From contig JAKDLG010000008.1 of NCBI GenBank assembly GCA_030452985.1, positions 1 through 64,000 of the forward strand: DNA of 64,000 bases, read 5' to 3'. The notes beneath the pieces were generated by a model, which had not been told where the DNA came from, ran no database searches, and saw only the letters and a program-made list of their open reading frames with translations. The translations under genes and the position numbers were made by a program. The DNA is from Humibacillus sp. Lineage in GTDB: Bacteria > Actinomycetota > Actinomycetes > Actinomycetales > Dermatophilaceae. How positions within the stretch are numbered: position 1 is the first letter of the stretch; each line of letters opens with the position of its first letter. This document shows, one piece after another, positions 1-64,000 of the stretch.

Positions 1-970
1 GGCCAACGCCGTCGCGCCCGGCATCCTCGACCGCCGGGTAGCGGTGGGCCACCCACTGCTGTGGGCTGCCCGCTTTGGCCTTGTCGTCGAAGGCGCCCCG
101 GGCACCGAAGTCTCGGCCCTGCTCGCCGTCGGCCGGCTCCCACAGGTTGACCACGTTGCCCTCGGTGCTCAGGTCGCCGTCCTGCTGGGAGGCGAAGCCG
201 GTGCGCCCGAGGTAACGGTCGAGGATGCCGGGCGCGACGGCGTTGGCCATCAGCGTTCCGACGGTGCTGGCTCCGACCCAGTACTCGCGACGCTTGGGGT
301 GGTCGGCGGCGAAGAGCACCGCCCGCGCGGCAACCTCCGGCTGGAAGATCGGCGGCACCGGTTGCGGGTGCTTCGGCAGCTTCGAGAGTACCCAGGAGAA
401 CTGTGGGGTGTTGACGGCCGGCATCTGCACCATCGTCACGTGCACGTTGCTGTGCTCGTGCAGCAGTTCACACCGCAGCGCCTCGTGGAATCCCTGAATG
501 GCATGTTTGGCGCCGCAGTAGGCGGTCTGCAGCGGGATGCCGCGGTAGGCCAGCGCCGAGCCGACGTGCACGATCGTGCCGTGACCGCGCTTCTTCATCC
601 GCGGCAGCACGGCCATCGTGGAGTAGACGTAGCCGAGATAGCTCACCTCGGTGGCCCGGCGGTACTCCTCGGGCTTGATGTCATCGAACCGGGAGAACAC
701 CGAGGTGAACGCCACGTTGACCCAGACGTCGATGGGGCCGAGCTCGGTCTCGATGCGCTCGACGGCCTCCGCGACGGCGTCAGCATCAGAGACGTCGGTC
801 GGCACGGTCAGAGTCTTCGCACCGAGCTCCTGACAGGCGGCAGCAGCCGCGTCGAGCCCGGTCTGGCCACGGGCGATCAACGCCACCTGGTCGCCACGTC
901 GGGCGAACTCCGTGACGGTGGCCCGGCCGATTCCGCCGCTGGCTCCGGTCACTACGACTACGCGAGACAT
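1..970 (-). CDS. SDR family oxidoreductase (3' end beyond the window)
   Basis: Short-chain dehydrogenase/reductase, about 323 codons visible with no stop before the window edge. The N-terminus carries the Rossmann motif TGASGGIG (residues 8-15), and a catalytic YCGAK (YxxxK) motif follows a serine in HVGSALAY. A perfect AAGGAG lies 6 bp before the ATG. It is the last gene of a minus-strand run: it starts 20 bp after the aldose 1-epimerase stop, so it is probably co-transcribed with it. The C-terminal part beyond the SDR core is long (WEPADGEQG region), typical of the roughly 330-residue actinobacterial SDRs of unknown substrate. A role in sugar or polyol oxidation is inferred from neighbours only. 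Confidence 0.85.
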   Translation of the reverse strand, partial: MSRVVVVTGASGGIGRATVTEFARRGDQVALIARGQTGLDAAAAACQELGAKTLTVPTDVSDADAVAEAVERIETELGPIDVWVNVAFTSVFSRFDDIKPEEYRRATEVSYLGYVYSTMAVLPRMKKRGHGTIVHVGSALAYRGIPLQTAYCGAKHAIQGFHEALRCELLHEHSNVHVTMVQMPAVNTPQFSWVLSKLPKHPQPVPPIFQPEVAARAVLFAADHPKRREYWVGASTVGTLMANAVAPGILDRYLGRTGFASQQDGDLSTEGNVVNLWEPADGEQGRDFGARGAFDDKAKAGSPQQWVAHRYPAVEDAGRDGVG

Positions 971-990
971 CTGTGCTCCTTCACTGTGGT

Positions 991-1935
991 TCAGCTCGGC
1001 CGCTCGGCTTTGCCGTTTCGTTCGGTCATGATCACGCCCCAGCTCGCGCTGACGCTGTCGCCGGGTTCGAGTCGGATGACGTCGTCGCCGCTCTGCAGGG
1101 CGTTCGGTGGCCCGGTCATGGGTTCGGTACCCAGCCCACGCCGACGCCGGTCGGGCGCGAGCGTGTCACCGGTGTAGATCTCGATGACCGGGTACGCCTC
1201 GTCCACCCACAAGGAGATGGCCCGGCCGTCGTCGGTCTCGAGGTGCACCCAGGCCCGCCCCTGCTCGTCACGATGGAGGTCGGTGAACGCGTCGTCGATC
1301 TCGAGGTTCCCGATCTTCTTGGAGGCCCGGAAGTCGTACGCGGTTCCACCGACCTGCTCTCGGCCCGTAGGCAGCTGCCGCTGCGGGTCGGTCAGGATGC
1401 GGGTGTCGGCCTGAAGCTGGAGCGTGCAGTCATCGACGGTGCCCACACCCGGGGAGAGATACGGGTGTTGCCCACTGGCGTACGGAGCGGGCTGGTCCCC
1501 CAGGTTGGTGGCACCCGTCGTCACACGAAGGCCGTTCTCGTCGAGGTGGTAGCTGACGCGGACGTCCAGCATGAACGGGTAGCCCGGCAGTGGGAAGAGC
1601 GTGGCGGCCATGACCACGTGATCGCTGTCGTGCTCCAAGCAGTTCCACGGTCGCCAGCGCAGGAACCCATGGATGGCGTCGTCCTTCTCCGGTTCCGTCA
1701 GGGCCACCTGATGCTCGGTCCCGTCGAAACGGTAACGACCGTCACCGAGCCGGTTCGGCCACGGAATCAGGGGCGCCCCGTGTGCTCCGTCGCACATCTG
1801 GTCGACCGCGTACGGCTGCAACACCTCGACAGCGCCGACGTCGTAGGCGCGGATGCCGCCACCGACCTCGACGATGACGGCGTGTTGCCGGCCGTGAACG
1901 ATCTCGAACTGCCTGCCCGAGGGTACGGGTGCCAT
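991..1935 (-). CDS. Aldose 1-epimerase (mutarotase) family protein
   Basis: 314 residues, the usual size for the galactose-mutarotase fold. It interconverts alpha and beta anomers of aldoses, which supplies the correct anomer to a sugar dehydrogenase or kinase. Visible family signatures are WPNRL near residue 60, His89 in IHGFLR, His157 in GQHPYL (the two catalytic-histidine positions) and a C-terminal GTEPMTGPPNA segment that carries the expected glutamate. There is no signal peptide, so it acts in the cytoplasm. It lies between a small membrane-protein gene (51 bp upstream) and an SDR (20 bp downstream) on the same strand. The family is certain; the sugar is not known. Confidence 0.9.
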   Translation of the reverse strand: MAPVPSGRQFEIVHGRQHAVIVEVGGGIRAYDVGAVEVLQPYAVDQMCDGAHGAPLIPWPNRLGDGRYRFDGTEHQVALTEPEKDDAIHGFLRWRPWNCLEHDSDHVVMAATLFPLPGYPFMLDVRVSYHLDENGLRVTTGATNLGDQPAPYASGQHPYLSPGVGTVDDCTLQLQADTRILTDPQRQLPTGREQVGGTAYDFRASKKIGNLEIDDAFTDLHRDEQGRAWVHLETDDGRAISLWVDEAYPVIEIYTGDTLAPDRRRRGLGTEPMTGPPNALQSGDDVIRLEPGDSVSASWGVIMTERNGKAERPS

Positions 1936-1986
1936 GGTCGGCCTTTCTGCGTAGAGGGTTCGGGGGTCACGACGTGCTCGGTGCCG

Positions 1987-2355
1987 TCAGTCGTGGCGAT
2001 CCCGTCGGGATCGAGCACCTCGCACGGTGACCGCCCGGATGACCAGAGCGACCACCGCACCCAGGATCGCGGCGCGAAGCGCTCGTGAACGTTCAGTGCG
2101 GAGCACGAGCTCGTTCACTATGGGTTCACCGGCGCGCAGGTGCTCCGCCTGTCGCTGTACCAATGCACGTTCGACCGGGGCCGGTACCGCACCCAGCCAC
2201 GGTCGGTCGCGGGTGTGGCCGGCGACCTCCTCGTCCGAGGCACCCGGCCCACGACCGCCCATCAGCGTGTGCTGCAACGTCGCCAACCGCGTCACGGGTG
2301 AGTCACCGCCCGGGTGGGTGCGGGCCTGGGAACCCGCATTCATCGTCGCCTTCAC
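1987..2355 (-). CDS. Small hypothetical membrane protein
   Basis: 122 residues from a GTG start that follows a GGGAGG ribosome site by 8-9 bp; longer in-frame readings would run into the divergent gene. The N-terminal 95 residues are polar and rich in Arg, Glu and Gly; residues of about 100-118 form one membrane helix (AAILGAVVALVIRAVTV), followed by a basic tail. No family recognised. It is the first gene of the minus-strand run leading into the mutarotase and SDR, and its promoter region contains a TTGCG-N4-CGCAA operator shared with the divergent oxidoreductase. Confidence 0.6.
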   Translation of the reverse strand: MKATMNAGSQARTHPGGDSPVTRLATLQHTLMGGRGPGASDEEVAGHTRDRPWLGAVPAPVERALVQRQAEHLRAGEPIVNELVLRTERSRALRAAILGAVVALVIRAVTVRGARSRRDRHD

Positions 2356-2377
2356 ATTCCGATCCTCCCACAGTTCG

Positions 2378-2391
2378 TTGCGTATCCGCAA
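2378..2391. promoter_or_regulatory. MarR-type operator, site 1 (TTGCGTATCCGCAA)
   Basis: Perfect TTGCG-N4-CGCAA inverted repeat, extended by one further pair to GTTGCG...CGCAAC. It lies in the divergent control region between the small membrane protein/mutarotase/SDR run (minus) and the molybdopterin oxidoreductase (plus). For the plus strand it can overlap a -35 hexamer TTGCGT, with TATGCT 18 bp further on as -10. The same palindrome recurs at the marR promoter and upstream of the ThDP enzyme, so I assign it to the local MarR regulator by inference. Confidence 0.65.
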
Positions 2392-2488
2392 CTGTTGCGC
2401 ATATGCTATGAACTGATGGGCGCCCGTCAGCCGCTCACAGACAGTGGTTCGTCGGCGTCGCGTCGGCGGCATCAGAAGGAGTGGATTC

Positions 2489-3979
2489 GTGCCCAGTTTC
2501 TTCCCGATGTGGGTGGTCATCACCCACTTCCTCAACCTCTTCTTCATGCTCTTCCTGTTCCGCTCCGGGTTCGAAGTGCTCTCCGCCTTCCCCAAGCTCT
2601 ACTGGCACGAGGACTGCCCCCCGGGCCGAGAGTGGCTCCGACTGTCCAAGACGATGCACGGCGCCGACTCCCGCAAACCCTGGTCCTCGCTCGATGAAGA
2701 GGAGTCGTGGTCACCGCTGGTCGCGCTACCCGGTAGGAAGAACCTCGGCCTCGGGCGGCACTGGCACTTCATGAGCATCCAGTTCTGGATTCTCACCGGA
2801 GCCGTCTACGTCGTGATGGTCTTCGTCACCGGCTACTGGCACTACCTCGTGCCGACCCACTGGTCCATCATTCCCGACTCGATCAGGTCGATCGGGGTCT
2901 ACCTGCAGTTCGAGCTCCCGGCCAAGATTCCCGGGCAGCCGTTCGAACCCGCGCAGAAGCTGGCGTACTTCATCGTCATCTTCGTCATGGCCCCGCTGCA
3001 GATCGCCTCCGGCGCGGCCATGTCGCCCTCCGTGATCGGCCGCTTCCCCTGGTACGGCAGGCTCTTCGGCGGCCGGCAGGGTGCCCGCAGCGTGCACTTC
3101 CTGCTCATGTGCGCCTTCGCTGCGTTCACCGTCGTGCACGTGGCCATGGTCATCATCCACGGTCTGCCGAAGGAGTTCACGGCCATCGTGCTCGGTGACC
3201 CCGGTGGCAACCGCCGCCTCGCTCTGGGTATCGGGCTGGCCGGCCTGTTCGCCATCCTCATCGTCCACGTCGTCATCAGCTGGTTCTCGCTTCGCTACCG
3301 CCGACGCACCCAACGACTGCTCGGGCTCATGGTCGACCCCTTCGAGGGCGTCCTCTCCCGCGCCTTCACCTCCAGGCAGCAGTTCGACCGGGCCGACATC
3401 TCCCCGTACTTCCGGGTCAACGGCTACCCCCCGCCCGGCGAGGACTACCAGCAGCTCGCCGAGAACAACTTTCGCGACTACCGCCTGAGCGTGGGCGGCC
3501 TGGTGGAGCACCCGGTCAACCTCTCCGTGGAACAGCTCCGCGCACTGGGCGAGCAGAGCCAGATCACCAGGCACAACTGCATCCAGGGCTGGACGGCGGT
3601 CGCCGAATGGGCCGGGGTGCCCCTGCAGCGAATCATCGACGAGGTGCAGCCGTCACCGCAGGCGCGGCACGTCGTGTTCTACGCGATGGACGACAAGGGC
3701 TTGACCGAGGGCGAGGGACGGTACGGGTTCTTCTACGGGACCATCCCGATCCATCTGGCCAGCAACCCGCAGACGATCTTGGCCTTGGAGATGAACGGGG
3801 CGCCCCTCCCCGTCGAGCACGGTGCGCCGGTGCGGGTGCGACTCGAGACCCAGCTCGGCTTCAAGATGGTCAAATGGGTCACGGGCATTGAGTTCGTCGC
3901 GGACGTCACCGATATCGGCCAAGGCATGGGCGGTTGGCGTGAGGACCAGCAGTTCTACGCCAACGCTGCCGGGATCTGA
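2489..3979 (+). CDS. Membrane cytochrome b / molybdopterin-dependent oxidoreductase fusion
   Basis: 496 residues from GTG, with AGAAGGAG 7 bp upstream. Residues of about 1-300 form five membrane helices rich in histidine, like di-haem cytochrome b561/formate-dehydrogenase gamma-type subunits. Residues of about 310-496 form a sulfite-oxidase-like molybdopterin domain. Cys364 in HNCIQGW occupies the position of the molybdenum-ligating cysteine of the YedY/MsrP family. No Tat signal is present. The positive-inside rule (Arg-rich loops after TM3 and TM5) puts the N-terminus outside and the Mo domain inside the cell, unlike periplasmic YedY. It probably passes electrons between a cytoplasmic substrate and the quinone pool. 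It ends 17 bp from the convergent marR gene. Confidence 0.85.
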   Translation: MPSFFPMWVVITHFLNLFFMLFLFRSGFEVLSAFPKLYWHEDCPPGREWLRLSKTMHGADSRKPWSSLDEEESWSPLVALPGRKNLGLGRHWHFMSIQFWILTGAVYVVMVFVTGYWHYLVPTHWSIIPDSIRSIGVYLQFELPAKIPGQPFEPAQKLAYFIVIFVMAPLQIASGAAMSPSVIGRFPWYGRLFGGRQGARSVHFLLMCAFAAFTVVHVAMVIIHGLPKEFTAIVLGDPGGNRRLALGIGLAGLFAILIVHVVISWFSLRYRRRTQRLLGLMVDPFEGVLSRAFTSRQQFDRADISPYFRVNGYPPPGEDYQQLAENNFRDYRLSVGGLVEHPVNLSVEQLRALGEQSQITRHNCIQGWTAVAEWAGVPLQRIIDEVQPSPQARHVVFYAMDDKGLTEGEGRYGFFYGTIPIHLASNPQTILALEMNGAPLPVEHGAPVRVRLETQLGFKMVKWVTGIEFVADVTDIGQGMGGWREDQQFYANAAGI

Positions 3980-3982
3980 TCC

Positions 3983-3995
3983 CCGATCTAATCGG
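3983..3995. terminator. Short hairpin between convergent genes (weak)
   Basis: CCGAT-CTA-ATCGG, a 5-bp perfect stem in the 17-bp gap between the oxidoreductase stop and the convergent marR stop. There is no T-run, so this is only a possible bidirectional terminator. Confidence 0.25.
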
Positions 3996-3996
3996 C

Positions 3997-4524
3997 CTAG
4001 CCCCGACCTGTCGACCGGTCAGACCTCGTTCTGGGCCAGCCCAGCTTCCAGGCCGACTCGCCGTGAGTCGCATCAGACGCCTGGGCGAAAGAGAGCATGG
4101 CGCTGGCCAGGGTCCGTCGACGCGACTCAGGCATCTGCGCGAGGATGCTGGCGATGGTGGCGCGACGACTACCGATCAGCTCGTCGATGAGCTCGTCTCC
4201 TTTGTCGGTCAGCTCCAACATCAGGTTGCGACGGTCGAGGGTGGATTCCGTTCGTTGCAGGAAACCTGCCTCGACGAGCCGGTCACACGCGCGGCTGGCG
4301 TTGGAGGGGTGCACCCCCATGGCCTGGGCCAAGGCCCCGAGGTTCAGTCCGCCTCGGGTGGCGACGAGCATGAGCACCCGAAGCTGCGGAAGCGTCACCC
4401 GATCTTCCACCTCGGCAACGCCTTGGGCGGCCACGCCGACCAGAGCCTGAGCCGCAACCATGACGGCGTGCACCTGATCACTCGAGACGGGCGGGCCCGC
4501 CACCTCGCCCTTCGCTGTGTTCAT
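3997..4524 (-). CDS. MarR family transcriptional regulator
   Basis: 175 residues. Winged-helix DNA-binding protein with the MarR core: helix LPQLRVLMLVATRGG, recognition helix HPSNASRACDRL and wing STLDRRNLMLELT with the typical DRR..LT signature. The start is the ATG giving MNTAKGE; it sits about 20 bp from a TTGCCTTGGCGCAA near-palindrome and 50 bp from a perfect TTGCGCTTACGCAA, so autoregulation is likely. It is divergent from the dehydrogenase operon. Family knowledge suggests a dimer that releases DNA on binding a small ligand, perhaps a sugar acid or phenolic compound. I infer that it controls all units of the sugar-oxidation region. Confidence 0.88.
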   Translation of the reverse strand: MNTAKGEVAGPPVSSDQVHAVMVAAQALVGVAAQGVAEVEDRVTLPQLRVLMLVATRGGLNLGALAQAMGVHPSNASRACDRLVEAGFLQRTESTLDRRNLMLELTDKGDELIDELIGSRRATIASILAQMPESRRRTLASAMLSFAQASDATHGESAWKLGWPRTRSDRSTGRG

Positions 4525-4544
4525 GCTGCCAGTATGACGGATGT

Positions 4545-4558
4545 TTGCCTTGGCGCAA
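4545..4558. promoter_or_regulatory. MarR-type operator, site 2 (TTGCCTTGGCGCAA, one mismatch)
   Basis: TTGCC-N4-CGCAA, one base away from the perfect palindrome. It lies 20 bp upstream of the marR start codon and its start is 29 bp from that of the perfect site 3. This is a position suited to repressing marR transcription. Confidence 0.55.
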
Positions 4559-4573
4559 CCATTTGCGCTACAC

Positions 4574-4587
4574 TTGCGCTTACGCAA
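4574..4587. promoter_or_regulatory. MarR-type operator, site 3 (TTGCGCTTACGCAA)
   Basis: Perfect TTGCG-N4-CGCAA inverted repeat in the 136-bp divergent region between marR and the 4-TM protein that opens the dehydrogenase operon. It is one of two tandem sites, as expected for a regulator that controls itself and the divergent operon. Confidence 0.65.
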
Positions 4588-4660
4588 CCATTGCTTGCTG
4601 ACCGTGCGTGCTTGACGCCCTTGACCAGCACTCCGCAGCGAGACACCGAGAGGATCAGAA

Positions 4661-5128
4661 ATGGCAGCATCAACCACCGCCGCGGTGGCCACGCCGGTCG
4701 TGCACGGGATCGACCGCATGGTTCGCAACATCGAGACCGGCCGATTCGAACGCAGCCTGTCGGCTCTCACTGCGGCGGGAGCCTTGGTGGCTGCCGCCGA
4801 AATCTTCTTCGAGCACGACTCGGCCAGCTTCGGCAACAAGATGATGTGGCTGCCGGTCGCGATGGGGCCGGTCGGAGCAGCCGCCGGCGTCGCCGGGTTC
4901 TGCAGCCAACGGATGGCGAAGACCGCCTTGCCCATCGCATCGGTCGCCATCTGCGCCAACGGCCTGCAGGGTTTCTACCTGCACGCGCGCGGTATCGCCC
5001 AGAAGCCGGGCGGGTGGCGCAACGCCCGCTACAACATGGAGATGGGCCCGCCGCTGCTCGCGCCTCTGCTCGTCACGATGGTGGGTGGCATGGGCCTGCT
5101 GGCCGCCGTGCTGCGCCGCGAGAAGTGA
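4661..5128 (+). CDS. Hypothetical 4-TM membrane protein of the dehydrogenase operon
   Basis: 155 residues with four predicted membrane helices (about 34-54, 64-85, 90-113 and 130-150) separated by short loops. A conserved-looking FFEHDSASFGNKMMWLP segment lies between TM1 and TM2, and an RNARYNMEMGPP loop before TM4. I recognise no family. It is the first gene of the operon and its TGA overlaps the GTG of the subunit-3-like gene (GTGA). In classical gluconate 2-dehydrogenase the partners are a flavoprotein, subunit 3 and a cytochrome c. No cytochrome c gene is present here, so this protein may be the membrane anchor or electron acceptor. That role is inference. Confidence 0.75.
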   Translation: MAASTTAAVATPVVHGIDRMVRNIETGRFERSLSALTAAGALVAAAEIFFEHDSASFGNKMMWLPVAMGPVGAAAGVAGFCSQRMAKTALPIASVAICANGLQGFYLHARGIAQKPGGWRNARYNMEMGPPLLAPLLVTMVGGMGLLAAVLRREK

Positions 5129-5790
5129 GCCCCGACGTGGGATCGCCGACTCCCTCACCCACCCAGCCCTGGTCGGGGCGGTTCCCGGGCTTCGACGTGC
5201 TCGGGCAGAGCAGTCACTGGGACCCGGTGACGACCGGGGTGGTGCTCGAGCGGGTCGGGATGGCTCCCGACATCCGCTTCTTCACCCCCAGTGAGCAGGG
5301 CGTCGCCACCGCCCTGTGTGATGCCTTGCTCGGACAGGACGACCCTACGAACCAGGAGTCGCGGGTGCCGATCGTGAACCTCATTGACGCCCGACTGGCC
5401 GAGCAACAGACCGACGGCTGGCACTATCACGACATGCCTGCCGACGGGCAGGCCTGGCGTGACACCTTGGCCGCGCTCGACACCGAGGCGAACGAGAAGT
5501 TCGGAACCGGCTTTGCGACCTGCCAGGGACGACACCGAGCCAGCCTGATCCAGTCGGTTCAGGACCTCGGTACAGACCAGTGGCACGGCCTCAACGCGAA
5601 GCACGTCTGGAGCCTGTGGACCCGGTACGCGTGCACCGCCTTCTACTCCCACCCGTCGGCCTGGAACGAGATCGGCTTCTCGGGCCCGGCCTACCCCCGG
5701 GGCTACAAGAACGCCGGGGTCGACAAGCTCGAGCCCTTCGAGGTGCACGACGCGAAACCGGCTGACGACCCACTACGGGGAACGCCATGA
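5125..5790 (+). CDS. Gluconate 2-dehydrogenase subunit 3 family protein
   Basis: 221 residues from a GTG overlapping the previous stop. It resembles the small gamma subunit of membrane gluconate/sugar dehydrogenases: FFTPSEQGVATALCDALLGQDD near the N-terminus, a central helical core, and a C-terminal SHPSAWNEIGFSGPAYPRGY segment. In known complexes this subunit stabilises or helps export the flavoprotein. Unlike those, no Tat or Sec signal is present here. The stop overlaps the ATG of the GMC oxidoreductase (ATGA), so the two products are made together in similar amounts, consistent with one complex. Confidence 0.82.
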   Translation: MSPDVGSPTPSPTQPWSGRFPGFDVLGQSSHWDPVTTGVVLERVGMAPDIRFFTPSEQGVATALCDALLGQDDPTNQESRVPIVNLIDARLAEQQTDGWHYHDMPADGQAWRDTLAALDTEANEKFGTGFATCQGRHRASLIQSVQDLGTDQWHGLNAKHVWSLWTRYACTAFYSHPSAWNEIGFSGPAYPRGYKNAGVDKLEPFEVHDAKPADDPLRGTP

Positions 5791-7424
5791 GCTCTGTCCG
5801 CGACCGCAACGAGTCGGCGTGGTTGCTACCCGCCGACGGCAAACACGTCAACCACCAGCTGCGTCACGACATGCGCCACTTCGACGACACCGACGAGGTC
5901 GACCTCGTCGTCGTCGGGTGCGGTGCCGGAGGCTCGACCATGATCCAGCGACTGGCACGCGAGGGCTGGAAGGTGGTGGCCCTGGATGCCGGCCCGTTCT
6001 GGGACCCCGACACCGACTGGGTCAGCGACGAGGCGGGCTCGCACCACCTCTACTGGACCGAGCCGCGAGTCATCTCCGGGTCCGACCCCGTCCCGTTGGG
6101 CTCGAACAACTCCGGCCGCGGGGTCGGCGGGTCGATGGTGCACTACGCCGGGTACACCCCACGCTTCCACCCGAGCGACTTTCAGACCCACACCCTCGAC
6201 GGAGTCGGTGCCGACTGGCCCATCGCCTACGGCGACCTCAAGCCCTACTACGAGGCGATCGAAGGCGAGCTGCCCGTCGCCGGTGAGAAGTGGCCCTGGG
6301 GCGACCCGCACTCCTACCCCTACCGCCCGCACCCCGTCGGCGGCAACGGCGAGATCTTTCTGCGCGGAGCCGAGGCCATGGGCCTGACCGCCAAGGTCGG
6401 CCCCGTCGCGATCGTCAACGGCCGCTTCGGCAACCGGGCCCACTGCATCTACCGCGGCTTCTGCCTGCAGGGCTGCAAGGTGAACGCCAAGGCCTCACCG
6501 CTCATCACCCACATCCCTGACGCCCTGGCCCACGGCGCCGAGGTGCGCGCCAACGCGATGGTCACCAGGGTCGAGGTAGACGAACGCACCGGTCGGGCCA
6601 CTGGCGTTCACTACGTCCGGGATGGGGTGGCCCGGTTCCAGCGCGCCACCATGGTGGCGATCGCCGGCTACTCCATCGAGACTCCACGACTGTTGCTCAA
6701 CTCGGCCTCCGACCGCTTTCCCGACGGGCTGTGCAACGACTTCGACCAGGTCGGTCGCTACCTCATGGTGCAGGGCGCCCCGCAGACGGCGGGAAGGTTC
6801 GACGGTGAGGTGCGGATGTTCAAGGCTCCCCCACCCGAGGTGAGCACCGAGGCGTTCTACGAGACCGACCCCTCCAAGCCGTACAAGCGAGGGTTCTCCA
6901 TCCAGACGGTCTCGCCCTTGCCGATCACCTGGGCCGAGCACGTCGCGGCCCAGGGCCACTGGGGCGCCGACCTGCGCAACTACATGAGCGACTACGTGCA
7001 CTGGTCGTGCCTGGGGGCCCTGTGCGAGTTCCTCGCGCAGCCCGAGAATCGCGTGACCCTGTCGGACGAGAAAGACCGGCACGGGTTGCCCGTCGCGAAC
7101 TTCGCCTACTCCCAGTGCGACAACGACTCCCATCTGATGAAGGCCGCCCAGGGCGTGATGGAGGACCTCCTGCACGCGGCCGGAGCCGACGAGGTGATCA
7201 CCATCAACCGGTACGCCCACCTCGTCGGCGGGGCGCGGATGGCCGCCGACGAGCAACACGGTGTCGTCGACGCCGGCTGCCGCAGCTTTGCCGTGCCCAA
7301 CCTCTACATCACCGACGGCAGCGTGCTTCCCACCCAGGGCAGCGCCAACCCCGCGCTGACCATCATGGCTGTCGCCGCCCGCGCCGCCGAGCGGCTCATC
7401 TCGACCTCTCGCCGAGGCCACTGA
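5787..7424 (+). CDS. GMC family FAD-dependent oxidoreductase (sugar/aldonate dehydrogenase-like)
   Basis: 545 residues. The FAD-binding motif GCGAGG occupies residues 44-49, and the C-terminal GMC active-site pair appears as His478 (AHLVGGARM) and Asn521 (SANPALT). Three cysteines at 220, 226 and 230 (C-x5-C-x3-C) match the region where FAD glucose/gluconate dehydrogenases bind an iron-sulfur cluster, though one usual cysteine is an arginine here. Family enzymes oxidise a sugar or sugar-acid hydroxyl and pass electrons to the respiratory chain, not to oxygen. Next to the subunit-3-like gene, transporter and acid-sugar dehydratase-like enzyme, it is probably the catalytic subunit of the pathway. 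No export signal is seen, so it is likely cytoplasmic. Confidence 0.88.
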   Translation: MSSVRDRNESAWLLPADGKHVNHQLRHDMRHFDDTDEVDLVVVGCGAGGSTMIQRLAREGWKVVALDAGPFWDPDTDWVSDEAGSHHLYWTEPRVISGSDPVPLGSNNSGRGVGGSMVHYAGYTPRFHPSDFQTHTLDGVGADWPIAYGDLKPYYEAIEGELPVAGEKWPWGDPHSYPYRPHPVGGNGEIFLRGAEAMGLTAKVGPVAIVNGRFGNRAHCIYRGFCLQGCKVNAKASPLITHIPDALAHGAEVRANAMVTRVEVDERTGRATGVHYVRDGVARFQRATMVAIAGYSIETPRLLLNSASDRFPDGLCNDFDQVGRYLMVQGAPQTAGRFDGEVRMFKAPPPEVSTEAFYETDPSKPYKRGFSIQTVSPLPITWAEHVAAQGHWGADLRNYMSDYVHWSCLGALCEFLAQPENRVTLSDEKDRHGLPVANFAYSQCDNDSHLMKAAQGVMEDLLHAAGADEVITINRYAHLVGGARMAADEQHGVVDAGCRSFAVPNLYITDGSVLPTQGSANPALTIMAVAARAAERLISTSRRGH

Positions 7425-7446
7425 ACGCAAAAGGGAGCTGATGGGC

Positions 7447-8846
7447 ATGAGTGGGTTCGTCTCCGACATGAGGCGCAGCGGCAACGGGCTGCTGCTGCGC
7501 GTATGCATCATCGCTGCTATCGGTGGCCTGCTGTTCGGCTACGACACCGGCGTCATCTCCGGGGCGCTGCTGTTCATCAAGAAGGACCTGCACGCCGGCG
7601 ACTTCGCCCAGCAGGCGATCGTCTCGTCATTGCTGCTCGGCGCGATGCTCGGGGCGGTCATCTCCGGCTACCTCGCCGACGCGATCAGCCGCAAGTGGAC
7701 CAAGGTGCTCTCGGGCTCGGTCTACGTCATCGGCGCGCTCGGTTGCGCCTTCTCGATCAACGCACCGATGCTGATCGGGTTCCGCTTCCTGCTCGGCATC
7801 TCGGTCGGAACTGCCTCGTTCGTGGCGCCGCTCTACATCTCCGAGGTCTCACCTCCGAAGGTGCGCGGTGGCTTGGTGTCGTTCAACCAGCTCGCCGTGA
7901 CCAGCGGCATCCTCATCGCCTACATCGTCAACTTCCTGCTCAAGGACGTGACCAACAACTGGCGCTGGATGCTCGGGCTCGCGGCGCTGCCGGGGGCCGC
8001 CCTGGCCGTCGGGATGCTGAGCGTGCCCCACACCCACGTTGGCTGGCGCAGAAGAAACGGGACGACGAGGCTCGCGGCGTGCTGAAGCGGCTGCGTGACT
8101 CCGACCCTGACGCCGACATCGACGACGAGCTGCACACGATCACGGAGGCCAACAAGAAGGAGGGCTCGTCGCGGGTTCGTGACCTGCTCGCGCCGAAGAC
8201 TCGACCGCTGATGATCATCGGGCTGGGTCTCGCGCTGTTCCAGCAGTTCGTGGGCATCAACACCGTCATCTACTACGCCCCGACGATTCTGGCCGACACC
8301 GGCCTGACCGACAGCAGCTCGATCACGCAGACCGTGTTCGTCGGCATCACCAACGTCGTGTTCACGATCGTCGCCGTGCTGCTGCTCGACCGGGTGGGCC
8401 GACGCAAGCTGTTGTTGACCGGCACGGTCGGGATGGTGCTTTCTCTGATCCTGCTCGGGATCTACTTCACCAGCAGCACGCTGCAGAACGAGGCCGGGTA
8501 CCTGGCCCTGGTCGCCCTGCTGGTCTACATCGCCTCATTCGCGGTCGGTCTCGGACCGGTGTTCTGGCTGATGATCTCGGAGATCTACCCCATCGGGATC
8601 CGCAGCAAGGCCATGTCGGTCTCCACCCTGGCCAACTGGGCCGCGAACTTCCTCGTTGCCGCCACCTTCCTCACTCTCGGCAACCTCATCACTCGCGAGG
8701 GCACCTTCTTCCTCTACGCCGCTATCGGCGTTGGAGCGTTCGTCTTCTTCCTCGCCAAGGTCCCCGAGACCAAGGACCGCACGCTGGAACAGATCCAGGA
8801 CGACCTGAACATCACCGACGACCACCACGCACGGGAGAGCGCATGA
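7447..8846 (+). pseudogene. Sugar porter family MFS transporter, frameshifted
   Basis: Twelve-helix sugar:proton symporter (XylE/GalP/IolT type) split by a frameshift. The first part reads from ATG 7447 (AAGGGAG 9 bp upstream; ATG 7441 is an alternative) with GGLLFGYDTGVISGA and the PLYISEVSPPKVRGG motif. The second part, in another frame to 8846, has the FQQFVGIN and PETKDRTLEQI signatures. The switch falls in the C-run at 8033-8035: adding one C restores VPHTPRWLAQKK, the conserved PESPRWL region after TM6. Both halves are otherwise intact (about 466 residues in total), so a recent mutation or a sequencing error is equally possible. The stop overlaps the next ATG. Confidence 0.85.
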
Positions 8847-9970
8847 CCGACCCCACCAGCAACACCGTGACCGACGCCAGGATCGAGAGCCTCGAGGTCA
8901 GCGCCTACACCGTTCCCACCGACGCCCCGGAAGCCGATGGCACCATCAGCTGGGACTCCACCACCATGGTCCTGGTACGGGCTCGATCCGGCAGCACCGA
9001 GGGCGTCGGGTGGACCTACGGCCCCGCCGCCTGCTCCACTCTCATCACCGACAAGCTTGCCGGGCTCGTGAAGCGTCGCGACGCCATGGACATTCCCGGA
9101 GCCTCCCAGGCCATGATCCGTGCGGTGCGCAACGCCGGCCGCCCCGGCATCGCCGGCTACGCCATCTCAGCGGTCGACGTTGCCCTGTGGGACCTCAAGG
9201 CCCGCCTGCTCGACCTACCTCTGCACCACCTGATCGGCGCCGTCGACACCAGGGTGCCGGTCTACGGCAGCGGCGGCTTCACCACCTACGACCAACGGCA
9301 GCTACAACATCAGCTCGGCCACTGGGCGCTCGAAGAGGGCATCCCCCGGGTGAAGATCAAAATCGGAGAGTCATGGGGCGCCGACCCTGCCCGCGATCTT
9401 GACCGGATGCGCCAGGCGAGAACCATCATCGGCGATGACACCGAGCTGTTCGTCGACGCCAACGGCGGCTATACCCGCAAGCAGGCCATCCGGATGATGG
9501 CGGCCGCAGCCGACCTGGACGTGAGCTGGTTCGAGGAGCCGGTCTCCTCCGACGACCTTGACGGGCTGCGTGAGGTTCGCGGCGGCGTGTCCGCCGACGT
9601 GACGGCCGGTGAGTACGGCTACGACCTCTACTACTTCCGCAGAATGTGCGCAGCCGGCGCGGTCGACTGCCTCCAGGCCGACGTGTCTCGCTGCGGTGGC
9701 ATCACCGAGTTCATCCGAGTCGCGGCCGTTGCGGCATCCTTCGGCCTGCAGGTCTCCGGCCACTGCGGCCCGCACCTCCATGCCCACGTCGCCGCCGCGA
9801 CGCCCAATCTGCGCCACCTCGAATGGTTCCACGACCACGTGCGCATCGAGTCGATGTTCTTCGACGGCACCCTCGACCCCACCGGTGGCACCATCACCCC
9901 TCGCTCCGACTCGCCGGGCAACGGCCTGACCTTCAAAGCCACCGACGCCGAGCATTACCGCGTCGCCTGA
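8843..9970 (+). CDS. Enolase superfamily protein, mandelate racemase subgroup (acid-sugar dehydratase-like)
   Basis: 375 residues with the complete mandelate-racemase-subgroup active site: Lys171-x-Lys173 (VKIKIG), metal ligands Asp205 (DANGG), Glu231 (FEEP) and Glu257 (GEYGY), the Asp280/His307 dyad (ADVSRCGG, SGHCGPH) and Glu327. Spacings from the first metal ligand to the dyad and final Glu are identical to mandelate racemase (all offset by ten residues). Such enzymes abstract the alpha-proton of a carboxylate; most members beside sugar dehydrogenases dehydrate aldonic acids to 2-keto-3-deoxy acids. Last gene of the operon, coupled to the transporter by ATGA. The substrate cannot be read from sequence. 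Confidence 0.88.
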   Translation: MTDPTSNTVTDARIESLEVSAYTVPTDAPEADGTISWDSTTMVLVRARSGSTEGVGWTYGPAACSTLITDKLAGLVKRRDAMDIPGASQAMIRAVRNAGRPGIAGYAISAVDVALWDLKARLLDLPLHHLIGAVDTRVPVYGSGGFTTYDQRQLQHQLGHWALEEGIPRVKIKIGESWGADPARDLDRMRQARTIIGDDTELFVDANGGYTRKQAIRMMAAAADLDVSWFEEPVSSDDLDGLREVRGGVSADVTAGEYGYDLYYFRRMCAAGAVDCLQADVSRCGGITEFIRVAAVAASFGLQVSGHCGPHLHAHVAAATPNLRHLEWFHDHVRIESMFFDGTLDPTGGTITPRSDSPGNGLTFKATDAEHYRVA

Positions 9971-9997
9971 CCAGCAGCCCGGCACCCTGAAGACTGA

Positions 9998-10011
9998 TTG
10001 CGTTATCGCAA
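9998..10011. promoter_or_regulatory. MarR-type operator, site 4 (TTGCGTTATCGCAA)
   Basis: Perfect inverted repeat, extended to ATTGCG-TTAT-CGCAAT. It lies 27 bp after the stop of the enolase-superfamily gene and about 270 bp before the ThDP enzyme start. It could act together with site 5 (about 197 bp away) or sit at a separate upstream promoter. Confidence 0.6.
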
Positions 10012-10194
10012 TGAAAGTCTCTAGGCGTCGGAAGTTTTGCATGACCTCCCTGAAGCCAGAAGAGCGCTGAGGGCAGGTTGATTGTCACGACTCCCATTGA
10101 AGCCAAACCAAACCGGGCACACCCCGCTCCACGCCGGAAGTCCCTGGACCCGACGTCACCTGGGCGCGACTCGATTGTTTGCGGTTCCACATAC

Positions 10195-10222
10195 TTGCGC
10201 TACAGCAAATATAAGGTAAAAT
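10195..10222 (+). promoter_or_regulatory. Promoter with overlapping MarR-type operator, site 5
   Basis: A -35-like TTGCGC (10195-10200), 16 bp, then a -10-like TAAAAT (10217-10222), about 60 bp upstream of the ThDP enzyme start. The -35 lies inside TTGCG-CTAC-AGCAA (10195-10208), one mismatch from the regulon palindrome. A regulator bound there would block polymerase, so repression by the MarR protein is likely. Confidence 0.55.
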
Positions 10223-10283
10223 TACTCCACGACTACAGCGTCACCAGTGGAGCGTCCACAGGTTCGCCAGGAGGAGAAGCGTC

Positions 10284-12113
10284 ATGGCCAATGTCAGCGA
10301 TTTCGTCATTCAACGGATCCGCGAGTGGGGGGTGAGTCGGGTCTTCGCCTTTCCCGGGGATGGCATCGGAGAGTTCGACGGCGCCCTCGGGGCAGCGGAG
10401 CGTGACGGCGACGGCCTCGACTACATCCGCCCGACGCACGAAGAGATCTGCTCGCTGATGGCAACGGCACACGCCAAGTTCACCGGTGAGGTAGGCGTCT
10501 GTATCGCGACCTCCTCGCCGGGCGCCTTTCACATGCTCAACGGGTTGTACGACGCCAAGAGCGACAACCAGCCTGTCGTCGCGATCGTGGGCCAGCAGGC
10601 CATCAGCTCGTTGGGAACGTTCGAGCAGCAGGAAGACAATCTCGAGCGCACGATGGAAGACGTCGCGGTCTACGTGCAGACGATCGTCACGCCCCAGCAG
10701 GCTCAGGCCGTCGTCGACACCGCGTTCCGAACAGCGTTGGTGCATTTGGGCCCGGCCGTCATCGTGCTGCCGCACGACGTGCAGGGAATGGACATGCCGG
10801 AGCTGGAACCGGCCAACGGGGTTTCACGTTCCAGCTCGGCAGCGCCGTCGACCTCCATCGTTCCGCCGCAAAGTGAGATCGAGAAGGCCGCCGAGATCAT
10901 CAACGCGGGGGCCAAGGTCACCTTCCTGGTCGGGCACGGCTCGAACGGCGCCACCGACGAGGTGGTGGACGCGGCAAAGCTGTGTGGCGCAGGCATCATC
11001 ACCGCTTTGCGGGCCAAGCAGGTCGTTCCCTCGGATGTGCCGTTCCACACCCAGCAGCTCGGTTTGCTCGGCACCCGCCCCAGCCAGCACCAGATGGACG
11101 ACTGCGACACCTTGGTGCTGCTCGGCACCAACTATCCCTACTCCCAGTTCCTGCCCGAGAGCGGACAGGCGCGCGCGATCCAGGTCGATCTCAAACCGGA
11201 GCAGATGGGCCTGCGCTACCCGACCGAGCTAAACCTGTGGGGCGACGTCAAGCAGACGTTGCTCGCGTTGATCCCTCTGCTGCACCAGAAGACCGACCTG
11301 TCCTGGCAAGAAGGGATCGCCAAGGACATGGTCGAGTGGGAGAACGAGATGCGCGCCCAGGCGATGCTCCACTACTCCGACGGCGTCAACCCACGGCGCG
11401 TCTACCACGAGCTGAACCAGCGGCTGCCGGCCAACGCGGTCGTCACCTGTGACGCCGGGTCCACCGCAGACTGGTACGGGCACCACGTCCGCCTGCGCGA
11501 CGGCATGACGGGTGACCTGTCGGGCCGGTTGGCGAGCATGGCGGCCGCGATGCCCTACGCGACGGCGGCGAAGTTTGCGCACTCCGACCGGTGCGTCGTC
11601 TGCACCATCGGTGACGGCGCCTTCCAGATGCTCGGGATGAACGAGCTCATCACCGTCAAGAAATACCTGAGCAAGTGGGACAATCCGCAGTTCATCGTCA
11701 TGGTGCTGCACAACAACGACCTCACCCAGGTGTCCTGGGAGATGCGCACCGAAGACGCCAACCCGGTGTGGTCGGTCTCCCAGGACGTGGAGTCGGTCGA
11801 CTACGCCGGCTGGGCGGAACTGCTGGGGTTCAAGGGGATTCGAGTCAAGAGCGACGACGACGTAGCAGCGGCCTGGGACGAGGCGTTCGCGCATCAAGGG
11901 GTGACGCTCATCGACGCCTACACCAGCAAGAACGTGCCGCCGTTGCCACCGAAGATCACGGTGGAGTTCGCCACGAACACGGCCAAGGCGCTGCTGCACC
12001 GAGACCCCGACGAGCTGGACGTCATCCGCGACTCAGCCAAGGCGGTCGCGTCCGAGGGAATCGAGAGAGTCAAGGGCAAGCTCAACATCGGCCAGCACGA
12101 CGACGAGCGCTAA
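10284..12113 (+). CDS. Thiamine pyrophosphate-dependent enzyme, pyruvate oxidase/dehydrogenase (quinone)-like
   Basis: 609 residues, close to the size of PoxB, with the three-domain ThDP fold. The catalytic Glu53 sits in PTHEE, and the ThDP/Mg motif runs from GDG at 443-445 to NND at 477-479. AGGAGGAGAA precedes the ATG. Family members decarboxylate 2-oxo acids and either transfer electrons to FAD and quinone (PoxB) or form acetohydroxy acids; the overall pattern favours the pyruvate oxidase branch. The promoter overlaps a TTGCG-N4-AGCAA operator, tying it to the sugar-oxidation regulon: 2-keto-3-deoxy acids from the dehydratase-like step would be cleaved to pyruvate, its likely substrate. 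The C-terminal tail (about 40 residues) is charged. Confidence 0.85.
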   Translation: MANVSDFVIQRIREWGVSRVFAFPGDGIGEFDGALGAAERDGDGLDYIRPTHEEICSLMATAHAKFTGEVGVCIATSSPGAFHMLNGLYDAKSDNQPVVAIVGQQAISSLGTFEQQEDNLERTMEDVAVYVQTIVTPQQAQAVVDTAFRTALVHLGPAVIVLPHDVQGMDMPELEPANGVSRSSSAAPSTSIVPPQSEIEKAAEIINAGAKVTFLVGHGSNGATDEVVDAAKLCGAGIITALRAKQVVPSDVPFHTQQLGLLGTRPSQHQMDDCDTLVLLGTNYPYSQFLPESGQARAIQVDLKPEQMGLRYPTELNLWGDVKQTLLALIPLLHQKTDLSWQEGIAKDMVEWENEMRAQAMLHYSDGVNPRRVYHELNQRLPANAVVTCDAGSTADWYGHHVRLRDGMTGDLSGRLASMAAAMPYATAAKFAHSDRCVVCTIGDGAFQMLGMNELITVKKYLSKWDNPQFIVMVLHNNDLTQVSWEMRTEDANPVWSVSQDVESVDYAGWAELLGFKGIRVKSDDDVAAAWDEAFAHQGVTLIDAYTSKNVPPLPPKITVEFATNTAKALLHRDPDELDVIRDSAKAVASEGIERVKGKLNIGQHDDER

Positions 12114-12182
12114 CCACAGAAGCGGCCAGTCTACTGGGCCAGTGTCAGGGCGATGCTCGGATGACTACCAGAGGGGATCCCC

Positions 12183-12443
12183 ATGAGCTCCGAGCACGAT
12201 CCGACCGGCCACGGCGGCGAGCAGCGCTGGATCGGGGCAGCCCTCCGAGACTTTCCCTGGGTGCATCTAGGCCTCGGGCTGTTCGGCAACACGTTGTTCG
12301 TCATCGGCAGCGTGATGTTCTTCTGGTCGAGCACCAAGACTCTCGCGATCTGGCTGTTCGTCTTCGGTAGCCTCGGCATGCTCTTGGGCTCGGCCGGCGA
12401 GCTGCTCGTGCGCATCGAGAAGCGGCGCCGAGACGACGACTAG
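12183..12443 (+). CDS. YrhK-like small membrane protein
   Basis: 86 residues with two membrane helices (about 31-50 and 55-78) and a basic, acidic-ended tail. The pattern WIGAALRDFPWVHLGLGLFGN...F.GS matches YrhK domain proteins, whose function is unknown. AGAGGGGA precedes the ATG by 6 bp. It starts 69 bp after the ThDP enzyme and may share its transcript. Confidence 0.65.
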   Translation: MSSEHDPTGHGGEQRWIGAALRDFPWVHLGLGLFGNTLFVIGSVMFFWSSTKTLAIWLFVFGSLGMLLGSAGELLVRIEKRRRDDD

Positions 12444-12581
12444 CAAGATCGTGAAGTCAAGACTCAGGCCCTCGCCTACCGTCTACGGTGGCTCTCTGGT
12501 GTTGCCCTGTCGACGCGTAGGCTTGATATATTGGCGAACCCATCTCGATCCAGCAGTGCGCCGGCTTTTGGTGTCGAGGCA

Positions 12582-15311
12582 TCACGGCGCGAGGTGCGCC
12601 AGTGCTTCCTCGGTGAAGACCCGGTAGCCGATGCCGTCGACGAAGCCGTGGATCTCTTTGGTGTCGAGGGCTCGCATGAACTCGAGGATCTCCCGACTGA
12701 AGAGCTGCCCGGGCACGAGCACGGGAAACCCTGGCGGGTAGGGCGTCACGAAGGTCGCCGAGACCACCTCACGGCCCTGCATGACGCGCTCCCACGCCTC
12801 GTCCGGCGTGACGTACTCGCACGTCTGCTCGTCGTAGGCCATGAAGAACGCCTTCTGGATGTCGCCCTCCGGCGTCTCTCCGTGCTCGTCCCCTCGGAAG
12901 CAGTCATGGAACGCGGAGAAGTCCGGCAGCGGAGGCGGGTCCTGGGTCAGGACGGTGACCCGACGCTCGTGCGCGGCCCGGTTGAGGGGCCCCATCCGAT
13001 CGATCTCGTCCTCGAGCTCCTCGACCAGGCTCACCAGGATCTCGATCAGGTAGGCAACCGAGCTTCGCGTGGTACCGATGTTGGTCATGAACAGGACGGT
13101 GTTGCGCGAGGTTTTGTTGACCTGGATGCCGTACCGGTTCATCAGGTACTCGTTCTTGAAGGTGTCGCCATCCACGCCGGTCCGTCCGACGTAGAGCGTG
13201 ACCCGACTGGGATCGATGACGAACTCGTCGTCCGCCCACGCCTCCTGCCGTTCCTGCAGGCTTCCTCGGACCGGGCACTCGACACCGGATCGCCGGTACT
13301 CGGGCGGGATCAGGTCTGTCGTGGCGAGCACCTGGAAGTAGCGGCTGAGCAGCGGGTGGGCCTCCACCGTCGCGCGGAGCACCATCGCCAGCTCCACCTG
13401 CTTCTGGACCAGCTCGAACCCCTCGAGCTCGACCTGGCGGCGTCCCATGTCCAGCGATGCCAGGATCTGGTAGTTCGGCGAGGTCGAGGTGTGGGTCATG
13501 TAAGCCTCGCGGAAGGCCTCCTCGTTGCGGTAGCCGAAGTCCTGGTCGTGCACGTGGATCATGGAACCCTGGCGCAGCGCGGTCAGGGTCTTGTGGGTCG
13601 ACTGCGTCGCGTACACCCGCACCCGCACCCGGTCCGGGTCGGGCATCAGCCGCGCCTCCAGCAACGTGGCGTCATCGGCCTGCTCCAACTCGGCGGCCTG
13701 GGCGGCATACTGCTTCCGGTAAGCCGGGTCGCGGTATCGCTGCTGAAGCCGCGCCGCAGTGGCCATCGCCGTACGTCCCCGGTACGTGGGGTGGAACCGC
13801 GCGAAGGCGAACCAGGCCTCGTCCCAGAGGAACACCAGGTCCGGCTTGATCGCCAGGCACTCCTCCATCACCCGCTCGACGTCGTAGATGATCCCGTCGA
13901 AGGTGCAGTTGGTCAACGCGACCATCTTGACCTCGTCCAGCCGACCGGCGCGGCGGTAGTCCAGCAGCTGTTGTTTGATGACCTTCAACGGCACCGCCCC
14001 GTAGATGGAGTAGCGGTCCGCGGAGTACGCGTCCAGATAGTTCACCCGCGCGCCGGCCAGCATGAGCGCGTAGTGGTGGGACTTGTGACAGTTCCGGTCG
14101 ACCAGCACGATCTGGCCGGGCTTGACGATCGACTGGAGGACGATCTTGTTCGCCGTCGAGGTGCCGTTCGTCACGAAGTAGGTCTGCTGCGCGCCGAACG
14201 CGCGGGCGGCCAGGCGCTGCGCGTCCTTGATCGGCCCGTGCGGATCCAACAGCGAGTCCAGACCGCCCGAGGTCGCGGACGTCTCGGCCATGAAGATGTT
14301 CAGCCCGTAGAACTCGGCCATCTCCCCGATCCACTGAGAGTTCACGACGGACTTGCCACGCGAGATCGGCATCGCATGGAACACACCGGTCGGCTTGCGG
14401 CTGTAGTGACGCAGCGCCGTGAAGAAGGGAGTCTTGAACCGGTCGCTGACCCCCCGCAGGATCGACAGGTGCAGCTCCAACGCGTCCTGGCTGGCGAAGA
14501 CCCGGTGGAACCGGCGCCCGACCTGCCCGCCGATCGTCTCGATCGAGGCGTTGCCCACAAAGTAGAGGTTCACCTCGGGGCGGATGTCCCCCAGCCGTTC
14601 GCCGAGGAGCCGGACCCGGTCGATCAGCGTCCGCTCAGCCACCCCCCCGAGCTCCATCTGCGGTAGGAAGCGTCGGATCGGCTCCAGGTCGAAGCTGGAA
14701 CGAGGCCGGAAGTCGGTGCGGACCACACACGCCTGCAGGTTGAAGTTGAGCATCAGCGCCACCAGGGCGTCCTCGAAGCTCGACACGAAGACCAGGTCGT
14801 AGACGAAGGCGTCCTCGGGCCGTTCCTGCCGACGTAGGGCGTCGCGGATCTCGTCAGCCTCATACCCAGACACATCGGCCACCACCAGCACCTCGAACCG
14901 TTGCCGGCGCACGCCCACCGGCTCGCGCGCCGAACGTTGGTCCCGCTGCTCGTCGAGCTTGGCCTCGAGACGTGAGTGATCCAGGTCGTGCGGTGCCGCG
15001 ATGAGCTGCTGGACGATGGCCTCGACGGCTCGGTAGGCGATCTCGTACTCACGATCGGCGACGAGCGCAGTGACGCGCGAGACCCCTTCCGGCCCGGGGA
15101 AGGCCCAGTAGTTCTCGATGAGGCTCACGAACTCGAGCATCGCGCTGAGCTCGCGTTCGAGGCGGTCCTCTCGCTTGCGCGAGAAGGATGCTTCGTGCAG
15201 ACGCTTGGTCGCGTCGGCGATCGCACTCCAGGTGTCGGCCCTGACCTGCCAGACGCTGTTGTAGCCGCGGAACGGCAGGTGCCAGGGTGTCAGGTTCGCA
15301 GTGTCAGTCAT
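12582..15311 (-). CDS. Orn/Lys/Arg decarboxylase family protein (PLP-dependent), long form
   Basis: 909 residues from the ATG preceded by AGGTGAG; longer readings upstream are non-coding in character. The PLP-binding lysine is Lys574 in TQSTHKTL; upstream there are a receiver-like N-terminal wing segment (EVLVVADVSGYEADEIRDAL), the SATSGGLDSLLDP and TNGTSTANKIV cofactor-loop motifs and FLWDEAWFAF. Fold-type I decarboxylases of this family are about 710-755 residues, so this protein has around 150 extra, mostly at the N-terminus and around residues 540-570. It should convert a basic amino acid to a polyamine or cadaverine with proton consumption (acid resistance or polyamine supply); substrate undetermined. 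Divergent from a GAF-ANTAR gene pair. Confidence 0.88.
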   Translation of the reverse strand: MTDTANLTPWHLPFRGYNSVWQVRADTWSAIADATKRLHEASFSRKREDRLERELSAMLEFVSLIENYWAFPGPEGVSRVTALVADREYEIAYRAVEAIVQQLIAAPHDLDHSRLEAKLDEQRDQRSAREPVGVRRQRFEVLVVADVSGYEADEIRDALRRQERPEDAFVYDLVFVSSFEDALVALMLNFNLQACVVRTDFRPRSSFDLEPIRRFLPQMELGGVAERTLIDRVRLLGERLGDIRPEVNLYFVGNASIETIGGQVGRRFHRVFASQDALELHLSILRGVSDRFKTPFFTALRHYSRKPTGVFHAMPISRGKSVVNSQWIGEMAEFYGLNIFMAETSATSGGLDSLLDPHGPIKDAQRLAARAFGAQQTYFVTNGTSTANKIVLQSIVKPGQIVLVDRNCHKSHHYALMLAGARVNYLDAYSADRYSIYGAVPLKVIKQQLLDYRRAGRLDEVKMVALTNCTFDGIIYDVERVMEECLAIKPDLVFLWDEAWFAFARFHPTYRGRTAMATAARLQQRYRDPAYRKQYAAQAAELEQADDATLLEARLMPDPDRVRVRVYATQSTHKTLTALRQGSMIHVHDQDFGYRNEEAFREAYMTHTSTSPNYQILASLDMGRRQVELEGFELVQKQVELAMVLRATVEAHPLLSRYFQVLATTDLIPPEYRRSGVECPVRGSLQERQEAWADDEFVIDPSRVTLYVGRTGVDGDTFKNEYLMNRYGIQVNKTSRNTVLFMTNIGTTRSSVAYLIEILVSLVEELEDEIDRMGPLNRAAHERRVTVLTQDPPPLPDFSAFHDCFRGDEHGETPEGDIQKAFFMAYDEQTCEYVTPDEAWERVMQGREVVSATFVTPYPPGFPVLVPGQLFSREILEFMRALDTKEIHGFVDGIGYRVFTEEALAHLAP

Positions 15312-15478
15312 GAGCGTCTCACCTAGGTCAGCGTAGTCATGAGCTACCACCCTCTGTGGGGCAGCGCCCGAAGACAGACGGTCTGCTGCCCGACCACCGC
15401 ACCTACACTGGTCAGAGCGCCGCGGCCGCTTCGCCCGCCTCGGTCGTAGGACCAGTCGAGGGCGCACCGGGAGGCGCT

Positions 15479-16285
15479 GTGCAGGACAAGACCGTCGTAC
15501 TCGCGAAACTGGCTCGAGCACTGGCCAACCAGGATTTCGACGCGCCGCTGGCGCATCGCCTGGGCTGCGCCGCAAGTATTGTCGTCGGTGCTGACGGCGC
15601 CGCCATCACGCTGGCGTACACCCGCGACGAGCGGATCACCCTGTGCGCGACCACCGACCTCGCCGCCCGGCTCGAGGACCTGCAGGAGGTGCTGGGGCAG
15701 GGGCCCGGCGCGGAGGCGTACGACAGCGACACCCAAGTGGAGGTGCGCATCGGACTCGCCTCCCCCGACCCGACGCAGGCGGGGCGTAGCGAGACCGACG
15801 AGGGGGTCGAGAGGCTGGTTTTCGGCGACGTGCGAACCGGGAGTGGTGAGCGTCGATGGCCGCAGTTCGAACAACAAGCACTCAGCGACGTCGGGGCCGT
15901 GCGGATGTTGGCCGTGCCGATCCACCCCGACCATGACGTCCTCGGCATCCTGACGTTCTACGCAACGCCCGAACGGGCCAGTGAGCTCGAGACCGACGTG
16001 GCCCAGTTCCTGGCCGACGCCGTGGGGGTGGCCCTGCTGCGCGAGTCGCAGTGGCTGGTGAACGAGACGTCGGGGCCGTGGGCCAGTCGCTCCCGGGTGC
16101 ACCAGGCCACCGGCATGGTGATCGCCCAGCTCCAGATCCCGTCGGAGGACGCGATCGCCCTGTTGCGAGCTCACGCCTTTGCCAGCTCCAGCAGCCTGCT
16201 CGAGGTCTCCGAAGCCGTGCTGCGCCGCGAGCTCGACTTCACGCACGTCGCGCGCCCCGAAGACCCAGACGGGAGCAGCACCTGA
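15479..16285 (+). CDS. GAF-ANTAR domain RNA-binding antiterminator
   Basis: 268 residues from a GTG with GGGAGG 4 bp upstream (an earlier ATG at 15356 would overlap the control region). Residues of about 30-180 form a GAF sensor domain; residues of about 195-255 form an ANTAR three-helix domain with the SRVHQATGMVIAQLQ core and the conserved small/aromatic pattern (AIALLRAHAFASSSSLLEVSEAVL). ANTAR proteins bind paired hairpins in nascent RNA and prevent termination. The TGA overlaps the ATG of a second GAF-ANTAR gene (TGATG), so they are translationally coupled. It lies divergent from the decarboxylase. Confidence 0.82.
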   Translation: MQDKTVVLAKLARALANQDFDAPLAHRLGCAASIVVGADGAAITLAYTRDERITLCATTDLAARLEDLQEVLGQGPGAEAYDSDTQVEVRIGLASPDPTQAGRSETDEGVERLVFGDVRTGSGERRWPQFEQQALSDVGAVRMLAVPIHPDHDVLGILTFYATPERASELETDVAQFLADAVGVALLRESQWLVNETSGPWASRSRVHQATGMVIAQLQIPSEDAIALLRAHAFASSSSLLEVSEAVLRRELDFTHVARPEDPDGSST

Positions 16286-17007
16286 TGACCTGCTCGCCCA
16301 TCCGGGCCTTCACCCGGGCCCTGGCCTCGCTTGTGCGTGACCACGACACGGCGGAGATTCTGGCCGACCTGCTCGACGATGCCCAAACGGTGCTGAACGC
16401 CGCGGCGGTAGGGCTGCTCATCCGCACCGAGGGCGGTGGCCTCGACGTACTCACCGCGACGTCGCACCGAGCTGCTGAACTCGAGCTGTACCAGGCCCAG
16501 CAGCACGACGGACCTTCCATCGACGCGATCGACACCGTCGCTCCGGTTCACGCCGACAGCGCGTCGGCCATCACCAGGCGGTGGCCGACGGCCGGCCCGG
16601 CGATCGTCGACGCCGGCTACGTCTCGGTGCACGCCTTTCCGCTGAGGTGGCATGACACACCGCTGGGAGCCCTGAACGTCCTTTACGTTGCTGACCAGGC
16701 CTGCCCGTTCCGCGACCCGCACGGTAGAGAGTGCCTCGCCGCTGCACAGGCTTTTGCCGATCTCGCGGCTCTCGTGCTCGTACAACACCAGAAGATGGAT
16801 GCCGTTCAGCTGCGGGAGGTCACGGAGCAGGCCCTGGCGGGCAGAACCATCGTCGAGCAGGCCAAGGGCGTGATCGCCTTCCAGCAGGGCCTGCCCATCG
16901 ACAAGGCCTACACCACCTTGCGAGACCATGCCGCCGGAGAGGGTCAGAGCCTGACCGCGGCCGCCGAAGGCGTCGTCACCCGAGCCACCCAGCGGCCCCA
17001 CGCATAG
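16285..17007 (+). CDS. GAF-ANTAR domain protein, second of a coupled pair
   Basis: 240 residues. A GAF domain (about 10-165) is followed by an ANTAR domain with VTEQALAGRTIVEQAKGVIAFQ, the classic 'Q-A-K-G' start of the ANTAR helix, and DKAYTTLRDHAAGEGQSLTAAAEGVV. It overlaps the preceding GAF-ANTAR gene, so the two may form a heterodimer. Its stop lies 11 bp from the convergent third GAF-ANTAR gene. Confidence 0.85.
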   Translation: MTCSPIRAFTRALASLVRDHDTAEILADLLDDAQTVLNAAAVGLLIRTEGGGLDVLTATSHRAAELELYQAQQHDGPSIDAIDTVAPVHADSASAITRRWPTAGPAIVDAGYVSVHAFPLRWHDTPLGALNVLYVADQACPFRDPHGRECLAAAQAFADLAALVLVQHQKMDAVQLREVTEQALAGRTIVEQAKGVIAFQQGLPIDKAYTTLRDHAAGEGQSLTAAAEGVVTRATQRPHA

Positions 17008-17018
17008 GGCCCGGGGAG

Positions 17019-17702
17019 CTATAGGGTCTGCACGTTGTGAACAATCTGAGCTGCGACGTCACGCAACTTGCGGTTCTCGTCCTGGGACAGCCGCTTGAGC
17101 AGGGCGAACGACCCGTCGACGTCGAGGTTGTAGCGCTTCATCAAGATGCCTTGCGCGATCCCGATGGTGTGCCGGCTCTGGAGTGCGCTACGCAGACCGT
17201 CGACCTCACTGCTGACCTCGAGCGCCGTCGCGGCGTGCAGGGCGTACATGTGGGCCACATCGACCGAGTTCTCGGTGTAGGAGTTCAGTTGCGACGAGTA
17301 GAGGTTCAGACCACCGATGACATCCGCAGGGGTGGCGAGCCGCAGGCTCAGCACGCTCCGGATGCCGAGCCGGCTCGCCCGGGTGGCCCACCGTGGCCAA
17401 CGGGCCTCGGTCGTCATGTCACTGATCACATAGGTCTCGTCAACCCAGATCGCCGATAGGCCCGGCCCTTCGCGCAGCTCGTACTGCAGACTGTCCACGA
17501 TCTTGACCAGCGGGTCCGTGGCGGCCAGAGTCTCGACGACTCCGCGACCCCGACGGACAGAGACGCCCGCGAACTCACAGCCGGGGATCGTCTCGACCGC
17601 CCGGTCGACCACCATCTGCAGCGTGAGCTCTCGCGAACTCTGCGTCGCGAGCTCGCGAGCGATCTCGGCCAGCCGCCACGCCAAGCTGGGGTCCGTCAGC
17701 AC
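17019..17702 (-). CDS. GAF-ANTAR domain protein, third copy
   Basis: 227 residues from GTG, with GAGGAG 10 bp upstream. A GAF domain of about 20-150 (PGCEFAGVSVRRGRGVVETLAATDPLV) precedes an ANTAR domain (LQSRHTIGIAQGILMKRYNLDVDGSFALLKRLSQDENRKLRDVA) that matches the canonical ANTAR pattern closely, including IAQGILM. It is convergent with the coupled pair; the three genes form a local cluster of RNA-level regulators. The ligand is unknown. Confidence 0.88.
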   Translation of the reverse strand: MLTDPSLAWRLAEIARELATQSSRELTLQMVVDRAVETIPGCEFAGVSVRRGRGVVETLAATDPLVKIVDSLQYELREGPGLSAIWVDETYVISDMTTEARWPRWATRASRLGIRSVLSLRLATPADVIGGLNLYSSQLNSYTENSVDVAHMYALHAATALEVSSEVDGLRSALQSRHTIGIAQGILMKRYNLDVDGSFALLKRLSQDENRKLRDVAAQIVHNVQTL

Positions 17703-17965
17703 CAGGAACCATCTCCTCGGTCGGCGCTAGGGGTGGCACGGCACGACCACGTTCCGAGTATTGCACTCGAGCCCGATCACCCACGTCGCGCGCGGGCGCC
17801 GGCCCATCAGGGCGAGCACCGTTGCGGGCGACCCTGGCCGAGTGAGCGACGTCGTCGGAAACTCTGTTCTTCACGACGACGACGTAGCCCTGCCTCGCGC
17901 CTACCACCGTCCAGACCCTCGGAGGCTGATGAGTCGAGTGGCCAACCACGTCGGACGTCACACGT

Positions 17966-18271
17966 TCATGCGTCCTGTCCGGGTTCTCTCTCCAGCTGCT
18001 CGGCCCCGCGACGGTGTCGATCCGCGCTCGCACGCAGCCGCGCCGAGTTATCGGCCAGACGCCGACTCTCGGTCGCATCCCCCTGCTCGGCCATGGCAGC
18101 CGCCCAGGCCGCCAGCTGCTCAGCCTCACTCAGATCAAGGGCGGCCACCTCGTGTTCGTACTTGGCCCAGGCCTTGGCGTCGGCCGGCAGGACGGCATCC
18201 GCGTCGCCCGGGGTCCGTACCGCACCCTCCGTCGTGACTTCATACCCCTCATCACCCACCAGCTCGGCCAC
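17966..18271 (-). CDS. Small hypothetical helical protein, paralogue of the one at 34461-34733
   Basis: 101 residues from GTG, with AGGAGG 7 bp upstream. The N-terminal 40 residues contain TPGDADAVLPADAKAW; the rest is a charged helix-rich segment, AALDLSEAEQ...GDATESRRLAD...RASADRH. That segment aligns without gaps to a small gene 16 kb away (about 20 identities in 46 positions). No membrane helix, signal or known domain was seen. Confidence 0.6.
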   Translation of the reverse strand: MAELVGDEGYEVTTEGAVRTPGDADAVLPADAKAWAKYEHEVAALDLSEAEQLAAWAAAMAEQGDATESRRLADNSARLRASADRHRRGAEQLEREPGQDA

Positions 18272-18343
18272 GTGAGGCCTCCTCCCATTTCCTCGCTTGA
18301 CAGGTGCCTACCCGAAGAGACGTGACCGGCAACACCGCGCAGG

Positions 18344-19591
18344 TCACGCCGATGGGTGATCAGCAGTTCGACCGTGCCCGCCGGAGGCGTACACCGGCAG
18401 CGGTGCGAAGTCGGGAGGAGGCTTCGGCGCCATCCGATCCTCGGCGCCCCGACGGGGCTCCCCGTTCACGTCCTCGACGCCCGTCAGGTACTTCGCCGCA
18501 GCGTGCAGGCAGGCCACGATCGGGATGATGAGGATCGCGCCGAAGAGACCGCCAACCAGCCCTCCCGCCGTCAACGCGAGCACGATCGCGACCGGGTGCA
18601 GGTTCACCGCCCGGCCGACGACGAACGGTTGCAGCAGATGGGCCTCGATCTGGTTCTCGACGAGCAGGATGGCCAGCACGAGCAGCGCCGGAGCCACCCC
18701 GAGCGTGGCCAGGGTGACCAGCACGGTGAGGCCGCCGAACACGAGCGCGCCGACGATCGGGATGAAGCTGCCGATGAACACCAGCACCGCCAGCGGCACG
18801 GCCAGCGGCACGCCCAGCAGCACGAGGGTGAGGCCGATGACGACTCCGTGGAAGAGCGCGATGATCGCGGTACCCACCACCCAGCCCGACAGGACGTGCC
18901 ATGACCGGTAGCCGGCTCCTCGAAAACTCGGCTGAGTGTTCTCGGGAAGCAGGCGCACCATCCAGCTCCAGATGCGGTCGCCCTCATCAAGGAAGTAGAA
19001 GGTCAGAAAGAGCATCACGATCAGCCCGGTGACGATCTCACCGGCCACCGTTCCGATGGTGAGGGCACCACTCGCCACGGTCGAGGTGTTTTGCTGCAAC
19101 CACGCGATCGCGCGCTGCTGGAGCTGCTCCAGCTGCAACGAGTCCGCGCCGGGGATCTGACCCACATAGCCTCTCAGATCGGTGGCCAGACCGTCGAGCT
19201 GACCGAGCAGACCCGCGTAGCTCGTGGCCGCTCGCTGTACGACGAACCAGCCGACCCCGCACAGCACCGACAGAGCGATGAGGATCGTCAGCCACGTGGC
19301 CACGGCCCTACCCAGCCTCAGTCGTCGAAGCAGCACGAGGAGCGGGTGCAGCAGAGCCGCCAGCAACACCGCGAAGAACAGGGCCAGCACCGGCAGGTAG
19401 AGGCGGCTCAGCAACAGCACCAGCCCCGTAACGATGCCCGCCACCACGAGGACTCTCCAGCCCCAGGCCGCCGCCACCACCAAGCTCGGCGAGACAGAGT
19501 TGCTTGACGGCGGCTGGCTGGCACGGGGCTCCTGCCGGCGCCGCCCAGGTGCAGATCGGTGTCGGGGTTGCACTCGGCTGACTCGACTCAT
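18344..19591 (-). CDS. AI-2E family transporter (PerM-like)
   Basis: 415 residues, polytopic with about eight helices in the AI-2E exporter arrangement: two N-terminal hairpins (VLVVAGIVTGLVLLLSRL, LALFFAVLLAALLHPLLVLL), a long soluble stretch (about 105-165), then the signature C-terminal half with MLFLTFYFLDEGDRIW, IGSFIPIVGALV and ENQIEAHLLQPFVVGRAVNLHP. Family members export small signalling or osmotic compounds; the cargo is not predictable. AGGGACAAGAA precedes the ATG. The C-terminal tail of about 50 residues is disordered and Pro/Arg-rich. Confidence 0.88.
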   Translation of the reverse strand: MSRVSRVQPRHRSAPGRRRQEPRASQPPSSNSVSPSLVVAAAWGWRVLVVAGIVTGLVLLLSRLYLPVLALFFAVLLAALLHPLLVLLRRLRLGRAVATWLTILIALSVLCGVGWFVVQRAATSYAGLLGQLDGLATDLRGYVGQIPGADSLQLEQLQQRAIAWLQQNTSTVASGALTIGTVAGEIVTGLIVMLFLTFYFLDEGDRIWSWMVRLLPENTQPSFRGAGYRSWHVLSGWVVGTAIIALFHGVVIGLTLVLLGVPLAVPLAVLVFIGSFIPIVGALVFGGLTVLVTLATLGVAPALLVLAILLVENQIEAHLLQPFVVGRAVNLHPVAIVLALTAGGLVGGLFGAILIIPIVACLHAAAKYLTGVEDVNGEPRRGAEDRMAPKPPPDFAPLPVYASGGHGRTADHPSA

Positions 19592-19668
19592 TTCTTGTCC
19601 CTACCCAGCCGAGGACAGTTCCCTGCCCCGGCGAGGGTCGACCAGGGCGAGTGGGTACGACCGCTGTC

Positions 19669-20670
19669 ATGAGCACCAGCGAGCAGAGCGACGCGCCCGT
19701 ATCATCTGAGCTGCCGCTCGCGCTGGTGCTCGGCGGGTCACGAGGGCTGGGTCTGCTTATCGCGCGGGACCTGCTGGGGCGAGGTCATCGTGTCGTCGTC
19801 GCCGCCCGCGACCTGGATGAGCTCGACCGAGCCCGAGCGCAGCTCGAGGGTTGGGGGCCGGTGCTGGTGCGCACCTGCGACGTGCGCGACCGCCACGGCG
19901 TGCGGGAGCTGGTCGACGAGCTCGAAGAGCAGGTCGGAGCCATCGAGGTTCTGGTCACCGTCGCGGGCGTCATCTCGGTGGCCCCGTTGGAGTCGCTCAC
20001 CGTGGAGCACTTCGACGAAGCGATCGACACCATGCTGTGGGGGCCGGTGCAGGCGGCCATGACAGTACTGCCGGCCATGCGTCGTCGCGGTCGGGGCCGC
20101 ATTGCCACGATCACCTCCATCGGCGGCATGGTCTCACCACCGCATCTGCTGCCTTACGCCACTGCGAAGTTCGGGGCGGTCGGCTTCTCCGACGGCCTCT
20201 CGGCCGCACTGACCGGCACGGGCGTCACGGCCACGACGGTGGTGCCGGGCCTGATGCGTACCGGTTCGCAGGAGCGGGCAGAGTTCGGGGGCGACGCCGA
20301 GCACGAGTACGCCTGGTTCGCGCCGGCTGCCTCGCTGCCTCTGCTGTCGATCGACGCCACGAGAGCAGCACGACGGATCGTCGACGGCGTGCTCGGTGGT
20401 CGGCCCATCGTCGTGCTGACCCCGTTGGCGTGGGTCGGCATCCGCGTGCGGGGGCTCGCACCCGGCACCACGACACGGCTGATGGGCCTGGCGAACCGGT
20501 TACTGCCCAGCGGCCCCGACCAGGGTGGTCGCCATCTCGTCGAGGGCAGCACGGCCGGTGAGCGGCTCGCGTCACGAACCGTCCATGCCCTCACTGTTCT
20601 GGGGCGGCGGGCGGCGGAGCGCAACAACGAGCAGGTCGGCCCCGATCACCCGAAGCACGCCGAAGGGTGA
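19669..20670 (+). CDS. SDR family NAD(P)-dependent oxidoreductase
   Basis: 333 residues from ATG 19669; a GTG at 19651 would add six residues and cannot be excluded. Cofactor motif GGSRGLG near residue 24 (Gly-rich but not the usual TGxxxGIG), Asp in CDVRDR, ITSIGGMVSPPHLLPYATAKFG with the YxxxK pair, and PGLMRTG. A 90-residue C-terminal extension (GIRVRGLAPGTTTRLMGLANRLLPSG) follows the fold, as in several actinobacterial SDRs that act on large lipid-like substrates. Substrate unknown. Confidence 0.85.
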   Translation: MSTSEQSDAPVSSELPLALVLGGSRGLGLLIARDLLGRGHRVVVAARDLDELDRARAQLEGWGPVLVRTCDVRDRHGVRELVDELEEQVGAIEVLVTVAGVISVAPLESLTVEHFDEAIDTMLWGPVQAAMTVLPAMRRRGRGRIATITSIGGMVSPPHLLPYATAKFGAVGFSDGLSAALTGTGVTATTVVPGLMRTGSQERAEFGGDAEHEYAWFAPAASLPLLSIDATRAARRIVDGVLGGRPIVVLTPLAWVGIRVRGLAPGTTTRLMGLANRLLPSGPDQGGRHLVEGSTAGERLASRTVHALTVLGRRAAERNNEQVGPDHPKHAEG

Positions 20671-20944
20671 GGTGACCCGCCGCGTGCGTTGGCAGACCGA
20701 CGGGGTCATGACCAGAGCAGCTGCGACCTCCTCCGCCCTGACCCCGACCTCCTCTCGGCTACCGCGCGTGGGCCGCGCGGTGAGGGCCAACCGGTGGGTG
20801 CACGAACCTGGCTCGGTCGTGCTGCAAGGATCGGTCGGGGTGGTCGTCAAAGCGCGACGGTGGGGTGCCCGCTGACCCCCCGGACTGAGCGGTGGTCCGA
20901 CCCCCACCCTCGTCTCCACCGTCTCGTCTGAGACGGAGAACCCC
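20671..20944. other. Intergenic region without a supported gene
   Basis: 274 bp between the SDR stop and the convergent glycosyltransferase stop. I see no convincing coding frame, promoter or terminator. Confidence 0.5.
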
Positions 20945-22183
20945 TTACGGCCGGGTCTGCCAGTACCGTTCGAGCAGCGGGGCGCGGCGCAGTCGCGTCA
21001 CCTGCGCACCAGCGGGCCAGGCCCGCCACGGTGGGAACGATAGACCGCGACCTTCTCGGTGCAGGGACCTGGTCGTACGCAGCGCGAGGTGCTCGGTGCG
21101 CACCGGTGCTTCGAGGCAGAGGTGTCGTAGGGTCGTGCCCGCGAGCAGAACCGGCGCGCAGTCGACCACGTAGCGTGCGCGACCCAGGATGGCTGCCGAG
21201 GGCGCGCCGACGTGCACCCTCGGGTCCTCGATCGACAGCGGGTCCCCCTCGGCCCCGCCTCCGAGCCAGACATGGGCGTCCGAGCCGGCCAGCAACGACT
21301 CGATGCTGGCGACCACCGTGGCCGGCTCGGCGTGCTGGGCGTCGAGACGAACCACGATGTCGGGCTGGCTCCAGAAGAGGTGCTCACCCCGCACGTCGCG
21401 ATCTGGCAGTCGACGGGCCAGGGCGAGGGTCTCGGCGTTCTTGGTGCTGACCAGCTGGTCCCGGTCTGCGAGGTCAGGCCCGTCGTGCCACACGACCGCT
21501 TCGGGCAGGTGGCACAGTTCGGCTCCGGCGACGATGGCCCGATGCCCGTAGTCCCAGTCCTCCCCGCCGTAGGTGGTGAAACTCTCGTCGAACCCCGACA
21601 GGTGCTCATGGAGGTCTCGGCTCACCGTGAGCGCTGCCGAGATGACGAGCTGGTAGGCGCGCGCGTCGGGCCGACGCAGGTTGTCGGTGCGCGCGTAGCC
21701 GTCCACCAGCCACGGGGGGTCAGTCAGGTCTCGGGGAGCGGGGCCGTCGCCCGCGAGCCACGAAGCGGTGCGGATGCCGTTCCAGCCCTTGAGGTCGACG
21801 TGGCGACGGCGACCCACTGTCAGGTTCCACCCGTCGTTCGTGTGCTGCGTCACCCTCTCGAGGTAGCGGGGCGACGGCACACAGTCCTGGTCGAGAAACA
21901 CGATGACATCACCGGCTGCTGCTTGCGCGCCCAGGTTGCGGGCGGCGGCCGCCCGGAAGCCGAGGTCGGCCTGACCCACCACCCGAACGCGAAAAGGGCG
22001 GCCGCCCGGCTCGGGGGGTTGCGGAGAACCGTCGTCGGCGATGACCACCTCGAAGTGGTCGTGACCCATCGTCTGAAGCTCGAGAGCGGCCAGCAGGCGG
22101 TCCAGCTGCTCAGCACCCTCGAAGCTGGGCACCACCACACTCAGGAACGGACGGGACCGGCGTTGCGACAGTGTCGAGCTCAC
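20945..22183 (-). CDS. Glycosyltransferase family 2 protein with galactosyltransferase-like C-terminus
   Basis: 412 residues from a GTG overlapping the stop of the upstream glycosyltransferase (GTGA). GT-A fold: SVVVPSFEGAEQLDRLLAAL at the N-terminus, VVIADDGSPQ, a metal-binding FLDQDC (DXD-like) motif, and the later YGGEDWDYGHRA motif typical of polypeptide/galactosyl GT-A enzymes with a C-terminal acceptor region. About 150 residues of variable C-terminal domain follow. It presumably transfers a sugar to a growing glycan or glycolipid; third gene of a three-gene minus-strand operon. Confidence 0.83.
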   Translation of the reverse strand: MSSTLSQRRSRPFLSVVVPSFEGAEQLDRLLAALELQTMGHDHFEVVIADDGSPQPPEPGGRPFRVRVVGQADLGFRAAAARNLGAQAAAGDVIVFLDQDCVPSPRYLERVTQHTNDGWNLTVGRRRHVDLKGWNGIRTASWLAGDGPAPRDLTDPPWLVDGYARTDNLRRPDARAYQLVISAALTVSRDLHEHLSGFDESFTTYGGEDWDYGHRAIVAGAELCHLPEAVVWHDGPDLADRDQLVSTKNAETLALARRLPDRDVRGEHLFWSQPDIVVRLDAQHAEPATVVASIESLLAGSDAHVWLGGGAEGDPLSIEDPRVHVGAPSAAILGRARYVVDCAPVLLAGTTLRHLCLEAPVRTEHLALRTTRSLHREGRGLSFPPWRAWPAGAQVTRLRRAPLLERYWQTRP

Positions 22184-23199
22184 GCGGCCGGCTCGAGCAG
22201 GTCGTGGTGACGCAGGGCCGCCTCCGACCAGCTGGGGCCGAGGCTCACATCCGTCAGCCACGTCGTCGCCGGTGCGTCGAAGGCAGCAGCCAGGGCCCCG
22301 ACCAGGTCGCCGGTGAGGGTCAGCGATCCCGGGATCCGCGTCGCCAGCTCGGCCGACCACCCACCGTCGACCACGACCGGGCGCCGCCCGGAGCTCAGCC
22401 ACGTGCCGATGGAGCCCGAGGCCGAGACGTGCCGGTGCGCGGCGACCGGCACCGTCGTGCTGCGGAGGGCGCGCGTCAGGTCGGTGACGCTGAGGTAGCC
22501 AGCGATGGTGAAGTCGATGCCCTGGCGGCGGGCCCGGGCCTCGAGCTCGTCGGCGTACTGCTGGTGGCCTTCGGCCACCGGCCCGTAGTTGGTGACCCCT
22601 ACGCACTTCCCCCGGTCACGCAAGGTCGCGGCCGCGTCGATGACGTTCTCGATCCCCTTGCCGGGATAGAGAAAGCCGAGCACCCCGATGTCGTCGAGTC
22701 GCGGCTGGCGGTCGTGCGGCACGTCAGGCCTGTCGACCCGTTCCAACGGTAAGGGGATGACGACGACGTCGGCACCCGACGTGACGGGGGCACCGCACTG
22801 GCTCAGCAGCATCCGCTCGTGCTCACTCGCGACGACGACCACGTCTGCTACGGCAGCGATCTCGCGGTAGGCCTGCCTGCGGCGAGCACACCGGTCAGCC
22901 CCCTCGGTTGGATGCGGTAGGTCATGCAGGCACGCCACCAGACTCGTGCGGCGCGCGACCTGCGACAGGTAGGCGACGGCGGCCGGCGGGGTGACACCGA
23001 AGAGTCGGTCGGTCACCTGCACCATGACCCTCTCGTACGACCCCCAGCGGTCGGGACCGAGACCGACCGGGTCGTCCAACGACGCTGAGGGGAGGCGCAC
23101 GAGCGCCGAGGCGAGGCCCGGTGAGGCCTGCGCCAGCCCCAGGCCGTGCAGCACGACCCCGTGGCGCTCGGGCCCGGCCACGACGTACGCCACCGTCAT
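22180..23199 (-). CDS. Glycosyltransferase, GT-B fold (GT4-like)
   Basis: 339 residues. The N-terminal half has VVVVASEHERMLL and the C-terminal half the nucleotide-sugar-binding pattern IGVLGFLYPGKGIENVIDAAATL followed by a loop with SASGSIGTWLSSGRRPVVVDGGWSAEL, as in GT4 enzymes. The usual EPFGLVxxE motif is not obvious, so catalytic detail is uncertain. It overlaps both neighbours by 4 bp, in an operon of three glycosyltransferases. Confidence 0.75.
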   Translation of the reverse strand: MTVAYVVAGPERHGVVLHGLGLAQASPGLASALVRLPSASLDDPVGLGPDRWGSYERVMVQVTDRLFGVTPPAAVAYLSQVARRTSLVACLHDLPHPTEGADRCARRRQAYREIAAVADVVVVASEHERMLLSQCGAPVTSGADVVVIPLPLERVDRPDVPHDRQPRLDDIGVLGFLYPGKGIENVIDAAATLRDRGKCVGVTNYGPVAEGHQQYADELEARARRQGIDFTIAGYLSVTDLTRALRSTTVPVAAHRHVSASGSIGTWLSSGRRPVVVDGGWSAELATRIPGSLTLTGDLVGALAAAFDAPATTWLTDVSLGPSWSEAALRHHDLLEPAA

Positions 23200-24383
23200 G
23201 ACGCCATCCGCGAGCGCGACGACGCGACGAGGTTGAGGTACAGCTCGTCGTGGAACGAGCTGACCCGGGCCTGCTCCGCGACCCGGTCGGTGCGGTCAGC
23301 GCCCCGCTGGGGTGCGGCCCGATGCGTGCGCCGGAGCGCGTCACCCAGCTCGTCGAGGTCGGGTGGGCCGCCGACGGGCCAGCCGAACGTCGACATCGGC
23401 TGCTGCTCGACCCAGAACCCGGTACGGGGTGCCACCACCGCGGCGCCGACGTCGTGACAGGCCTCGACCCAGCCCGAGTGGGTGCCGAAGGCGTAGGGCA
23501 GCAGCGATACGTCGATCGACCTGAGGTAGTCGAACAGCTCGTCGTCGGTGAAGGTCTCGTGCACCCGCAGGTCGAGCCGACCGGCCGCTTCGAGCTCGAG
23601 CAGGGTGCGGGTCAGCGCGCGGTCGTGCCTCGGGTGCGACGGGCGCCAGACCTCTGCGTTGACGTCGACGCGAAGCACGGCATCCGGAAGCTGACCGACC
23701 GCCTCGACGGTAGCGGTCACCATCGGCCGGGCGGCGATGTTGGCCCGCAGGCCCTTCAGGTGAAGTCCGACGACCCAGGGTGAGAGCGGTCGATCTCGTG
23801 CCGCCCCGATGAGGTGTGCAGGGGCGACGTGCGGATGGGGGGTCACGGTGACGGGTACGTTCCATCGCGCCGTGATCTGCCTCGCCACACCGTTGGTCAG
23901 GGTCAGCACCGACGAGGCGGCCGGAACCAGCGCGTCGAGCCGAGCGAGGTGCTCCCGCTGGTCGACGAAGTGCGGGTTCACGAGGTCGTGCACGGTGAGA
24001 ACGAGCGGCACCTGCTGGCGTCGCAGCTCGGTGGTCCACGCCTGCAGGCCTTGCGGGGTCTGGTGGTCGAAGCCGAAGTGCAGGTGCACCACGTCGAGCG
24101 TGCCCTCGTGCTGTCTCAACCACGCGGTGTCCAACGCCGGCGGTGGCCACCACTGGTCATGGTCCGCCCCGGGCACGAGCGGATCGGGCAGGTGCGTCAC
24201 GGCTGCCTCGCTGTCGCTGTCGCCGTAGGCCCCGGCCACCGCCCGCAACCGCAGCGGGTAGTTGTGCCCGCTGGGTACAGAAAGCACCCGAACCGGCTGG
24301 TTCGTCAGCCCGCCGACCATCCGACCGGGTCGCCGGTGCGTGTCATGGAGGGCGCCACGAGTCTCGCCCAGCGCGTTCGCCAT
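23196..24383 (-). CDS. Glycosyltransferase, GT-B fold
   Basis: 395 residues from the ATG giving MANALGE, with GGGAG 6-7 bp upstream (an ATG four codons earlier lacks a ribosome site). DVVHLHFGFDHQTPQGLQAW and VLTVHDLVNPHF in the N-terminal half are typical of GT4 enzymes; the C-terminal half contains DELFDYLRSIDVSLLPYAFGTHSGWVEACHDVGAAVVAP, where the glutamate of the ExxxxE donor site lies. First gene of the minus-strand glycosyltransferase operon. Confidence 0.78.
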   Translation of the reverse strand: MANALGETRGALHDTHRRPGRMVGGLTNQPVRVLSVPSGHNYPLRLRAVAGAYGDSDSEAAVTHLPDPLVPGADHDQWWPPPALDTAWLRQHEGTLDVVHLHFGFDHQTPQGLQAWTTELRRQQVPLVLTVHDLVNPHFVDQREHLARLDALVPAASSVLTLTNGVARQITARWNVPVTVTPHPHVAPAHLIGAARDRPLSPWVVGLHLKGLRANIAARPMVTATVEAVGQLPDAVLRVDVNAEVWRPSHPRHDRALTRTLLELEAAGRLDLRVHETFTDDELFDYLRSIDVSLLPYAFGTHSGWVEACHDVGAAVVAPRTGFWVEQQPMSTFGWPVGGPPDLDELGDALRRTHRAAPQRGADRTDRVAEQARVSSFHDELYLNLVASSRSRMAS

Positions 24384-24463
24384 TCGTTCTCCCATCCTGC
24401 GGGGCGACGGATGCTCGCCCGCCTCTTCGTACCCTCACCCCCCTCCTCGTTCTCGCTGGAGGA

Positions 24464-25123
24464 TCAACGGGTTCGCGGCTGGGTGTCACGCACCGAGTCC
24501 GGGAGGAAGCCGTGCCGCACCCCCCACAGCACCGCCTGCGACCGAGTGGTCACGCCCATCTTCCGGTAGGCGGCGCGAATATACGACTTGACGGAGTTGA
24601 TGCTGAGGAAGGTGTGCTCGGCGATGGTGAGGTTCGCCAGGCCCTGGGTGATCAGCGCCACGACCTCGGCCTCGCGAGCGGTCAGCCCTTCAGCCCTGCC
24701 TGGCCAGTCGCCAGGGTCGGCCACCGGCTCGTGCGGTGGTACGGCAACGCTGCGTTCGAGGCGGTGGGCGGCCTCGAGGGCAGTGACCAGCTGCGCTGCC
24801 GACAGCCCCTTCGAGACGAAGCCGGAAGCGCCGCGGGCCATGGTGCGCTCGATCAGCTCGGGCTCCTCCTCCCAGCCGTAGACGACGACCTTGCCGACCC
24901 GGCCCGTGCTCAAGATCTCGTTGATGGCCTCGGCATCTCCGCGAGCCTCCCCGAACGTGTCGAAGAGCACGATGTCGACCGGCTGCGAGACCGGCAGCCG
25001 GGCATCGATCTCGACGAGCTCGATGCGGTCGCGGTAGGAGTCGAACATGCGTGCCAGGCCTCGCACCACGACCTCGTAGTCGTCGACCAGGGCCACCCGC
25101 AGCGGCGCACGATCCGTCGTCAC
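24464..25123 (-). CDS. LuxR-family orphan response regulator, copy 1
   Basis: 219 residues from GTG. A degenerate receiver domain (about 8-125) keeps the acidic pair (VDDYE), an Asp at the phosphorylation position (DIVLFD) and Lys in GFVSKG, but has Gly/Trp (VVYGWE) at the usual Thr/Ser. A C-terminal LuxR helix-turn-helix (LTAREAEVVALITQGLANLTIAEHTFLSINSVKSYIRAAYRKMGV) follows. No histidine kinase is nearby. Two close paralogues occur at 32863 and 50285. A CCCCTAGGGG box lies 16 bp upstream, in the divergent region shared with the acyl-CoA-dehydrogenase/PIG-L/glycosyltransferase operon it probably controls. Confidence 0.85.
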   Translation of the reverse strand: MTTDRAPLRVALVDDYEVVVRGLARMFDSYRDRIELVEIDARLPVSQPVDIVLFDTFGEARGDAEAINEILSTGRVGKVVVYGWEEEPELIERTMARGASGFVSKGLSAAQLVTALEAAHRLERSVAVPPHEPVADPGDWPGRAEGLTAREAEVVALITQGLANLTIAEHTFLSINSVKSYIRAAYRKMGVTTRSQAVLWGVRHGFLPDSVRDTQPRTR

Positions 25124-25137
25124 CCCCTCAACCTACT

Positions 25138-25154
25138 CACCCCTAGGGGGGTGA
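25138..25154. promoter_or_regulatory. CACCCCTAGGGG box in a divergent promoter
   Basis: Perfect core palindrome CCCCTAGGGG (25140-25149) flanked by TCA and GGTGA, between the LuxR-type regulator and the divergent acyl-CoA-dehydrogenase-like gene. The same ACCCCTAGG core occurs twice before the third LuxR paralogue (50159, 50181). It is probably the operator of this regulator family; this is inference. Confidence 0.5.
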
Positions 25155-25186
25155 CGTCGGCGAGATCGGCTCCCTACGGTGAGACC

Positions 25187-26269
25187 ATGCCCCACACCCG
25201 TCCGGTGCTGCTGGCGCAGGCCAACCCGGCGCACCGGCAGCACCTCGAAGACCTTGCCGGTCAGGCCGCCGGCGCGATCGGCGACCGCGAGAAGTGCTTC
25301 GTCCTGCCTGTCGACCACTCTGACCTCTTCCCGCTCCCGGGCCAGGGCGCGACCCGCACCTTGTGGGAGTCACTGGCCACGCTCGGGTCGATCGACCTCT
25401 CGCTGGCCCGGATGCTCGAGCCGCACCTCGACGCGACGGCCATCCTCGCTGAGGCGCAGGCAGCGCAGCGGCCCACGTCGGATGCCGTTGACCTTGCCGA
25501 TATGGGTCAGGGCACCTGGGGCGTCTTCGCCGCCGAGGGTGCGGGCATGCGGCTCGTCGCCGGGCGGCAGGGTGACCGGGTCGTGTTGTCGGGTCGGAAG
25601 CCGTGGTGCTCCCTCGCCGGCTCGCTCAGTCATGCGCTCGTCACCGCATGGGTCGACGAGGATCGCCGGGGTCTCTACGCGGTCGACCTCGGCCATGCCG
25701 GCGTCGAGGTCGACGACGCGGCCGGTTGGGTCGCGCGCGGGCTGCGTGAGGTACCCAGCGTGCCGGTCTCATTCACCGATGTTCCGGCAGTGCCGGTGGG
25801 TGACCCCGGGTGGTACCTGGAGCGCCCCGGCTTCGCCTGGGGCGGCATCGGCGTGGCCGCGATCTGGTTCGGTGCAACGGTCGCCATTGCCCGACGGGTG
25901 TTCGACCAGGCCCGCCGCCGTCAGCTCGACCAGATCGGCCAGAGCCACCTGGGTGCGATCGACGCCAGTCTTACCGGTGCTCGCCTGCTGCTCGCCGACG
26001 CGGCCGACCTCGCCGACCGCGGGGTGGCCGACCCCGCCGCAGCCGCAGTCGCCGCCCTGCGCTGTCGTCGCGTGGTGGCTGAAACAGCGGAGACCGTGCT
26101 GTGGCGCAGCGACCACGCCCTCGGGCCGGCGCCGCTCGCCCTCGAGGAGGAACACGCCGCGCGAGTCGCCGACCTGCGCCTGTACGTGCGGCAGGACCAC
26201 GCCGAACGAGACCAGGCCGCTCTCGGTCGCGCGCTCGTCACCGGCCCCCACGACGCCAGCCCGTGGTGA
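25187..26269 (+). CDS. Acyl-CoA dehydrogenase-like protein
   Basis: 360 residues. It follows the acyl-CoA dehydrogenase order: helical N-domain (SLARMLEPHLDATAIL), a mid beta-domain (GTWGVFAAEGAGMRL...VVLSGRKPWCSLAGSLSHALVTAWV), then a C-terminal helical domain (GGIGVAAIWFGATVAIARRV). I cannot identify the usual catalytic base confidently, and the protein is shorter than typical (about 380). In this context it may oxidise a CoA- or carrier-bound intermediate, or may be non-catalytic. Its TGA overlaps the GTG of the PIG-L/methyltransferase gene (GTGA). First gene of a four-gene operon. Confidence 0.78.
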   Translation: MPHTRPVLLAQANPAHRQHLEDLAGQAAGAIGDREKCFVLPVDHSDLFPLPGQGATRTLWESLATLGSIDLSLARMLEPHLDATAILAEAQAAQRPTSDAVDLADMGQGTWGVFAAEGAGMRLVAGRQGDRVVLSGRKPWCSLAGSLSHALVTAWVDEDRRGLYAVDLGHAGVEVDDAAGWVARGLREVPSVPVSFTDVPAVPVGDPGWYLERPGFAWGGIGVAAIWFGATVAIARRVFDQARRRQLDQIGQSHLGAIDASLTGARLLLADAADLADRGVADPAAAAVAALRCRRVVAETAETVLWRSDHALGPAPLALEEEHAARVADLRLYVRQDHAERDQAALGRALVTGPHDASPW

Positions 26270-27642
26270 ACAAGGGCCCGGCCTTCCTGCACTCCGAGAC
26301 GGGTACCGCCGAGCAGGAGTGGGTCGATGACACCCGGTGGGAGGCTGTTCCTGCTCTGACTCTGCTCGACGGTGGCCGGATCGAGCGGGTGGTGGTCGTG
26401 GCGGCCCACCCTGACGACGAGACGCTCGGCGCCGGTGGCCTGATCGCGGCCGCGACGGCCGCGGGTCTACGAATGGACGTGGTGGTGTTCACCGACGGAG
26501 AGGCGTCGCACCCGCACTCACCGTCGACGACGGCTGAGCAGCTCGCCGTGCTGCGACGGCGCGAGACGCGAGCGGCCGTGCATCGGCTGAGCCCGTCGTC
26601 GTCGGTCATCTTCACCGACCTCGGTGACGGTCGCCTCGGCGAGTCCCTCACCGAAGCCGTCTCCACCCTCGTTGACGTCATCGGTGAGGACGGCTGGAAG
26701 ACCCTGCTCGTCTCACCCTGGCGAGGCGACCGGCACCCTGACCACGCGGCGGCCGGGCAGGCCGCCGCCATCGCCGCCGAGCGCACCGACGCCCGCCGGC
26801 TGGAGTACCCGATCTGGCTGTGGCACTGGGCGACTCCCGACGAGGCCCCCTGGGCCGCTATGCGCGGCCTCTCGCTCGACGACGTTGCACGTTCGGCCAA
26901 GGAGTCAGCCCTGGCCCAGCACACCAGCCAGGTGAAGGCACTCTCGGAGGCGGCCGGCGACGAGGTGCTGCTCACCGCCGACATGCTGGCCCACTTCCAC
27001 CGCGACCGCGAGGTCTTCGTGCAGCCGGGGCTCGAGCCTGACGCTGAGGACCTCGACTCGGCCTTCGACGACCTCCACCGCGACCACGACGATCCCTGGT
27101 CGGTGGTGACCTCGTGGTTCGAGCGACGCAAGCGGCAGGTGACCCTGGCCGCCCTCCCCGATGAGCACTACGACAGGGTGCTCGAAGTCGGGTGTTCTGT
27201 CGGCCTGCTCGCCCACGACCTCTCCGCGCGTTGTGACGACCTCGTGGCCCTCGACCGCAGTGACGTCGCGGTCGAGCGGGCCCGGCACCGGTTGCGCGAC
27301 GTGCCACACACGCAGGTCGAAACCGCTGTCGTGCCACACGACTGGCCGGCGGGGACGTTCGATCTCGTGGTGATCTCCGAGGTCGGCTACTTCCTCAGCC
27401 CGCTCGAGCTCGAGGGCCTGCAGGACCGGGTCCGAGACAGCCTCTCCCCCCACGGCCACGTCGTTCTCTGTCACTGGCGGCATCCCATCGTCGGCTGGCC
27501 GCTCGACGGCGATCGGGTGCACGACCTCTGGAGGGCGGCTTCCGAGCAGGACCCCCTGGTCGTTCACCGCGAGCGCGACTTCCTCCTGGAGGTGCATGCC
27601 CACCCCGGGGCCTACCGACCGACCGAGAGCGAGGGCGGGTGA
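26266..27642 (+). CDS. Bifunctional PIG-L deacetylase / SAM-dependent methyltransferase
   Basis: 458 residues. Residues of about 40-235 form a PIG-L/LmbE zinc deacetylase: AHPDDE (His48, Asp50, Asp51) and HPDH (His157, His160) provide the metal and catalytic residues. Residues of about 275-450 form a class I methyltransferase with the SAM motif LEVGCSVG (about 306-313) and a NodS-like pattern (FDLVVISEVGYFL). PIG-L enzymes remove N-acetyl from sugars, as in mycothiol and GPI synthesis; NodS-like domains N-methylate the exposed amine. The fusion predicts deacetylation followed by methylation of an amino sugar. Both junctions are 4-bp overlaps. Confidence 0.87.
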   Translation: MNKGPAFLHSETGTAEQEWVDDTRWEAVPALTLLDGGRIERVVVVAAHPDDETLGAGGLIAAATAAGLRMDVVVFTDGEASHPHSPSTTAEQLAVLRRRETRAAVHRLSPSSSVIFTDLGDGRLGESLTEAVSTLVDVIGEDGWKTLLVSPWRGDRHPDHAAAGQAAAIAAERTDARRLEYPIWLWHWATPDEAPWAAMRGLSLDDVARSAKESALAQHTSQVKALSEAAGDEVLLTADMLAHFHRDREVFVQPGLEPDAEDLDSAFDDLHRDHDDPWSVVTSWFERRKRQVTLAALPDEHYDRVLEVGCSVGLLAHDLSARCDDLVALDRSDVAVERARHRLRDVPHTQVETAVVPHDWPAGTFDLVVISEVGYFLSPLELEGLQDRVRDSLSPHGHVVLCHWRHPIVGWPLDGDRVHDLWRAASEQDPLVVHRERDFLLEVHAHPGAYRPTESEGG

Positions 27643-28391
27643 CTCCGTCGGCGACGAAGATCGACGTGGTGCACGTCGTGGTGCCGGCCCGCAACGAGGA
27701 GGCGCTCCTGCCGAGATGCCTCGACTCCATCGAGGTGGCCGGGTCGCTCCTGCAGGCCGAGCAACCCGATATCGAGATCTCGGTCTGCGTCGTGCTCGAC
27801 GGCTGCACCGATCGGTCGGAGGAACTCGTACGCCAGCGCCCGAGTATCAGGGGCCTGACGATCGACTCCTGTTCGGCCGGTGCGGCTCGTCGGCACGGCC
27901 TCGACGACGTGGCCAGGCGCACCCCTCGCCGGTCTCGCCACACGACGTGGGTGGCGAACACCGACGCCGACACGCTGGTGCCCCCGCACTGGCTCACTGC
28001 TCAGGTCGCTCTGGCGGCGGCCGGCATCCAGCTCGTGGTCGGCACGGTCGTTCCGGATGCCGACGACCTGGCCGCGGCAGTGCTCGCTGAGTGGTGGGCT
28101 CGACACGACCTCGGCGAGTCCCACCCGCACGTGCACGGTGCCAACCTCGGCTTCACCCTCGGCGCCTACCTCACGGTGGGCGGCTACCGGTCGGTGCGCG
28201 AGCACGAAGACGTCACCCTGGTGCGGGCCCTGCGCGACGCGGGCGTTCCCTGGCGTGCCACCGACACGACTCGCGTGCTCACCTCTGGTCGTCGGAGCGA
28301 CCGGACCCCAGGCGGTTTCGGGCGCTACCTGCATCACCTCGCCCGCGCGACCACGGTGGGTGGCATCGCAGCCACCGGCGCACCCTCATGA
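27639..28391 (+). CDS. Glycosyltransferase family 2 protein
   Basis: 250 residues from a GTG overlapping the previous stop. GT-A fold: HVVVPARNEEALLPRCLDSI, VVLDGCTDRS, a metal-binding NTDADT (Asp109-x-Asp111) and a later GYRSVREHEDVTLVRAL motif with the catalytic-base region. Soluble, no membrane helix. Its TGA overlaps the next ATG. It probably transfers a sugar that the PIG-L/methyltransferase then modifies, or the reverse order. Confidence 0.87.
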   Translation: MTPSATKIDVVHVVVPARNEEALLPRCLDSIEVAGSLLQAEQPDIEISVCVVLDGCTDRSEELVRQRPSIRGLTIDSCSAGAARRHGLDDVARRTPRRSRHTTWVANTDADTLVPPHWLTAQVALAAAGIQLVVGTVVPDADDLAAAVLAEWWARHDLGESHPHVHGANLGFTLGAYLTVGGYRSVREHEDVTLVRALRDAGVPWRATDTTRVLTSGRRSDRTPGGFGRYLHHLARATTVGGIAATGAPS

Positions 28392-29590
28392 CGCTGAAGG
28401 AGCCCCGACCCCAGAGTCGGATCCACGTCGCCACGGCCGACGACCGTCCCCGGCCCCGTCGGTTGCGGATCGCCCTGGTCGGCCCGTACCGCTACCCCGT
28501 GCGGGAGCCGTTCGCCGGTGGGCTCGAGTGCCACGTACACGAACTGGCGGCCGGCCTGGCCGAGCGTGGGCACGACGTCAGCCTCTTCGCCAGGGTCGGC
28601 AGCACCGGTGTCGCCCCGGGCGACGAGCTCGAGTCGGGGTGGACCCCGAGCCTGGCCGCCACCCAGGACGTGTCGATGCCGCACTTCGAGGCGATGCTCG
28701 AACATCACGCCTACCAGCGGCTCATGCTGCGTCTCGTTCACGGTGAGGCAGCCAGGCGGTTCGACGTGGTGCACCTGCATGCGGTTCACCACCTGCCCGT
28801 TGCGCTGGCACCGTCGGTACCGGTGCCGGTGCTCGCCACCCTGCACATTCCGCCGACGGTCTGGATGGAGTCGGCCCTGGCTGCGACCGGTGGCATCGGT
28901 GCGAGCTTCACCGCCGTCAGCCACCACGTGTCACGCGCGTGGACCGTGTTGCCCGACCGTCCGGCCGTCGTGCTCAACGGCGTCGACACCGGCCTGTGGC
29001 GCCGGGGGCCGGGCGGCCCGGACCTGGTCTGGTCAGGGCGGCTGGTGCCCGAGAAGGCGCCGCACCTGGCCATCCTCGCGGCGCGAGCGGCCTCGCGCCG
29101 GCTCGTGATTGCCGGTCCCCTCTCCGACGGTGACTACGTACGGAGGCAAATTGTGCCGCAGCTCGGTGACGACATCACCTACGCCGGTCACCTCGGTCAG
29201 CGCGAGCTGGCGCGTCTCGTCGGCCGTGCCGCTGCCGTGCTCGCGACACCCGAGTGGGACGAGCCGTTCGGCCTCACCGTGGCCGAGTCCCTCTCGTGCG
29301 GAACGCCGGTCATCGCGTTCGACCGTGGCGGCATCCGGGAGGTCATCGGTGGGTCCGGGTCGGGCATCCTCGTGCCGCCCGGTGACGTCGCAGCGATGGC
29401 GCAGGCGGTGCCGACCGCTGAGCGCATCGACCGCAGGATCGTGCGGCGCGAGGCGGTCGCCCGCCTGTCAGTCGACCGGATGATCGACGAGTACGTCGGC
29501 CACTACCGCCGGCTCGTCAACCTGGAGCACGACCCAGCGGTGCGTGACCGGGTCGCGCTTCGCGAGGCCGAGCCGCTCGAAGGCGCCTAG
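28388..29590 (+). CDS. Glycosyltransferase family 4 protein
   Basis: 400 residues. RIALVGPYRYPVREPFAGGLECHVHELAAGLAERGHDVSLFA is the N-terminal GT4 acceptor-side signature; VLNGVDTGLW, WSGRLVPEKAPHLAILAA and EWDEPFGLTVAESLSCGTPVIAFDRGGIREVI give the complete GT-B donor site with the ExxxxxxE glutamates. Last gene of the operon starting at 25187. Its final 123 bp overlap, on the opposite strand, the 3' end of the convergent GT2 gene. Confidence 0.88.
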   Translation: MTLKEPRPQSRIHVATADDRPRPRRLRIALVGPYRYPVREPFAGGLECHVHELAAGLAERGHDVSLFARVGSTGVAPGDELESGWTPSLAATQDVSMPHFEAMLEHHAYQRLMLRLVHGEAARRFDVVHLHAVHHLPVALAPSVPVPVLATLHIPPTVWMESALAATGGIGASFTAVSHHVSRAWTVLPDRPAVVLNGVDTGLWRRGPGGPDLVWSGRLVPEKAPHLAILAARAASRRLVIAGPLSDGDYVRRQIVPQLGDDITYAGHLGQRELARLVGRAAAVLATPEWDEPFGLTVAESLSCGTPVIAFDRGGIREVIGGSGSGILVPPGDVAAMAQAVPTAERIDRRIVRREAVARLSVDRMIDEYVGHYRRLVNLEHDPAVRDRVALREAEPLEGA

Positions 29591-30423
29591 CCATCCCTCC
29601 ATCGGGAACCAGCCCCATCGTTCGCGAAAGTAGTTGGCGTTCCTGACGATCGAGACACGATGACGCACGGGCGGGCTCTCCACCTCGTGGTGCTGGTGGA
29701 ACGCATCTGCGCCGCCGACCCAGTACAGCTCGCCGCCCACGGCTGCCACCCGCATCGCGAAGTCGGTGTCCTCTCCCCCGTAACCGCGGTAACCGGTGGC
29801 GAACCCGCCGATGTCGTCCCAGTGCCGAGCCGCCACCGCGAACGACAACGACCAGAACAGCCGCAGGTCGTCGGCCCTGACCAACCGACCCGGCCCTGGC
29901 GACGGCCGGGCAGCGTGCGGCCGAGCCAGTGACGCGAGACCGGCTGCCGGGTACGCGACCTGGCCCGGCGATAGGGGCGGGAGGTAGGACACCGCCCCGC
30001 TCAACAGCACCGGCCTTCGGCGCCGGCCCCGCGTACGTCGCCAGGCCCACTCGTAGCGGCCCAGGGCGTCCACCGAGACGAGACAGTCGACATCGAGAAA
30101 GACGATCAGGTCACACCCCCGGCCGATGGCTTCGTCGGCCCCGACGTTGCGGGCGGCAGCGAGCGGCAGCTCTCCGTCGACGGGTGTCTCGAGCTCGCGG
30201 GTGACGACGTCGACGCCGTCCCGGGCCAACGGGCCGCCCTCCACCAGCGGCGCGACCTCGGGGTCGCCCATGGCGACCACCACATGCAGATCGGGTCGGC
30301 GCGCCGAGCGGGCAAGCGCGGCCAGGTGGGCCCGTAGGTGACGGTGGCCCCCGCGACGATCGTCACCACGGCGATCCTCCCGGTACGGCCTCGACCGGCG
30401 GTGACCGTGTCGATACCGCTCAC
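29468..30423 (-). pseudogene. Glycosyltransferase family 2, frameshifted near its N-terminus
   Basis: The reading starts at a GTG (VSGIDTV...IAVVTIVAG) that overlaps the stop of the upstream gene by 4 bp, then must change frame at the C-run 30348-30352 to continue as GHRHLRAHLAALARSARR. One extra G/C there restores one protein of about 318 residues. Downstream features are intact: IVFLDVDCLVS (metal site), the GYRGYGGEDTDF motif and FPMEGWLGAFERLGLA. The defect resembles the one in the sugar transporter at 8033: a single base missing in a short C/G run, which may be a mutation or a sequence error. The 3' end overlaps the convergent GT4 gene by 123 bp. Confidence 0.78.
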
Positions 30424-31412
30424 GACCGGGTCCCGACCCGCTCGAGCAGACCCACCGCGCGCTCGACCCCGTCGAGGTCAGACCACTCCCGCCAGCGGTC
30501 GCCACCGCGGCTCCGGGCCTGCGTCAGCAGGCCGGGCCAGGCGTCGTCAGCCGGCCAGGTCGAGAGGCCGACCGCGATTCCGCTGGTGTCGATGACCCCG
30601 GCGGTCTCCTGCTGCTCGTCGAACGGGCGCGTCTCGGCGACGACCACCGACGGGCGCCGGCTCGCCGCCACCTCGGCCACCGCGTTCTGGCCGGCATGCG
30701 TGACCACGACCTCGGCGCGGGTCAGCTCTGACCATATGGTCGCAGCATCCGCGCGCGGGTGGGGGCGTCGCCACGACCACTGCGGGCCAGAGGCGGCCGC
30801 CGCCCGTTCGAGGCTCGGCCCGGTGCCGACCCCACCGCGGCCCCAGAGCAACAACACCGAACCCGCCTGGGCCGCTACTGGTTCCGTGTCACGGGCCACA
30901 TCGTCCAGCCGCGAGAACCCACCCGTGTGGCATGTCTTGTCGATCCATCTCGCCGGCCAGCTCCGGCTGGCCAGCGCCGCCGGCCACAACGCGATGAGCG
31001 CCTCTGCGGCGTCGTAGGCGAGAGTGTGGGCCCGGTCGGTGCGGTCGCCACGCATGGCCACCACGACAACCGGCACGCCCAGCAGCCGTACGAGCAGGGT
31101 CACCTCCACCGACACGTCGACCACGACCAGCCTCGGTCGTGCCCGCTCCACCCAGCTCGAGATGGCGGTCATCCGGGCCGTGAAGCCGTCGTGACCGGTG
31201 GGCGCCCAGTGCAGCACCCCGCCGGCGGTCACATCGCCGGCGGTGGCCGGCTTCGGCTTCGCGTCGTGCGCCAGCTGGGCCCACTCCCCCGCCCAGTCGT
31301 CGGGGCGAGGCAGAGAGCTGAGCCCCGTCACCGGCTCACCGAGGCGCGCCGCCAGCAGGCGCGCTCGGGTCAGGTGGCCCGAGCCGTGGTGGTGCACGTA
31401 GTAGCCGATCAC
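30420..31412 (-). CDS. GT28/MurG-like glycosyltransferase
   Basis: 330 residues from GTG. N-terminal GYYVHHHGSGHLTRARLLAARL is a MurG/GT28-type glycine-rich acceptor loop; the C-terminal half has SVLLLWGRGGVGTG and VVVTHAGQNAVAEVAASRRPSVVVAETRPFDEQ, the donor-binding HAGxN..AE signature of GT1/GT28 enzymes. It overlaps the frameshifted GT2 by 4 bp and follows the zinc alcohol dehydrogenase by 26 bp, so these three form a minus-strand operon. Confidence 0.82.
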   Translation of the reverse strand: MIGYYVHHHGSGHLTRARLLAARLGEPVTGLSSLPRPDDWAGEWAQLAHDAKPKPATAGDVTAGGVLHWAPTGHDGFTARMTAISSWVERARPRLVVVDVSVEVTLLVRLLGVPVVVVAMRGDRTDRAHTLAYDAAEALIALWPAALASRSWPARWIDKTCHTGGFSRLDDVARDTEPVAAQAGSVLLLWGRGGVGTGPSLERAAAASGPQWSWRRPHPRADAATIWSELTRAEVVVTHAGQNAVAEVAASRRPSVVVAETRPFDEQQETAGVIDTSGIAVGLSTWPADDAWPGLLTQARSRGGDRWREWSDLDGVERAVGLLERVGTRS

Positions 31413-31438
31413 CGATCGGTCACCGCGCCTTCACCGCG

Positions 31439-32623
31439 TCAGGGGGTGAGGACGACCTTGAGACAGCCGTCCTCCTTCTGCTGGAACGTGGCGTACATCT
31501 CGGGAGCCTGCTCGAGGGGCACGTGATGGGTGGCCAGCGTCTCGAGTCCGAGCACGTCATCGGGCTGGGAGGCGATGGCGAGCAGCTCGTCGGTCCACTG
31601 GCGTACGTGGCACTGCCCCATTCGGATCTGCAGCCCCTTGTCGAACATCTCCATCATGGGCAGCGGGTCGGCCATGCCTCCGTACACCCCGCTGATCGAG
31701 ACGGTCCCTCCGCGGCGCACTGCAGAGATGGCGGTGGTGACGGCCGAGAGACGGTCGATCCCGACGCGCTCGATGGCCGCCCGCGCCAGGGGCCCGGGCA
31801 GGTGTGAGGCTGCGGTGATGGCCGTCTCGGCCGCCGGGTTGCCGTGCGCCTCCATCCCGACCGCTTCGAGAACCGAGTCGGGGCCGCGGCCCTCGGTCAG
31901 CTCACGCAGGGTCGCGGCCACGTCGTCGACCGCGCTGAGGTCAACGACATGGGCACCGCTCTGCTCGGCGAGCGCGAGCCGTTCAGGCACCAGGTCGACG
32001 GCAAAGACACGTTCGACACCCTGGTGCAGAGCCGCCCGCACGGCGAGCTGCCCCACCGGGCCGAGTCCGAGCACAGCCAGCGAACCGCCCTCTGGCACAG
32101 CGGCATACTGCAGCCCCTGCCAGGCGGTGGGCAGGATGTCGGAGAGGTAGAGAAAGCGGTCGTCGGGCATCTCGGCCGGCAGCTTGATCGGCCCGAAGTC
32201 GGCGTGCGGCACGCGAACCAGCTCGGCCTGACCGCCGGGTACCGAGCCGTAGAGGCTGGTGTAGCCGAAGAGGTCGGCCCCCTTGTTCTGCTCGACGTTC
32301 TGAGTCGTCTCGCACTGGGCGAAGAGCCCGCGATCGCACATCCAGCAGTGGCCGCAGGAGATGTTGAACGGCACCACGACCCGGTCTCCGACCGCGAGGT
32401 TCGTCACGGCCGACCCGACCTGCTCGATGATCCCCATGAACTCGTGCCCGAGCACGTCACCCCGGCTCAGGTACGGGGCCAGCACCCGGTAGAGATGCAG
32501 GTCAGAGCCACAGATCGCCGTGGAGGTGACGCGCACGACGGCGTCGGTCGGGTGTTCGATGCGAGGGTCGGGGACGTCGTCGATACGCACATCCTCGATG
32601 CCGTGCCAGGTGAGAGCTCTCAT
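31439..32623 (-). CDS. Zinc-dependent alcohol dehydrogenase (glutathione-independent formaldehyde dehydrogenase-like)
   Basis: 394 residues, medium-chain dehydrogenase. Catalytic zinc ligands lie in AICGSDLHLYR and GHEFMG; structural zinc cysteines in ISCGHCWMCDRGLFAQC; the NAD motif is VLGLGPVGQLAVRAAL. The length and the insertion before the C-terminal VGIDRLSAVTTAISAVRRGGT segment match the formaldehyde dehydrogenase/threonine dehydrogenase-like branch widespread in actinobacteria. It should oxidise an alcohol or aldehyde hydrate with NAD. First gene of the operon with two glycosyltransferases and divergent from a LuxR-type regulator. Confidence 0.88.
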   Translation of the reverse strand: MRALTWHGIEDVRIDDVPDPRIEHPTDAVVRVTSTAICGSDLHLYRVLAPYLSRGDVLGHEFMGIIEQVGSAVTNLAVGDRVVVPFNISCGHCWMCDRGLFAQCETTQNVEQNKGADLFGYTSLYGSVPGGQAELVRVPHADFGPIKLPAEMPDDRFLYLSDILPTAWQGLQYAAVPEGGSLAVLGLGPVGQLAVRAALHQGVERVFAVDLVPERLALAEQSGAHVVDLSAVDDVAATLRELTEGRGPDSVLEAVGMEAHGNPAAETAITAASHLPGPLARAAIERVGIDRLSAVTTAISAVRRGGTVSISGVYGGMADPLPMMEMFDKGLQIRMGQCHVRQWTDELLAIASQPDDVLGLETLATHHVPLEQAPEMYATFQQKEDGCLKVVLTP

Positions 32624-32759
32624 CAGACGACCCTATGTCGGCAGCAGGCGTGCTGCCTCCACCCGCAAGGGTGGCTCGGCCTTCGGTCGTGACCGTTGGG
32701 CTGGGCGCCCTTATGCCCACTGTGACCCGGATCCCGGTTGAACCATCAAGCCTGCGGGT

Positions 32760-32775
32760 ACTACCGAGCGGTAGT
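32760..32775. promoter_or_regulatory. Inverted repeat ACTACCG-AG-CGGTAGT
   Basis: Perfect 7-bp arms with a 2-bp spacer, in the 239-bp divergent region between the zinc dehydrogenase (minus) and the LuxR-type regulator (plus). Its compact symmetry suits a dimeric regulator. It does not match the CCCCTAGGGG box found at the other two paralogues. Confidence 0.45.
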
Positions 32776-32862
32776 CGTGAGCCTCAACGCCGGGGCCGGC
32801 TCGCGGTCACCACCGGCGAGCACCGTCTCGACGCCGCCCTCGCCCCGAAGGAGCACCGCCCC

Positions 32863-33519
32863 ATGACCACCAGACCCCCCGTCACCACGGCTCCGCTTCG
32901 CGTGGCGCTGGTCAACGACTACGAGCTGGTGCTGCGCGGTCTGGCCCAGATGTTCAGCCCCTACCGCGATCGCATCACCGTCGTCGAGCTCAATGCGCGG
33001 ATGCCGGTGTCGAGACCGGTCGACATCGCCCTCTACGACCCGCACGGTCGGGCGCAGAGCGAGCAGCACGCGGTCGACGAGCTGATGTCTCAACGCACGG
33101 TCGGCAAGGTCGTGGTCTACGGCTGGGGCTCCGGTTCCGAGCTGGACCACGGGGGTCGTCACCGGGCGGCCGGCGTGCTGTCCAAAGGTCTTGGGGCGCA
33201 GCAGCTCGTCGACGGTCTCGAACGGATCCACCGGGGCACCCCCCTGGAGCTCACGCCAACTCAGCGCGAACACCGCGGCTCATCCGAGTGGCCGGGCCGC
33301 CGTGAGGGCCTGACCCCGCGCGAGAGTGAGATCATCGCCCTGATCACGCAAGGCCTGTCGAACCAGGCGATCGCCGACCTGACCTACCTCAGCATCAACT
33401 CGGTGAAGTCCTACATCCGTACGGCGTACCGCCGGATGAACGTGACCAGTCGGAGCCAGGCCGTGCTCTGGGGCGTGCAGCACGGCCTCGAACCCGACCG
33501 GGCGAGGATCGCGTCATGA
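32863..33519 (+). CDS. LuxR-family orphan response regulator, copy 2
   Basis: 218 residues, GAAGGAG upstream. Same architecture as the paralogues at 24464 and 50285: degenerate receiver (about 12-125), then LuxR helix-turn-helix (LTPRESEIIALITQGLSNQAIADLTYLSINSVKSYIR). Here the first acidic pair is Asn-Asp (VNDYE), so magnesium binding and phosphorylation are doubtful. No kinase is adjacent. The stop overlaps the ATG of an SDR gene (ATGA). Confidence 0.85.
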   Translation: MTTRPPVTTAPLRVALVNDYELVLRGLAQMFSPYRDRITVVELNARMPVSRPVDIALYDPHGRAQSEQHAVDELMSQRTVGKVVVYGWGSGSELDHGGRHRAAGVLSKGLGAQQLVDGLERIHRGTPLELTPTQREHRGSSEWPGRREGLTPRESEIIALITQGLSNQAIADLTYLSINSVKSYIRTAYRRMNVTSRSQAVLWGVQHGLEPDRARIAS

Positions 33520-34424
33520 CGAACCCGCGGAAGGTGCTCGTGACCGGGGCGTCGAGCGGCATCGGCCGGGCCAGCGCCCTGGCCCTGGCCGCTACCGGTG
33601 CATCACTCGTGCTCGTGTCTCGCTCGCAGGCGGCGTTGACCGAGGTCGCTCGCGACTGCGCCCGGCTCGGTGGCAGCGCGCAGATCGTCGTCGCCGACGT
33701 GTCGGATGCCGCCGCCGTCGCGGGAGCGTTCGAGCAGGCGACCGCGGACGGGCCGCTGCACGGGGTGATCCACTCGGCCGCCGCCCTCGCCTACGGCCGT
33801 TTCGAGCAGGTTCCAGCCGAGGTGTTCGACCAGGCGATCGCCACCACGTTGCTGGGCACCGCGAACGTGGCCCGCAGCACCCTCAGCATTTTTCGCGCGC
33901 AGGGCGAGCGCGGCAGCCTCGTGGTCATCGGTTCACTGCTGGGCAAGATCGCGACGCCCTACATGACCAGCTACGTCACGGCCAAGTGGGGCGTGCACGG
34001 CCTGGTGCGCACGCTGCAGATCGAGGCCCGCGCCACCCCCGGCATCCGCATCAGTCTGGTCTCCCCCGGCGGTGTCGACACGCCCGTCTACTCTCAAGCC
34101 GGCACCTACCTGAGCCGGCACGGGCGCCCACCACCACCCGTGGACCCGCCCGAGAAGGTCGCGGCTGCCGCCGTCGCAGCCCTGCAGCATCCGCGACGTG
34201 AGCGCTCCGTCGGTATCGCGAACGGCATCGTCGTGGCCGGGTTCAGATTTCTGCCCGGCGTCTTCGACGTCTTGGTTCCGCCCCTGATGCGACTCGGCGG
34301 GCTCACTGGGTCGCACGTAGCGCCCACTCCCGGCAACGTGTTCGAGCCGCAGCCCGACGGAGAGGCCGTGCGCGACCGCTGGAGGCGCTGGGGGCGGCAA
34401 CGACCGCCTGGCGACCGCAGCTGA
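33516..34424 (+). CDS. SDR family NAD(P)-dependent oxidoreductase
   Basis: 302 residues. Classical SDR: TGASSGIG at residues 9-16, Asp in VADVSD, Ser in VVIGSLLGK and YVTAK (YxxxK), then SPGGVDTPVY. The C-terminal 60 residues extend beyond the core and end in an Arg-rich tail. Translationally coupled to the LuxR-type regulator. Substrate unknown. Confidence 0.88.
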   Translation: MTNPRKVLVTGASSGIGRASALALAATGASLVLVSRSQAALTEVARDCARLGGSAQIVVADVSDAAAVAGAFEQATADGPLHGVIHSAAALAYGRFEQVPAEVFDQAIATTLLGTANVARSTLSIFRAQGERGSLVVIGSLLGKIATPYMTSYVTAKWGVHGLVRTLQIEARATPGIRISLVSPGGVDTPVYSQAGTYLSRHGRPPPPVDPPEKVAAAAVAALQHPRRERSVGIANGIVVAGFRFLPGVFDVLVPPLMRLGGLTGSHVAPTPGNVFEPQPDGEAVRDRWRRWGRQRPPGDRS

Positions 34425-34460
34425 CCGCGGTGCCGTCGGTCGACAGCAGTTGAGCTCTGC

Positions 34461-34733
34461 CTACCCCAGCCGGGCGTGACCGGTTCGGCGGCAGTGAGCG
34501 TCGGCGCGGGCGTACAGCTCGCGCGAGATGCGGTCGAACCGACGGCTGTTCGTGAGGTCGCCTCTACGGCGGCAGATGTCGGCCCGAGTCGTGGCCTGGG
34601 CTGCGTCGGTCAGGTCGAGGGCTGCGCAGTCGCGTTCGAACGCGGAGGTCTCCGGGCCCCCACCGAGCGCTACTTCCCTGTGGCATCCGGCTGCCGTGCC
34701 GGGTCTGTCGATCGTGTTCGCCGAGCGTTCCAC
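34461..34733 (-). CDS. Small hypothetical helical protein, paralogue of the one at 17966-18271
   Basis: 90 residues from GTG with AAGGAG 7 bp upstream. CAALDLTDAAQ...GDLTNSRRFDRISRELYARADAH aligns without gaps to the other small protein. It is basic, without membrane helix or signal. Function unknown. Confidence 0.6.
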   Translation of the reverse strand: MERSANTIDRPGTAAGCHREVALGGGPETSAFERDCAALDLTDAAQATTRADICRRRGDLTNSRRFDRISRELYARADAHCRRTGHARLG

Positions 34734-34995
34734 CGTGGGTCTCCTTCTCTTCCCTTGACTCGTCGTACACGTCAACCACACCCCGGGAGACTGGGGGCGG
34801 ATTGTGCTGTGCTTGTGACTTTCCTGTGCCGACAAACGCAGACGTGCGCACCATGTCCTGGGTGGGGACTGACACCACGTCAGCTCAGTTCGCAGTCGGG
34901 TCGCCGTCGAGTGCCGTGAACACGAGGAGAAGCACGGTGACCAGTTCGTCAGACCCGTCGCAGACGAGTCCCCCCAGCCACCCCCGCAGCGCCGC

Positions 34996-35535
34996 TCAAC
35001 CCTGCGCGGGGTAGGTCACCTGTCGCTCGGCGTCGACCGACGGGGTGGCGCCCCACTGTCCCAGACGGTGCGGGGTCGGCTGGCCTTCGCCGATGATGTG
35101 CTCGACGCTCCACCCACGCGCCAGCAGCGTGTTGGCCACCGGCAGCCGGTGGCAGCGCCACGGCGTGGGCTCGGCGCACATGAGCACGACTCGGGAGGTA
35201 GCAGCCAGGGCAGCGAGCCGTTCGAGCCCCTGCTCGTAGGTCGGGGTGCGGGTGTAGTCGGCATAGTTCCGAAAGCTCGCGTTCTTCCAGCCCTCGTTGC
35301 ACTCTCCGGCATCCGGCTGCTTCCGACGGCGCCCGCCGAGCTGTTCGAGGTGGGCATAGCCGATCCCGGCCGGCTCCAGCCAGCCCGGCATCACGTCGCG
35401 TCCGTACTGCGGGCTGCTGCGTGAGCCGGGGTGCGCCCGGATGTCGGCGACGAGGTTGATCTGCTGAGCGGCCAGCAGCTGCAAGAAGATCGGCTCCGGG
35501 CGGGTCCAGTGCCCGATCGTCCACACGGAGATCAT
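34996..35535 (-). CDS. DUF488 family protein
   Basis: 179 residues from the ATG giving MISVWTIGHW (a GTG two codons earlier is possible). DUF488 hallmarks: N-terminal TIGHW, DIRAHPGSRSSPQYG, and a C-terminal VVLMCAEPTPWRCHR motif with the two conserved cysteines and histidine. Function unknown. It is divergent from the catalase gene, 78 bp apart. Confidence 0.85.
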   Translation of the reverse strand: MISVWTIGHWTRPEPIFLQLLAAQQINLVADIRAHPGSRSSPQYGRDVMPGWLEPAGIGYAHLEQLGGRRRKQPDAGECNEGWKNASFRNYADYTRTPTYEQGLERLAALAATSRVVLMCAEPTPWRCHRLPVANTLLARGWSVEHIIGEGQPTPHRLGQWGATPSVDAERQVTYPAQG

Positions 35536-35613
35536 GACCACAGTCTCGTCGATGTTGGTTGGCGCGCCGTCGGCGGGTAAGCACCAAGCATTCGCACGTA
35601 CCGAGGAGACATC

Positions 35614-37797
<2,184 letters not shown>

Positions 37798-37922
37798 CCA
37801 GGTGCGGTGATAGCTCAGTGTCCTTCATGGGTTCCGTTAGGCCTGACAGCGAGGTGGCGGTCGACCAATGGCGACCGTCGGCGGGTATGTGGAGTCAATA
37901 TTCACCGACGCAAGGAGCGCCA

Positions 37923-38264
37923 ATGACCACCATCTCGACCGATTCCTTTGTGGTGCTCCGGGATGAGCACCAGCAGATCCGTGCCGTGGTTCGTGAGTTC
38001 CAGAAATCGGGCACGACCGATGCCCGTAAGGGCCGCCTGGTCGAGCAGATGATCGAGCTGCTCACCGTCCACACCTACATCGAGAACGTCACCCACCACA
38101 TGGACGAGGAGGAGAAGGACTGGTTCCCGAAAGGCCGAGACGGGCTGGGCCGCAAGCAGCTTCAGCAGTTGGGCCAGGAGCTGCTTGAGTTGCGGAAGAA
38201 GGCGCCCGGCGAGCCCACCCAACCCGGCGCGTTGAAGAAGACGATCGATGCCGTCCTGTCGTGA
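37923..38264 (+). CDS. Hemerythrin HHE-domain protein with an internal deletion
   Basis: 113 residues, AAGGAG before the ATG. Both ends look like an actinobacterial hemerythrin-like protein: start VVLRDEHQQIRAVVREF, end VTHHMDEEEKDWFPKGRDGL. But VHTYIEN, which should lead into a second and third helix with iron ligands, joins directly to NVTHHMDEEE. Family members are about 180-190 residues, so roughly 70 central residues appear lost in frame, perhaps by recombination between two copies of an Ile-Glu-Asn coding stretch. Iron binding would be impaired. Confidence 0.75.
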   Translation: MTTISTDSFVVLRDEHQQIRAVVREFQKSGTTDARKGRLVEQMIELLTVHTYIENVTHHMDEEEKDWFPKGRDGLGRKQLQQLGQELLELRKKAPGEPTQPGALKKTIDAVLS

Positions 38265-38291
38265 CCTGACCACCGACCACGGGAGAACGCT

Positions 38292-38756
38292 GTGACCAGC
38301 GCAGTCGACGCGGCGACCATCACGAGACAGACCTCGGCCTCGCCCGGGCAGGTGTGGTCGGTGCTCGCCGACGGCTGGGCCTACACGACGTGGGTCGTCG
38401 GGGCCTGCCGGGTCCGCGCGGTGGAGCCCGACTGGCCGCAGGTGGGCCAGCGGATCCATCACTCCTTCGGTACCTGGCCGGTGCTGCTCAACGACACCAC
38501 CGAGGTGCTTGAGGCGACCGAGTTGAAGTCTTTGACGTTGCAGGCCCGCGGGTGGCCCGTGGGCGAGGCCACGGTTCACCTCACCCTCCAGCCGTGGCAG
38601 AGCGGCACCCTGATCGGCATCCGCGAGGATGCCGTGTCCGGCCCGGGGACCCTGATCCCGAAACCACTGCGGCAACTGGCCATCGGGCCACGCAACCGAG
38701 AGAGCCTGCGCCGGTTGGCCTACCTGGCCGAGGGCAGACCAGGAGAGCCGACGTGA
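38292..38756 (+). CDS. SRPBCC family protein
   Basis: 154 residues from GTG with GGGAG upstream. START/polyketide-cyclase-like fold: PGQVWSVLADGWAYTTWVVGACRVR, a central beta-sheet (TEVLEATELKSLTLQARG) and a long C-terminal helix (PLRQLAIGPRNRESLRRLAYLAEG). Such proteins bind hydrophobic ligands. It is 27 bp after the hemerythrin-like gene. A short remnant reading VNASVVRARRTD begins in an overlapping GTGA at its stop. Confidence 0.82.
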   Translation: MTSAVDAATITRQTSASPGQVWSVLADGWAYTTWVVGACRVRAVEPDWPQVGQRIHHSFGTWPVLLNDTTEVLEATELKSLTLQARGWPVGEATVHLTLQPWQSGTLIGIREDAVSGPGTLIPKPLRQLAIGPRNRESLRRLAYLAEGRPGEPT

Positions 38757-39613
38757 ATGCCTCGGTGGTCCGCGCCCGGCGAACCGACCGGACGCGCGCC
38801 ATGGCGGTGCCCGACAGCCCGCCGTCAACGATCAGCCGTTGGTGGAGTTCGCGATGAGCGGCGCCGACGTCGTGAAGCACCTCATGGAGTGGCTGCTGGC
38901 GGGCCCACTCCCCACCGACCACGACCATGAATCGAGCCCACCTCGGTTCGAGAGAGCGGGCGGGGGTGAAATGCCGGGGGGTGCGATCTCACCCCTCGCC
39001 CGAAAGAGCCACCCTGAGGGGACAGGGCACTCTGGGCAGCCAGAGGTCTCTGGGGGAGAAGACCTCGAAGACGGGTTGGGGGATGACCCTTCTTGCTGCC
39101 GGAAGCCACGTTAAGGCAATAGGCCCAGCAAATCCAATCAAAGGTACTAAAAGGTATAAAGTTGCATTAGTCAGAATCTTTGATCAGGGCCAGACCGGGG
39201 ACTCGGCCAGGCAGAGGGTGACGATGACCCTGGAGGTGACAACGGCCAGCAGGCCGCCACCGACGTTGGGTCTACCGTTCGGACCGACCCGTTGATGCCC
39301 TGAACGGCGTCACAGCGGTGGTTGTTCGCCTGATCGTAGAGCTGCTGCGCCAGTAGGCTCAGCCGGTCGTGCTCAGCCGCCAAGCCGTCTTCGACAACAT
39401 GGGAAGGCGTTATTCCGTGGTCCCGGCCACCATCGTCGGGTGGCCGGGGCCACGGCCTGCTGAAGACCGAGGTGGTAGGGCCCTGAGGGCGGCCTGCTTC
39501 AAGATGGTGCGCCCGGTGGGCGCGGGAGCCGCGCGATTCGCGTCAGGACCCGTGGTGGGGTTGATCATGCAGGCGGCCCCCAAGGGGTAACTTCGTCGTC
39601 AGCAGGACTTCGA
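38757..39613. other. Gene-poor, apparently decayed region with an AT-rich island
   Basis: 857 bp with no convincing gene. A GTG overlapping the SRPBCC stop opens a frame that soon loses coding character, and a second short frame (QPLVEFAMSGADVVKHLMEWLL, about 38827-38892) is in another phase; both look like remnants. Positions of about 39108-39185 are strikingly AT-rich for this genome. The segment 39370-39613 has only implausible frames. No inverted repeats or transposase motif was found. Confidence 0.55.
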
Positions 39614-39922
39614 TTACAGGGGCGAGCGTTGACGGCCTACGGCCGCTGGACGCGGGCACCTGGGGCGGGCACCTCCAGATCCTGCGAGTGGGAGAGATTG
39701 GGTGCGGTAGGCGCGAGGCCCGCTCGGTGTCGGCTCCACGACCGGCGGGGTTGTCGGCGGTGGTGAGTTCGGCGGTGCCGGAAATGAAGCGGCGATGATC
39801 GCCTCGAACTCGGCCTGAAGCAGGTCTGGGTCGCTCAGCACCAGATCGAGCAACTCCTCTTCGACCGGGACCGTGCACCCTGATGTTGTCGTCTGCACTG
39901 CTACCACCTCCATCACCGACAT
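39614..39922 (-). CDS. Small hypothetical protein
   Basis: 102 residues. The first half is acidic and helical (VPVEEELLDLVLSDPDLLQAEFEAIIAASFPAPP); the second half is Pro/Arg-rich and probably disordered. It starts at MSVMEVVAVQTTT. I recall similar proteins in other actinobacteria beside mobile or decayed regions, but cannot check this. It ends at the edge of the decayed region. Confidence 0.5.
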   Translation of the reverse strand: MSVMEVVAVQTTTSGCTVPVEEELLDLVLSDPDLLQAEFEAIIAASFPAPPNSPPPTTPPVVEPTPSGPRAYRTQSLPLAGSGGARPRCPRPAAVGRQRSPL

Positions 39923-39949
39923 GAGTGTGGGTGAACAGTCGGTGCCGGG

Positions 39950-40390
39950 TCAGGCGTTGATGGCCTGCCGGCCTCGGCCATTGCTCGCGATCTCGATCTT
40001 GCGCGGCTTGGCGCGCTCGGCAACCGGGATCCGCAGTGTCAGCACACCCGCGTCGTAGTTGGCGTCGATCCGCTCGGTGTCAAGGTTGTCGCCCAGGACC
40101 AGTTGACGGGAGAACACCCCTCGCGGTCGCTCAGCGGCGAGCATCTCCTTGTCGCCGTCCAGGGCGGCTCGTTCGGCCCTGACGGTCACCACGTTGCGCT
40201 CGACGTCCAGGTCAACCGAGTCCGAGCTGACCCCGGGCAGGTCGAACTCGACGTGGAAGGTGTCTCCCTCGCGCCAGGCGTCCATCGGCATCACCGACGG
40301 GCGGGCTCGGGTGCCTGGGCCCCCCAGCACCTGCTGGGTGAGCCGGTCCAGGTCGCGGAACGGGTCGGTGCGCATCAGCATCGCAGCCAT
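39950..40390 (-). CDS. Hsp20/alpha-crystallin family small heat shock protein
   Basis: 146 residues. The alpha-crystallin domain spans about 35-130: [39 protein letters not shown], then [35 protein letters not shown], the hallmark GVLTLRIP. It is an ATP-independent holdase, cytoplasmic. Preceded by GAGGAG 11 bp before the first ATG (a second ATG follows three codons later). Divergent from a MerR-type regulator, the usual HspR-like arrangement. Confidence 0.92.
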
Positions 40391-40520
40391 TGCTCTCGTA
40401 CTCCTCTCGTGGCGGTTCCCCTCACGACTCTGATCTGTAGTGGGGGCTATAGATTTGTTGTAGCACTCGTGTCATGCTGAAGCAAGACCCCAGAATGAGA
40501 ATTTCGACGAAAGAGAGCCC

Positions 40521-40871
40521 GTGACCTCTCGGCAGGCACCCGTACCACCGCCGACGACCCAGCCAGGCGAGCCGCGTGAGGGACAGCGGGTGAGCCGCCA
40601 CGAGCCCGGCCGCGGGGTGTACGGCATCTCCGTCGCCGCCGAGCTCGTCGGGATGGGCACCCAGACCCTGCGCCTGTATGAGACCCGAGGCCTTCTCGAA
40701 CCTGAGCGCACCCCGGGCGGCACGCGGCGCTACAGCTCCGACGACCTCGACCGGGTCCGGCGTATCGGAGACCTCCTCACGGCGGGGCTCAACCTCGCCG
40801 GCATTGCCATGGTCTTGGACCTGGAAGAACAGAACACCCACCTACGTGCCGGCAACCATCAAGAACCCTGA
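40521..40871 (+). CDS. MerR family transcriptional regulator (HspR-like)
   Basis: 116 residues from GTG. After a disordered 30-residue start comes a MerR DNA-binding domain: GVYGISVAAELVGMGTQTLRLYETRGLLEPERTPGGTRRYSSDDLDRVRRIGDLL, with a short C-terminal helix and no ligand domain, as in HspR. The 130-bp gap to the divergent hsp20 contains AT-rich promoter-like bases (CTATAGAT at 40446-40453), but I do not see a canonical HAIR box. It likely controls the hsp20 gene. Confidence 0.85.
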   Translation: MTSRQAPVPPPTTQPGEPREGQRVSRHEPGRGVYGISVAAELVGMGTQTLRLYETRGLLEPERTPGGTRRYSSDDLDRVRRIGDLLTAGLNLAGIAMVLDLEEQNTHLRAGNHQEP

Positions 40872-41304
40872 TGCTCGGTGACCCTCCCCCGGGATTCGTC
40901 CGCAATCACGCCTCCGCGAAGCTCCGAGTGGATCGTCGAGGTGACCGACATCGTGGCCGAGCAAGCGCGGGCCCGGCCAGAGACGCCCAAGGCTGACGAC
41001 GCCACAGGGAAAGACACCGACGCGTCGCCCGGCCAGTCTGGCCGGCACTCGGGGCCCTCGCGTCCCAAGCCGATGGGTTGCGGGGGGCTCAGAGCCACCG
41101 CCGACCTTCCGCTCTCCATCGTCGGGAACCCTTCTCGGCCTTGGTTCGCAGCGCATAACCGGGTACGTGCCTCCCATCAGGGTCTCCCTGCGACCAGCGG
41201 CCACACGAGAGACCACCGGCAGGTTGCACCCGAGCACCGGCGCACCCGCGCACCGCAGGGCAGGCGCGTCTGACTCGGGTCCGAGAACGACAAGGACCAC
41301 CGTG
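40872..41304. other. Intergenic region without a supported gene
   Basis: 433 bp. Several frames are open by GC bias, but none has a family signature or a ribosome site. The promoter for the 41305 operon should lie here; I cannot assign it. Confidence 0.5.
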
Positions 41305-41631
41305 ATGAACAGACACGACGAGGCACCACCGATCCAGCAGCTGCGCGAGCATTCTGACGTTAGGCCCGCCTCACAACGGGCGGGCTGTGTGGTCTTCGGT
41401 CACGACTACACCTTCAGGGCTGACGGTGTGGCGATGAGGTGGGACTGCCGCCGAGGGTGCGGAGCCGGCGGTTCGAAGACCTACCCCAGCGCCCTCGACG
41501 CGACTCGCTTCGCCCAGGCATTCGACCGCCGCGACTCCGCGGAGGTAGGGCGACGGGCCCCCCTGATCGGGCTGCTGCCGTTGAGGTTGTGGCGACACTT
41601 CCAGGGCCGCAAGACCCGAGACGCATCATGA
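41305..41631 (+). CDS. Small cysteine/histidine-containing conserved protein
   Basis: 108 residues from ATG (AAGGACC upstream). The middle has CVVFGHDYTFRADGVAMRWDCRRGCGAGGSKTYPS, a C..H..C..C arrangement that could bind zinc; the C-terminus is GRRAPLIGLLPLRLWRHF. I have the impression of a conserved actinobacterial family resembling phage DUF1660-like proteins. Its stop overlaps the ATG of the MFS transporter (ATGA). Confidence 0.65.
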   Translation: MNRHDEAPPIQQLREHSDVRPASQRAGCVVFGHDYTFRADGVAMRWDCRRGCGAGGSKTYPSALDATRFAQAFDRRDSAEVGRRAPLIGLLPLRLWRHFQGRKTRDAS

Positions 41632-43136
41632 GCACCGACGACATCCAGCTCGGCACCATCACCACCAAGGTGCCGGCCCGGTTGGACCGGTTGCCGTGGT
41701 CGAAGTTCCACTGGCGCGTGGTTCTCGGGCTCGGCGGGGTGTGGGTGCTGGACGGCCTCGAGGTGACCATGGTGGGCAGCGTCGCTGCGCGCCTCACCGA
41801 GAAGGGCAGCGGCATCGACATCGATGCCGCTCAGATCGGGCTGGCCGGGGCCATCTACATCACGGGCGCGTGCCTCGGGGCGTTGTTCTTCGGTCAGCTC
41901 ACCGACCGGTACGGGCGCAAGAAGCTGTTCATGATCACCCTCGGGGTCTACCTCGTCGCCACCATCGCGACAGCGTTCTCCTTCGCTCCTTGGTTCTTCT
42001 TCCTGACCCGGTTCTTCACCGGGGCCGGGATCGGCGGGGAGTATGCCGCCATCAACTCGGCGATCGACGAGCTGATCCCGGCCCGGGTCCGTGGCCGTGT
42101 CGACCTGGTGATCAACGGGTCGTACTGGCTGGGCGCGGCCGTCGGTGGTCTGGGTGCGGTGGTTCTGCTCAACACCGCCCTGTTCCCCATCGACGTGGGG
42201 TGGCGGTTGGCCTTCGGGATCGGTGCCGTGTTGGGTATCGGGGTCCAGGTCGTGCGGCGGAACGTGCCCGAGAGTCCGCGCTGGTTGTTCATCCACGGCC
42301 AGGAGCAGGAGGCCGAGCGGATCGTCGGTGGGATCGAGGACTCGATCACGCAGGAGGCCGGCGAGGACCTCCCCGAGGCGGAGGAGTCGCTGACCGTGCG
42401 TCAGCGCAAGGCCATCCCGTTCCGGGAGATCGCCAAGGTCGCCATCGAGCTGTACCCGAAACGGGCCATCCTCGGCTTTTCGCTGTTCGTGGGTCAGGCC
42501 TTTCTCTACAACGGCGTCACGTTCAACCTGGGCACGCTGCTGACCGGTTTCTACGGAGTGGCCTCCGGGAGCGTGCCCTGGTTCATCGCGCTGTGGGCCA
42601 TCGCGAACTTCGCGGGGCCGGTGCTGCTGGGCCACTTCTTCGACTCGGTCGGGCGAAAACCGATGATCTCAGGAACCTACCTCGGAGCGGCTCTGGTCGC
42701 CGGAGTGCTGGCCATCATCATGCTGTCGGGGTCGACCAGTCTGTTCCTGTTCATGGCGGTGTTGATGCTGTGCTTCTTCATCGCCTCGGCCGGCGCCAGC
42801 GCGGCGTATCTCACCGTCAGTGAGATCTTCCCGATGGAGACCCGGGCATTGGCGATCGCCTTCTTCTACGCCATCGGCACGGCGGTCGGCGGTATCAGCG
42901 GTCCCCTGCTCTTCGGCAACCTGATCGAATCAGGTGACCGGGGCATGGTCTCGATCGCGTTCTTCATCGGCGCCGCAGTCATGGCGCTGGGCGGCGTGGT
43001 CGAGATCTTCTTCGGGGTCAAGGCCGAACGCGCGAACCTGGAGAACATCGCCATGCCGCTGACCGCGACGGAGGGAAAGGCTGACAACGGCGGTCAGGGC
43101 GGTGGCGACGAGGGAAGCGACACGGCATCCTCGTGA
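41628..43136 (+). CDS. MFS transporter (sugar/carboxylate porter type)
   Basis: 502 residues with twelve helices. Motif A is FGQLTDRYGRKKLF, GIGGEYAAINSAIDELIPARVRGR lies at TM4-5 and VPESPRWLF after TM6, with SEIFPMETRALAIAFFYAIGTAVGG in the C-half. It has the full PESPRWL motif that the frameshifted transporter at 7447 lacks. The long central loop (about 215-270) and Gly/Asp-rich C-terminus are cytoplasmic. Substrate unknown; candidates are sugars or aromatic/aliphatic acids. Coupled to the small Cys/His protein. Confidence 0.88.
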   Translation: MSTDDIQLGTITTKVPARLDRLPWSKFHWRVVLGLGGVWVLDGLEVTMVGSVAARLTEKGSGIDIDAAQIGLAGAIYITGACLGALFFGQLTDRYGRKKLFMITLGVYLVATIATAFSFAPWFFFLTRFFTGAGIGGEYAAINSAIDELIPARVRGRVDLVINGSYWLGAAVGGLGAVVLLNTALFPIDVGWRLAFGIGAVLGIGVQVVRRNVPESPRWLFIHGQEQEAERIVGGIEDSITQEAGEDLPEAEESLTVRQRKAIPFREIAKVAIELYPKRAILGFSLFVGQAFLYNGVTFNLGTLLTGFYGVASGSVPWFIALWAIANFAGPVLLGHFFDSVGRKPMISGTYLGAALVAGVLAIIMLSGSTSLFLFMAVLMLCFFIASAGASAAYLTVSEIFPMETRALAIAFFYAIGTAVGGISGPLLFGNLIESGDRGMVSIAFFIGAAVMALGGVVEIFFGVKAERANLENIAMPLTATEGKADNGGQGGGDEGSDTASS

Positions 43137-43218
43137 GCATCGTGGCCCGCCACGCGGCGGCCGCAGCCGAGTTCCTCGACGTCGAGACACAGAGGTTGAG
43201 CCGGGGTACGCAGCAGGC

Positions 43219-44379
43219 ATGGATGCGTACTCACTCATCGTGATCGGCAGCGGCCCAGGCGGCGTGAGCGCCGCCCGGGCCTACCTGTCCGCCGGAGGTG
43301 CCGGACCGGTGCTGCTGCTCACCGCCGACGACGACCCGCCCTACCAGCGGCCGCCGCTGTCGAAGGAGGCCCTGCGATCGGCCGATGCGCAGGCACTCAC
43401 GCCGATCGACGACGACCTGGCCGATATCGAGGTTCGCCTGTCGAGCCCGGTGGCCGCTGTTGATCTGTCCCGACGCTGGATTCGCACCGCCGCACAGGAG
43501 ATCGGGTTCGACCACCTGGTTCTCGCTCCTGGCTCGCATCCAGCGCTGCTGCCCGACCTGCCGTCCGAGGCCGACTGGCATGTGCTGCGCACCGCTGCCG
43601 ACCTGCGCCGGCTCACGACAGCCGCCGGGCAGGCCCGAACCGCCGTGGTCGTCGGCTCCGGCTTCATCGGGTGCGAAGCCGCAGCGTCGCTGGCCATCCG
43701 CGGACTCCAGGTGACACTGGTCAGCCCGGAGATCGGTCCTCAACAGAAACGGCTCGGCGACGATCCGTCACGCGCAATCACCGGATGGCTGACCAGCCTC
43801 GATGTGCGGCTGCTTCTCGGGGTGGAGGTGTCCGGGGTGGAGGCGCCACGGCGGGTCCACCTGCAGAATGGTACGACTTTGGAACCGGATCTGTTGCTCC
43901 TCGCCCTGGGCGCGACACCGTCGACGGACTTTCTGGCCAGCAGCGGGCTGGTGCTGGACGAAGGACGCATCTGCGTCGACCGGCGCCTCGAGACCTCGAC
44001 CAGAGGTGTGTACGCCGTGGGCGACGCGGCCCTGGCCCAGCACGCCGTCGCCGGTCGCGCGATCGCAGTGGAGCACTGGGGTGACGCCGAAGCCATGGGC
44101 ACGGTGGCGGGGCGAAACGCCGCAGGCGGGTCAGAGGTTTGGGACACCGTGCCAGGGTTCTGGTCCGAGGTCGGCGAGCACACCCTGATGTACGCCGCGT
44201 GGGGAGACGGGTGGGACCGCCTCGAAGTGGTCGAGGACGGCGAGGCCTTTACGGTCTGGTACGCCCGGAACGACGTGCTGGTGGGGGTTCTAACTCACGA
44301 GCACGAGGACGACTACGAGCGCGGTCGTGCCCTCATCGCTGGCGGCGCGAGCCTGGCCGCCGCACTCTCGTCAGGCTGA
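43219..44379 (+). CDS. FAD/NAD(P)-dependent oxidoreductase, ferredoxin reductase-like
   Basis: 386 residues. Two Rossmann motifs: FAD at VIGSGPGGVSAARAYL (about 7-22) and NAD(P)H at VVVGSGFIGCEAAASLAIRG (about 140-160); YQRPPLSKE and the late VYAVGDAA with VEHWGDAEAMGTVAGRN motifs identify the rubredoxin/ferredoxin reductase (oxygenase-coupled NADH:ferredoxin reductase) group. C-terminal reductase domain from about 315. No ferredoxin or oxygenase gene adjoins. It follows the MFS gene by 82 bp. Confidence 0.87.
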   Translation: MDAYSLIVIGSGPGGVSAARAYLSAGGAGPVLLLTADDDPPYQRPPLSKEALRSADAQALTPIDDDLADIEVRLSSPVAAVDLSRRWIRTAAQEIGFDHLVLAPGSHPALLPDLPSEADWHVLRTAADLRRLTTAAGQARTAVVVGSGFIGCEAAASLAIRGLQVTLVSPEIGPQQKRLGDDPSRAITGWLTSLDVRLLLGVEVSGVEAPRRVHLQNGTTLEPDLLLLALGATPSTDFLASSGLVLDEGRICVDRRLETSTRGVYAVGDAALAQHAVAGRAIAVEHWGDAEAMGTVAGRNAAGGSEVWDTVPGFWSEVGEHTLMYAAWGDGWDRLEVVEDGEAFTVWYARNDVLVGVLTHEHEDDYERGRALIAGGASLAAALSSG

Positions 44380-44413
44380 GAGCGTGCCCACGACGAACGG
44401 GCCCCAACGACGC

Positions 44414-44725
44414 CTATCTCGTGCGCTGCAGTAGGCGTCGGTCAACGCGTACCTCGAGCCCGCGTCGACCATGTCTGCGGCTGTCGACATCGAAGGCGAC
44501 GACGACCGGCCCGAAGAGCGGAGCCCTGATGATGGTCCCGCGGGAGTTCTTGGGCACGACCTTCTCAGTGGGCTGATGCAGCCAGCAGGTGGCAACCACC
44601 TGCTGGCCGCGTCGCAGCCGAGCCGCTCTGACCGCCAGGTCCAGAACCCCGTCCCGGCTGCCCCGGTCGCCACCACCCTTTCCTGGGATGCTGTGGTCGC
44701 CCGGCCCGCGTTGAATGGACGTCAT
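44414..44725 (-). CDS. Small hypothetical protein coupled to the DUF3618 operon
   Basis: 103 residues. The ATG overlaps the stop of the DUF3618 gene (ATGA), supporting translation. A beta-rich central part, QVVATCWLHQPTEKVVPKNSRGTIIRAPLFGPVVVAFDV, looks like a small SH3-like barrel; ends are basic. Family not recognised. Confidence 0.6.
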   Translation of the reverse strand: MTSIQRGPGDHSIPGKGGGDRGSRDGVLDLAVRAARLRRGQQVVATCWLHQPTEKVVPKNSRGTIIRAPLFGPVVVAFDVDSRRHGRRGLEVRVDRRLLQRTR

Positions 44726-45288
44726 TCAGCGTTCTTGACATGCTCAGCGGCGTCGGCGGATGAGGCCTTCACGTCACTGGCCGTGCTCTGCGCTTCGTCC
44801 TTGACCGTGTTGGCAGCGTCAGTCGCCGCCGCCTTGAGGTTCTGCGCAGCTTCGGTGGCCGGCTCTTTGAGGTCGGTCGCGACGCTCTTCGCGGCGTCGG
44901 TGATGTGGTCCGTCAACGGGGCAGCCTTGTCCTTGACCGTGGCCGCGGCCTGCTGCTCCGCTTCCGAGGTAGGCAGCAGCGACCCCAACAGCAGCCCGGC
45001 GCCGAACGCGATGACCCCCGCGGCCAGTGGGTTGCCCCGAGTCTTCTGCGCTGCCGTGCTGGTGCCCGATGATGCGCTTTCCATCACCGAGTCCTTTGCG
45101 CCGGCAGCTTTCCCGGCGGAGTCCTCCGAACCCATCACCTGGTCCTTGAGGGAGGAGAACGTGCCTCCCACCTGGCGACGAACCACGTTCCCGGGCTTGA
45201 CACTCTCGGTCAACGCATTGACGTTGCTGCTCAGACCGGCGCGGGTCGCCTCGATCTCAGCTCTGATCTGGTCCGGGTCGTTGCTCAT
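44722..45288 (-). CDS. DUF3618 domain protein with LEA-like helix
   Basis: 188 residues. An N-terminal DUF3618 motif (DQIRAEIEATRAGLSSNVNALTESVKP) is followed by one membrane helix (about 96-114, NPLAAGVIAFGAGLLLGSLLP). Residues 125-188 are Ala/Lys/Asp/Thr-rich amphipathic repeats (KDKAAPLTDHITDAAKSVATDL) like late-embryogenesis-abundant proteins. Probably membrane-anchored and stress-related. Overlaps both neighbours by 4 bp. Confidence 0.82.
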   Translation of the reverse strand: MSNDPDQIRAEIEATRAGLSSNVNALTESVKPGNVVRRQVGGTFSSLKDQVMGSEDSAGKAAGAKDSVMESASSGTSTAAQKTRGNPLAAGVIAFGAGLLLGSLLPTSEAEQQAAATVKDKAAPLTDHITDAAKSVATDLKEPATEAAQNLKAAATDAANTVKDEAQSTASDVKASSADAAEHVKNAE

Positions 45289-45725
45289 GATGTTCCTTCT
45301 CTCCCTGCGACAGCATTCGGGATGTTCTTGGTGGTCTCGGTGGTGCGCGGAATGCCCTGGACCTTCGCAAGGTTGCTACGGCCCGCACCGGCCAGCACGC
45401 CGGCGACGATGGCCCAGACACCGGCGATGATCAACGCGCCCCAGGCCAGCCCGACCCACTGGGCGATCCCCCAGCAGGCGGACAAGGAGATGAAGACCAG
45501 CACCATGTGCCCGGCCACCCCCGCCCCGGCGAGCATCCCCGCGCCCTTGCCGGCCCGGGTGGCGGACTGGCGTACTTCTGCTTTGGCCAGCTCGACCTCT
45601 TGGCGCAGCAACGTGGTCAGGTCGGCGCTGACGGCGCTGAGCAAGTCCCCGACCGACCGCTGTTCTGACGGGGCGCCCGGGCCGTCTGCGGTGGACTCGT
45701 GCGTCGGGGGATGGGCGGTGCTCAT
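45285..45725 (-). CDS. Phage holin superfamily III-like / Actinobacterial DUF1469 membrane protein
   Basis: 146 residues. SVGDLLSAVSADLTTLLRQEVELAKAEVRQSATRAGKGAG is the cytoplasmic amphipathic helix typical of this family, followed by two membrane helices (about 65-86 and 92-112). Despite the name it is a common chromosomal actinobacterial protein, not phage-derived. Second gene of a four-gene ATGA-coupled operon. Confidence 0.82.
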   Translation of the reverse strand: MSTAHPPTHESTADGPGAPSEQRSVGDLLSAVSADLTTLLRQEVELAKAEVRQSATRAGKGAGMLAGAGVAGHMVLVFISLSACWGIAQWVGLAWGALIIAGVWAIVAGVLAGAGRSNLAKVQGIPRTTETTKNIPNAVAGREGTS

Positions 45726-46618
45726 CGAGGAGCCTGCCCGACCGGGTCGCCGGAGCCGAACCCGGTCGGCGCCGACGGCGCGGGAGGTACGGCCGCGACC
45801 GGTGCCCCCATGAACCCTGACATTTGCTCGTCGGGCTGGTCCACCGACTGACCCGTGGCGGCGTCTCCGAGGGTGGGGTCCCCTCCCAGGGTGGCCAGGT
45901 CGGGCGCCTCGGCGGTGTCGCCGGGGGACGGTTCGGTGCTGGTCGAGGTGTCATCTTTCAGGCCGCGGGTGAATCGGCCGGCGAGCAGCCCACCGACGGC
46001 CGCGATCGCCAGGAACGCGCCCGGGCGGCGGCGGGCGAAGCGTGTCGCCTCGTCGATCAGGTCTCCCGGCTCGTGCCTTTCGAGCCAGTCGGCGGCCTCG
46101 TTGACCCGCCCCTGTGCTTGGGAGGCGGCGTGGGTAGCCACCCCGGTCGAGCCCGCTGTGTGGTTCTGCTGCTCCGTCGATGAGTCCGAACGGCCGGGGC
46201 TGCCCTGGTCGGACCCGCGGTCGACCATCTGATGCAGCTCATCAGCAAGGGAGCGCAACCAGCTGGTCAGGTTCTCCTGCTGGGTGACGGCCTGCTCGGT
46301 CAGCTGTGACCGTGCTTGCCCCATCAGGTCCTGGGCCTGGTCGCCGGCCTCCGACAGCACGGACTGGCCCTGCTCGGAAGCGACACCGGCGACGCGCTTA
46401 CCGCCGTCGACGGCCTCGTCCTTGACCTGCTGACCCTGCTCCTTGGCGGCGTCGGTCTTCGAGGAGCCGGCCTCCGACGCCGTGGCTCGGCCGTCCCCGG
46501 CCGAACTCACGAAGGTGTCGTCGGAGACGTCCGACGAGTCTTCGCTCAGGCCGCTCGGCTCGGTCCTGGCCGCGGTTCTTCCGAGGGTGTTCTCGTTCTC
46601 AGATGCGGGGTGAGACAT
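45722..46618 (-). CDS. Hypothetical protein with long helical linker and one membrane helix
   Basis: 298 residues. Residues 1-150 are hydrophilic, Ser/Gln/Asp-rich with helical repeats (AAKEQGQQVKDEAVDGGKRVAG, EQGQSVLSEAGDQAQDLMGQARSQL). A WLERHEPGDLIDEATRFARRRPGAFLAIAAVGGLLAGRFTRG segment ends in a membrane helix (about 205-222), and a Pro/Gly-rich tail follows. It resembles surface-associated nutrient-stress proteins of actinobacteria. First gene of the operon, 119 bp after the 46738 gene stop. Confidence 0.72.
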   Translation of the reverse strand: MSHPASENENTLGRTAARTEPSGLSEDSSDVSDDTFVSSAGDGRATASEAGSSKTDAAKEQGQQVKDEAVDGGKRVAGVASEQGQSVLSEAGDQAQDLMGQARSQLTEQAVTQQENLTSWLRSLADELHQMVDRGSDQGSPGRSDSSTEQQNHTAGSTGVATHAASQAQGRVNEAADWLERHEPGDLIDEATRFARRRPGAFLAIAAVGGLLAGRFTRGLKDDTSTSTEPSPGDTAEAPDLATLGGDPTLGDAATGQSVDQPDEQMSGFMGAPVAAVPPAPSAPTGFGSGDPVGQAPR

Positions 46619-46737
46619 CGTCTCCCCTTCCCTTCGTCAGTCTCCGACCGCCAAACGCGCCCGGAGAGGTTGCAAAACTGGTGCTGGTGGGTGTCATATG
46701 CCCGGTAGGCACATTCAGGACACAGGTGGGGCCCGGC

Positions 46738-47475
46738 TCAGGAACCGTCGCCGGGAACGCGGGCCAAGTGGGGGGTCGCGTCGTCGATGCGGCGGTGGTA
46801 TCGCATTCCCGTGATGCCGCCCACGATGGCGGCGAGCAGGGCCACCACGGCCGCGACGACCAGGGCGATGACGCCGCCGGTGGTCAGCGTGCCGGAATCG
46901 ACGGGGATCCGCGGGAAGGTGTTGACCTCGCGTAGCACGTCGTACTTGGTCCCGGCGACCGCGGCAGCCAGAGCCACCAGGCCAGCGATGAGCGCGGCCC
47001 ACAGCCAGACCGCGAGTCCTTGCTTGGCACCGTTGAACCGGGCCATCCGCCCGGCGACGTACCCGCCACAGAAGTACGCAACGAACAGGACGACCGCGAG
47101 GATGACGGCACCGGCGATCCCGACGGTCTGGGTATCGGACGACACCGTCGTGGTGGCCTGGTCGACGGTGGTGTCGGTCGCAAGGCCGAGCGCAACCCCG
47201 GCCGCGGCGACCAGCGCCGTCAACGACACGGCGGTTCCGGTCGCGGTGAGCCAACCGAAGAACGCCGACCCCGGCTTGATGCCGCCGAACTGTTCCTGCT
47301 GACGGGTCACCACCTCACGCGGGTCATGAACCGTGGTGTCTTCGTTCCACATCGTGGCGTGACCGGTTTCGTCAGCACGACCGGTGGCGCTGGGAGGGCT
47401 TACCGGTGGGCGCGTCGGTGGCCGAGGGCTCCTCGGGTCACGAGCGTTCGGGTTCGATCCTGCGGCGGTACTCAT
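46738..47475 (-). CDS. Hypothetical 4-TM membrane protein
   Basis: 245 residues; AGGAGGAG lies about 12 bp before the ATG. A disordered N-terminus (about 60 residues) precedes four membrane helices (about 75-95, 115-138, 150-172 and 203-228) with a conserved-looking FCGGYVAGRMARFNGAKQGLAVW loop. No family assigned with certainty. It lies between the DUF3618 operon and the PRC-barrel gene, all on the minus strand. Confidence 0.75.
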   Translation of the reverse strand: MSTAAGSNPNARDPRSPRPPTRPPVSPPSATGRADETGHATMWNEDTTVHDPREVVTRQQEQFGGIKPGSAFFGWLTATGTAVSLTALVAAAGVALGLATDTTVDQATTTVSSDTQTVGIAGAVILAVVLFVAYFCGGYVAGRMARFNGAKQGLAVWLWAALIAGLVALAAAVAGTKYDVLREVNTFPRIPVDSGTLTTGGVIALVVAAVVALLAAIVGGITGMRYHRRIDDATPHLARVPGDGS

Positions 47476-47618
47476 TACGGCTGGTACTCCTCCTGGCGAT
47501 GGTGGACCGGGGGCAGGCCCCGACGATGACGTCGAACCACGACGCCGGTGCGACGGTCGGGGTGGCCGGGTGCAGTGTCAAGGTCTGCACCCGACCACGC
47601 TCCGGCCGGCCGCGCGGC

Positions 47619-48500
47619 TCAGCGGCGGGTGGTGTCCGCGTCCGCGCGGTCGGTGCTCTGCTCGAGGCCGTCGGTGTCGAACTGTTCCTTGCGCACTTCC
47701 TCGGTGACCTGCTTCTCCTCGGTGACCGTCTCGGTCCCGAGCTTGACCCGCTCCACCGGGACGGCCTCCTTCTGCACGACGACCTGCTCCTCGTGCAGGG
47801 TCACCTCGTGCTCCTCCTCGGAGATCTCAGCCCCAGCCGTCGCCTCGCCGACATTGGCGTCCGTGATCGGCTCCCGCTCGAGGCGAACCTCCTCGCGGGT
47901 AACCGGGACGGTCACGGTCTGCTCCTCGGTGACCACGTACTTACGCAACCGCGCCTTTCCGGCCTCCCTGGTCGTGGTGCCGACCTTGAGCTGCTCCTCC
48001 GAGCGGGTCATGGCTGCGTCGGTGTTCGGCCCTGACGTGTCGTGTCCTTCGCCACGCTCGGCCGCGTGGTCGCGGCCATCGTCGGAACGAGCGGTGTTCT
48101 GGTCGTAGGGCTGGTCTGCATCGCGCAGATCGGCATCGGCGCGGTCTCCATCCCGATCCGCCACATTCCCGACCGCGGCCGAGACCTGCGTCAGGCCGTA
48201 GTACTCGTAGAGGTGCTGCTCTTCGTCGGGGGTGATGTGTCCGGCGTCGGGGTCGACGTTCGGGGCGTCCTTGACCTTGTCCTTGCTGTAGGGGACGGTG
48301 ACGCCGTCTTCGGTCAACGACGCTTCGCGCAGCGGCACGAAGCTCTCGTTGGTGCCGAACAGGCCGGTGTTGACCGTGACCCACTCCGGCTGGCCGCTCT
48401 CGTCGTCGAGGTAGACCTGACCGGCCTTGCCGATCTTGTCATTGTCGCTGCCGTACACCGCGCGACCGTCGATCTGCGCGACCTCGTTGCTGTTGATCAT
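47619..48500 (-). CDS. PRC-barrel and DUF2382 domain protein
   Basis: 293 residues from the ATG preceded by AAGGAGAAGCAG. PRC-barrel at about 5-80 (GRAVYGSDNDKIGKAGQVYLDDESGQPEWVTV); a charged linker; DUF2382 at about 175-280 (VGTTTREAGKARLRKYVVTEEQTVTVPVTREEVRLEREPI). This is the standard fusion in radiation- and desiccation-tolerant actinobacteria, of unknown function and linked to stress. Confidence 0.9.
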   Translation of the reverse strand: MINSNEVAQIDGRAVYGSDNDKIGKAGQVYLDDESGQPEWVTVNTGLFGTNESFVPLREASLTEDGVTVPYSKDKVKDAPNVDPDAGHITPDEEQHLYEYYGLTQVSAAVGNVADRDGDRADADLRDADQPYDQNTARSDDGRDHAAERGEGHDTSGPNTDAAMTRSEEQLKVGTTTREAGKARLRKYVVTEEQTVTVPVTREEVRLEREPITDANVGEATAGAEISEEEHEVTLHEEQVVVQKEAVPVERVKLGTETVTEEKQVTEEVRKEQFDTDGLEQSTDRADADTTRR

Positions 48501-48811
48501 CTGCTTCTCCTTGGGGTAGTAGAGGTGACTTGCGTTGACACTGATCAGTGGTGCGCTCCCGTCCACCGGAAATGCCGGGCTATTGACCGTGCTCCAGCCC
48601 TTCGCGTGCTGGCTCTGAGCGACGTGGCTCCCCACGTCGGCCAGCCAGACTTACGTTGTAAGCGGGTGCTTCTTCACACCTACCCGCTCGAGGGCGCCGT
48701 CCTAACGCCTCGGCGAGACCAACCTCTGCGCAAGGTCCCAGGGCGAGCCCGAACGGGCCGGTCGTGGTTGGGTAGCAGGGGCCACCTCACGCCCTCCGGA
48801 AGGACTTCGCC
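48501..48811. other. Divergent intergenic region
   Basis: 311 bp between the PRC-barrel gene (minus) and TetR regulator (plus). It must hold both promoters. I see no clear palindromic operator and no gene. Confidence 0.5.
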
Positions 48812-49555
48812 ATGGCTGACCCGCCGACCCGAAGTGAGCCGACGACTCCTCGGAAGACGAGCGAGCCGCCCGGCCCGCGCCTGAGCCGGGCCCTGATTCT
48901 CGATCGCGCGATCAGACTCATCGACGCCCAAGGGGTCACCGCCTTGACCATGCGCGCGCTGGGCGCGTCCCTGGGAGTGGAGGCGATGTCGCTCTACCGC
49001 TACGTCAACGGGCGAGAAGACCTTCTCGAGGGTGTCGTCGAACAGTTGGTCGGCTCGATCGAGGTCGAACCGGGCGAGCGAATGGAACCGAACGACGGGT
49101 GGCAGGCGTTCCTGCAGTGGTTCGCCCACGACGTGCGCCGACTCGCTCTGGAGCACCCGGCCGCGTTCCCGCTGATCGCCACCCGGCATCCAGCCGCACC
49201 CTGGCTGCGCCCACCTCTTCGCAGTCTGCGCATCGTCGAAGCCTTCTTGAACGGGCTGCGCGAGCGCGGTTTCACCGACCACCAAGCCGTCACGGCCTAC
49301 CGGTCGTTCAGCAGCTTTCTGCTCGGACACCTGCTGCTCGAGTGCGCCATGAGCTGCGTGGGGACCTCGTTCGCGGAGGAGCCCGTCGACGAGGGCAACG
49401 CAGACCTGCCCAATGACGATGCCCAGCTCGACCTGACCGACTACCCGACTGTGGCTCGGCTGCAACCTCAGCTCACCGAAGACCACACCAGGGCCGAGTT
49501 CGAGGAAGCCCTTGAGCACCTGCTCGTGCGCATGGATCTCGAGATGAGCCAGTAA
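48812..49555 (+). CDS. TetR family transcriptional regulator
   Basis: 247 residues. After a 25-residue disordered start comes the TetR helix-turn-helix: LSRALILDRAIRLIDAQGVTALTMRALGASLGVEAMSLYRYVNGREDLLEGVVEQL. The C-terminal ligand domain (about 100-220) has the TetR_C_1-like pattern FAHDVRRLALEHPAAFPLIATRHPAAPWLRPP. Divergent from the PRC-barrel gene. Ligand unknown. Confidence 0.9.
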   Translation: MADPPTRSEPTTPRKTSEPPGPRLSRALILDRAIRLIDAQGVTALTMRALGASLGVEAMSLYRYVNGREDLLEGVVEQLVGSIEVEPGERMEPNDGWQAFLQWFAHDVRRLALEHPAAFPLIATRHPAAPWLRPPLRSLRIVEAFLNGLRERGFTDHQAVTAYRSFSSFLLGHLLLECAMSCVGTSFAEEPVDEGNADLPNDDAQLDLTDYPTVARLQPQLTEDHTRAEFEEALEHLLVRMDLEMSQ

Positions 49556-49672
49556 CACCTGAATCCACCCGGCGGCAGCTGACCCCGCGGCACCGCCGTG
49601 AGCCCAGCGACTCCGAGACGATCCGCCGGTTCTGGGTAGGAGACGTAGTGCGGTACCGCAGTGAGAAGGGAT

Positions 49673-49709
49673 GGTGGTGGGGTCCGTAAGCAGCACGGCC
49701 CCCACCACC
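49673..49709. terminator. Stem-loop between convergent genes
   Basis: GGTGGTGGGG (49673-49682) pairs with CCCCACCACC (49700-49709), a 10-bp perfect stem with a 17-base loop, between the convergent tetR and glsB-like genes. No T-run. Probably a bidirectional terminator. A 12-bp palindrome TGCGGTACCGCA lies just upstream at 49649-49660. Confidence 0.5.
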
Positions 49710-49836
49710 TGACCCACCAGCGACCGCGAGCCGAAGCAGCCGGCTCGCTCTCAGAAAGAACCTGTTCGGTTGAGGTGGGCAGTTCCAGATCGTAACCCCA
49801 TCGCCGCCGGGTGCAAGGTGTCAGTCGGGTAGACGC

Positions 49837-50115
49837 TCAGCTGTTGACCGAACGGCGTCCGCCGACCCGGTTCCAGATCAGCAAGGCGATGATGGCGCCG
49901 ATGACCGAGCCGATGATGCCGGCCGGCTGGAGCAGACCCTCGGCGGAGTCCTTGCCGAAGAGCAGGTAGCCGAGAAAGCCGCCGACGAACGACCCGACGA
50001 TGCCCAGCAGGATCGTCATCGGAATGGACAGGTCCTGCTTGCCCGGAACGATGAGGCGGGCGAGGGCGCCGGCGATGAGGCCGACGACGATGGCGCTGAC
50101 GATGGTGCCCAACAT
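49837..50115 (-). CDS. GlsB/YeaQ/YmgE family stress membrane protein
   Basis: 92 residues, GAAGGGAA before the ATG. Three membrane helices with the family pattern IVSAIVVGLIAGALARLIVPG, ILLGIVGSFVGGFLGYLLFG and IIGSVIGAIIALLIWNRV. Members are small stress-induced envelope proteins. Its promoter region contains two ACCCCTAGG boxes shared with the divergent LuxR-type regulator. Confidence 0.9.
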   Translation of the reverse strand: MLGTIVSAIVVGLIAGALARLIVPGKQDLSIPMTILLGIVGSFVGGFLGYLLFGKDSAEGLLQPAGIIGSVIGAIIALLIWNRVGGRRSVNS

Positions 50116-50158
50116 GATGATTCCCTTCGTTGCGGATGATGACTGGTTCGAGGTTGTC

Positions 50159-50190
50159 ACCCCTAGGGCGCTACCGGAACACCCCTAGGT
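50159..50190. promoter_or_regulatory. Two ACCCCTAGG boxes, 22 bp apart
   Basis: ACCCCTAGGG at 50159-50168 and ACCCCTAGGT at 50181-50190, both on the same face of the helix (22 bp, about two turns), between the glsB-like gene and the LuxR-type regulator. The core matches the CCCCTAGGGG palindrome at 25140-25149 upstream of a paralogous regulator. Probably operators for these LuxR proteins. Confidence 0.55.
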
Positions 50191-50284
50191 AGGTTTATCG
50201 TGCCCGTGTGAACAACGTCGACGCCATGGCTGCACGGAGCGGACCCACCCCGCCAGACCACCCGCAGGGCAGGGGGTTCTGTTC

Positions 50285-50941
50285 GTGACCAGCCCTATCA
50301 CCGTGGCCCTGGTCGACGACTATGACGTCGTGCTCATCGGGGTGGCCAACATCATCGACCGATACCGAGACCGGGTTCTCATCGCCGAGATCGACACGAA
50401 CAAGCCCCTGCACGACACGGTCGACATCGTGCTCTACGACTCGTTCGCCCAGCCGGAGAGCGACCGTGACGAGATCTCGGTCCTGGTCGCCAACCCGCAT
50501 GCCCGTCAGGTCGTCGTCTACACCTGGACCTTCCACCCTGACCTCATCGAGAGCGCGAAGAAGCACGGCGTGCGCGGGTACCTCTCCAAGGCCCTGCCTG
50601 CTCGCGACCTCGTGACTGCCCTCGAACGAGTCCATGGCGGCGAGCTCGTCGTCAGCGAGGCACCGGGGCGGGTGCGTCCGAACCACGGCCTCGACTGGCC
50701 GGGGCGCGGGGAGGGCCTCTCCGATCGCGAGTCCGAGATCCTCGCCCTGATCACCCAGGGGCTCGGCAACGCCGAGGTCGCTGCGCGAACCTACCTCTCC
50801 CCCAACACGATCAAGTCCTACATCCGCACCATCTACCGCAAGATCGAGGTCGATAGCCGCACCCAGGCCGTGCTCTGGGGCGTCGACCACGGCTTCTCCC
50901 CCGACCACCGCCGCATCGACCACTGGCGCGGTGGGCCCTGA
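50285..50941 (+). CDS. LuxR-family orphan response regulator, copy 3
   Basis: 218 residues from GTG. Degenerate receiver (VALVDDYDVVLIGVANII, DIVLYD, GYLSKA) plus LuxR helix-turn-helix (LSDRESEILALITQGLGNAEVAARTYLSPNTIKSYIR). It shares the QAVLWGV.HG motif near the C-terminus with the copies at 24464 and 32863. No kinase nearby. Divergent from the glsB-like gene and preceded by two ACCCCTAGG boxes. Confidence 0.86.
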   Translation: MTSPITVALVDDYDVVLIGVANIIDRYRDRVLIAEIDTNKPLHDTVDIVLYDSFAQPESDRDEISVLVANPHARQVVVYTWTFHPDLIESAKKHGVRGYLSKALPARDLVTALERVHGGELVVSEAPGRVRPNHGLDWPGRGEGLSDRESEILALITQGLGNAEVAARTYLSPNTIKSYIRTIYRKIEVDSRTQAVLWGVDHGFSPDHRRIDHWRGGP

Positions 50942-51021
50942 GGCCCAGCGCGCAGCCGCACCGTGCCTGCCATCTGGCAGCTTCGCCCGGTTGGCCTGGT
51001 TCCCGTCAGTACCCTCTCCAT

Positions 51022-51876
51022 GTGCCGAACCTGACCGTGACCAGCGACATCGACCAAGACCCGGCCAACTACGTTCGGCAGTGCAGCACCGTGATTCGAG
51101 AGTTCAACCATCTCTCCCAGGACTCCGGCAACGCCTCGTGGCTCGTCGAGTCGCAGGGCCGACGTTTGTTCGTGAAGACGGCCGGCACGAGCCGGCCGCC
51201 GGCGCCCGGTGCGCGCGTCCCTTACCTCGATCACCCTGCACGCGTGCGTCTGTTACGCAACACCATAGACCTGGCGCGGTCGTGTGACCATCATGCGCTA
51301 CCAACTCTGATGAACGTCATCGAGTCGCCTGCGGGGCCGGCACTGGTCTACGAAGCGGTCCCCGGCGAGCTGGTCGGCGTGCCCAGCGGGCGACGTAGCG
51401 ACCCCACCTCGCCGTACCGGCGCTTCGCGCAGCTTCCAGCGTCCGTTCTGCTTGGCTTGTTCGACACGCTGATCGACCTGCACGTGGCCCTCGCCGCGGC
51501 TGGATGGGTCGCCGGCGATCTCTACGACGGATGCCTGATCGTCGACTTCCGGGCTCCGGACCTGCGCGTCATCGACCTCGACTCCTACCGTCAAGGTACG
51601 ACCACGAACACGATGGGTCGGATGTTCGGGTCCACCCGGTTCATGGCGCCTGAGGAGTTCGAGCTCGGCGCCCAGCTCGACGAGCGAACGACCGTGTTCA
51701 CTCTGGGGCGCATCGTCTGGCACTTCGCCACCCGGTTCACGGAGACTCGAGCAGAGTTCTGCGGACCTGATGGCGTGGCGAAGGCGGTCGCACAGGCGTG
51801 CCAGACCGCACCGACAGACCGGCCCGCCGGCGTCGCCGATTTCGCCGCTTCGTGGTTCACGGCCAGGCTGGCATAG
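51022..51876 (+). CDS. Degenerate serine/threonine-kinase-like protein
   Basis: 284 residues from GTG. Kinase landmarks are present but altered: a lysine in RLFVKTAG (beta-3 position), WVAGDLYDGCLIVD in place of HRDLKxxN, DLDSY in place of DFG, and MFGSTRFMAPEE, a good APE motif. No membrane segment or sensor domain. It may be a small-molecule or lantibiotic-type kinase-fold enzyme or a pseudokinase. Transcribed after the LuxR-type gene with an 80-bp gap. Confidence 0.7.
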   Translation: MPNLTVTSDIDQDPANYVRQCSTVIREFNHLSQDSGNASWLVESQGRRLFVKTAGTSRPPAPGARVPYLDHPARVRLLRNTIDLARSCDHHALPTLMNVIESPAGPALVYEAVPGELVGVPSGRRSDPTSPYRRFAQLPASVLLGLFDTLIDLHVALAAAGWVAGDLYDGCLIVDFRAPDLRVIDLDSYRQGTTTNTMGRMFGSTRFMAPEEFELGAQLDERTTVFTLGRIVWHFATRFTETRAEFCGPDGVAKAVAQACQTAPTDRPAGVADFAASWFTARLA

Positions 51877-51971
51877 CCCGGCAGCGTGAACCAGGGCGAT
51901 CTTCGCAGTGCCGTGGGCGGGCGCGCGGTCACCTGGTTGCCCCGTCCACGCGGTCGGGGCAGACTGCTGGC

Positions 51972-52529
51972 GTGGACATCCGCTGGCCATTATCTGACGG
52001 CCGGGTGACCATTCGGCCCTTCTGCGTCGGAGACGCCGAGGCATTGCTCGAGTACCGGCGCCTGCCCGAGTGCCAGGAGTACACCTCCCACACCGTGGCC
52101 ACGATCGACGAGGCCCGAGCCTTGTTGTCCGAGAGGGTCGCACGTCCCGAGGTGATCATGGGCGCACTGATGATCGATGGTCAGGTGGTCGGAGACATCG
52201 GCGGGCGCCGCTACCGGCCGGAGACCCTTGGCCCCGACCCGCACGGCTGGGACTTCTACCTCGGCTACACGGTGCGGCCAGACAGGTGGGGCCAGGGCAT
52301 CGCCAGCTCCGCCGTCGCCCTCCTCACACCGGCGCTGCACCACCAAGCCGGCATCCGCCGGGTGGTCGCGAAAGTGTTCGCGCGCAACGCGGCATCCGTC
52401 CGAGTCCTTCTCAAGAACGGCTTCCAGCTCGAGGGAACCGAGCGCGCAGCCGTCCTCGGCAGGGACGGCACCTGGCTCGATGACTGCACCCTGGCTCATC
52501 TGGACCCACGCCTCGCCGTCACCGACTAG
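51972..52529 (+). CDS. GNAT family N-acetyltransferase
   Basis: 185 residues from GTG. RimJ/RimL-like GNAT: TIRPFCVGDAEALLEYRRLPECQEY, FYLGYTVRPDRWGQGIASSAVALLTPAL (motif A for acetyl-CoA) and RVVAKVFARNAASVRVLLKNGFQLEGTE. It acetylates a protein N-terminus or a small amine; substrate unknown. Confidence 0.9.
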   Translation: MDIRWPLSDGRVTIRPFCVGDAEALLEYRRLPECQEYTSHTVATIDEARALLSERVARPEVIMGALMIDGQVVGDIGGRRYRPETLGPDPHGWDFYLGYTVRPDRWGQGIASSAVALLTPALHHQAGIRRVVAKVFARNAASVRVLLKNGFQLEGTERAAVLGRDGTWLDDCTLAHLDPRLAVTD

Positions 52530-52622
52530 CCAGCGCAGGCAGATCGGGGGGTCGCCCCGCCCGACGCGATCGCGCTGAGGTCACCCCGAGGTCGAACGTC
52601 GACCTCCGTTGGGGCTTTGCGG

Positions 52623-53453
52623 TCATGACGGCAGGGCACGGAGGCTGAACATGATCGGGAGCGGCTGCCCGGTGTGTCGCCATCGCATCAGCCCGTCGTC
52701 CTCACGGGTGGCGAGTCCTCGAGGCCCGTCGGTCTCGACGGCAAGGTGTTCGCCGAGATGGTCGATCGTGAGGTCGCTCTCGATGGCGGCGGTGACGATC
52801 TCAGCGAGCGAGTGCGCGTACTCCGTCGTGCTGTTGTGCTCGGTGGCGGCCTCGGGTGCCGCGTACGAGCCGGCCTGGTTCTCGAACCGCTGCGGCCCAT
52901 CCGCGGCGTAGGGAAAGTCGAGAACGAGCGGATCGACCGAGTCGGCCATCAGGAAGAGCGGATGCATGTCGATCAACACGAGCCGTCCGCTTGGTTTGAG
53001 CACCGCCCTGGCTTGACGCATCCACTCGTCCAGGTCGTCGATCCAGCACAGAACCCCGCGACTGGCATAGCAGACATCGAAGGCCGCACGGAGGTGAACA
53101 GGCAGGTCGAGAATGTCGGCGACGTAGAACTGCGCGTGATCGGCGAGTCCGGCGCTCTGGGCCAGGGCGGTCGCCTTGTCGATCGCAACGGGCGAGAAGT
53201 CGACACCCGCCACTCGGCGCGCCCCTGCTCGTAGCCAGGAGAGCGTGTCCATCCCGGTGTGGCACTGCAGGTGGATCACGTCCTGGCCGGTCACGGATCC
53301 AGTGACGGCGTGGTCCAGTTCATACAGCGTGGAGCGGCCGGCGAGGAAGGCCGATACGTCGTATACCAGGTCGGCGCCGTGCAGTCGCGCACGCTCGTCC
53401 CACCACTGCTGGTTGTTCGATAGCACGCTGCCCCGCACCGAACGCTCAGTCAC
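52623..53453 (-). CDS. Class I SAM-dependent methyltransferase
   Basis: 276 residues from the GTG directly after GGGAGG; later GTG codons at 53438 or 53426 may be the true start. The SAM motif is VIHLQCHTGMDTLSWLRAGARRVAGVDFSPVAIDKA, then DVCYASRGVLCWIDDLDEWMRQARAVLKPSGRLVLIDMHP. Typical of the UbiE/COQ5-like small-molecule methyltransferases. Substrate unknown. Confidence 0.87.
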   Translation of the reverse strand: MTERSVRGSVLSNNQQWWDERARLHGADLVYDVSAFLAGRSTLYELDHAVTGSVTGQDVIHLQCHTGMDTLSWLRAGARRVAGVDFSPVAIDKATALAQSAGLADHAQFYVADILDLPVHLRAAFDVCYASRGVLCWIDDLDEWMRQARAVLKPSGRLVLIDMHPLFLMADSVDPLVLDFPYAADGPQRFENQAGSYAAPEAATEHNSTTEYAHSLAEIVTAAIESDLTIDHLGEHLAVETDGPRGLATREDDGLMRWRHTGQPLPIMFSLRALPS

Positions 53454-53578
53454 CCTCCCAAGGTAGCGCTCGGCAGGGCCGCGCGACCGCTGTTCTACGA
53501 CCGCTGCTCCCCTGTCGTCAGAAGGCCGGGGAGGTAGAATCTTGATCACTTCATCAGGTCACCCGCTCGCGAAAGGGA

Positions 53579-54058
53579 ATGATGACCAGCATGCGCAGGC
53601 ACGCTGTTTGGGTGACTGCTGCAGCCGTTGTCGGGTTGGTGGGGGGGTGCACCGCGCCGACCGGAAGGGCTCCGTCTGCGGCCCCGACGAGCACGTCCCC
53701 CAGAACTGCTCGGTCGGCGTCGTCGGTGGTGACCAACCCTGCCCTTGCTCGGTCACCGAAGCACATCTGCGAGCGGGCTTTCAGTGGCGCTGACCTGCTG
53801 GACTGGGGGCCAGGAACCGTCGCCACCTTCCGGGCGTACCAGTTCGGCGGTCCCAAGGCCACGGTGCCGCTCGCTCACGCCTTCCCTAAGGTCCCCGGAA
53901 GCACCCTCGGGGCTTGGTGCGGCATCCAGGCCGGCCCTGACACGACCCACTGGTGGGCCGTGGTCGCGGGACACGACCCTGCGTCGCTCATCACCATCAC
54001 CGGGCCGGGCGAGGGCCTCGCACACGGTTCGGTTGCGGCGCCGCCGCAGGTCCCGTGA
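53579..54058 (+). CDS. Predicted lipoprotein
   Basis: 159 residues. A basic N-terminus (MRRH), a hydrophobic core and a lipobox LVGGC give a type II signal peptide with cleavage before the cysteine. A Ser/Thr/Pro-rich linker follows, then a small domain with two further cysteines (HICERAF, GAWCGIQ) that may form a disulfide outside the cell. AAAGGG precedes tandem ATGs (53579 or 53582). Function unknown. Confidence 0.75.
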   Translation: MMTSMRRHAVWVTAAAVVGLVGGCTAPTGRAPSAAPTSTSPRTARSASSVVTNPALARSPKHICERAFSGADLLDWGPGTVATFRAYQFGGPKATVPLAHAFPKVPGSTLGAWCGIQAGPDTTHWWAVVAGHDPASLITITGPGEGLAHGSVAAPPQVP

Positions 54059-54178
54059 CACGCAGGAGCGACGGCAGCGGCCAGAGTGACTGAACCGCGC
54101 CCACCCCACCTGACGGTGTCCCACGCCGGGCTGCAAGGGGCCGTCGAGGGCAACGCGAAGCACGAGCAGCCGGTCGGC

Positions 54179-54240
54179 AGCTGAGAACGGCCCCGCCAGA
54201 GGGGTCTCGGAGCGGCGAGACACCCGAGACCCCTTCTCAG
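54179..54240. terminator. Long two-part hairpin between convergent genes
   Basis: GCTGAGAA (54179-54186) pairs with TTCTCAGC (54233-54240), enclosing GGGGTCTCGG (54200-54209) paired with CCGAGACCCC (54223-54232). Both stems are perfect. It lies between the convergent lipoprotein and MMPL genes, so it is probably a bidirectional terminator. Confidence 0.65.
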
Positions 54241-54309
54241 CGGGTTGGGGCTGTGCCGACGACAGCCTCGGTGAGGCTCCATCCAGGTCCTCGTTCTCGC
54301 AGCAACGCT

Positions 54310-56625
54310 TCACGGCTCGCGCGTCCGGGCTCGACCCCGGCTGCCACGCAGGTTCGGCCCCGGCCAGCCGCTCGCGGGGCCGACCAGCACGAGCAGAGCC
54401 GGCACGAGCAGTGACCGCACCAGGAAGGCGTCGATGAGAATCCCGCACGCCATCGCGAAGCCCAGCTCCCGGAAGGGTGAGAGCGGGATGATCGCCAGCA
54501 TCCCGAAGCTCACCGCCAGGGTGAGACCGGCCGACGTGATGGCGCGTGACGACTCGGGCACCGCCTTGATGACCGCCTCCCGCAGCGGCAGGGTCCGGGC
54601 CTCCTCCCAGACGCGGCCGACCCCGAAGATGTTGTAGTCGGAGCCGAGCGACACCAGGAGCACCGCCGCCGCGAACGGCACGTAGAACGTGAGCCCATCG
54701 GTGGTACCGACGTCCATGAAGACCCAGACCGTGAGCCCCAGCGACGCGGTGAGGGCCAGCACGCTCGACGCCAGCAGGAACAGCGGCGCCACGAGGGCTC
54801 GCAGGAAGACGACGAGCAGCAGCAGGTTGACCGCGATGCCGGCGAGCGCGATGCGGTAGAGGTCTTGCTCGGTCGACGTCACCAGGCCTTCGGCCAGGGC
54901 CGTGTCGCCGCCGAGGCTGATCCGCACGCCGCTCAGCCCACTACTGGCCGCGATGCTGGGCAGTCGCTCTCTCAGGGCAGTGAGGTCGTTGATCGCGGTG
55001 GCGTCGAGGGGGTCGCTCTTCAGGACGATCAGCATCCGAGCCGCGTCGCCGCTCTTGGCCAGCACCACGTCGTACGCCTGGGCGGTGAAGTTCTGGGCCG
55101 GGCCGAGCACGCCTGCGACACCGGGTTCCGCCTCGATTCGCGTCTGCAGGTCGATCAGCCGAGGTAGTTCCGAGGTCACCTTGGTGCCCTCGATGAGCAA
55201 GGTGGTGGGTGAGGTGATGCCGGGGGCGAACGCCCTCGCCGCAGCATCGGAGGCGACTTTGACGGGGTTGTCGGCCGGGAGCGAGCTGGAGAACGCCACC
55301 CCGAGGTCGAGGCCGCGCACGGCCACCGACGCCAGGCCGAGCACCGCCACACAGCCCAGCACCACGACCGCCGCTGCACGACGGGTGGCCAAGCGCCGCA
55401 TGAGGTGCAACCCGGCCAGGCGCTCCTTGGCCTCTCGAACGAGGCCGGCGCCCGGCGCTGGCCTCCGGTGTCGTGCGGCGGCCAGGGGGCTCCGGATGCG
55501 CCGGGGCCAGAAGACGCTGGGGCCGAGAATCGCGAGGGCGGCGGGTACCAGCGTCACCGACACCATCAGCCCGACGAGCACGGCCAGGGCCATCGCCGGC
55601 CCGAAGCCCCGGAAGAACTCCGACCTCGCGGCCAGAAGGGCGGCCGTGCCGGCGGCCACCGTCACCCCTGCGGCCCCGACGATGGGGGTGTCGACGGCCA
55701 CCGCCCGGCGCACGGCGTCGCGCCAGTGACCCTTGCCCTCGACCCGCAGCTGGAACGCGGTGACGTAGAAGATCGTGTAGTCGGTCACCACCCCGAGCAG
55801 CAGCGCCACGAGCAGCGGTTCGAGCTCGGCCGGGGTGGTGATTCCCGCGAGGCTCTCGAGCCAGGCCGACAGTCGCGTGGTGACCACGAACGCCAGCGCG
55901 CTGCTCACGAGGGCGATGGCAGGAGCGATGATCGATCGGAACGTGAGCCCGACGAGCACGATGATCGCCAGCACGGTGAGCAGCTCGAGTCGCGGCAGGT
56001 TCTCACTGACGAGGGCCGCCTGCTGGGCCCGGGCGGGAACCGAACCCGTCACCCCGACGACGTGGTCCTCCGGGCGGTCGAGGTGTTGGTCGATGTAGCG
56101 CTGGGCGGCCTCCTGCTGGCTGCTGAAGCTGCTCACCGGGTTCATGAACAGGTACGTGAGCACGGCGGTGTCACGCTCCCCGCTGACACCGGTGAGGGGC
56201 AGGCTGTTCGTGATCGGGATCGCGCCGAGCAGGGGCCACTCGAGCTTCGCCGTCTGGTCGATCGAGATGGCGTCGAGCACCGACTCGGCCTGCACGAACA
56301 CCGAGAGACCGGCCGGGTCGCGTTGCACCACGGCCGTGCGGCTCGACAACGGGAACCCGAACTCCTGGACCGACCGTAGCTCGGCACCGAGAGCGGGGCT
56401 GTCGAGCGGGATGATGCTGGCGATCTCGTTGTTGCTCGAGGGCGGTGGAGGCGTGAGCACCAGGGCCAGCGCGACGAGCACCCAGCCCCCGACGATGTAC
56501 CAGCGGTTGCGAACTGCCCAGCTCGCGTACCGCGCAAAGAAGCCGATCCGTCCGTCGTCCCCGTCGGCAGGTTCCGCCGGCGAACCGGTAGGCCCTGCGC
56601 GCGGCGGGCGCCGCAGGCGCCTCAT
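54310..56625 (-). CDS. MMPL family transporter
   Basis: 771 residues from the ATG overlapping the upstream stop (ATGA). RND/MMPL arrangement: TM1 (about 37-54), a porter loop, then TM2-6 (including LLVALLLGVVTDYTIFY and the GPAMALAVLVGLMVSVTLVPA segment), a second TM and loop, and TM8-12 with VSLGSDYNIFGVGRVWEEA and ITSAGLTLAVSFG. Family members export lipids or glycolipids using proton flow. The preceding gene is a small membrane protein, probably an accessory subunit. Confidence 0.9.
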   Translation of the reverse strand: MRRLRRPPRAGPTGSPAEPADGDDGRIGFFARYASWAVRNRWYIVGGWVLVALALVLTPPPPSSNNEIASIIPLDSPALGAELRSVQEFGFPLSSRTAVVQRDPAGLSVFVQAESVLDAISIDQTAKLEWPLLGAIPITNSLPLTGVSGERDTAVLTYLFMNPVSSFSSQQEAAQRYIDQHLDRPEDHVVGVTGSVPARAQQAALVSENLPRLELLTVLAIIVLVGLTFRSIIAPAIALVSSALAFVVTTRLSAWLESLAGITTPAELEPLLVALLLGVVTDYTIFYVTAFQLRVEGKGHWRDAVRRAVAVDTPIVGAAGVTVAAGTAALLAARSEFFRGFGPAMALAVLVGLMVSVTLVPAALAILGPSVFWPRRIRSPLAAARHRRPAPGAGLVREAKERLAGLHLMRRLATRRAAAVVVLGCVAVLGLASVAVRGLDLGVAFSSSLPADNPVKVASDAAARAFAPGITSPTTLLIEGTKVTSELPRLIDLQTRIEAEPGVAGVLGPAQNFTAQAYDVVLAKSGDAARMLIVLKSDPLDATAINDLTALRERLPSIAASSGLSGVRISLGGDTALAEGLVTSTEQDLYRIALAGIAVNLLLLVVFLRALVAPLFLLASSVLALTASLGLTVWVFMDVGTTDGLTFYVPFAAAVLLVSLGSDYNIFGVGRVWEEARTLPLREAVIKAVPESSRAITSAGLTLAVSFGMLAIIPLSPFRELGFAMACGILIDAFLVRSLLVPALLVLVGPASGWPGPNLRGSRGRARTREP

Positions 56626-57239
56626 GAGCCCGGCAGATCCGTCAACCGCAGTCCGAGGCGCCGCAGCTCGGCAGCAGCCAGTCGGTCGTGGCGCCCGGCG
56701 GCGAGGTCGGCCTCCGGGTCGCGGGTGACCTTCAGCACCTCGGCCACCGTGAGGTTGGTCAGGCAGCGCCGGGCCAGCGCAGCCATGACAGCATCGCGGC
56801 GCGTGGGGTCGCCGAGGAGCGACCCGATCTGGGCCACCTCGGCTCGCCACGCCAGACGCCCGGGGAGATAGACGAACAGGACGGGCCCGAGCGGGCCGAA
56901 CCCGATCGTGAAACCGAGCAGGATGGCGAGCACGCGGGTGCTCGTCGCCGCCTCCTGCCCGCCCGCCACGATGCTCGCGCCGCTCGTGACGACCTGCTGG
57001 CCGAGCTCGCCGGTGCGCTCGCCGATTACGGGCAGCCCCGAGATGTCTTGCAGGGCTTTACCGGCCGTGCCCAGCGCCCGACCCGAGTCGACCACACCGG
57101 TGCTCAGGGCTCCGAGGTTCCAGATCTGCCAGCCGGCCAGCGCCCCGACCACCAGCCAGAAGACGACCCAGAAGGCGACGACGCCGTCCCAGGTTCGGAC
57201 GGAGTCGGCATCGCGGAGCCAGGACTGACGCACCTTCAT
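56622..57239 (-). CDS. Hypothetical membrane protein upstream of MMPL
   Basis: 205 residues from ATG 57239 (an alternative ATG lies 18 bp upstream). Two membrane helices: about 22-44 (VVAFWVVFWLVVGALAGWQIW) and about 104-128 (LAILLGFTIGFGPLGPVLFVYLP) flanking an outside loop, with a cytoplasmic C-terminal helical domain. Coupled by ATGA to the MMPL gene. No family recognised. Confidence 0.78.
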   Translation of the reverse strand: MKVRQSWLRDADSVRTWDGVVAFWVVFWLVVGALAGWQIWNLGALSTGVVDSGRALGTAGKALQDISGLPVIGERTGELGQQVVTSGASIVAGGQEAATSTRVLAILLGFTIGFGPLGPVLFVYLPGRLAWRAEVAQIGSLLGDPTRRDAVMAALARRCLTNLTVAEVLKVTRDPEADLAAGRHDRLAAAELRRLGLRLTDLPGS

Positions 57240-57285
57240 CACACAGATGTACCCCATGAGGGCACCCCACGCACTGCTGACGCGG

Positions 57286-58641
57286 TCATGTCGGCCGATC
57301 GTCGACCGGATCGCTGCCGGGCGAGGCCATCGTGCCGACGCGCGACGAGACGGCGGCGAGACGGGCTCGGCTCACGTCGTCGAAGTCGGCAGACGCGGTC
57401 GTGGCGTCAAGTCGTCGTCGTTCCCGGTCGACCAGCCCCAGATCGGATGCCGTGACGTTCCAGGCTATCTCGTCGAGCAGCTGGTAGAGCCGGGCCACGA
57501 CGAGCGGGTCACCCGCCCCGTACCGCCGGATCTGCGTCAGCGACATCTCGACGAGGTGCTCGAGGTCGGGCCGGTTCACCACCACCCGCGCTCCGTCGTC
57601 GCCGGTGTGTTCGACCGGGCCCAGCTCACGTCCGGCGAGCTGGCACAGAACGACCGAGATGTGGTCGATGGCATGGATGGCCGTGGTCGGGTCGTTGATG
57701 CCGGGCGAGAGGGCCTTGTTGGCCACGTCGGTGAGCTGGCGCAGCCCGAAGCCGACATCCTGGGCCGCGGTGCGCTCGGGGCCGGTGTGCATCGACCCGC
57801 CGACCGTCTTCGACAGGTCGGCCAACTCGTCGGCGCTGAGCGGTCCGTGCCGGCCGTGGGCCGAGCCGACCGGGGCGCCCTCGACGATGAAGTCGCCGGG
57901 CAGGGCGGTGACCTCCAGCACCGCCTGCGCCTGCTGCGACGCCTCGAGCAGCTCATCGACCTCGACCCGCAGCAGGAACCCCGAGGTCGTTGACACCACC
58001 GGCTGCCCCCGGCTCGGGAACGCGGCCGTGACCGGGTCGCCATCGCCTCGGGGCACCAGCACTGAGGCGATGGTGCCCTTGGCGTCGCGGGCCACCTCGT
58101 CCAGCATCGTCTCGACCCGGATCTGGCGGGTCAGGTGGGCGAGGAAGAGCACCAGCCCGATGACGCTGAGGATTGCGAGCACGAACGCGGTGGTCACCGC
58201 CAGTCGCGGAACGAACGGGTCCTGGCCGTCGCCTCCGGAGCGTACCGACCGCAGCACGGTGAGCGAGTAGGCGAACGTGGCCAGGAAGAGGGCCAGGGTG
58301 CCCTGAACGAAGAGGTCCTGGGTGAAGGTGCGCAGCAGCCGAGGTGAGAACTGGCTGCTCGCGAGCTGGAGGGTCACCACCGTCAACGAGAAGGTCAGCG
58401 AGGTGACGGTGATGAGCGAGCTGGAGACGGCGTCGAGCACCGTGCTGGCCGCGTTGCCGTCGCCGCCGAAGATCACCGCCGTGACCCAGCCCGGCAACCC
58501 GTCGTCGACTGCGGCATCCACTTGCGGCAGGACCAGGCCCAGCACGACGGCGACCACGATCGCCAGGGTGGGCAGCGGCCACAGCTGAGCTCGCAGGCCG
58601 TCCTTGATACTGCGCACTGCCGTGGTCACCCCCGGGTTCAC
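57286..58641 (-). CDS. DUF2254 family membrane protein
   Basis: 451 residues. Four N-terminal membrane helices (about 21-41, 66-91, 105-127 and 150-169) followed by a large cytoplasmic domain. Family signatures are SSLITVTSLTFSLTVVTLQLASSQFSPRLLRTF and ALSPGINDPTTAIHAIDHI. Function unknown; possibly a channel or sensor. 46 bp upstream of the MMPL accessory gene on the same strand, divergent from PEP carboxylase. Confidence 0.9.
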   Translation of the reverse strand: MNPGVTTAVRSIKDGLRAQLWPLPTLAIVVAVVLGLVLPQVDAAVDDGLPGWVTAVIFGGDGNAASTVLDAVSSSLITVTSLTFSLTVVTLQLASSQFSPRLLRTFTQDLFVQGTLALFLATFAYSLTVLRSVRSGGDGQDPFVPRLAVTTAFVLAILSVIGLVLFLAHLTRQIRVETMLDEVARDAKGTIASVLVPRGDGDPVTAAFPSRGQPVVSTTSGFLLRVEVDELLEASQQAQAVLEVTALPGDFIVEGAPVGSAHGRHGPLSADELADLSKTVGGSMHTGPERTAAQDVGFGLRQLTDVANKALSPGINDPTTAIHAIDHISVVLCQLAGRELGPVEHTGDDGARVVVNRPDLEHLVEMSLTQIRRYGAGDPLVVARLYQLLDEIAWNVTASDLGLVDRERRRLDATTASADFDDVSRARLAAVSSRVGTMASPGSDPVDDRPT

Positions 58642-58755
58642 GACAGGGTCCGGTCGGCACGCTTCATGGTCGCGACCCTAACGCCTCGCCGCCGACCCGT
58701 CCCGATGGTGGGACGGGAAACGCGCTCGAATCCTCGAGCAGGTACGACTGTCACC

Positions 58756-61590
58756 ATGACCTCTTCCGACCGGGCCACGACCGAGCAGCTCCTGCAGGCC
58801 GATCGCCGGCAACCGAACGAGGCGGTGTTCGCGAGCGGGGTCTCCTCGGCGCAGCAGCACGCCGCCCTGCGCGCCTCGGTACGTCAGCTCGGTGCCCTGC
58901 TCGGGGAGGCGCTGACGCGACACGAGGGCCCCGAGCTGCTCGCCCTCGTCGAGAGCGTGCGCAGCCTCGCGCGCCAGCCCGACGACGAGCAGCTGAGAGC
59001 CACCCTGGCCGGGGTCGACGCGCCCACCGCCGTCGTACTGGCCCGCGCGTTCACCGCCTACTTCCAGCTCGTCAACGTGACCGAGCAGCTGCACCGCTGG
59101 CAGGAGGTCACGGCCGGCACCGAGGGGCCGCTCGCCGCCGCCGTCGGGCGCATCGGTGAGGCCCTGGATGCCGGCAGCATCGACCACGACCTCGTCGCGT
59201 CAGTGCTCACCCGGCTCGAGTACCGCCCCGTCTTCACGGCCCACCCCACCGAGGCGACCCGTCGCACGGTCATCGACCTGCTGCGTCGCGTCGCCGACAC
59301 GGCCGCAGCGATCGAGGACCCCCGCCGACCGGCCTCCGACCTCCCCCGCGTCGAGCAACGGCTGGCCGAGCTGGTCGACCTGCTCTGGCAGACCGACGAG
59401 CTGCGCATCGTGCGGCCGGAGCCCACCGACGAGGCCCGCACCGCCATCTACTACCTGCACTCTCTCGCCGCTGCGGTGGTGCCCGACCTGCTCGCCGAGC
59501 TCGACCGCACCCTGGCCGGCATCGGGGTCGAGCTGCCCGTCGACGCCCGGCCGCTGCGGTTCGGGGCGTGGGCCGGAGGCGACCGCGACGGCAACCCCAA
59601 CGTCACGCCGGCCGTCACCCTGGAGGTCATCGGCCTGCAGCACGATGCCGCTCTGCGCGAGTTGGTCGTGCACGTCGAGGACCTGCTGGTGGAGATCTCG
59701 TCGTCGACCCGGGTGGTGACGGTCAGCGACGAGCTGCGCGCCAGTCTCGAGCGCGACGGTGACGCCCTGCCGGTCACCAACGCGGCGGTCGAACGGCTCA
59801 ACGCCGAGGAGCCCTACCGGCTCAAGCTGAGCTTCGTACGGGTGCGCCTGCTGCGCACCCGTGACCGCCTCGACCACGGCACCGCGCACGAGCCGGGCCG
59901 CGACTACGGCGACTTCGACGAGCTGCTGACCGACCTCACCCTGGTGCGCGACTCGATGCTCGCGAGCGGCGACGAGCTGACGGCGGGCGGTTCGATCCTG
60001 CGCCTCATCCGCACCGCCACCGCGATCGGCCTGGGGCTGGCCACGCTCGATGTCCGGGAGCACAGCGACAAGCACCACGCCGCCCTGGCCGAGCTCTACG
60101 ACCGCATCGGTGAGCTCGACGCGCCGTACACCTCTCTCGAGCGTCCAGAACGAATCTCTTTGCTGTCAAAGGAGATGGCATCACGCCGCCCCCTCACCGG
60201 CAGCGGCGCGACCGACCTCGGCCCAGCGGCATCCGCCTCGCTCGACCTGCTCGGCACGATCCGCCGAGCGCTCGACACCTACGGCCCCGACACGATCGAG
60301 ACCTACATCGTGTCGATGACGCACGACGTCGACGACCTGTTCGCGGTGGTGGTGCTGGCTCGTGAGGCGGGGCTCGTCGACATCGGCCCCGATCTGGGTT
60401 CGACGACGGCCCGCATCGGGTTCGCCCCGCTCTTCGAGACCGTTGCCGAGCTCGAGGCTGCTGGGCCGCTGCTCGACGCGCTGCTGAGCGACCCGGCCTA
60501 CCGCCGCGTCGTCTCGGCCCGTGGCGACGTGCAGGAGATCATGCTCGGCTACTCCGACTCGAGCAAGGATGCCGGAATCGCCGCGTCGCAGTGGCAGATC
60601 CACCGCGCGCAGCGGGCTCTGCGTGACGTCGCGCGCGAACACGGCGTGGTGCTGCGCCTCTTCCACGGTCGCGGCGGGTCGGTCGGCCGCGGCGGCGGGC
60701 CCACCGGCGAGGCCGTGCTCTCGCAGCCCTACGGCAGCCTCGACGGCCTCATCAAGATCACCGAGCAGGGCGAGGTGATGAGCGACAAGTACACCCTGCC
60801 CGGCCTGGCCCGCTTCAACCTCGAGGTGGCGCTCGCCGCGGTGCTCGAGGCGTCGGTGCTGCACCGCACCTCGCTACTCCCCCGCGACGTCATCGACGGC
60901 TGGAACACCACGATGGACCTCGTGGCCGGCAGCGGTCAGCACGCCTACCGCGAGCTCGTGCGCGATCCGGGGCTGGTGCCGTTCTTCGTGTCGGCCACGC
61001 CGGTCGACGAGCTCGGCAAGATGAACATCGGGTCGAGGCCCTCGAAGCGACCCGGTGGGGCCGGCGGGCTCGATGACCTGCGCGCCATCCCGTGGGTGTT
61101 CGGGTGGACCCAGTCGCGCATCATCCTGCCCGGCTGGTTCGGCGTGGGCTCGGGTCTCGCGGCTGCGCGGGAGGCGGGTCGTGACGACCTGCTGCAGGAG
61201 ATGTACGGGTCGTGGGCCTTCTTCCGCACCTTCTTGTCCAACGTGCAGATGACCCTCGCCAAGACCGACCTCGACATCGCGGCCGGCTACGTGCGCGAGC
61301 TGGTGCCCGTCGAGGTGGCCGGGCTGTTCGACACGATCCGTGACGAGCACGCCCGCACCCTCGAGGAGGTGCTGCGGGTGACCGGTCAGCAGCGGCTGCT
61401 CGAGCGCTCGCCCGTGCTACGGCGCACCCTCGAGCTGCGCGACAGCTACCTCGCGCCGTTGCACGCGCTGCAGACCTCGCTGCTGGCCCGTTCGCGGTCG
61501 GCCCTCGACTCCACGCCGGACCCTGACGTGCAACGGGCGCTGCTGCTGACCATCAACGGCATCGCGGCCGGTCTGCGCAACACCGGCTGA
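58756..61590 (+). CDS. ppc: Phosphoenolpyruvate carboxylase
   Basis: 944 residues from ATG, slightly longer than the E. coli enzyme (883). Makes oxaloacetate from PEP and bicarbonate to refill the TCA cycle. All catalytic signatures are visible: His163 in FTAHPTEATRR, GGDRDGNPNV, GYSDSSKDAG, the FHGRGGSVGRGGGPT loop, QGEVMSDKY, IPWVFGWTQSR and the C-terminal INGIAAGLRNTG. A typical cytoplasmic tetramer; aspartate and acetyl-CoA regulation is family knowledge. Confidence 0.97.
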   Translation: MTSSDRATTEQLLQADRRQPNEAVFASGVSSAQQHAALRASVRQLGALLGEALTRHEGPELLALVESVRSLARQPDDEQLRATLAGVDAPTAVVLARAFTAYFQLVNVTEQLHRWQEVTAGTEGPLAAAVGRIGEALDAGSIDHDLVASVLTRLEYRPVFTAHPTEATRRTVIDLLRRVADTAAAIEDPRRPASDLPRVEQRLAELVDLLWQTDELRIVRPEPTDEARTAIYYLHSLAAAVVPDLLAELDRTLAGIGVELPVDARPLRFGAWAGGDRDGNPNVTPAVTLEVIGLQHDAALRELVVHVEDLLVEISSSTRVVTVSDELRASLERDGDALPVTNAAVERLNAEEPYRLKLSFVRVRLLRTRDRLDHGTAHEPGRDYGDFDELLTDLTLVRDSMLASGDELTAGGSILRLIRTATAIGLGLATLDVREHSDKHHAALAELYDRIGELDAPYTSLERPERISLLSKEMASRRPLTGSGATDLGPAASASLDLLGTIRRALDTYGPDTIETYIVSMTHDVDDLFAVVVLAREAGLVDIGPDLGSTTARIGFAPLFETVAELEAAGPLLDALLSDPAYRRVVSARGDVQEIMLGYSDSSKDAGIAASQWQIHRAQRALRDVAREHGVVLRLFHGRGGSVGRGGGPTGEAVLSQPYGSLDGLIKITEQGEVMSDKYTLPGLARFNLEVALAAVLEASVLHRTSLLPRDVIDGWNTTMDLVAGSGQHAYRELVRDPGLVPFFVSATPVDELGKMNIGSRPSKRPGGAGGLDDLRAIPWVFGWTQSRIILPGWFGVGSGLAAAREAGRDDLLQEMYGSWAFFRTFLSNVQMTLAKTDLDIAAGYVRELVPVEVAGLFDTIRDEHARTLEEVLRVTGQQRLLERSPVLRRTLELRDSYLAPLHALQTSLLARSRSALDSTPDPDVQRALLLTINGIAAGLRNTG

Positions 61591-61632
61591 CCCCCGGTGT
61601 GGCCGAGGCCGAACGAGGGGGGATGGCGCTCA

Positions 61633-61661
61633 GCGCGACGGTCGGCGCGGACCGTCCGCGC
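61633..61661. terminator. GC-rich hairpin between convergent genes
   Basis: GCGCG-ACGGTC (61633-61643), a 6-base loop, GACCGT (61650-61655), a one-base bulge and CGCGC (61657-61661). It lies between convergent ppc and the WYL regulator gene, 43 bp after the ppc stop. No T-run. Confidence 0.5.
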
Positions 61662-61682
61662 AGACAGCCATCTCGGACGGTG

Positions 61683-62654
61683 TCAGCTGCGCCCGGCGGC
61701 CATCAGGCGACGGCCCTGCTCGGCCATCACGGTGCGCAGCTCGGGCGGCTCGATCACCTCGAAGGGCCACGGCAGCCGTGCGAGGTTCAGGGCCATGACG
61801 CGCAGGTCGTGGCCACCGGCCTCGAGCACGCAGTGGTCGGCACCATCGGCGGTCACCCGCCCCACCGACGGTGGAACCTGTTGCTGGACAGCCTCTTTCG
61901 AAGCCTGCACTCGTACTCGGACGACCTGGTCGTACACCGAGACGCTGATGGCGCGGCCGACGAACTCGGCGGCATCGGGGGCTTCGCGTGGGGTGAAACG
62001 CCAGCCGCGCGAGCGAACGCCGTCGATGCGGTCGAGCCGGAAGGTGCGCCAGTCGTCGCGGTCGAGGTCGAACGCCATCAGATACCAACGTCGCCCGGTC
62101 GCGACCAGGCGGTAGGGCTCGATCCGGCGCTCCCCTGTGCCTCTCGGTCCGGTGTAGGTGAAGACGACCTGCTCGGTCTCGCGAACCGCCCGGGCGAGCG
62201 TGAGCAGCGTACGCGAGTCGACGATCGGGCCTCCCGACTCGAGCGTGACGGTCGCCTCGTGGATCGCTTCCACCTGGCTTCTCAGTCTCGACGGCAGCAC
62301 CTGGTCGAGCTTGGCCAGAGTGCGTACCGCGGCCTCGCCCAGCCCTTCCACGGTGCCGCCGGCGGCGAGGCGTAGGCACACGGCCACCGCGACGACCTCG
62401 TCGTCGTCGAGCAGCAGGGGTGGAAGTCGGCGCCCGGCGCCGAGCTGGTAGCCACCCCCAGCGCCCGGCTCGGCGTTGACGGGGTAGCCGAGGTCGCGCA
62501 GCCGTTCGACGTCGCGGCGCACGCTGCGGGTGGTCACGCCGAGGCGCTCGGCCAGCTCGGTGCCGCTCCACACCGGCCGCGACTGCAGCAGGTCGAGCAG
62601 GCGCAGCACGCGGCCTGTCGTCGACATGGTGCTGCCGCTTTCATGGTCTGCCAT
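61683..62654 (-). CDS. WYL domain helix-turn-helix transcriptional regulator (YafY type)
   Basis: 323 residues from ATG giving MADHESG; an internal ATG at MSTTGRV (62627) is an alternative. HTH_11 DNA-binding domain (RVLRLLDLLQSRPVWSGTELAERLGVTTRSVRRDVERLRDLGYPV), then the WYL domain (VVFTYTGPRGTGERRIEPYRLVATGRRWYLMAFDLDRDDWRTFRLDRI) and a WCX C-terminal segment. WYL proteins sense nucleotides or small ligands. Divergent from a DinB-like gene with a palindrome between them. Confidence 0.9.
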   Translation of the reverse strand: MADHESGSTMSTTGRVLRLLDLLQSRPVWSGTELAERLGVTTRSVRRDVERLRDLGYPVNAEPGAGGGYQLGAGRRLPPLLLDDDEVVAVAVCLRLAAGGTVEGLGEAAVRTLAKLDQVLPSRLRSQVEAIHEATVTLESGGPIVDSRTLLTLARAVRETEQVVFTYTGPRGTGERRIEPYRLVATGRRWYLMAFDLDRDDWRTFRLDRIDGVRSRGWRFTPREAPDAAEFVGRAISVSVYDQVVRVRVQASKEAVQQQVPPSVGRVTADGADHCVLEAGGHDLRVMALNLARLPWPFEVIEPPELRTVMAEQGRRLMAAGRS

Positions 62655-62677
62655 GGCCACACTGTGCCAGACACTGC

Positions 62678-62692
62678 GGACAGTTCCTGTCC
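62678..62692. promoter_or_regulatory. Inverted repeat GGACAG-TTC-CTGTCC
   Basis: Perfect 6-bp arms with a 3-bp centre in the 61-bp gap between the WYL regulator (minus) and the DinB-like gene (plus). Its position covers both promoters, so it is the likely operator of the WYL regulator; inference. Confidence 0.6.
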
Positions 62693-62715
62693 TAGTTCGG
62701 TGGCAGAGTCGCGGC

Positions 62716-63312
62716 ATGACGACAACAACGCAACCGAACCGACCACTGCTCCTGAGCGAGACCCTCGTCGAGCAGCTCGACTGGCACTGGCGCGGCCAGC
62801 TGCGTCCCCGGCTGGGTGGACTCACCGACCTCGAGTACTTCTGGGCGCCGACGCCCGACGCCTGGAGCGTGCACTCGCGGGGTCAGGGCCTCACCGAGAT
62901 GCAGGGTGGTCGGGGCGACTTCACCGTCGACTTCGCTCACCCCGCACCGAACCCGACCCCGATGACGACCATCGCCTGGCGGCTCTCACACCTGATCGTC
63001 GGCGTGTTCGGCGCGCGGGTGCACGCCCACTTCGACGGTCCGGAGGTCGACTACGTGGGCTTCGACTACGCCGGCACCGCCGACGGGGCGCTGGCCCAGC
63101 TCGACGCGGGCTACGCCGCCTGGGTGGCCGGCGTCAAGGCCTGGGGCGAAGACGGGTTGGCCGCAGAATGCGGGCCGGCGGAAGGGCCGTGGTCGGCGCA
63201 CTCGCGCGCCGACCTCGTTGCGCACATCAACCGCGAGGTGATCCACCACGGCGCCGAGATCGCGCTGCTGCGCGACCTGTGGGCGCACCGGGACGACCGG
63301 GCGGGGGCCTGA
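62716..63312 (+). CDS. DinB family protein
   Basis: 198 residues. DinB four-helix bundle: LVEQLDWHWRGQLRPRLGGLTDLEYFWAPTPDAW, AWRLSHLIVGVFGARVHAHF and a C-terminal HINREVIHHGAEIALLRDL. His in SHL and in REVIHHGAEIA are at the metal-triad positions. Family functions include thiol-dependent transferases (MST, mycothiol/bacillithiol). Divergent from the WYL gene, which probably represses it. Confidence 0.88.
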   Translation: MTTTTQPNRPLLLSETLVEQLDWHWRGQLRPRLGGLTDLEYFWAPTPDAWSVHSRGQGLTEMQGGRGDFTVDFAHPAPNPTPMTTIAWRLSHLIVGVFGARVHAHFDGPEVDYVGFDYAGTADGALAQLDAGYAAWVAGVKAWGEDGLAAECGPAEGPWSAHSRADLVAHINREVIHHGAEIALLRDLWAHRDDRAGA

Positions 63313-63313
63313 C

Positions 63314-63910
63314 GTGGCAGCGCAGGTGCCACCGGTTGCCGACGAGCGCGACGGCCTGATCGCCTACCTCGACCAGCAGCGCGACGCGTTCGTGTCGGTG
63401 TCGTTCGGCCTGACGGAAGAGCAGATCCGGATGACCCCGACCGCCGGAAGCCTGAGCGTGGGCGGGCTCATCAAGCACGTCACGACCTGCGAGCGCGGTT
63501 GGGCTGACCGGATGGCGGCCGCCCCCGACATCCCGGCCCCGCCCAAGCCGTCGACCGAGGCCGCAGCGTCGGCGTGGGGTGACGACTTCCGGGTCACCGA
63601 CGACGACACCCTCGAACGCCTGCTCGCCGGCCTCGCAGGAGTCGGTGACCGTACCCGGGAGGTGCTGCAGCGCGCTGATCTCGATGCCGCCGTGCCGGTG
63701 CCGCACGACGCGCCGTGGTTCCCGAAAGACGTCGACGCCTGGTCGGTGCGCTGGGTCGCCATGCACATCGTGGAGGAGCTGGCTCGGCACGCCGGCCATG
63801 CCGACATCGTGCGCGAATCCATCGACGGGGCAACGATGTACGAGCTCGTCGCCGCACGGGAGGGATGGCCCGAGACCGACTGGCTCAAACCCTGGCGGCC
63901 GGCCGACTGA
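63314..63910 (+). CDS. DinB-like (DUF664) family protein
   Basis: 198 residues from GTG, 1 bp after the previous stop, so co-translated. LIAYLDQQRDAFVSVSFGLTEEQIRMTPTAGSLSVGGLIKHVTTCERGWADRM and the C-terminal WVAMHIVEELARHAGHADIVRESIDG match DUF664, with three His at metal positions (KHV, HIVEELARHAGHAD). A second DinB-like enzyme in one operon. Confidence 0.88.
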   Translation: MAAQVPPVADERDGLIAYLDQQRDAFVSVSFGLTEEQIRMTPTAGSLSVGGLIKHVTTCERGWADRMAAAPDIPAPPKPSTEAAASAWGDDFRVTDDDTLERLLAGLAGVGDRTREVLQRADLDAAVPVPHDAPWFPKDVDAWSVRWVAMHIVEELARHAGHADIVRESIDGATMYELVAAREGWPETDWLKPWRPAD

Positions 63911-63911
63911 G

Positions 63912-64000
63912 TCAGCCCGGCGGCATCCGGTCAGGCGGGGCCAGCCGCTCTCGCAGGAAGTCGAGCACGGCGTCCACCGCGACCGGATGCCGCTCCGCCG
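63912..64000 (-). CDS. C-terminal fragment of a gene running off the window (possible alpha/beta hydrolase)
   Basis: Only the last 28 codons are visible, ending HPVAVDAVLDFLRERLAPPDRMPPG and a stop at 63912-63914. The HPxxVxxxxxxFL pattern resembles the tail of alpha/beta hydrolases, where the catalytic His region ends. Too short for certainty. Confidence 0.4.
   Translation of the reverse strand, partial: AERHPVAVDAVLDFLRERLAPPDRMPPG

Follow-up and report, generated by a model that had tools for sequence, protein, structure and literature searches.

Gene content of the locus

The window, which is the whole stretch of 64,000 nucleotides of Humibacillus sp. DNA, was annotated at 18344-34424 and at the catalase gene M; it contains a three-gene core, D-E-F, at positions 25187-28391. 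D (25187..26269, plus strand; PF00441, AlphaFold model, 61-row alignment) codes for a flavoprotein with the fold of the acyl-CoA dehydrogenases (ACAD), E (26266..27642, plus strand; PF02585 and PF05401) for a fusion of a PIG-L deacetylase with a NodS-family methyltransferase (MT), and F (27639..28391, plus strand; PF00535 and fold model) for a short GT2 glycosyltransferase (GT) of 250 residues with GT-A fold. Six further glycosyltransferases form a GT module. These are the GT4-type G (28388..29590, plus strand; PF00534, PF13439), the GT2-like H (29468..30505, minus strand; PF02709, PF10111), the GT28/MurG-like I (30420..31412, minus strand; PF04101 with 22.5 bits at a cut-off of 22), the GT2 enzyme A (20945..22183, minus strand; PF00535), and the GT4-like B (22180..23199, minus strand) and C (23196..24395, minus strand). 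B and C stay below the curated Pfam cut-offs (PF13692, 22.7 of 27 bits; PF13439, 26.5 of 28.5 bits), and both are conserved with the module. The initial annotation had counted six glycosyltransferases of different folds; there are in fact seven glycosyltransferase-like genes, of two folds: GT-A for F, as modelled, and from family knowledge also for A and H, and GT-B for B, C, G and I.

Between the modules lies R1 (24464..25123, minus strand), a LuxR-type response regulator (PF00196 with 50.6 bits; its receiver domain, PF00072, stays under the cut-off). To the right follow the zinc-binding alcohol dehydrogenase J (31439..32623, minus strand; PF08240, PF00107), a second LuxR-type regulator K (about 32863..33519, plus strand; PF00196), the short-chain dehydrogenase L (33516..34424, plus strand; PF00106) and, as a neighbour, the large-subunit catalase M (35614..37797, plus strand; PF00199, PF18011). 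The left neighbour Z (19651..20670, plus strand; PF00106) is another short-chain dehydrogenase. R1 and K, identical in 123 of 223 aligned columns, are paralogous. A J-type dehydrogenase, 61-62% identical, directly follows the core in four Microbacterium loci (L076, L089, L096 and L109).

All named genes were confirmed as open frames with family matches, among them the fusion, the ACAD-like and the zinc dehydrogenase genes that had been proposed before, and the 4-bp overlaps could be seen at six junctions (C/B, B/A, D/E, E/F, F/G and K/L). A simple codon-usage gene caller, trained on six of these same genes, recovered all of A to L, with a longer start for D; as this start overruns R1, R1 was left out. 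The caller placed C at 23196-24248, so that its start may be nearer 24248. The gene order is the same in a sister genome (G001, locus L030) for 15 of 16 query genes, the exception being the AI-2E permease Y, so that the arrangement exceeds chance. A DNA comparison with this locus revealed a frame disruption at the 5' end of H, where the window is one base shorter than the sister genome.

In E, both halves can be recognised by their motifs (PF02585 with 89.5 bits; PF05401 with 49.8 bits at a cut-off of 24). The PIG-L metal-site motifs HPDDE and HxxH are intact; the residues H48, P49, D50, D51, E52, D155, H157 and H160 are kept in all 21 rows of the alignment, and so are G309, C310, G313 and D330 of the SAM-binding glycine motif. 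The nearest structures include NodS, diacetylchitobiose deacetylase and BshB/MshB. For the MT half the nearest solved structure is PDB 4isc (E 6.9e-60 over 162 residues), an entry, presumably from P. syringae, that carries only the name 'Methyltransferase', and among PDB relatives with an established role NodS comes closest (3ofj, E 1.2e-27). Nevertheless, E reaches only 62.6 bits with the NodS equivalog model (cut-off 300), and its assignment is to the superfamily PF05401. The model of F (pLDDT 93.8) matched GT-A structures with Z up to 21.7, and NodC was not among its NCBIfam matches.

The AlphaFold model of D (pLDDT 93.2) has the ACAD fold, with Z 33.4 and an rmsd of 2.8 over 340 residues against isovaleryl-CoA dehydrogenase in the fold search. 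The D profile also matched the nitrososynthase DnmZ (E 3.2e-4) and, more strongly, the flavin monooxygenase DszC (E 2.6e-8). D has the ACAD fold in common with both enzymes, but acyl-CoA dehydrogenases match it equally well or better (best E 4.6e-11). Nitrososynthase was absent among the 50 matches listed in the fold search, which excludes nothing. Of the 61 alignment rows, 41 have D and 15 have E at position 320 in the C-terminal loop; in this alignment the position is thus acidic in 56 of 60 ungapped rows, with no invariant Glu nearby. An earlier proposal that D had lost its catalytic base was withdrawn on account of this acidic position.

Distribution of the core and of the glycosyltransferase module

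Loci of relatives were chosen by E in 22 of the 24 E-matching genomes, omitting the window itself and a genome matching by its MT only (G014). GT2 was found in 22/22 and ACAD in 20/22 of these loci, and both misses (L036, L041) lie at contig ends. In GTDB, 80 contigs were selected through the PIG-L/MT protein, the best 80 of at least 258 confirmed loci; ACAD and GT2 were each present in 79 of them, the misses again being contig ends. Starting from D, matches were found in 49 of 396 genomes of the phylum, and in 47 of these 49 the E-type domains lie no more than 806 bases away on the same strand; this distance check covered all 49 D places and part of the E rows, mainly from the same genomes. 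The two exceptions are L167, a contig end with a partial MT, and G040, in which a lone D adjoins a ferritin-like gene. An MT-region match without a D match occurred in five of the 396 genomes (G248, G259, G342, G387 and G410).

Outside the phylum, ACAD, PIG-L and MT are adjacent in plasmid records of alpha-, beta- and gammaproteobacteria. The three genes stand in a row in Acinetobacter, Pandoraea, Bradyrhizobium, Sulfitobacter, Comamonas, Komagataeibacter, Roseomonas, Paracoccus, Sphingomonas and Jiella, with no GT annotated nearby in Roseomonas. Variants were also seen: in Cupriavidus PIG-L adjoins a catalase gene and is divergent from ACAD-MT-GT, in Paraburkholderia (L165) MT and GT have neither ACAD nor deacetylase annotated nearby, and in L147, which belongs to the same family as the window, D, MT, GT and the GT module occur with neither PIG-L nor CE4 in the stretch. 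The Deinococcus genes have no GT annotated next to them, and their ACAD carries a fused domain of 420 residues; this N-terminal part gave no matches in Pfam, PDB sequences or NCBIfam. The D and MT trees have the same main split, although without starred support, and Rubrobacter forms one clade in both (support 100/100 and 100/99). The MT tree places L145 and the Sphingomonas row differently from the D tree. The Deinococcus D row, which is out of frame (branch 7.21), should be discounted in these trees, and the Sphingomonas MT row is very long. Among the open-licence papers listed, none described the gene set in its title or in the opening part of its abstract.

The six glycosyltransferases A, B, C, G, H and I are a module separable from the core. 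E is matched in 24 of 58 relatives (own genome counted), one of them by the MT only, and H and I are present in the same 21 of the 58 genomes. H/I occur together with full-length E in 16 genomes, within one 20-kb locus in 10 and apart in 6. The two are associated (16/21 vs 7/37; Fisher p 4.9e-5, relatedness ignored, own genome counted, with G014 and G035, the latter having no PIG-L, scored as lacking E). In 13 of the 22 relatives' loci, two of them short contigs, all six genes are absent beside the core. Consequently, the single LuxR-bounded cluster of the initial annotation was rejected, E and H/I being differently distributed among the 58 relatives; nor is the region simply LuxR-flanked, since R1 lies inside it. 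The expectation that the genes co-occur in other genomes was borne out by the core and only in part by the GT genes.

Deacetylase exchange and relationship to NodS

In all 24 Rubrobacter-type loci, that is in every genome of that kind with a D match, a NodB-like CE4 deacetylase lies beside ACAD and MT, and PIG-L is absent from the stretch. The best NCBIfam model of this CE4 is NodB (113 bits, cut-off 240). Of the other loci among L030-L166, L082 alone has a CE4, and there it lies some 8 kb away from the core. By sequence, PIG-L is replaced in the Rubrobacter-type loci by an unrelated NodB-like CE4. In addition, NCBI annotates a 'trifunctional glycosyltransferase/SAM methyltransferase/polysaccharide deacetylase' that combines the same three activities, GT2, NodS-like MT and CE4, in one chain. 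The three such proteins checked are all alphaproteobacterial; unlike the core they have no ACAD annotated beside them, and an ABC transporter gene adjoins in two of the three loci. The exchange and the one-chain proteins therefore support N-deacetylation of an amino sugar followed by N-methylation, and the Nod-factor-like chemistry that the initial annotation had suspected gains further from NodS as the MT's nearest PDB relative of known role. Against a sugar-specific reading stands the breadth of the MT and PIG-L superfamilies, whose substrates include many amines and amides.

The operon MTs and rhizobial NodS are kin: two NRPS methyltransferases are set apart by a branch with 100/100 support from the operon MTs, which share their side with NodS, a Nonomuraea sequence and the one-chain proteins. 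Whether NodS is nested inside the operon MTs is less clear. The test gave an AU p of 0.105, with the Nonomuraea row, the intended outgroup, grouping with NodS; an earlier test had given 0.038, but with this row misframed. In the first tree operon MTs fell on either side of starred branches; its outgroups are very distant, and one of its rows, L111, contained a stop read as X.

Proposed pathway and alternatives

We consider the core D-E-F to be a biosynthetic operon for an N-modified amino-sugar glycoside and give this reading, with the steps proposed here, a probability of about 0.6. What we infer here are the substrate, the order in which the enzymes act, what D catalyses, and the product together with its role. 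Most likely F would attach a HexNAc to a small acceptor; the PIG-L half of E would then free the amine, the NodS-like half would methylate it, and D may oxidise the product or an intermediate in a flavin-dependent step. The FAD oxidoreductase of Rubrobacter is a candidate for the electron partner of D. In this genome and in some relatives the six-GT module and J are joined to the core, perhaps extending the glycoside. The product is probably made under stress because the core often sits among genes for oxidative and desiccation stress. Ferritin-like proteins are the commonest family among the immediate neighbours (10 of 136; 136 of 154 neighbours, called with a simple gene finder, were scanned, and the 25 commonest of 140 families listed), Comamonas has the order otsA-core-otsB, and catalase genes lie near the core in several loci, M in the window included. 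As raw neighbour counts, these catalase, ferritin-like and trehalose genes are a hint at stress.

Since the core resembles the Nod factor genes in bringing together a GT2, a sugar N-deacetylase and a NodS-family N-methyltransferase, we considered whether it makes a lipo-chitooligosaccharide-like signal, with F in the part of a small NodC, E covering NodB and NodS together, and D altering an acyl chain. The best models are indeed NodB-like and NodS-like and a GT2 partner is present; real nodABC-nodS neighbourhoods served for comparison. However, the scores with NodS and NodB are far under their cut-offs, NodC is missing from the matches of F, and no NodA-type acyltransferase is found in the annotated core loci, the plasmid annotation being incomplete. 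Neither NodA nor NodC is among the genes identified in 18344-34424, where the deacetylase is PIG-L; the NodB-like CE4 belongs to the Rubrobacter-type loci only. The core further differs by its extra ACAD-like flavoprotein, its GT2 of only 250 residues and, usually, PIG-L instead of NodB, and it occurs in many bacteria not known to nodulate, so that we regard such a signal as improbable. Mycothiol and bacillithiol synthesis (MshA-MshB, BshA-BshB) likewise modifies a GlcNAc glycoside with a GT4 and a PIG-L deacetylase. There are matches of G to MshA (57.8 bits) and of E to BshB1 (52 bits), and the GT module adjoins an inositol-phosphate synthase gene in one genome (L188). These scores are far under the cut-offs of 462.5 and 182.5, and the likeness to mycothiol that had been suggested fails with the MshB model as well (26.1 of 224.35 bits), for which reason membership was rejected. 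In addition, PIG-L and GT4 sit in separable modules, the core has a methyltransferase and an ACAD where those pathways have cysteine ligase steps, and no MshC, MshD or BshC-like gene is among the genes identified; a thiol of this type is thus very improbable.

The seven glycosyltransferase-like genes could instead suggest a surface or capsular glycan locus, in which the glycosyltransferases build an oligosaccharide and the core decorates one residue only. The free-standing GT module adjoins WcbI (L187, L189) and FkbM-type genes (L187, L190), which are typical of capsule loci, and these neighbours therefore indicate glycan assembly. For the core, the small glycoconjugate made without polymerase or flippase, as first proposed, may still hold. 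A surface glycan locus is unlikely: most relatives' core loci are without the six GT genes, the modules stand apart in 6 of 16 genomes, and the genes identified in 18344-34424 include no polymerase, flippase or glycan exporter. If D were a flavin N-oxygenase, the product could be an amino- or nitro-sugar antibiotic; this would agree with the profile matches of D to DszC and DnmZ and with the lack of an invariant Glu in its C-terminal loop, but a single antibiotic would seldom be spread over several phyla, dehydrogenases score equally well or better, and the acid at position 320 leaves a dehydrogenase base possible; we hold this to be improbable too.

Returning to the amino-sugar glycoside operon, the gene set is kept across several phyla, in soil actinobacteria, plant-associated bacteria and Acinetobacter. 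With the genes kept together in this way, the core very probably makes a generally useful metabolite that chemists have so far overlooked. A strong, testable prediction of the chemistry follows from the replacement of PIG-L by a NodB-like enzyme. Only tentatively do we go further: ACAD, N-deacetylase, NodS-like MT and GT2 might constitute an amino-sugar pathway widespread in stress survival, with the deacetylase swapped between unrelated folds, the steps fused elsewhere and rhizobial NodS recruited from it, and its product might be a common but unseen N-methylated amino-sugar metabolite. If NodS descends from this operon, this would bear on the origin of the nodulation genes.

Core genes and glycosyltransferase module

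The window belongs to a draft genome of 358 contigs and 5.5 Mb. The glycosyltransferase genes A, B and C (20945–24395) and the LuxR-type regulator R1 (24464–25123) are located on the minus strand, the genes D, E, F and G (25187–29590) on the plus strand, and H, I and the zinc dehydrogenase J (29468–32623) again on the minus strand. Beyond J follow, on the plus strand, a second LuxR-type regulator K with the short-chain dehydrogenase L, and then the large catalase M. We refer to D (ACAD-like flavoprotein), E (PIG-L deacetylase fused to a NodS-family methyltransferase) and F (GT2 glycosyltransferase) as the core, and to A, B, C, G, H and I as the glycosyltransferase module. The initial annotation was right in substance: the 4-bp overlaps were found for C/B, B/A, D/E, E/F, F/G and K/L, with seven glycosyltransferase-like genes present rather than the six counted. 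The 5' end of H (30280–30470) is out of frame, with a one-base length difference to the sister genome G001, which is either a sequencing error or a damaged gene.

The genes of 20945–32623 had been considered one LuxR-flanked cluster. A set of 58 relatives, including the genome itself, was searched with E, I and H. E was matched in 24 genomes (G014 through the methyltransferase alone), and I and H in an identical set of 21. Full-length E and H/I occurred together in 16 genomes (Fisher p 4.9e-5, kinship ignored), 10 of which had both at one shared locus and six at separate loci; the view of a single cluster was thus not borne out. Among the 22 relatives' loci picked by E, F was present in all and D in 20, both misses being contig ends. 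All six module genes adjoined the core in four of these loci, G, H and I alone in five, and none in 13. Away from the core the module was found in ten places, with six genes together in eight and four genes in two. The free-standing six-gene module contains a WcbI-family gene in L187 (6354–7256) and L189 (7129–8127), FkbM-type methyltransferase genes accompany it in L187 and L190, and in one genome a myo-inositol-1-phosphate synthase-like gene directly adjoins it (L188, 17707–18804). Its separate distribution and this company mark the module as an independent unit, which probably makes a glycan and which certain lineages have combined with the core.

Proposed deacetylation and methylation by the core

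In the alignment the PIG-L residues of E are intact and its methyltransferase half has a SAM motif. The nearest solved structures to the two halves, by profile, are 4isc ("Methyltransferase"), NodS, TT1542, diacetylchitobiose deacetylase, BshB and MshB. In the Rubrobacter-type genomes searched, D and the methyltransferase were found and PIG-L was not. All 24 loci of this type with a D match in a search of 396 genomes have a CE4 (NodB-like) polysaccharide deacetylase directly before D and the methyltransferase after it, together with an FAD oxidoreductase in 22 and a GT2 in 21; the incomplete loci stop at contig ends, inside the methyltransferase (L167, L169) or the oxidoreductase (L168). This CE4 protein matches Pfam PF01522, and among NCBIfam models NodB fits it best (113 of 240 bits). 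Of the other loci among L030 to L166, L082 alone had such a CE4 gene, roughly 8 kb away from the core.

The apparent exchange of PIG-L and CE4, unrelated families of different fold, as sugar N-deacetylase is the strongest clue to the chemistry. Since one sugar N-deacetylase would have been swapped for another, the step catalysed is argued to be the deacetylation of an amino sugar. Three alphaproteobacterial proteins of 970–1026 residues (L195, 4396–7476; L196, 4405–7407; L197, 3498–6410) unite GT2, NodS-like methyltransferase and CE4 in a single chain; their genes have no annotated ACAD neighbour, and ABC transporter genes are adjacent in two of the three. As judged from their sequences, these proteins would independently point to the same chemistry. 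The proposed deacetylation and methylation of an amino sugar is thereby supported and sharpened, and the comparison with mycothiol is not supported.

In trees of D and of the methyltransferase (52 rows each; the Deinococcus row of the D tree is an artefact to be disregarded) the main split is the same, actinomycetes with beta- and gammaproteobacteria versus alphaproteobacteria with Rubrobacter, although starred in neither; the exceptions are L145 and a long Sphingomonas row, placed differently in the methyltransferase tree. The eight Rubrobacter rows form one clade in both (100/100 for D, 100/99 for the methyltransferase), so that the deacetylase seems to have been exchanged once. The operon methyltransferases and NodS are jointly split from two NRPS methyltransferases (100/100), and NodS may be placed either inside or beside the operon enzymes (p-AU 0.105). 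An unannotated NodS-like stretch of Nonomuraea (L204, about 3001–3396) is placed alongside NodS and the one-chain proteins.

The AlphaFold model of D (pLDDT 93.2) predicts a full ACAD fold (Z 33.4), and profile matches include dehydrogenases and monooxygenases alike, among them DszC and, weakly, DnmZ. Invariant in 61/61 rows are R75, E78, D82, C141, S142, Y210, R213, G219, W227 and Q336; the Arg of the GRVGVAA motif of 2dvl aligns opposite Gly220 (G in 56/61 rows). F is modelled as a GT-A enzyme (pLDDT 93.8), with structural matches (Z 20.4–21.7) including a Leptospira glycosyltransferase, the WrtF fucosyltransferase, chondroitin polymerase and TarP.

Neighbourhood and spread of the core

Of 136 immediate neighbours of the core that were scanned, 10 are ferritin-like, more than belong to any other family. 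A catalase match lies near it in 6/22 relatives' loci, in four of 80 named contigs (the best 80 of at least 258), and also in Acinetobacter, Sulfitobacter and Cupriavidus. A plasmid of Comamonas has four core genes in a row between otsA and otsB (L158, 4658–9626), which suggests a link to trehalose. In other plasmid records genes for CsbD, Ku/LigD, a general stress protein or YsnF lie near the core. A possible role tied to stress is a lead from these neighbours. Shortly upstream of the Acinetobacter core lies a gene for an iron-containing redox enzyme (Haem_oxygenas_2; L132, 8844–10250).

With the E alignment as query, GTDB contigs yielded at least 258 confirmed loci. By title, the best 80 are 79 actinobacterial and one Stenotrophomonas; D and F each accompany E in 79 of these 80, the misses (L102, L125) being cut by contig ends. 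The Stenotrophomonas contig is L122, titled Stenotrophomonas maltophilia P13; the D of its core falls with Microbacterium in the tree, possibly by contamination or transfer. In the reverse search, D was found in 49 of 396 genomes from the phylum, and in 47 of them E-type domains lie no more than 806 bases away on that strand. The others are G414, where the contig ends within the methyltransferase (L167), and G040, whose lone D (L144, 8601–10538) adjoins a ferritin-like gene, with no methyltransferase, PIG-L or GT2 match nearby. A methyltransferase-region match without D was found in five of the 396. Many of the 83 E-profile matches span PIG-L alone, as expected for a large superfamily.

Plasmid records show ACAD, PIG-L and methyltransferase in a row in Acinetobacter, Pandoraea, Kitasatospora, Bradyrhizobium, Sulfitobacter, Comamonas, Komagataeibacter, Roseomonas, Paracoccus, Sphingomonas (two records) and Jiella, usually with a glycosyltransferase near (none annotated in Roseomonas). 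In Deinococcus, with PIG-L and methyltransferase near, the ACAD follows, in one chain, an N-terminal domain of about 420 residues, which gave no Pfam match in either protein (L160, 1178–3517; L135, 8110–10482) and, for L160, no NCBIfam or PDB sequence match. Searches of open-licence papers brought up no description of the pathway. The core looks like a pathway that many bacteria share, with steps resembling those of Nod-factor synthesis.
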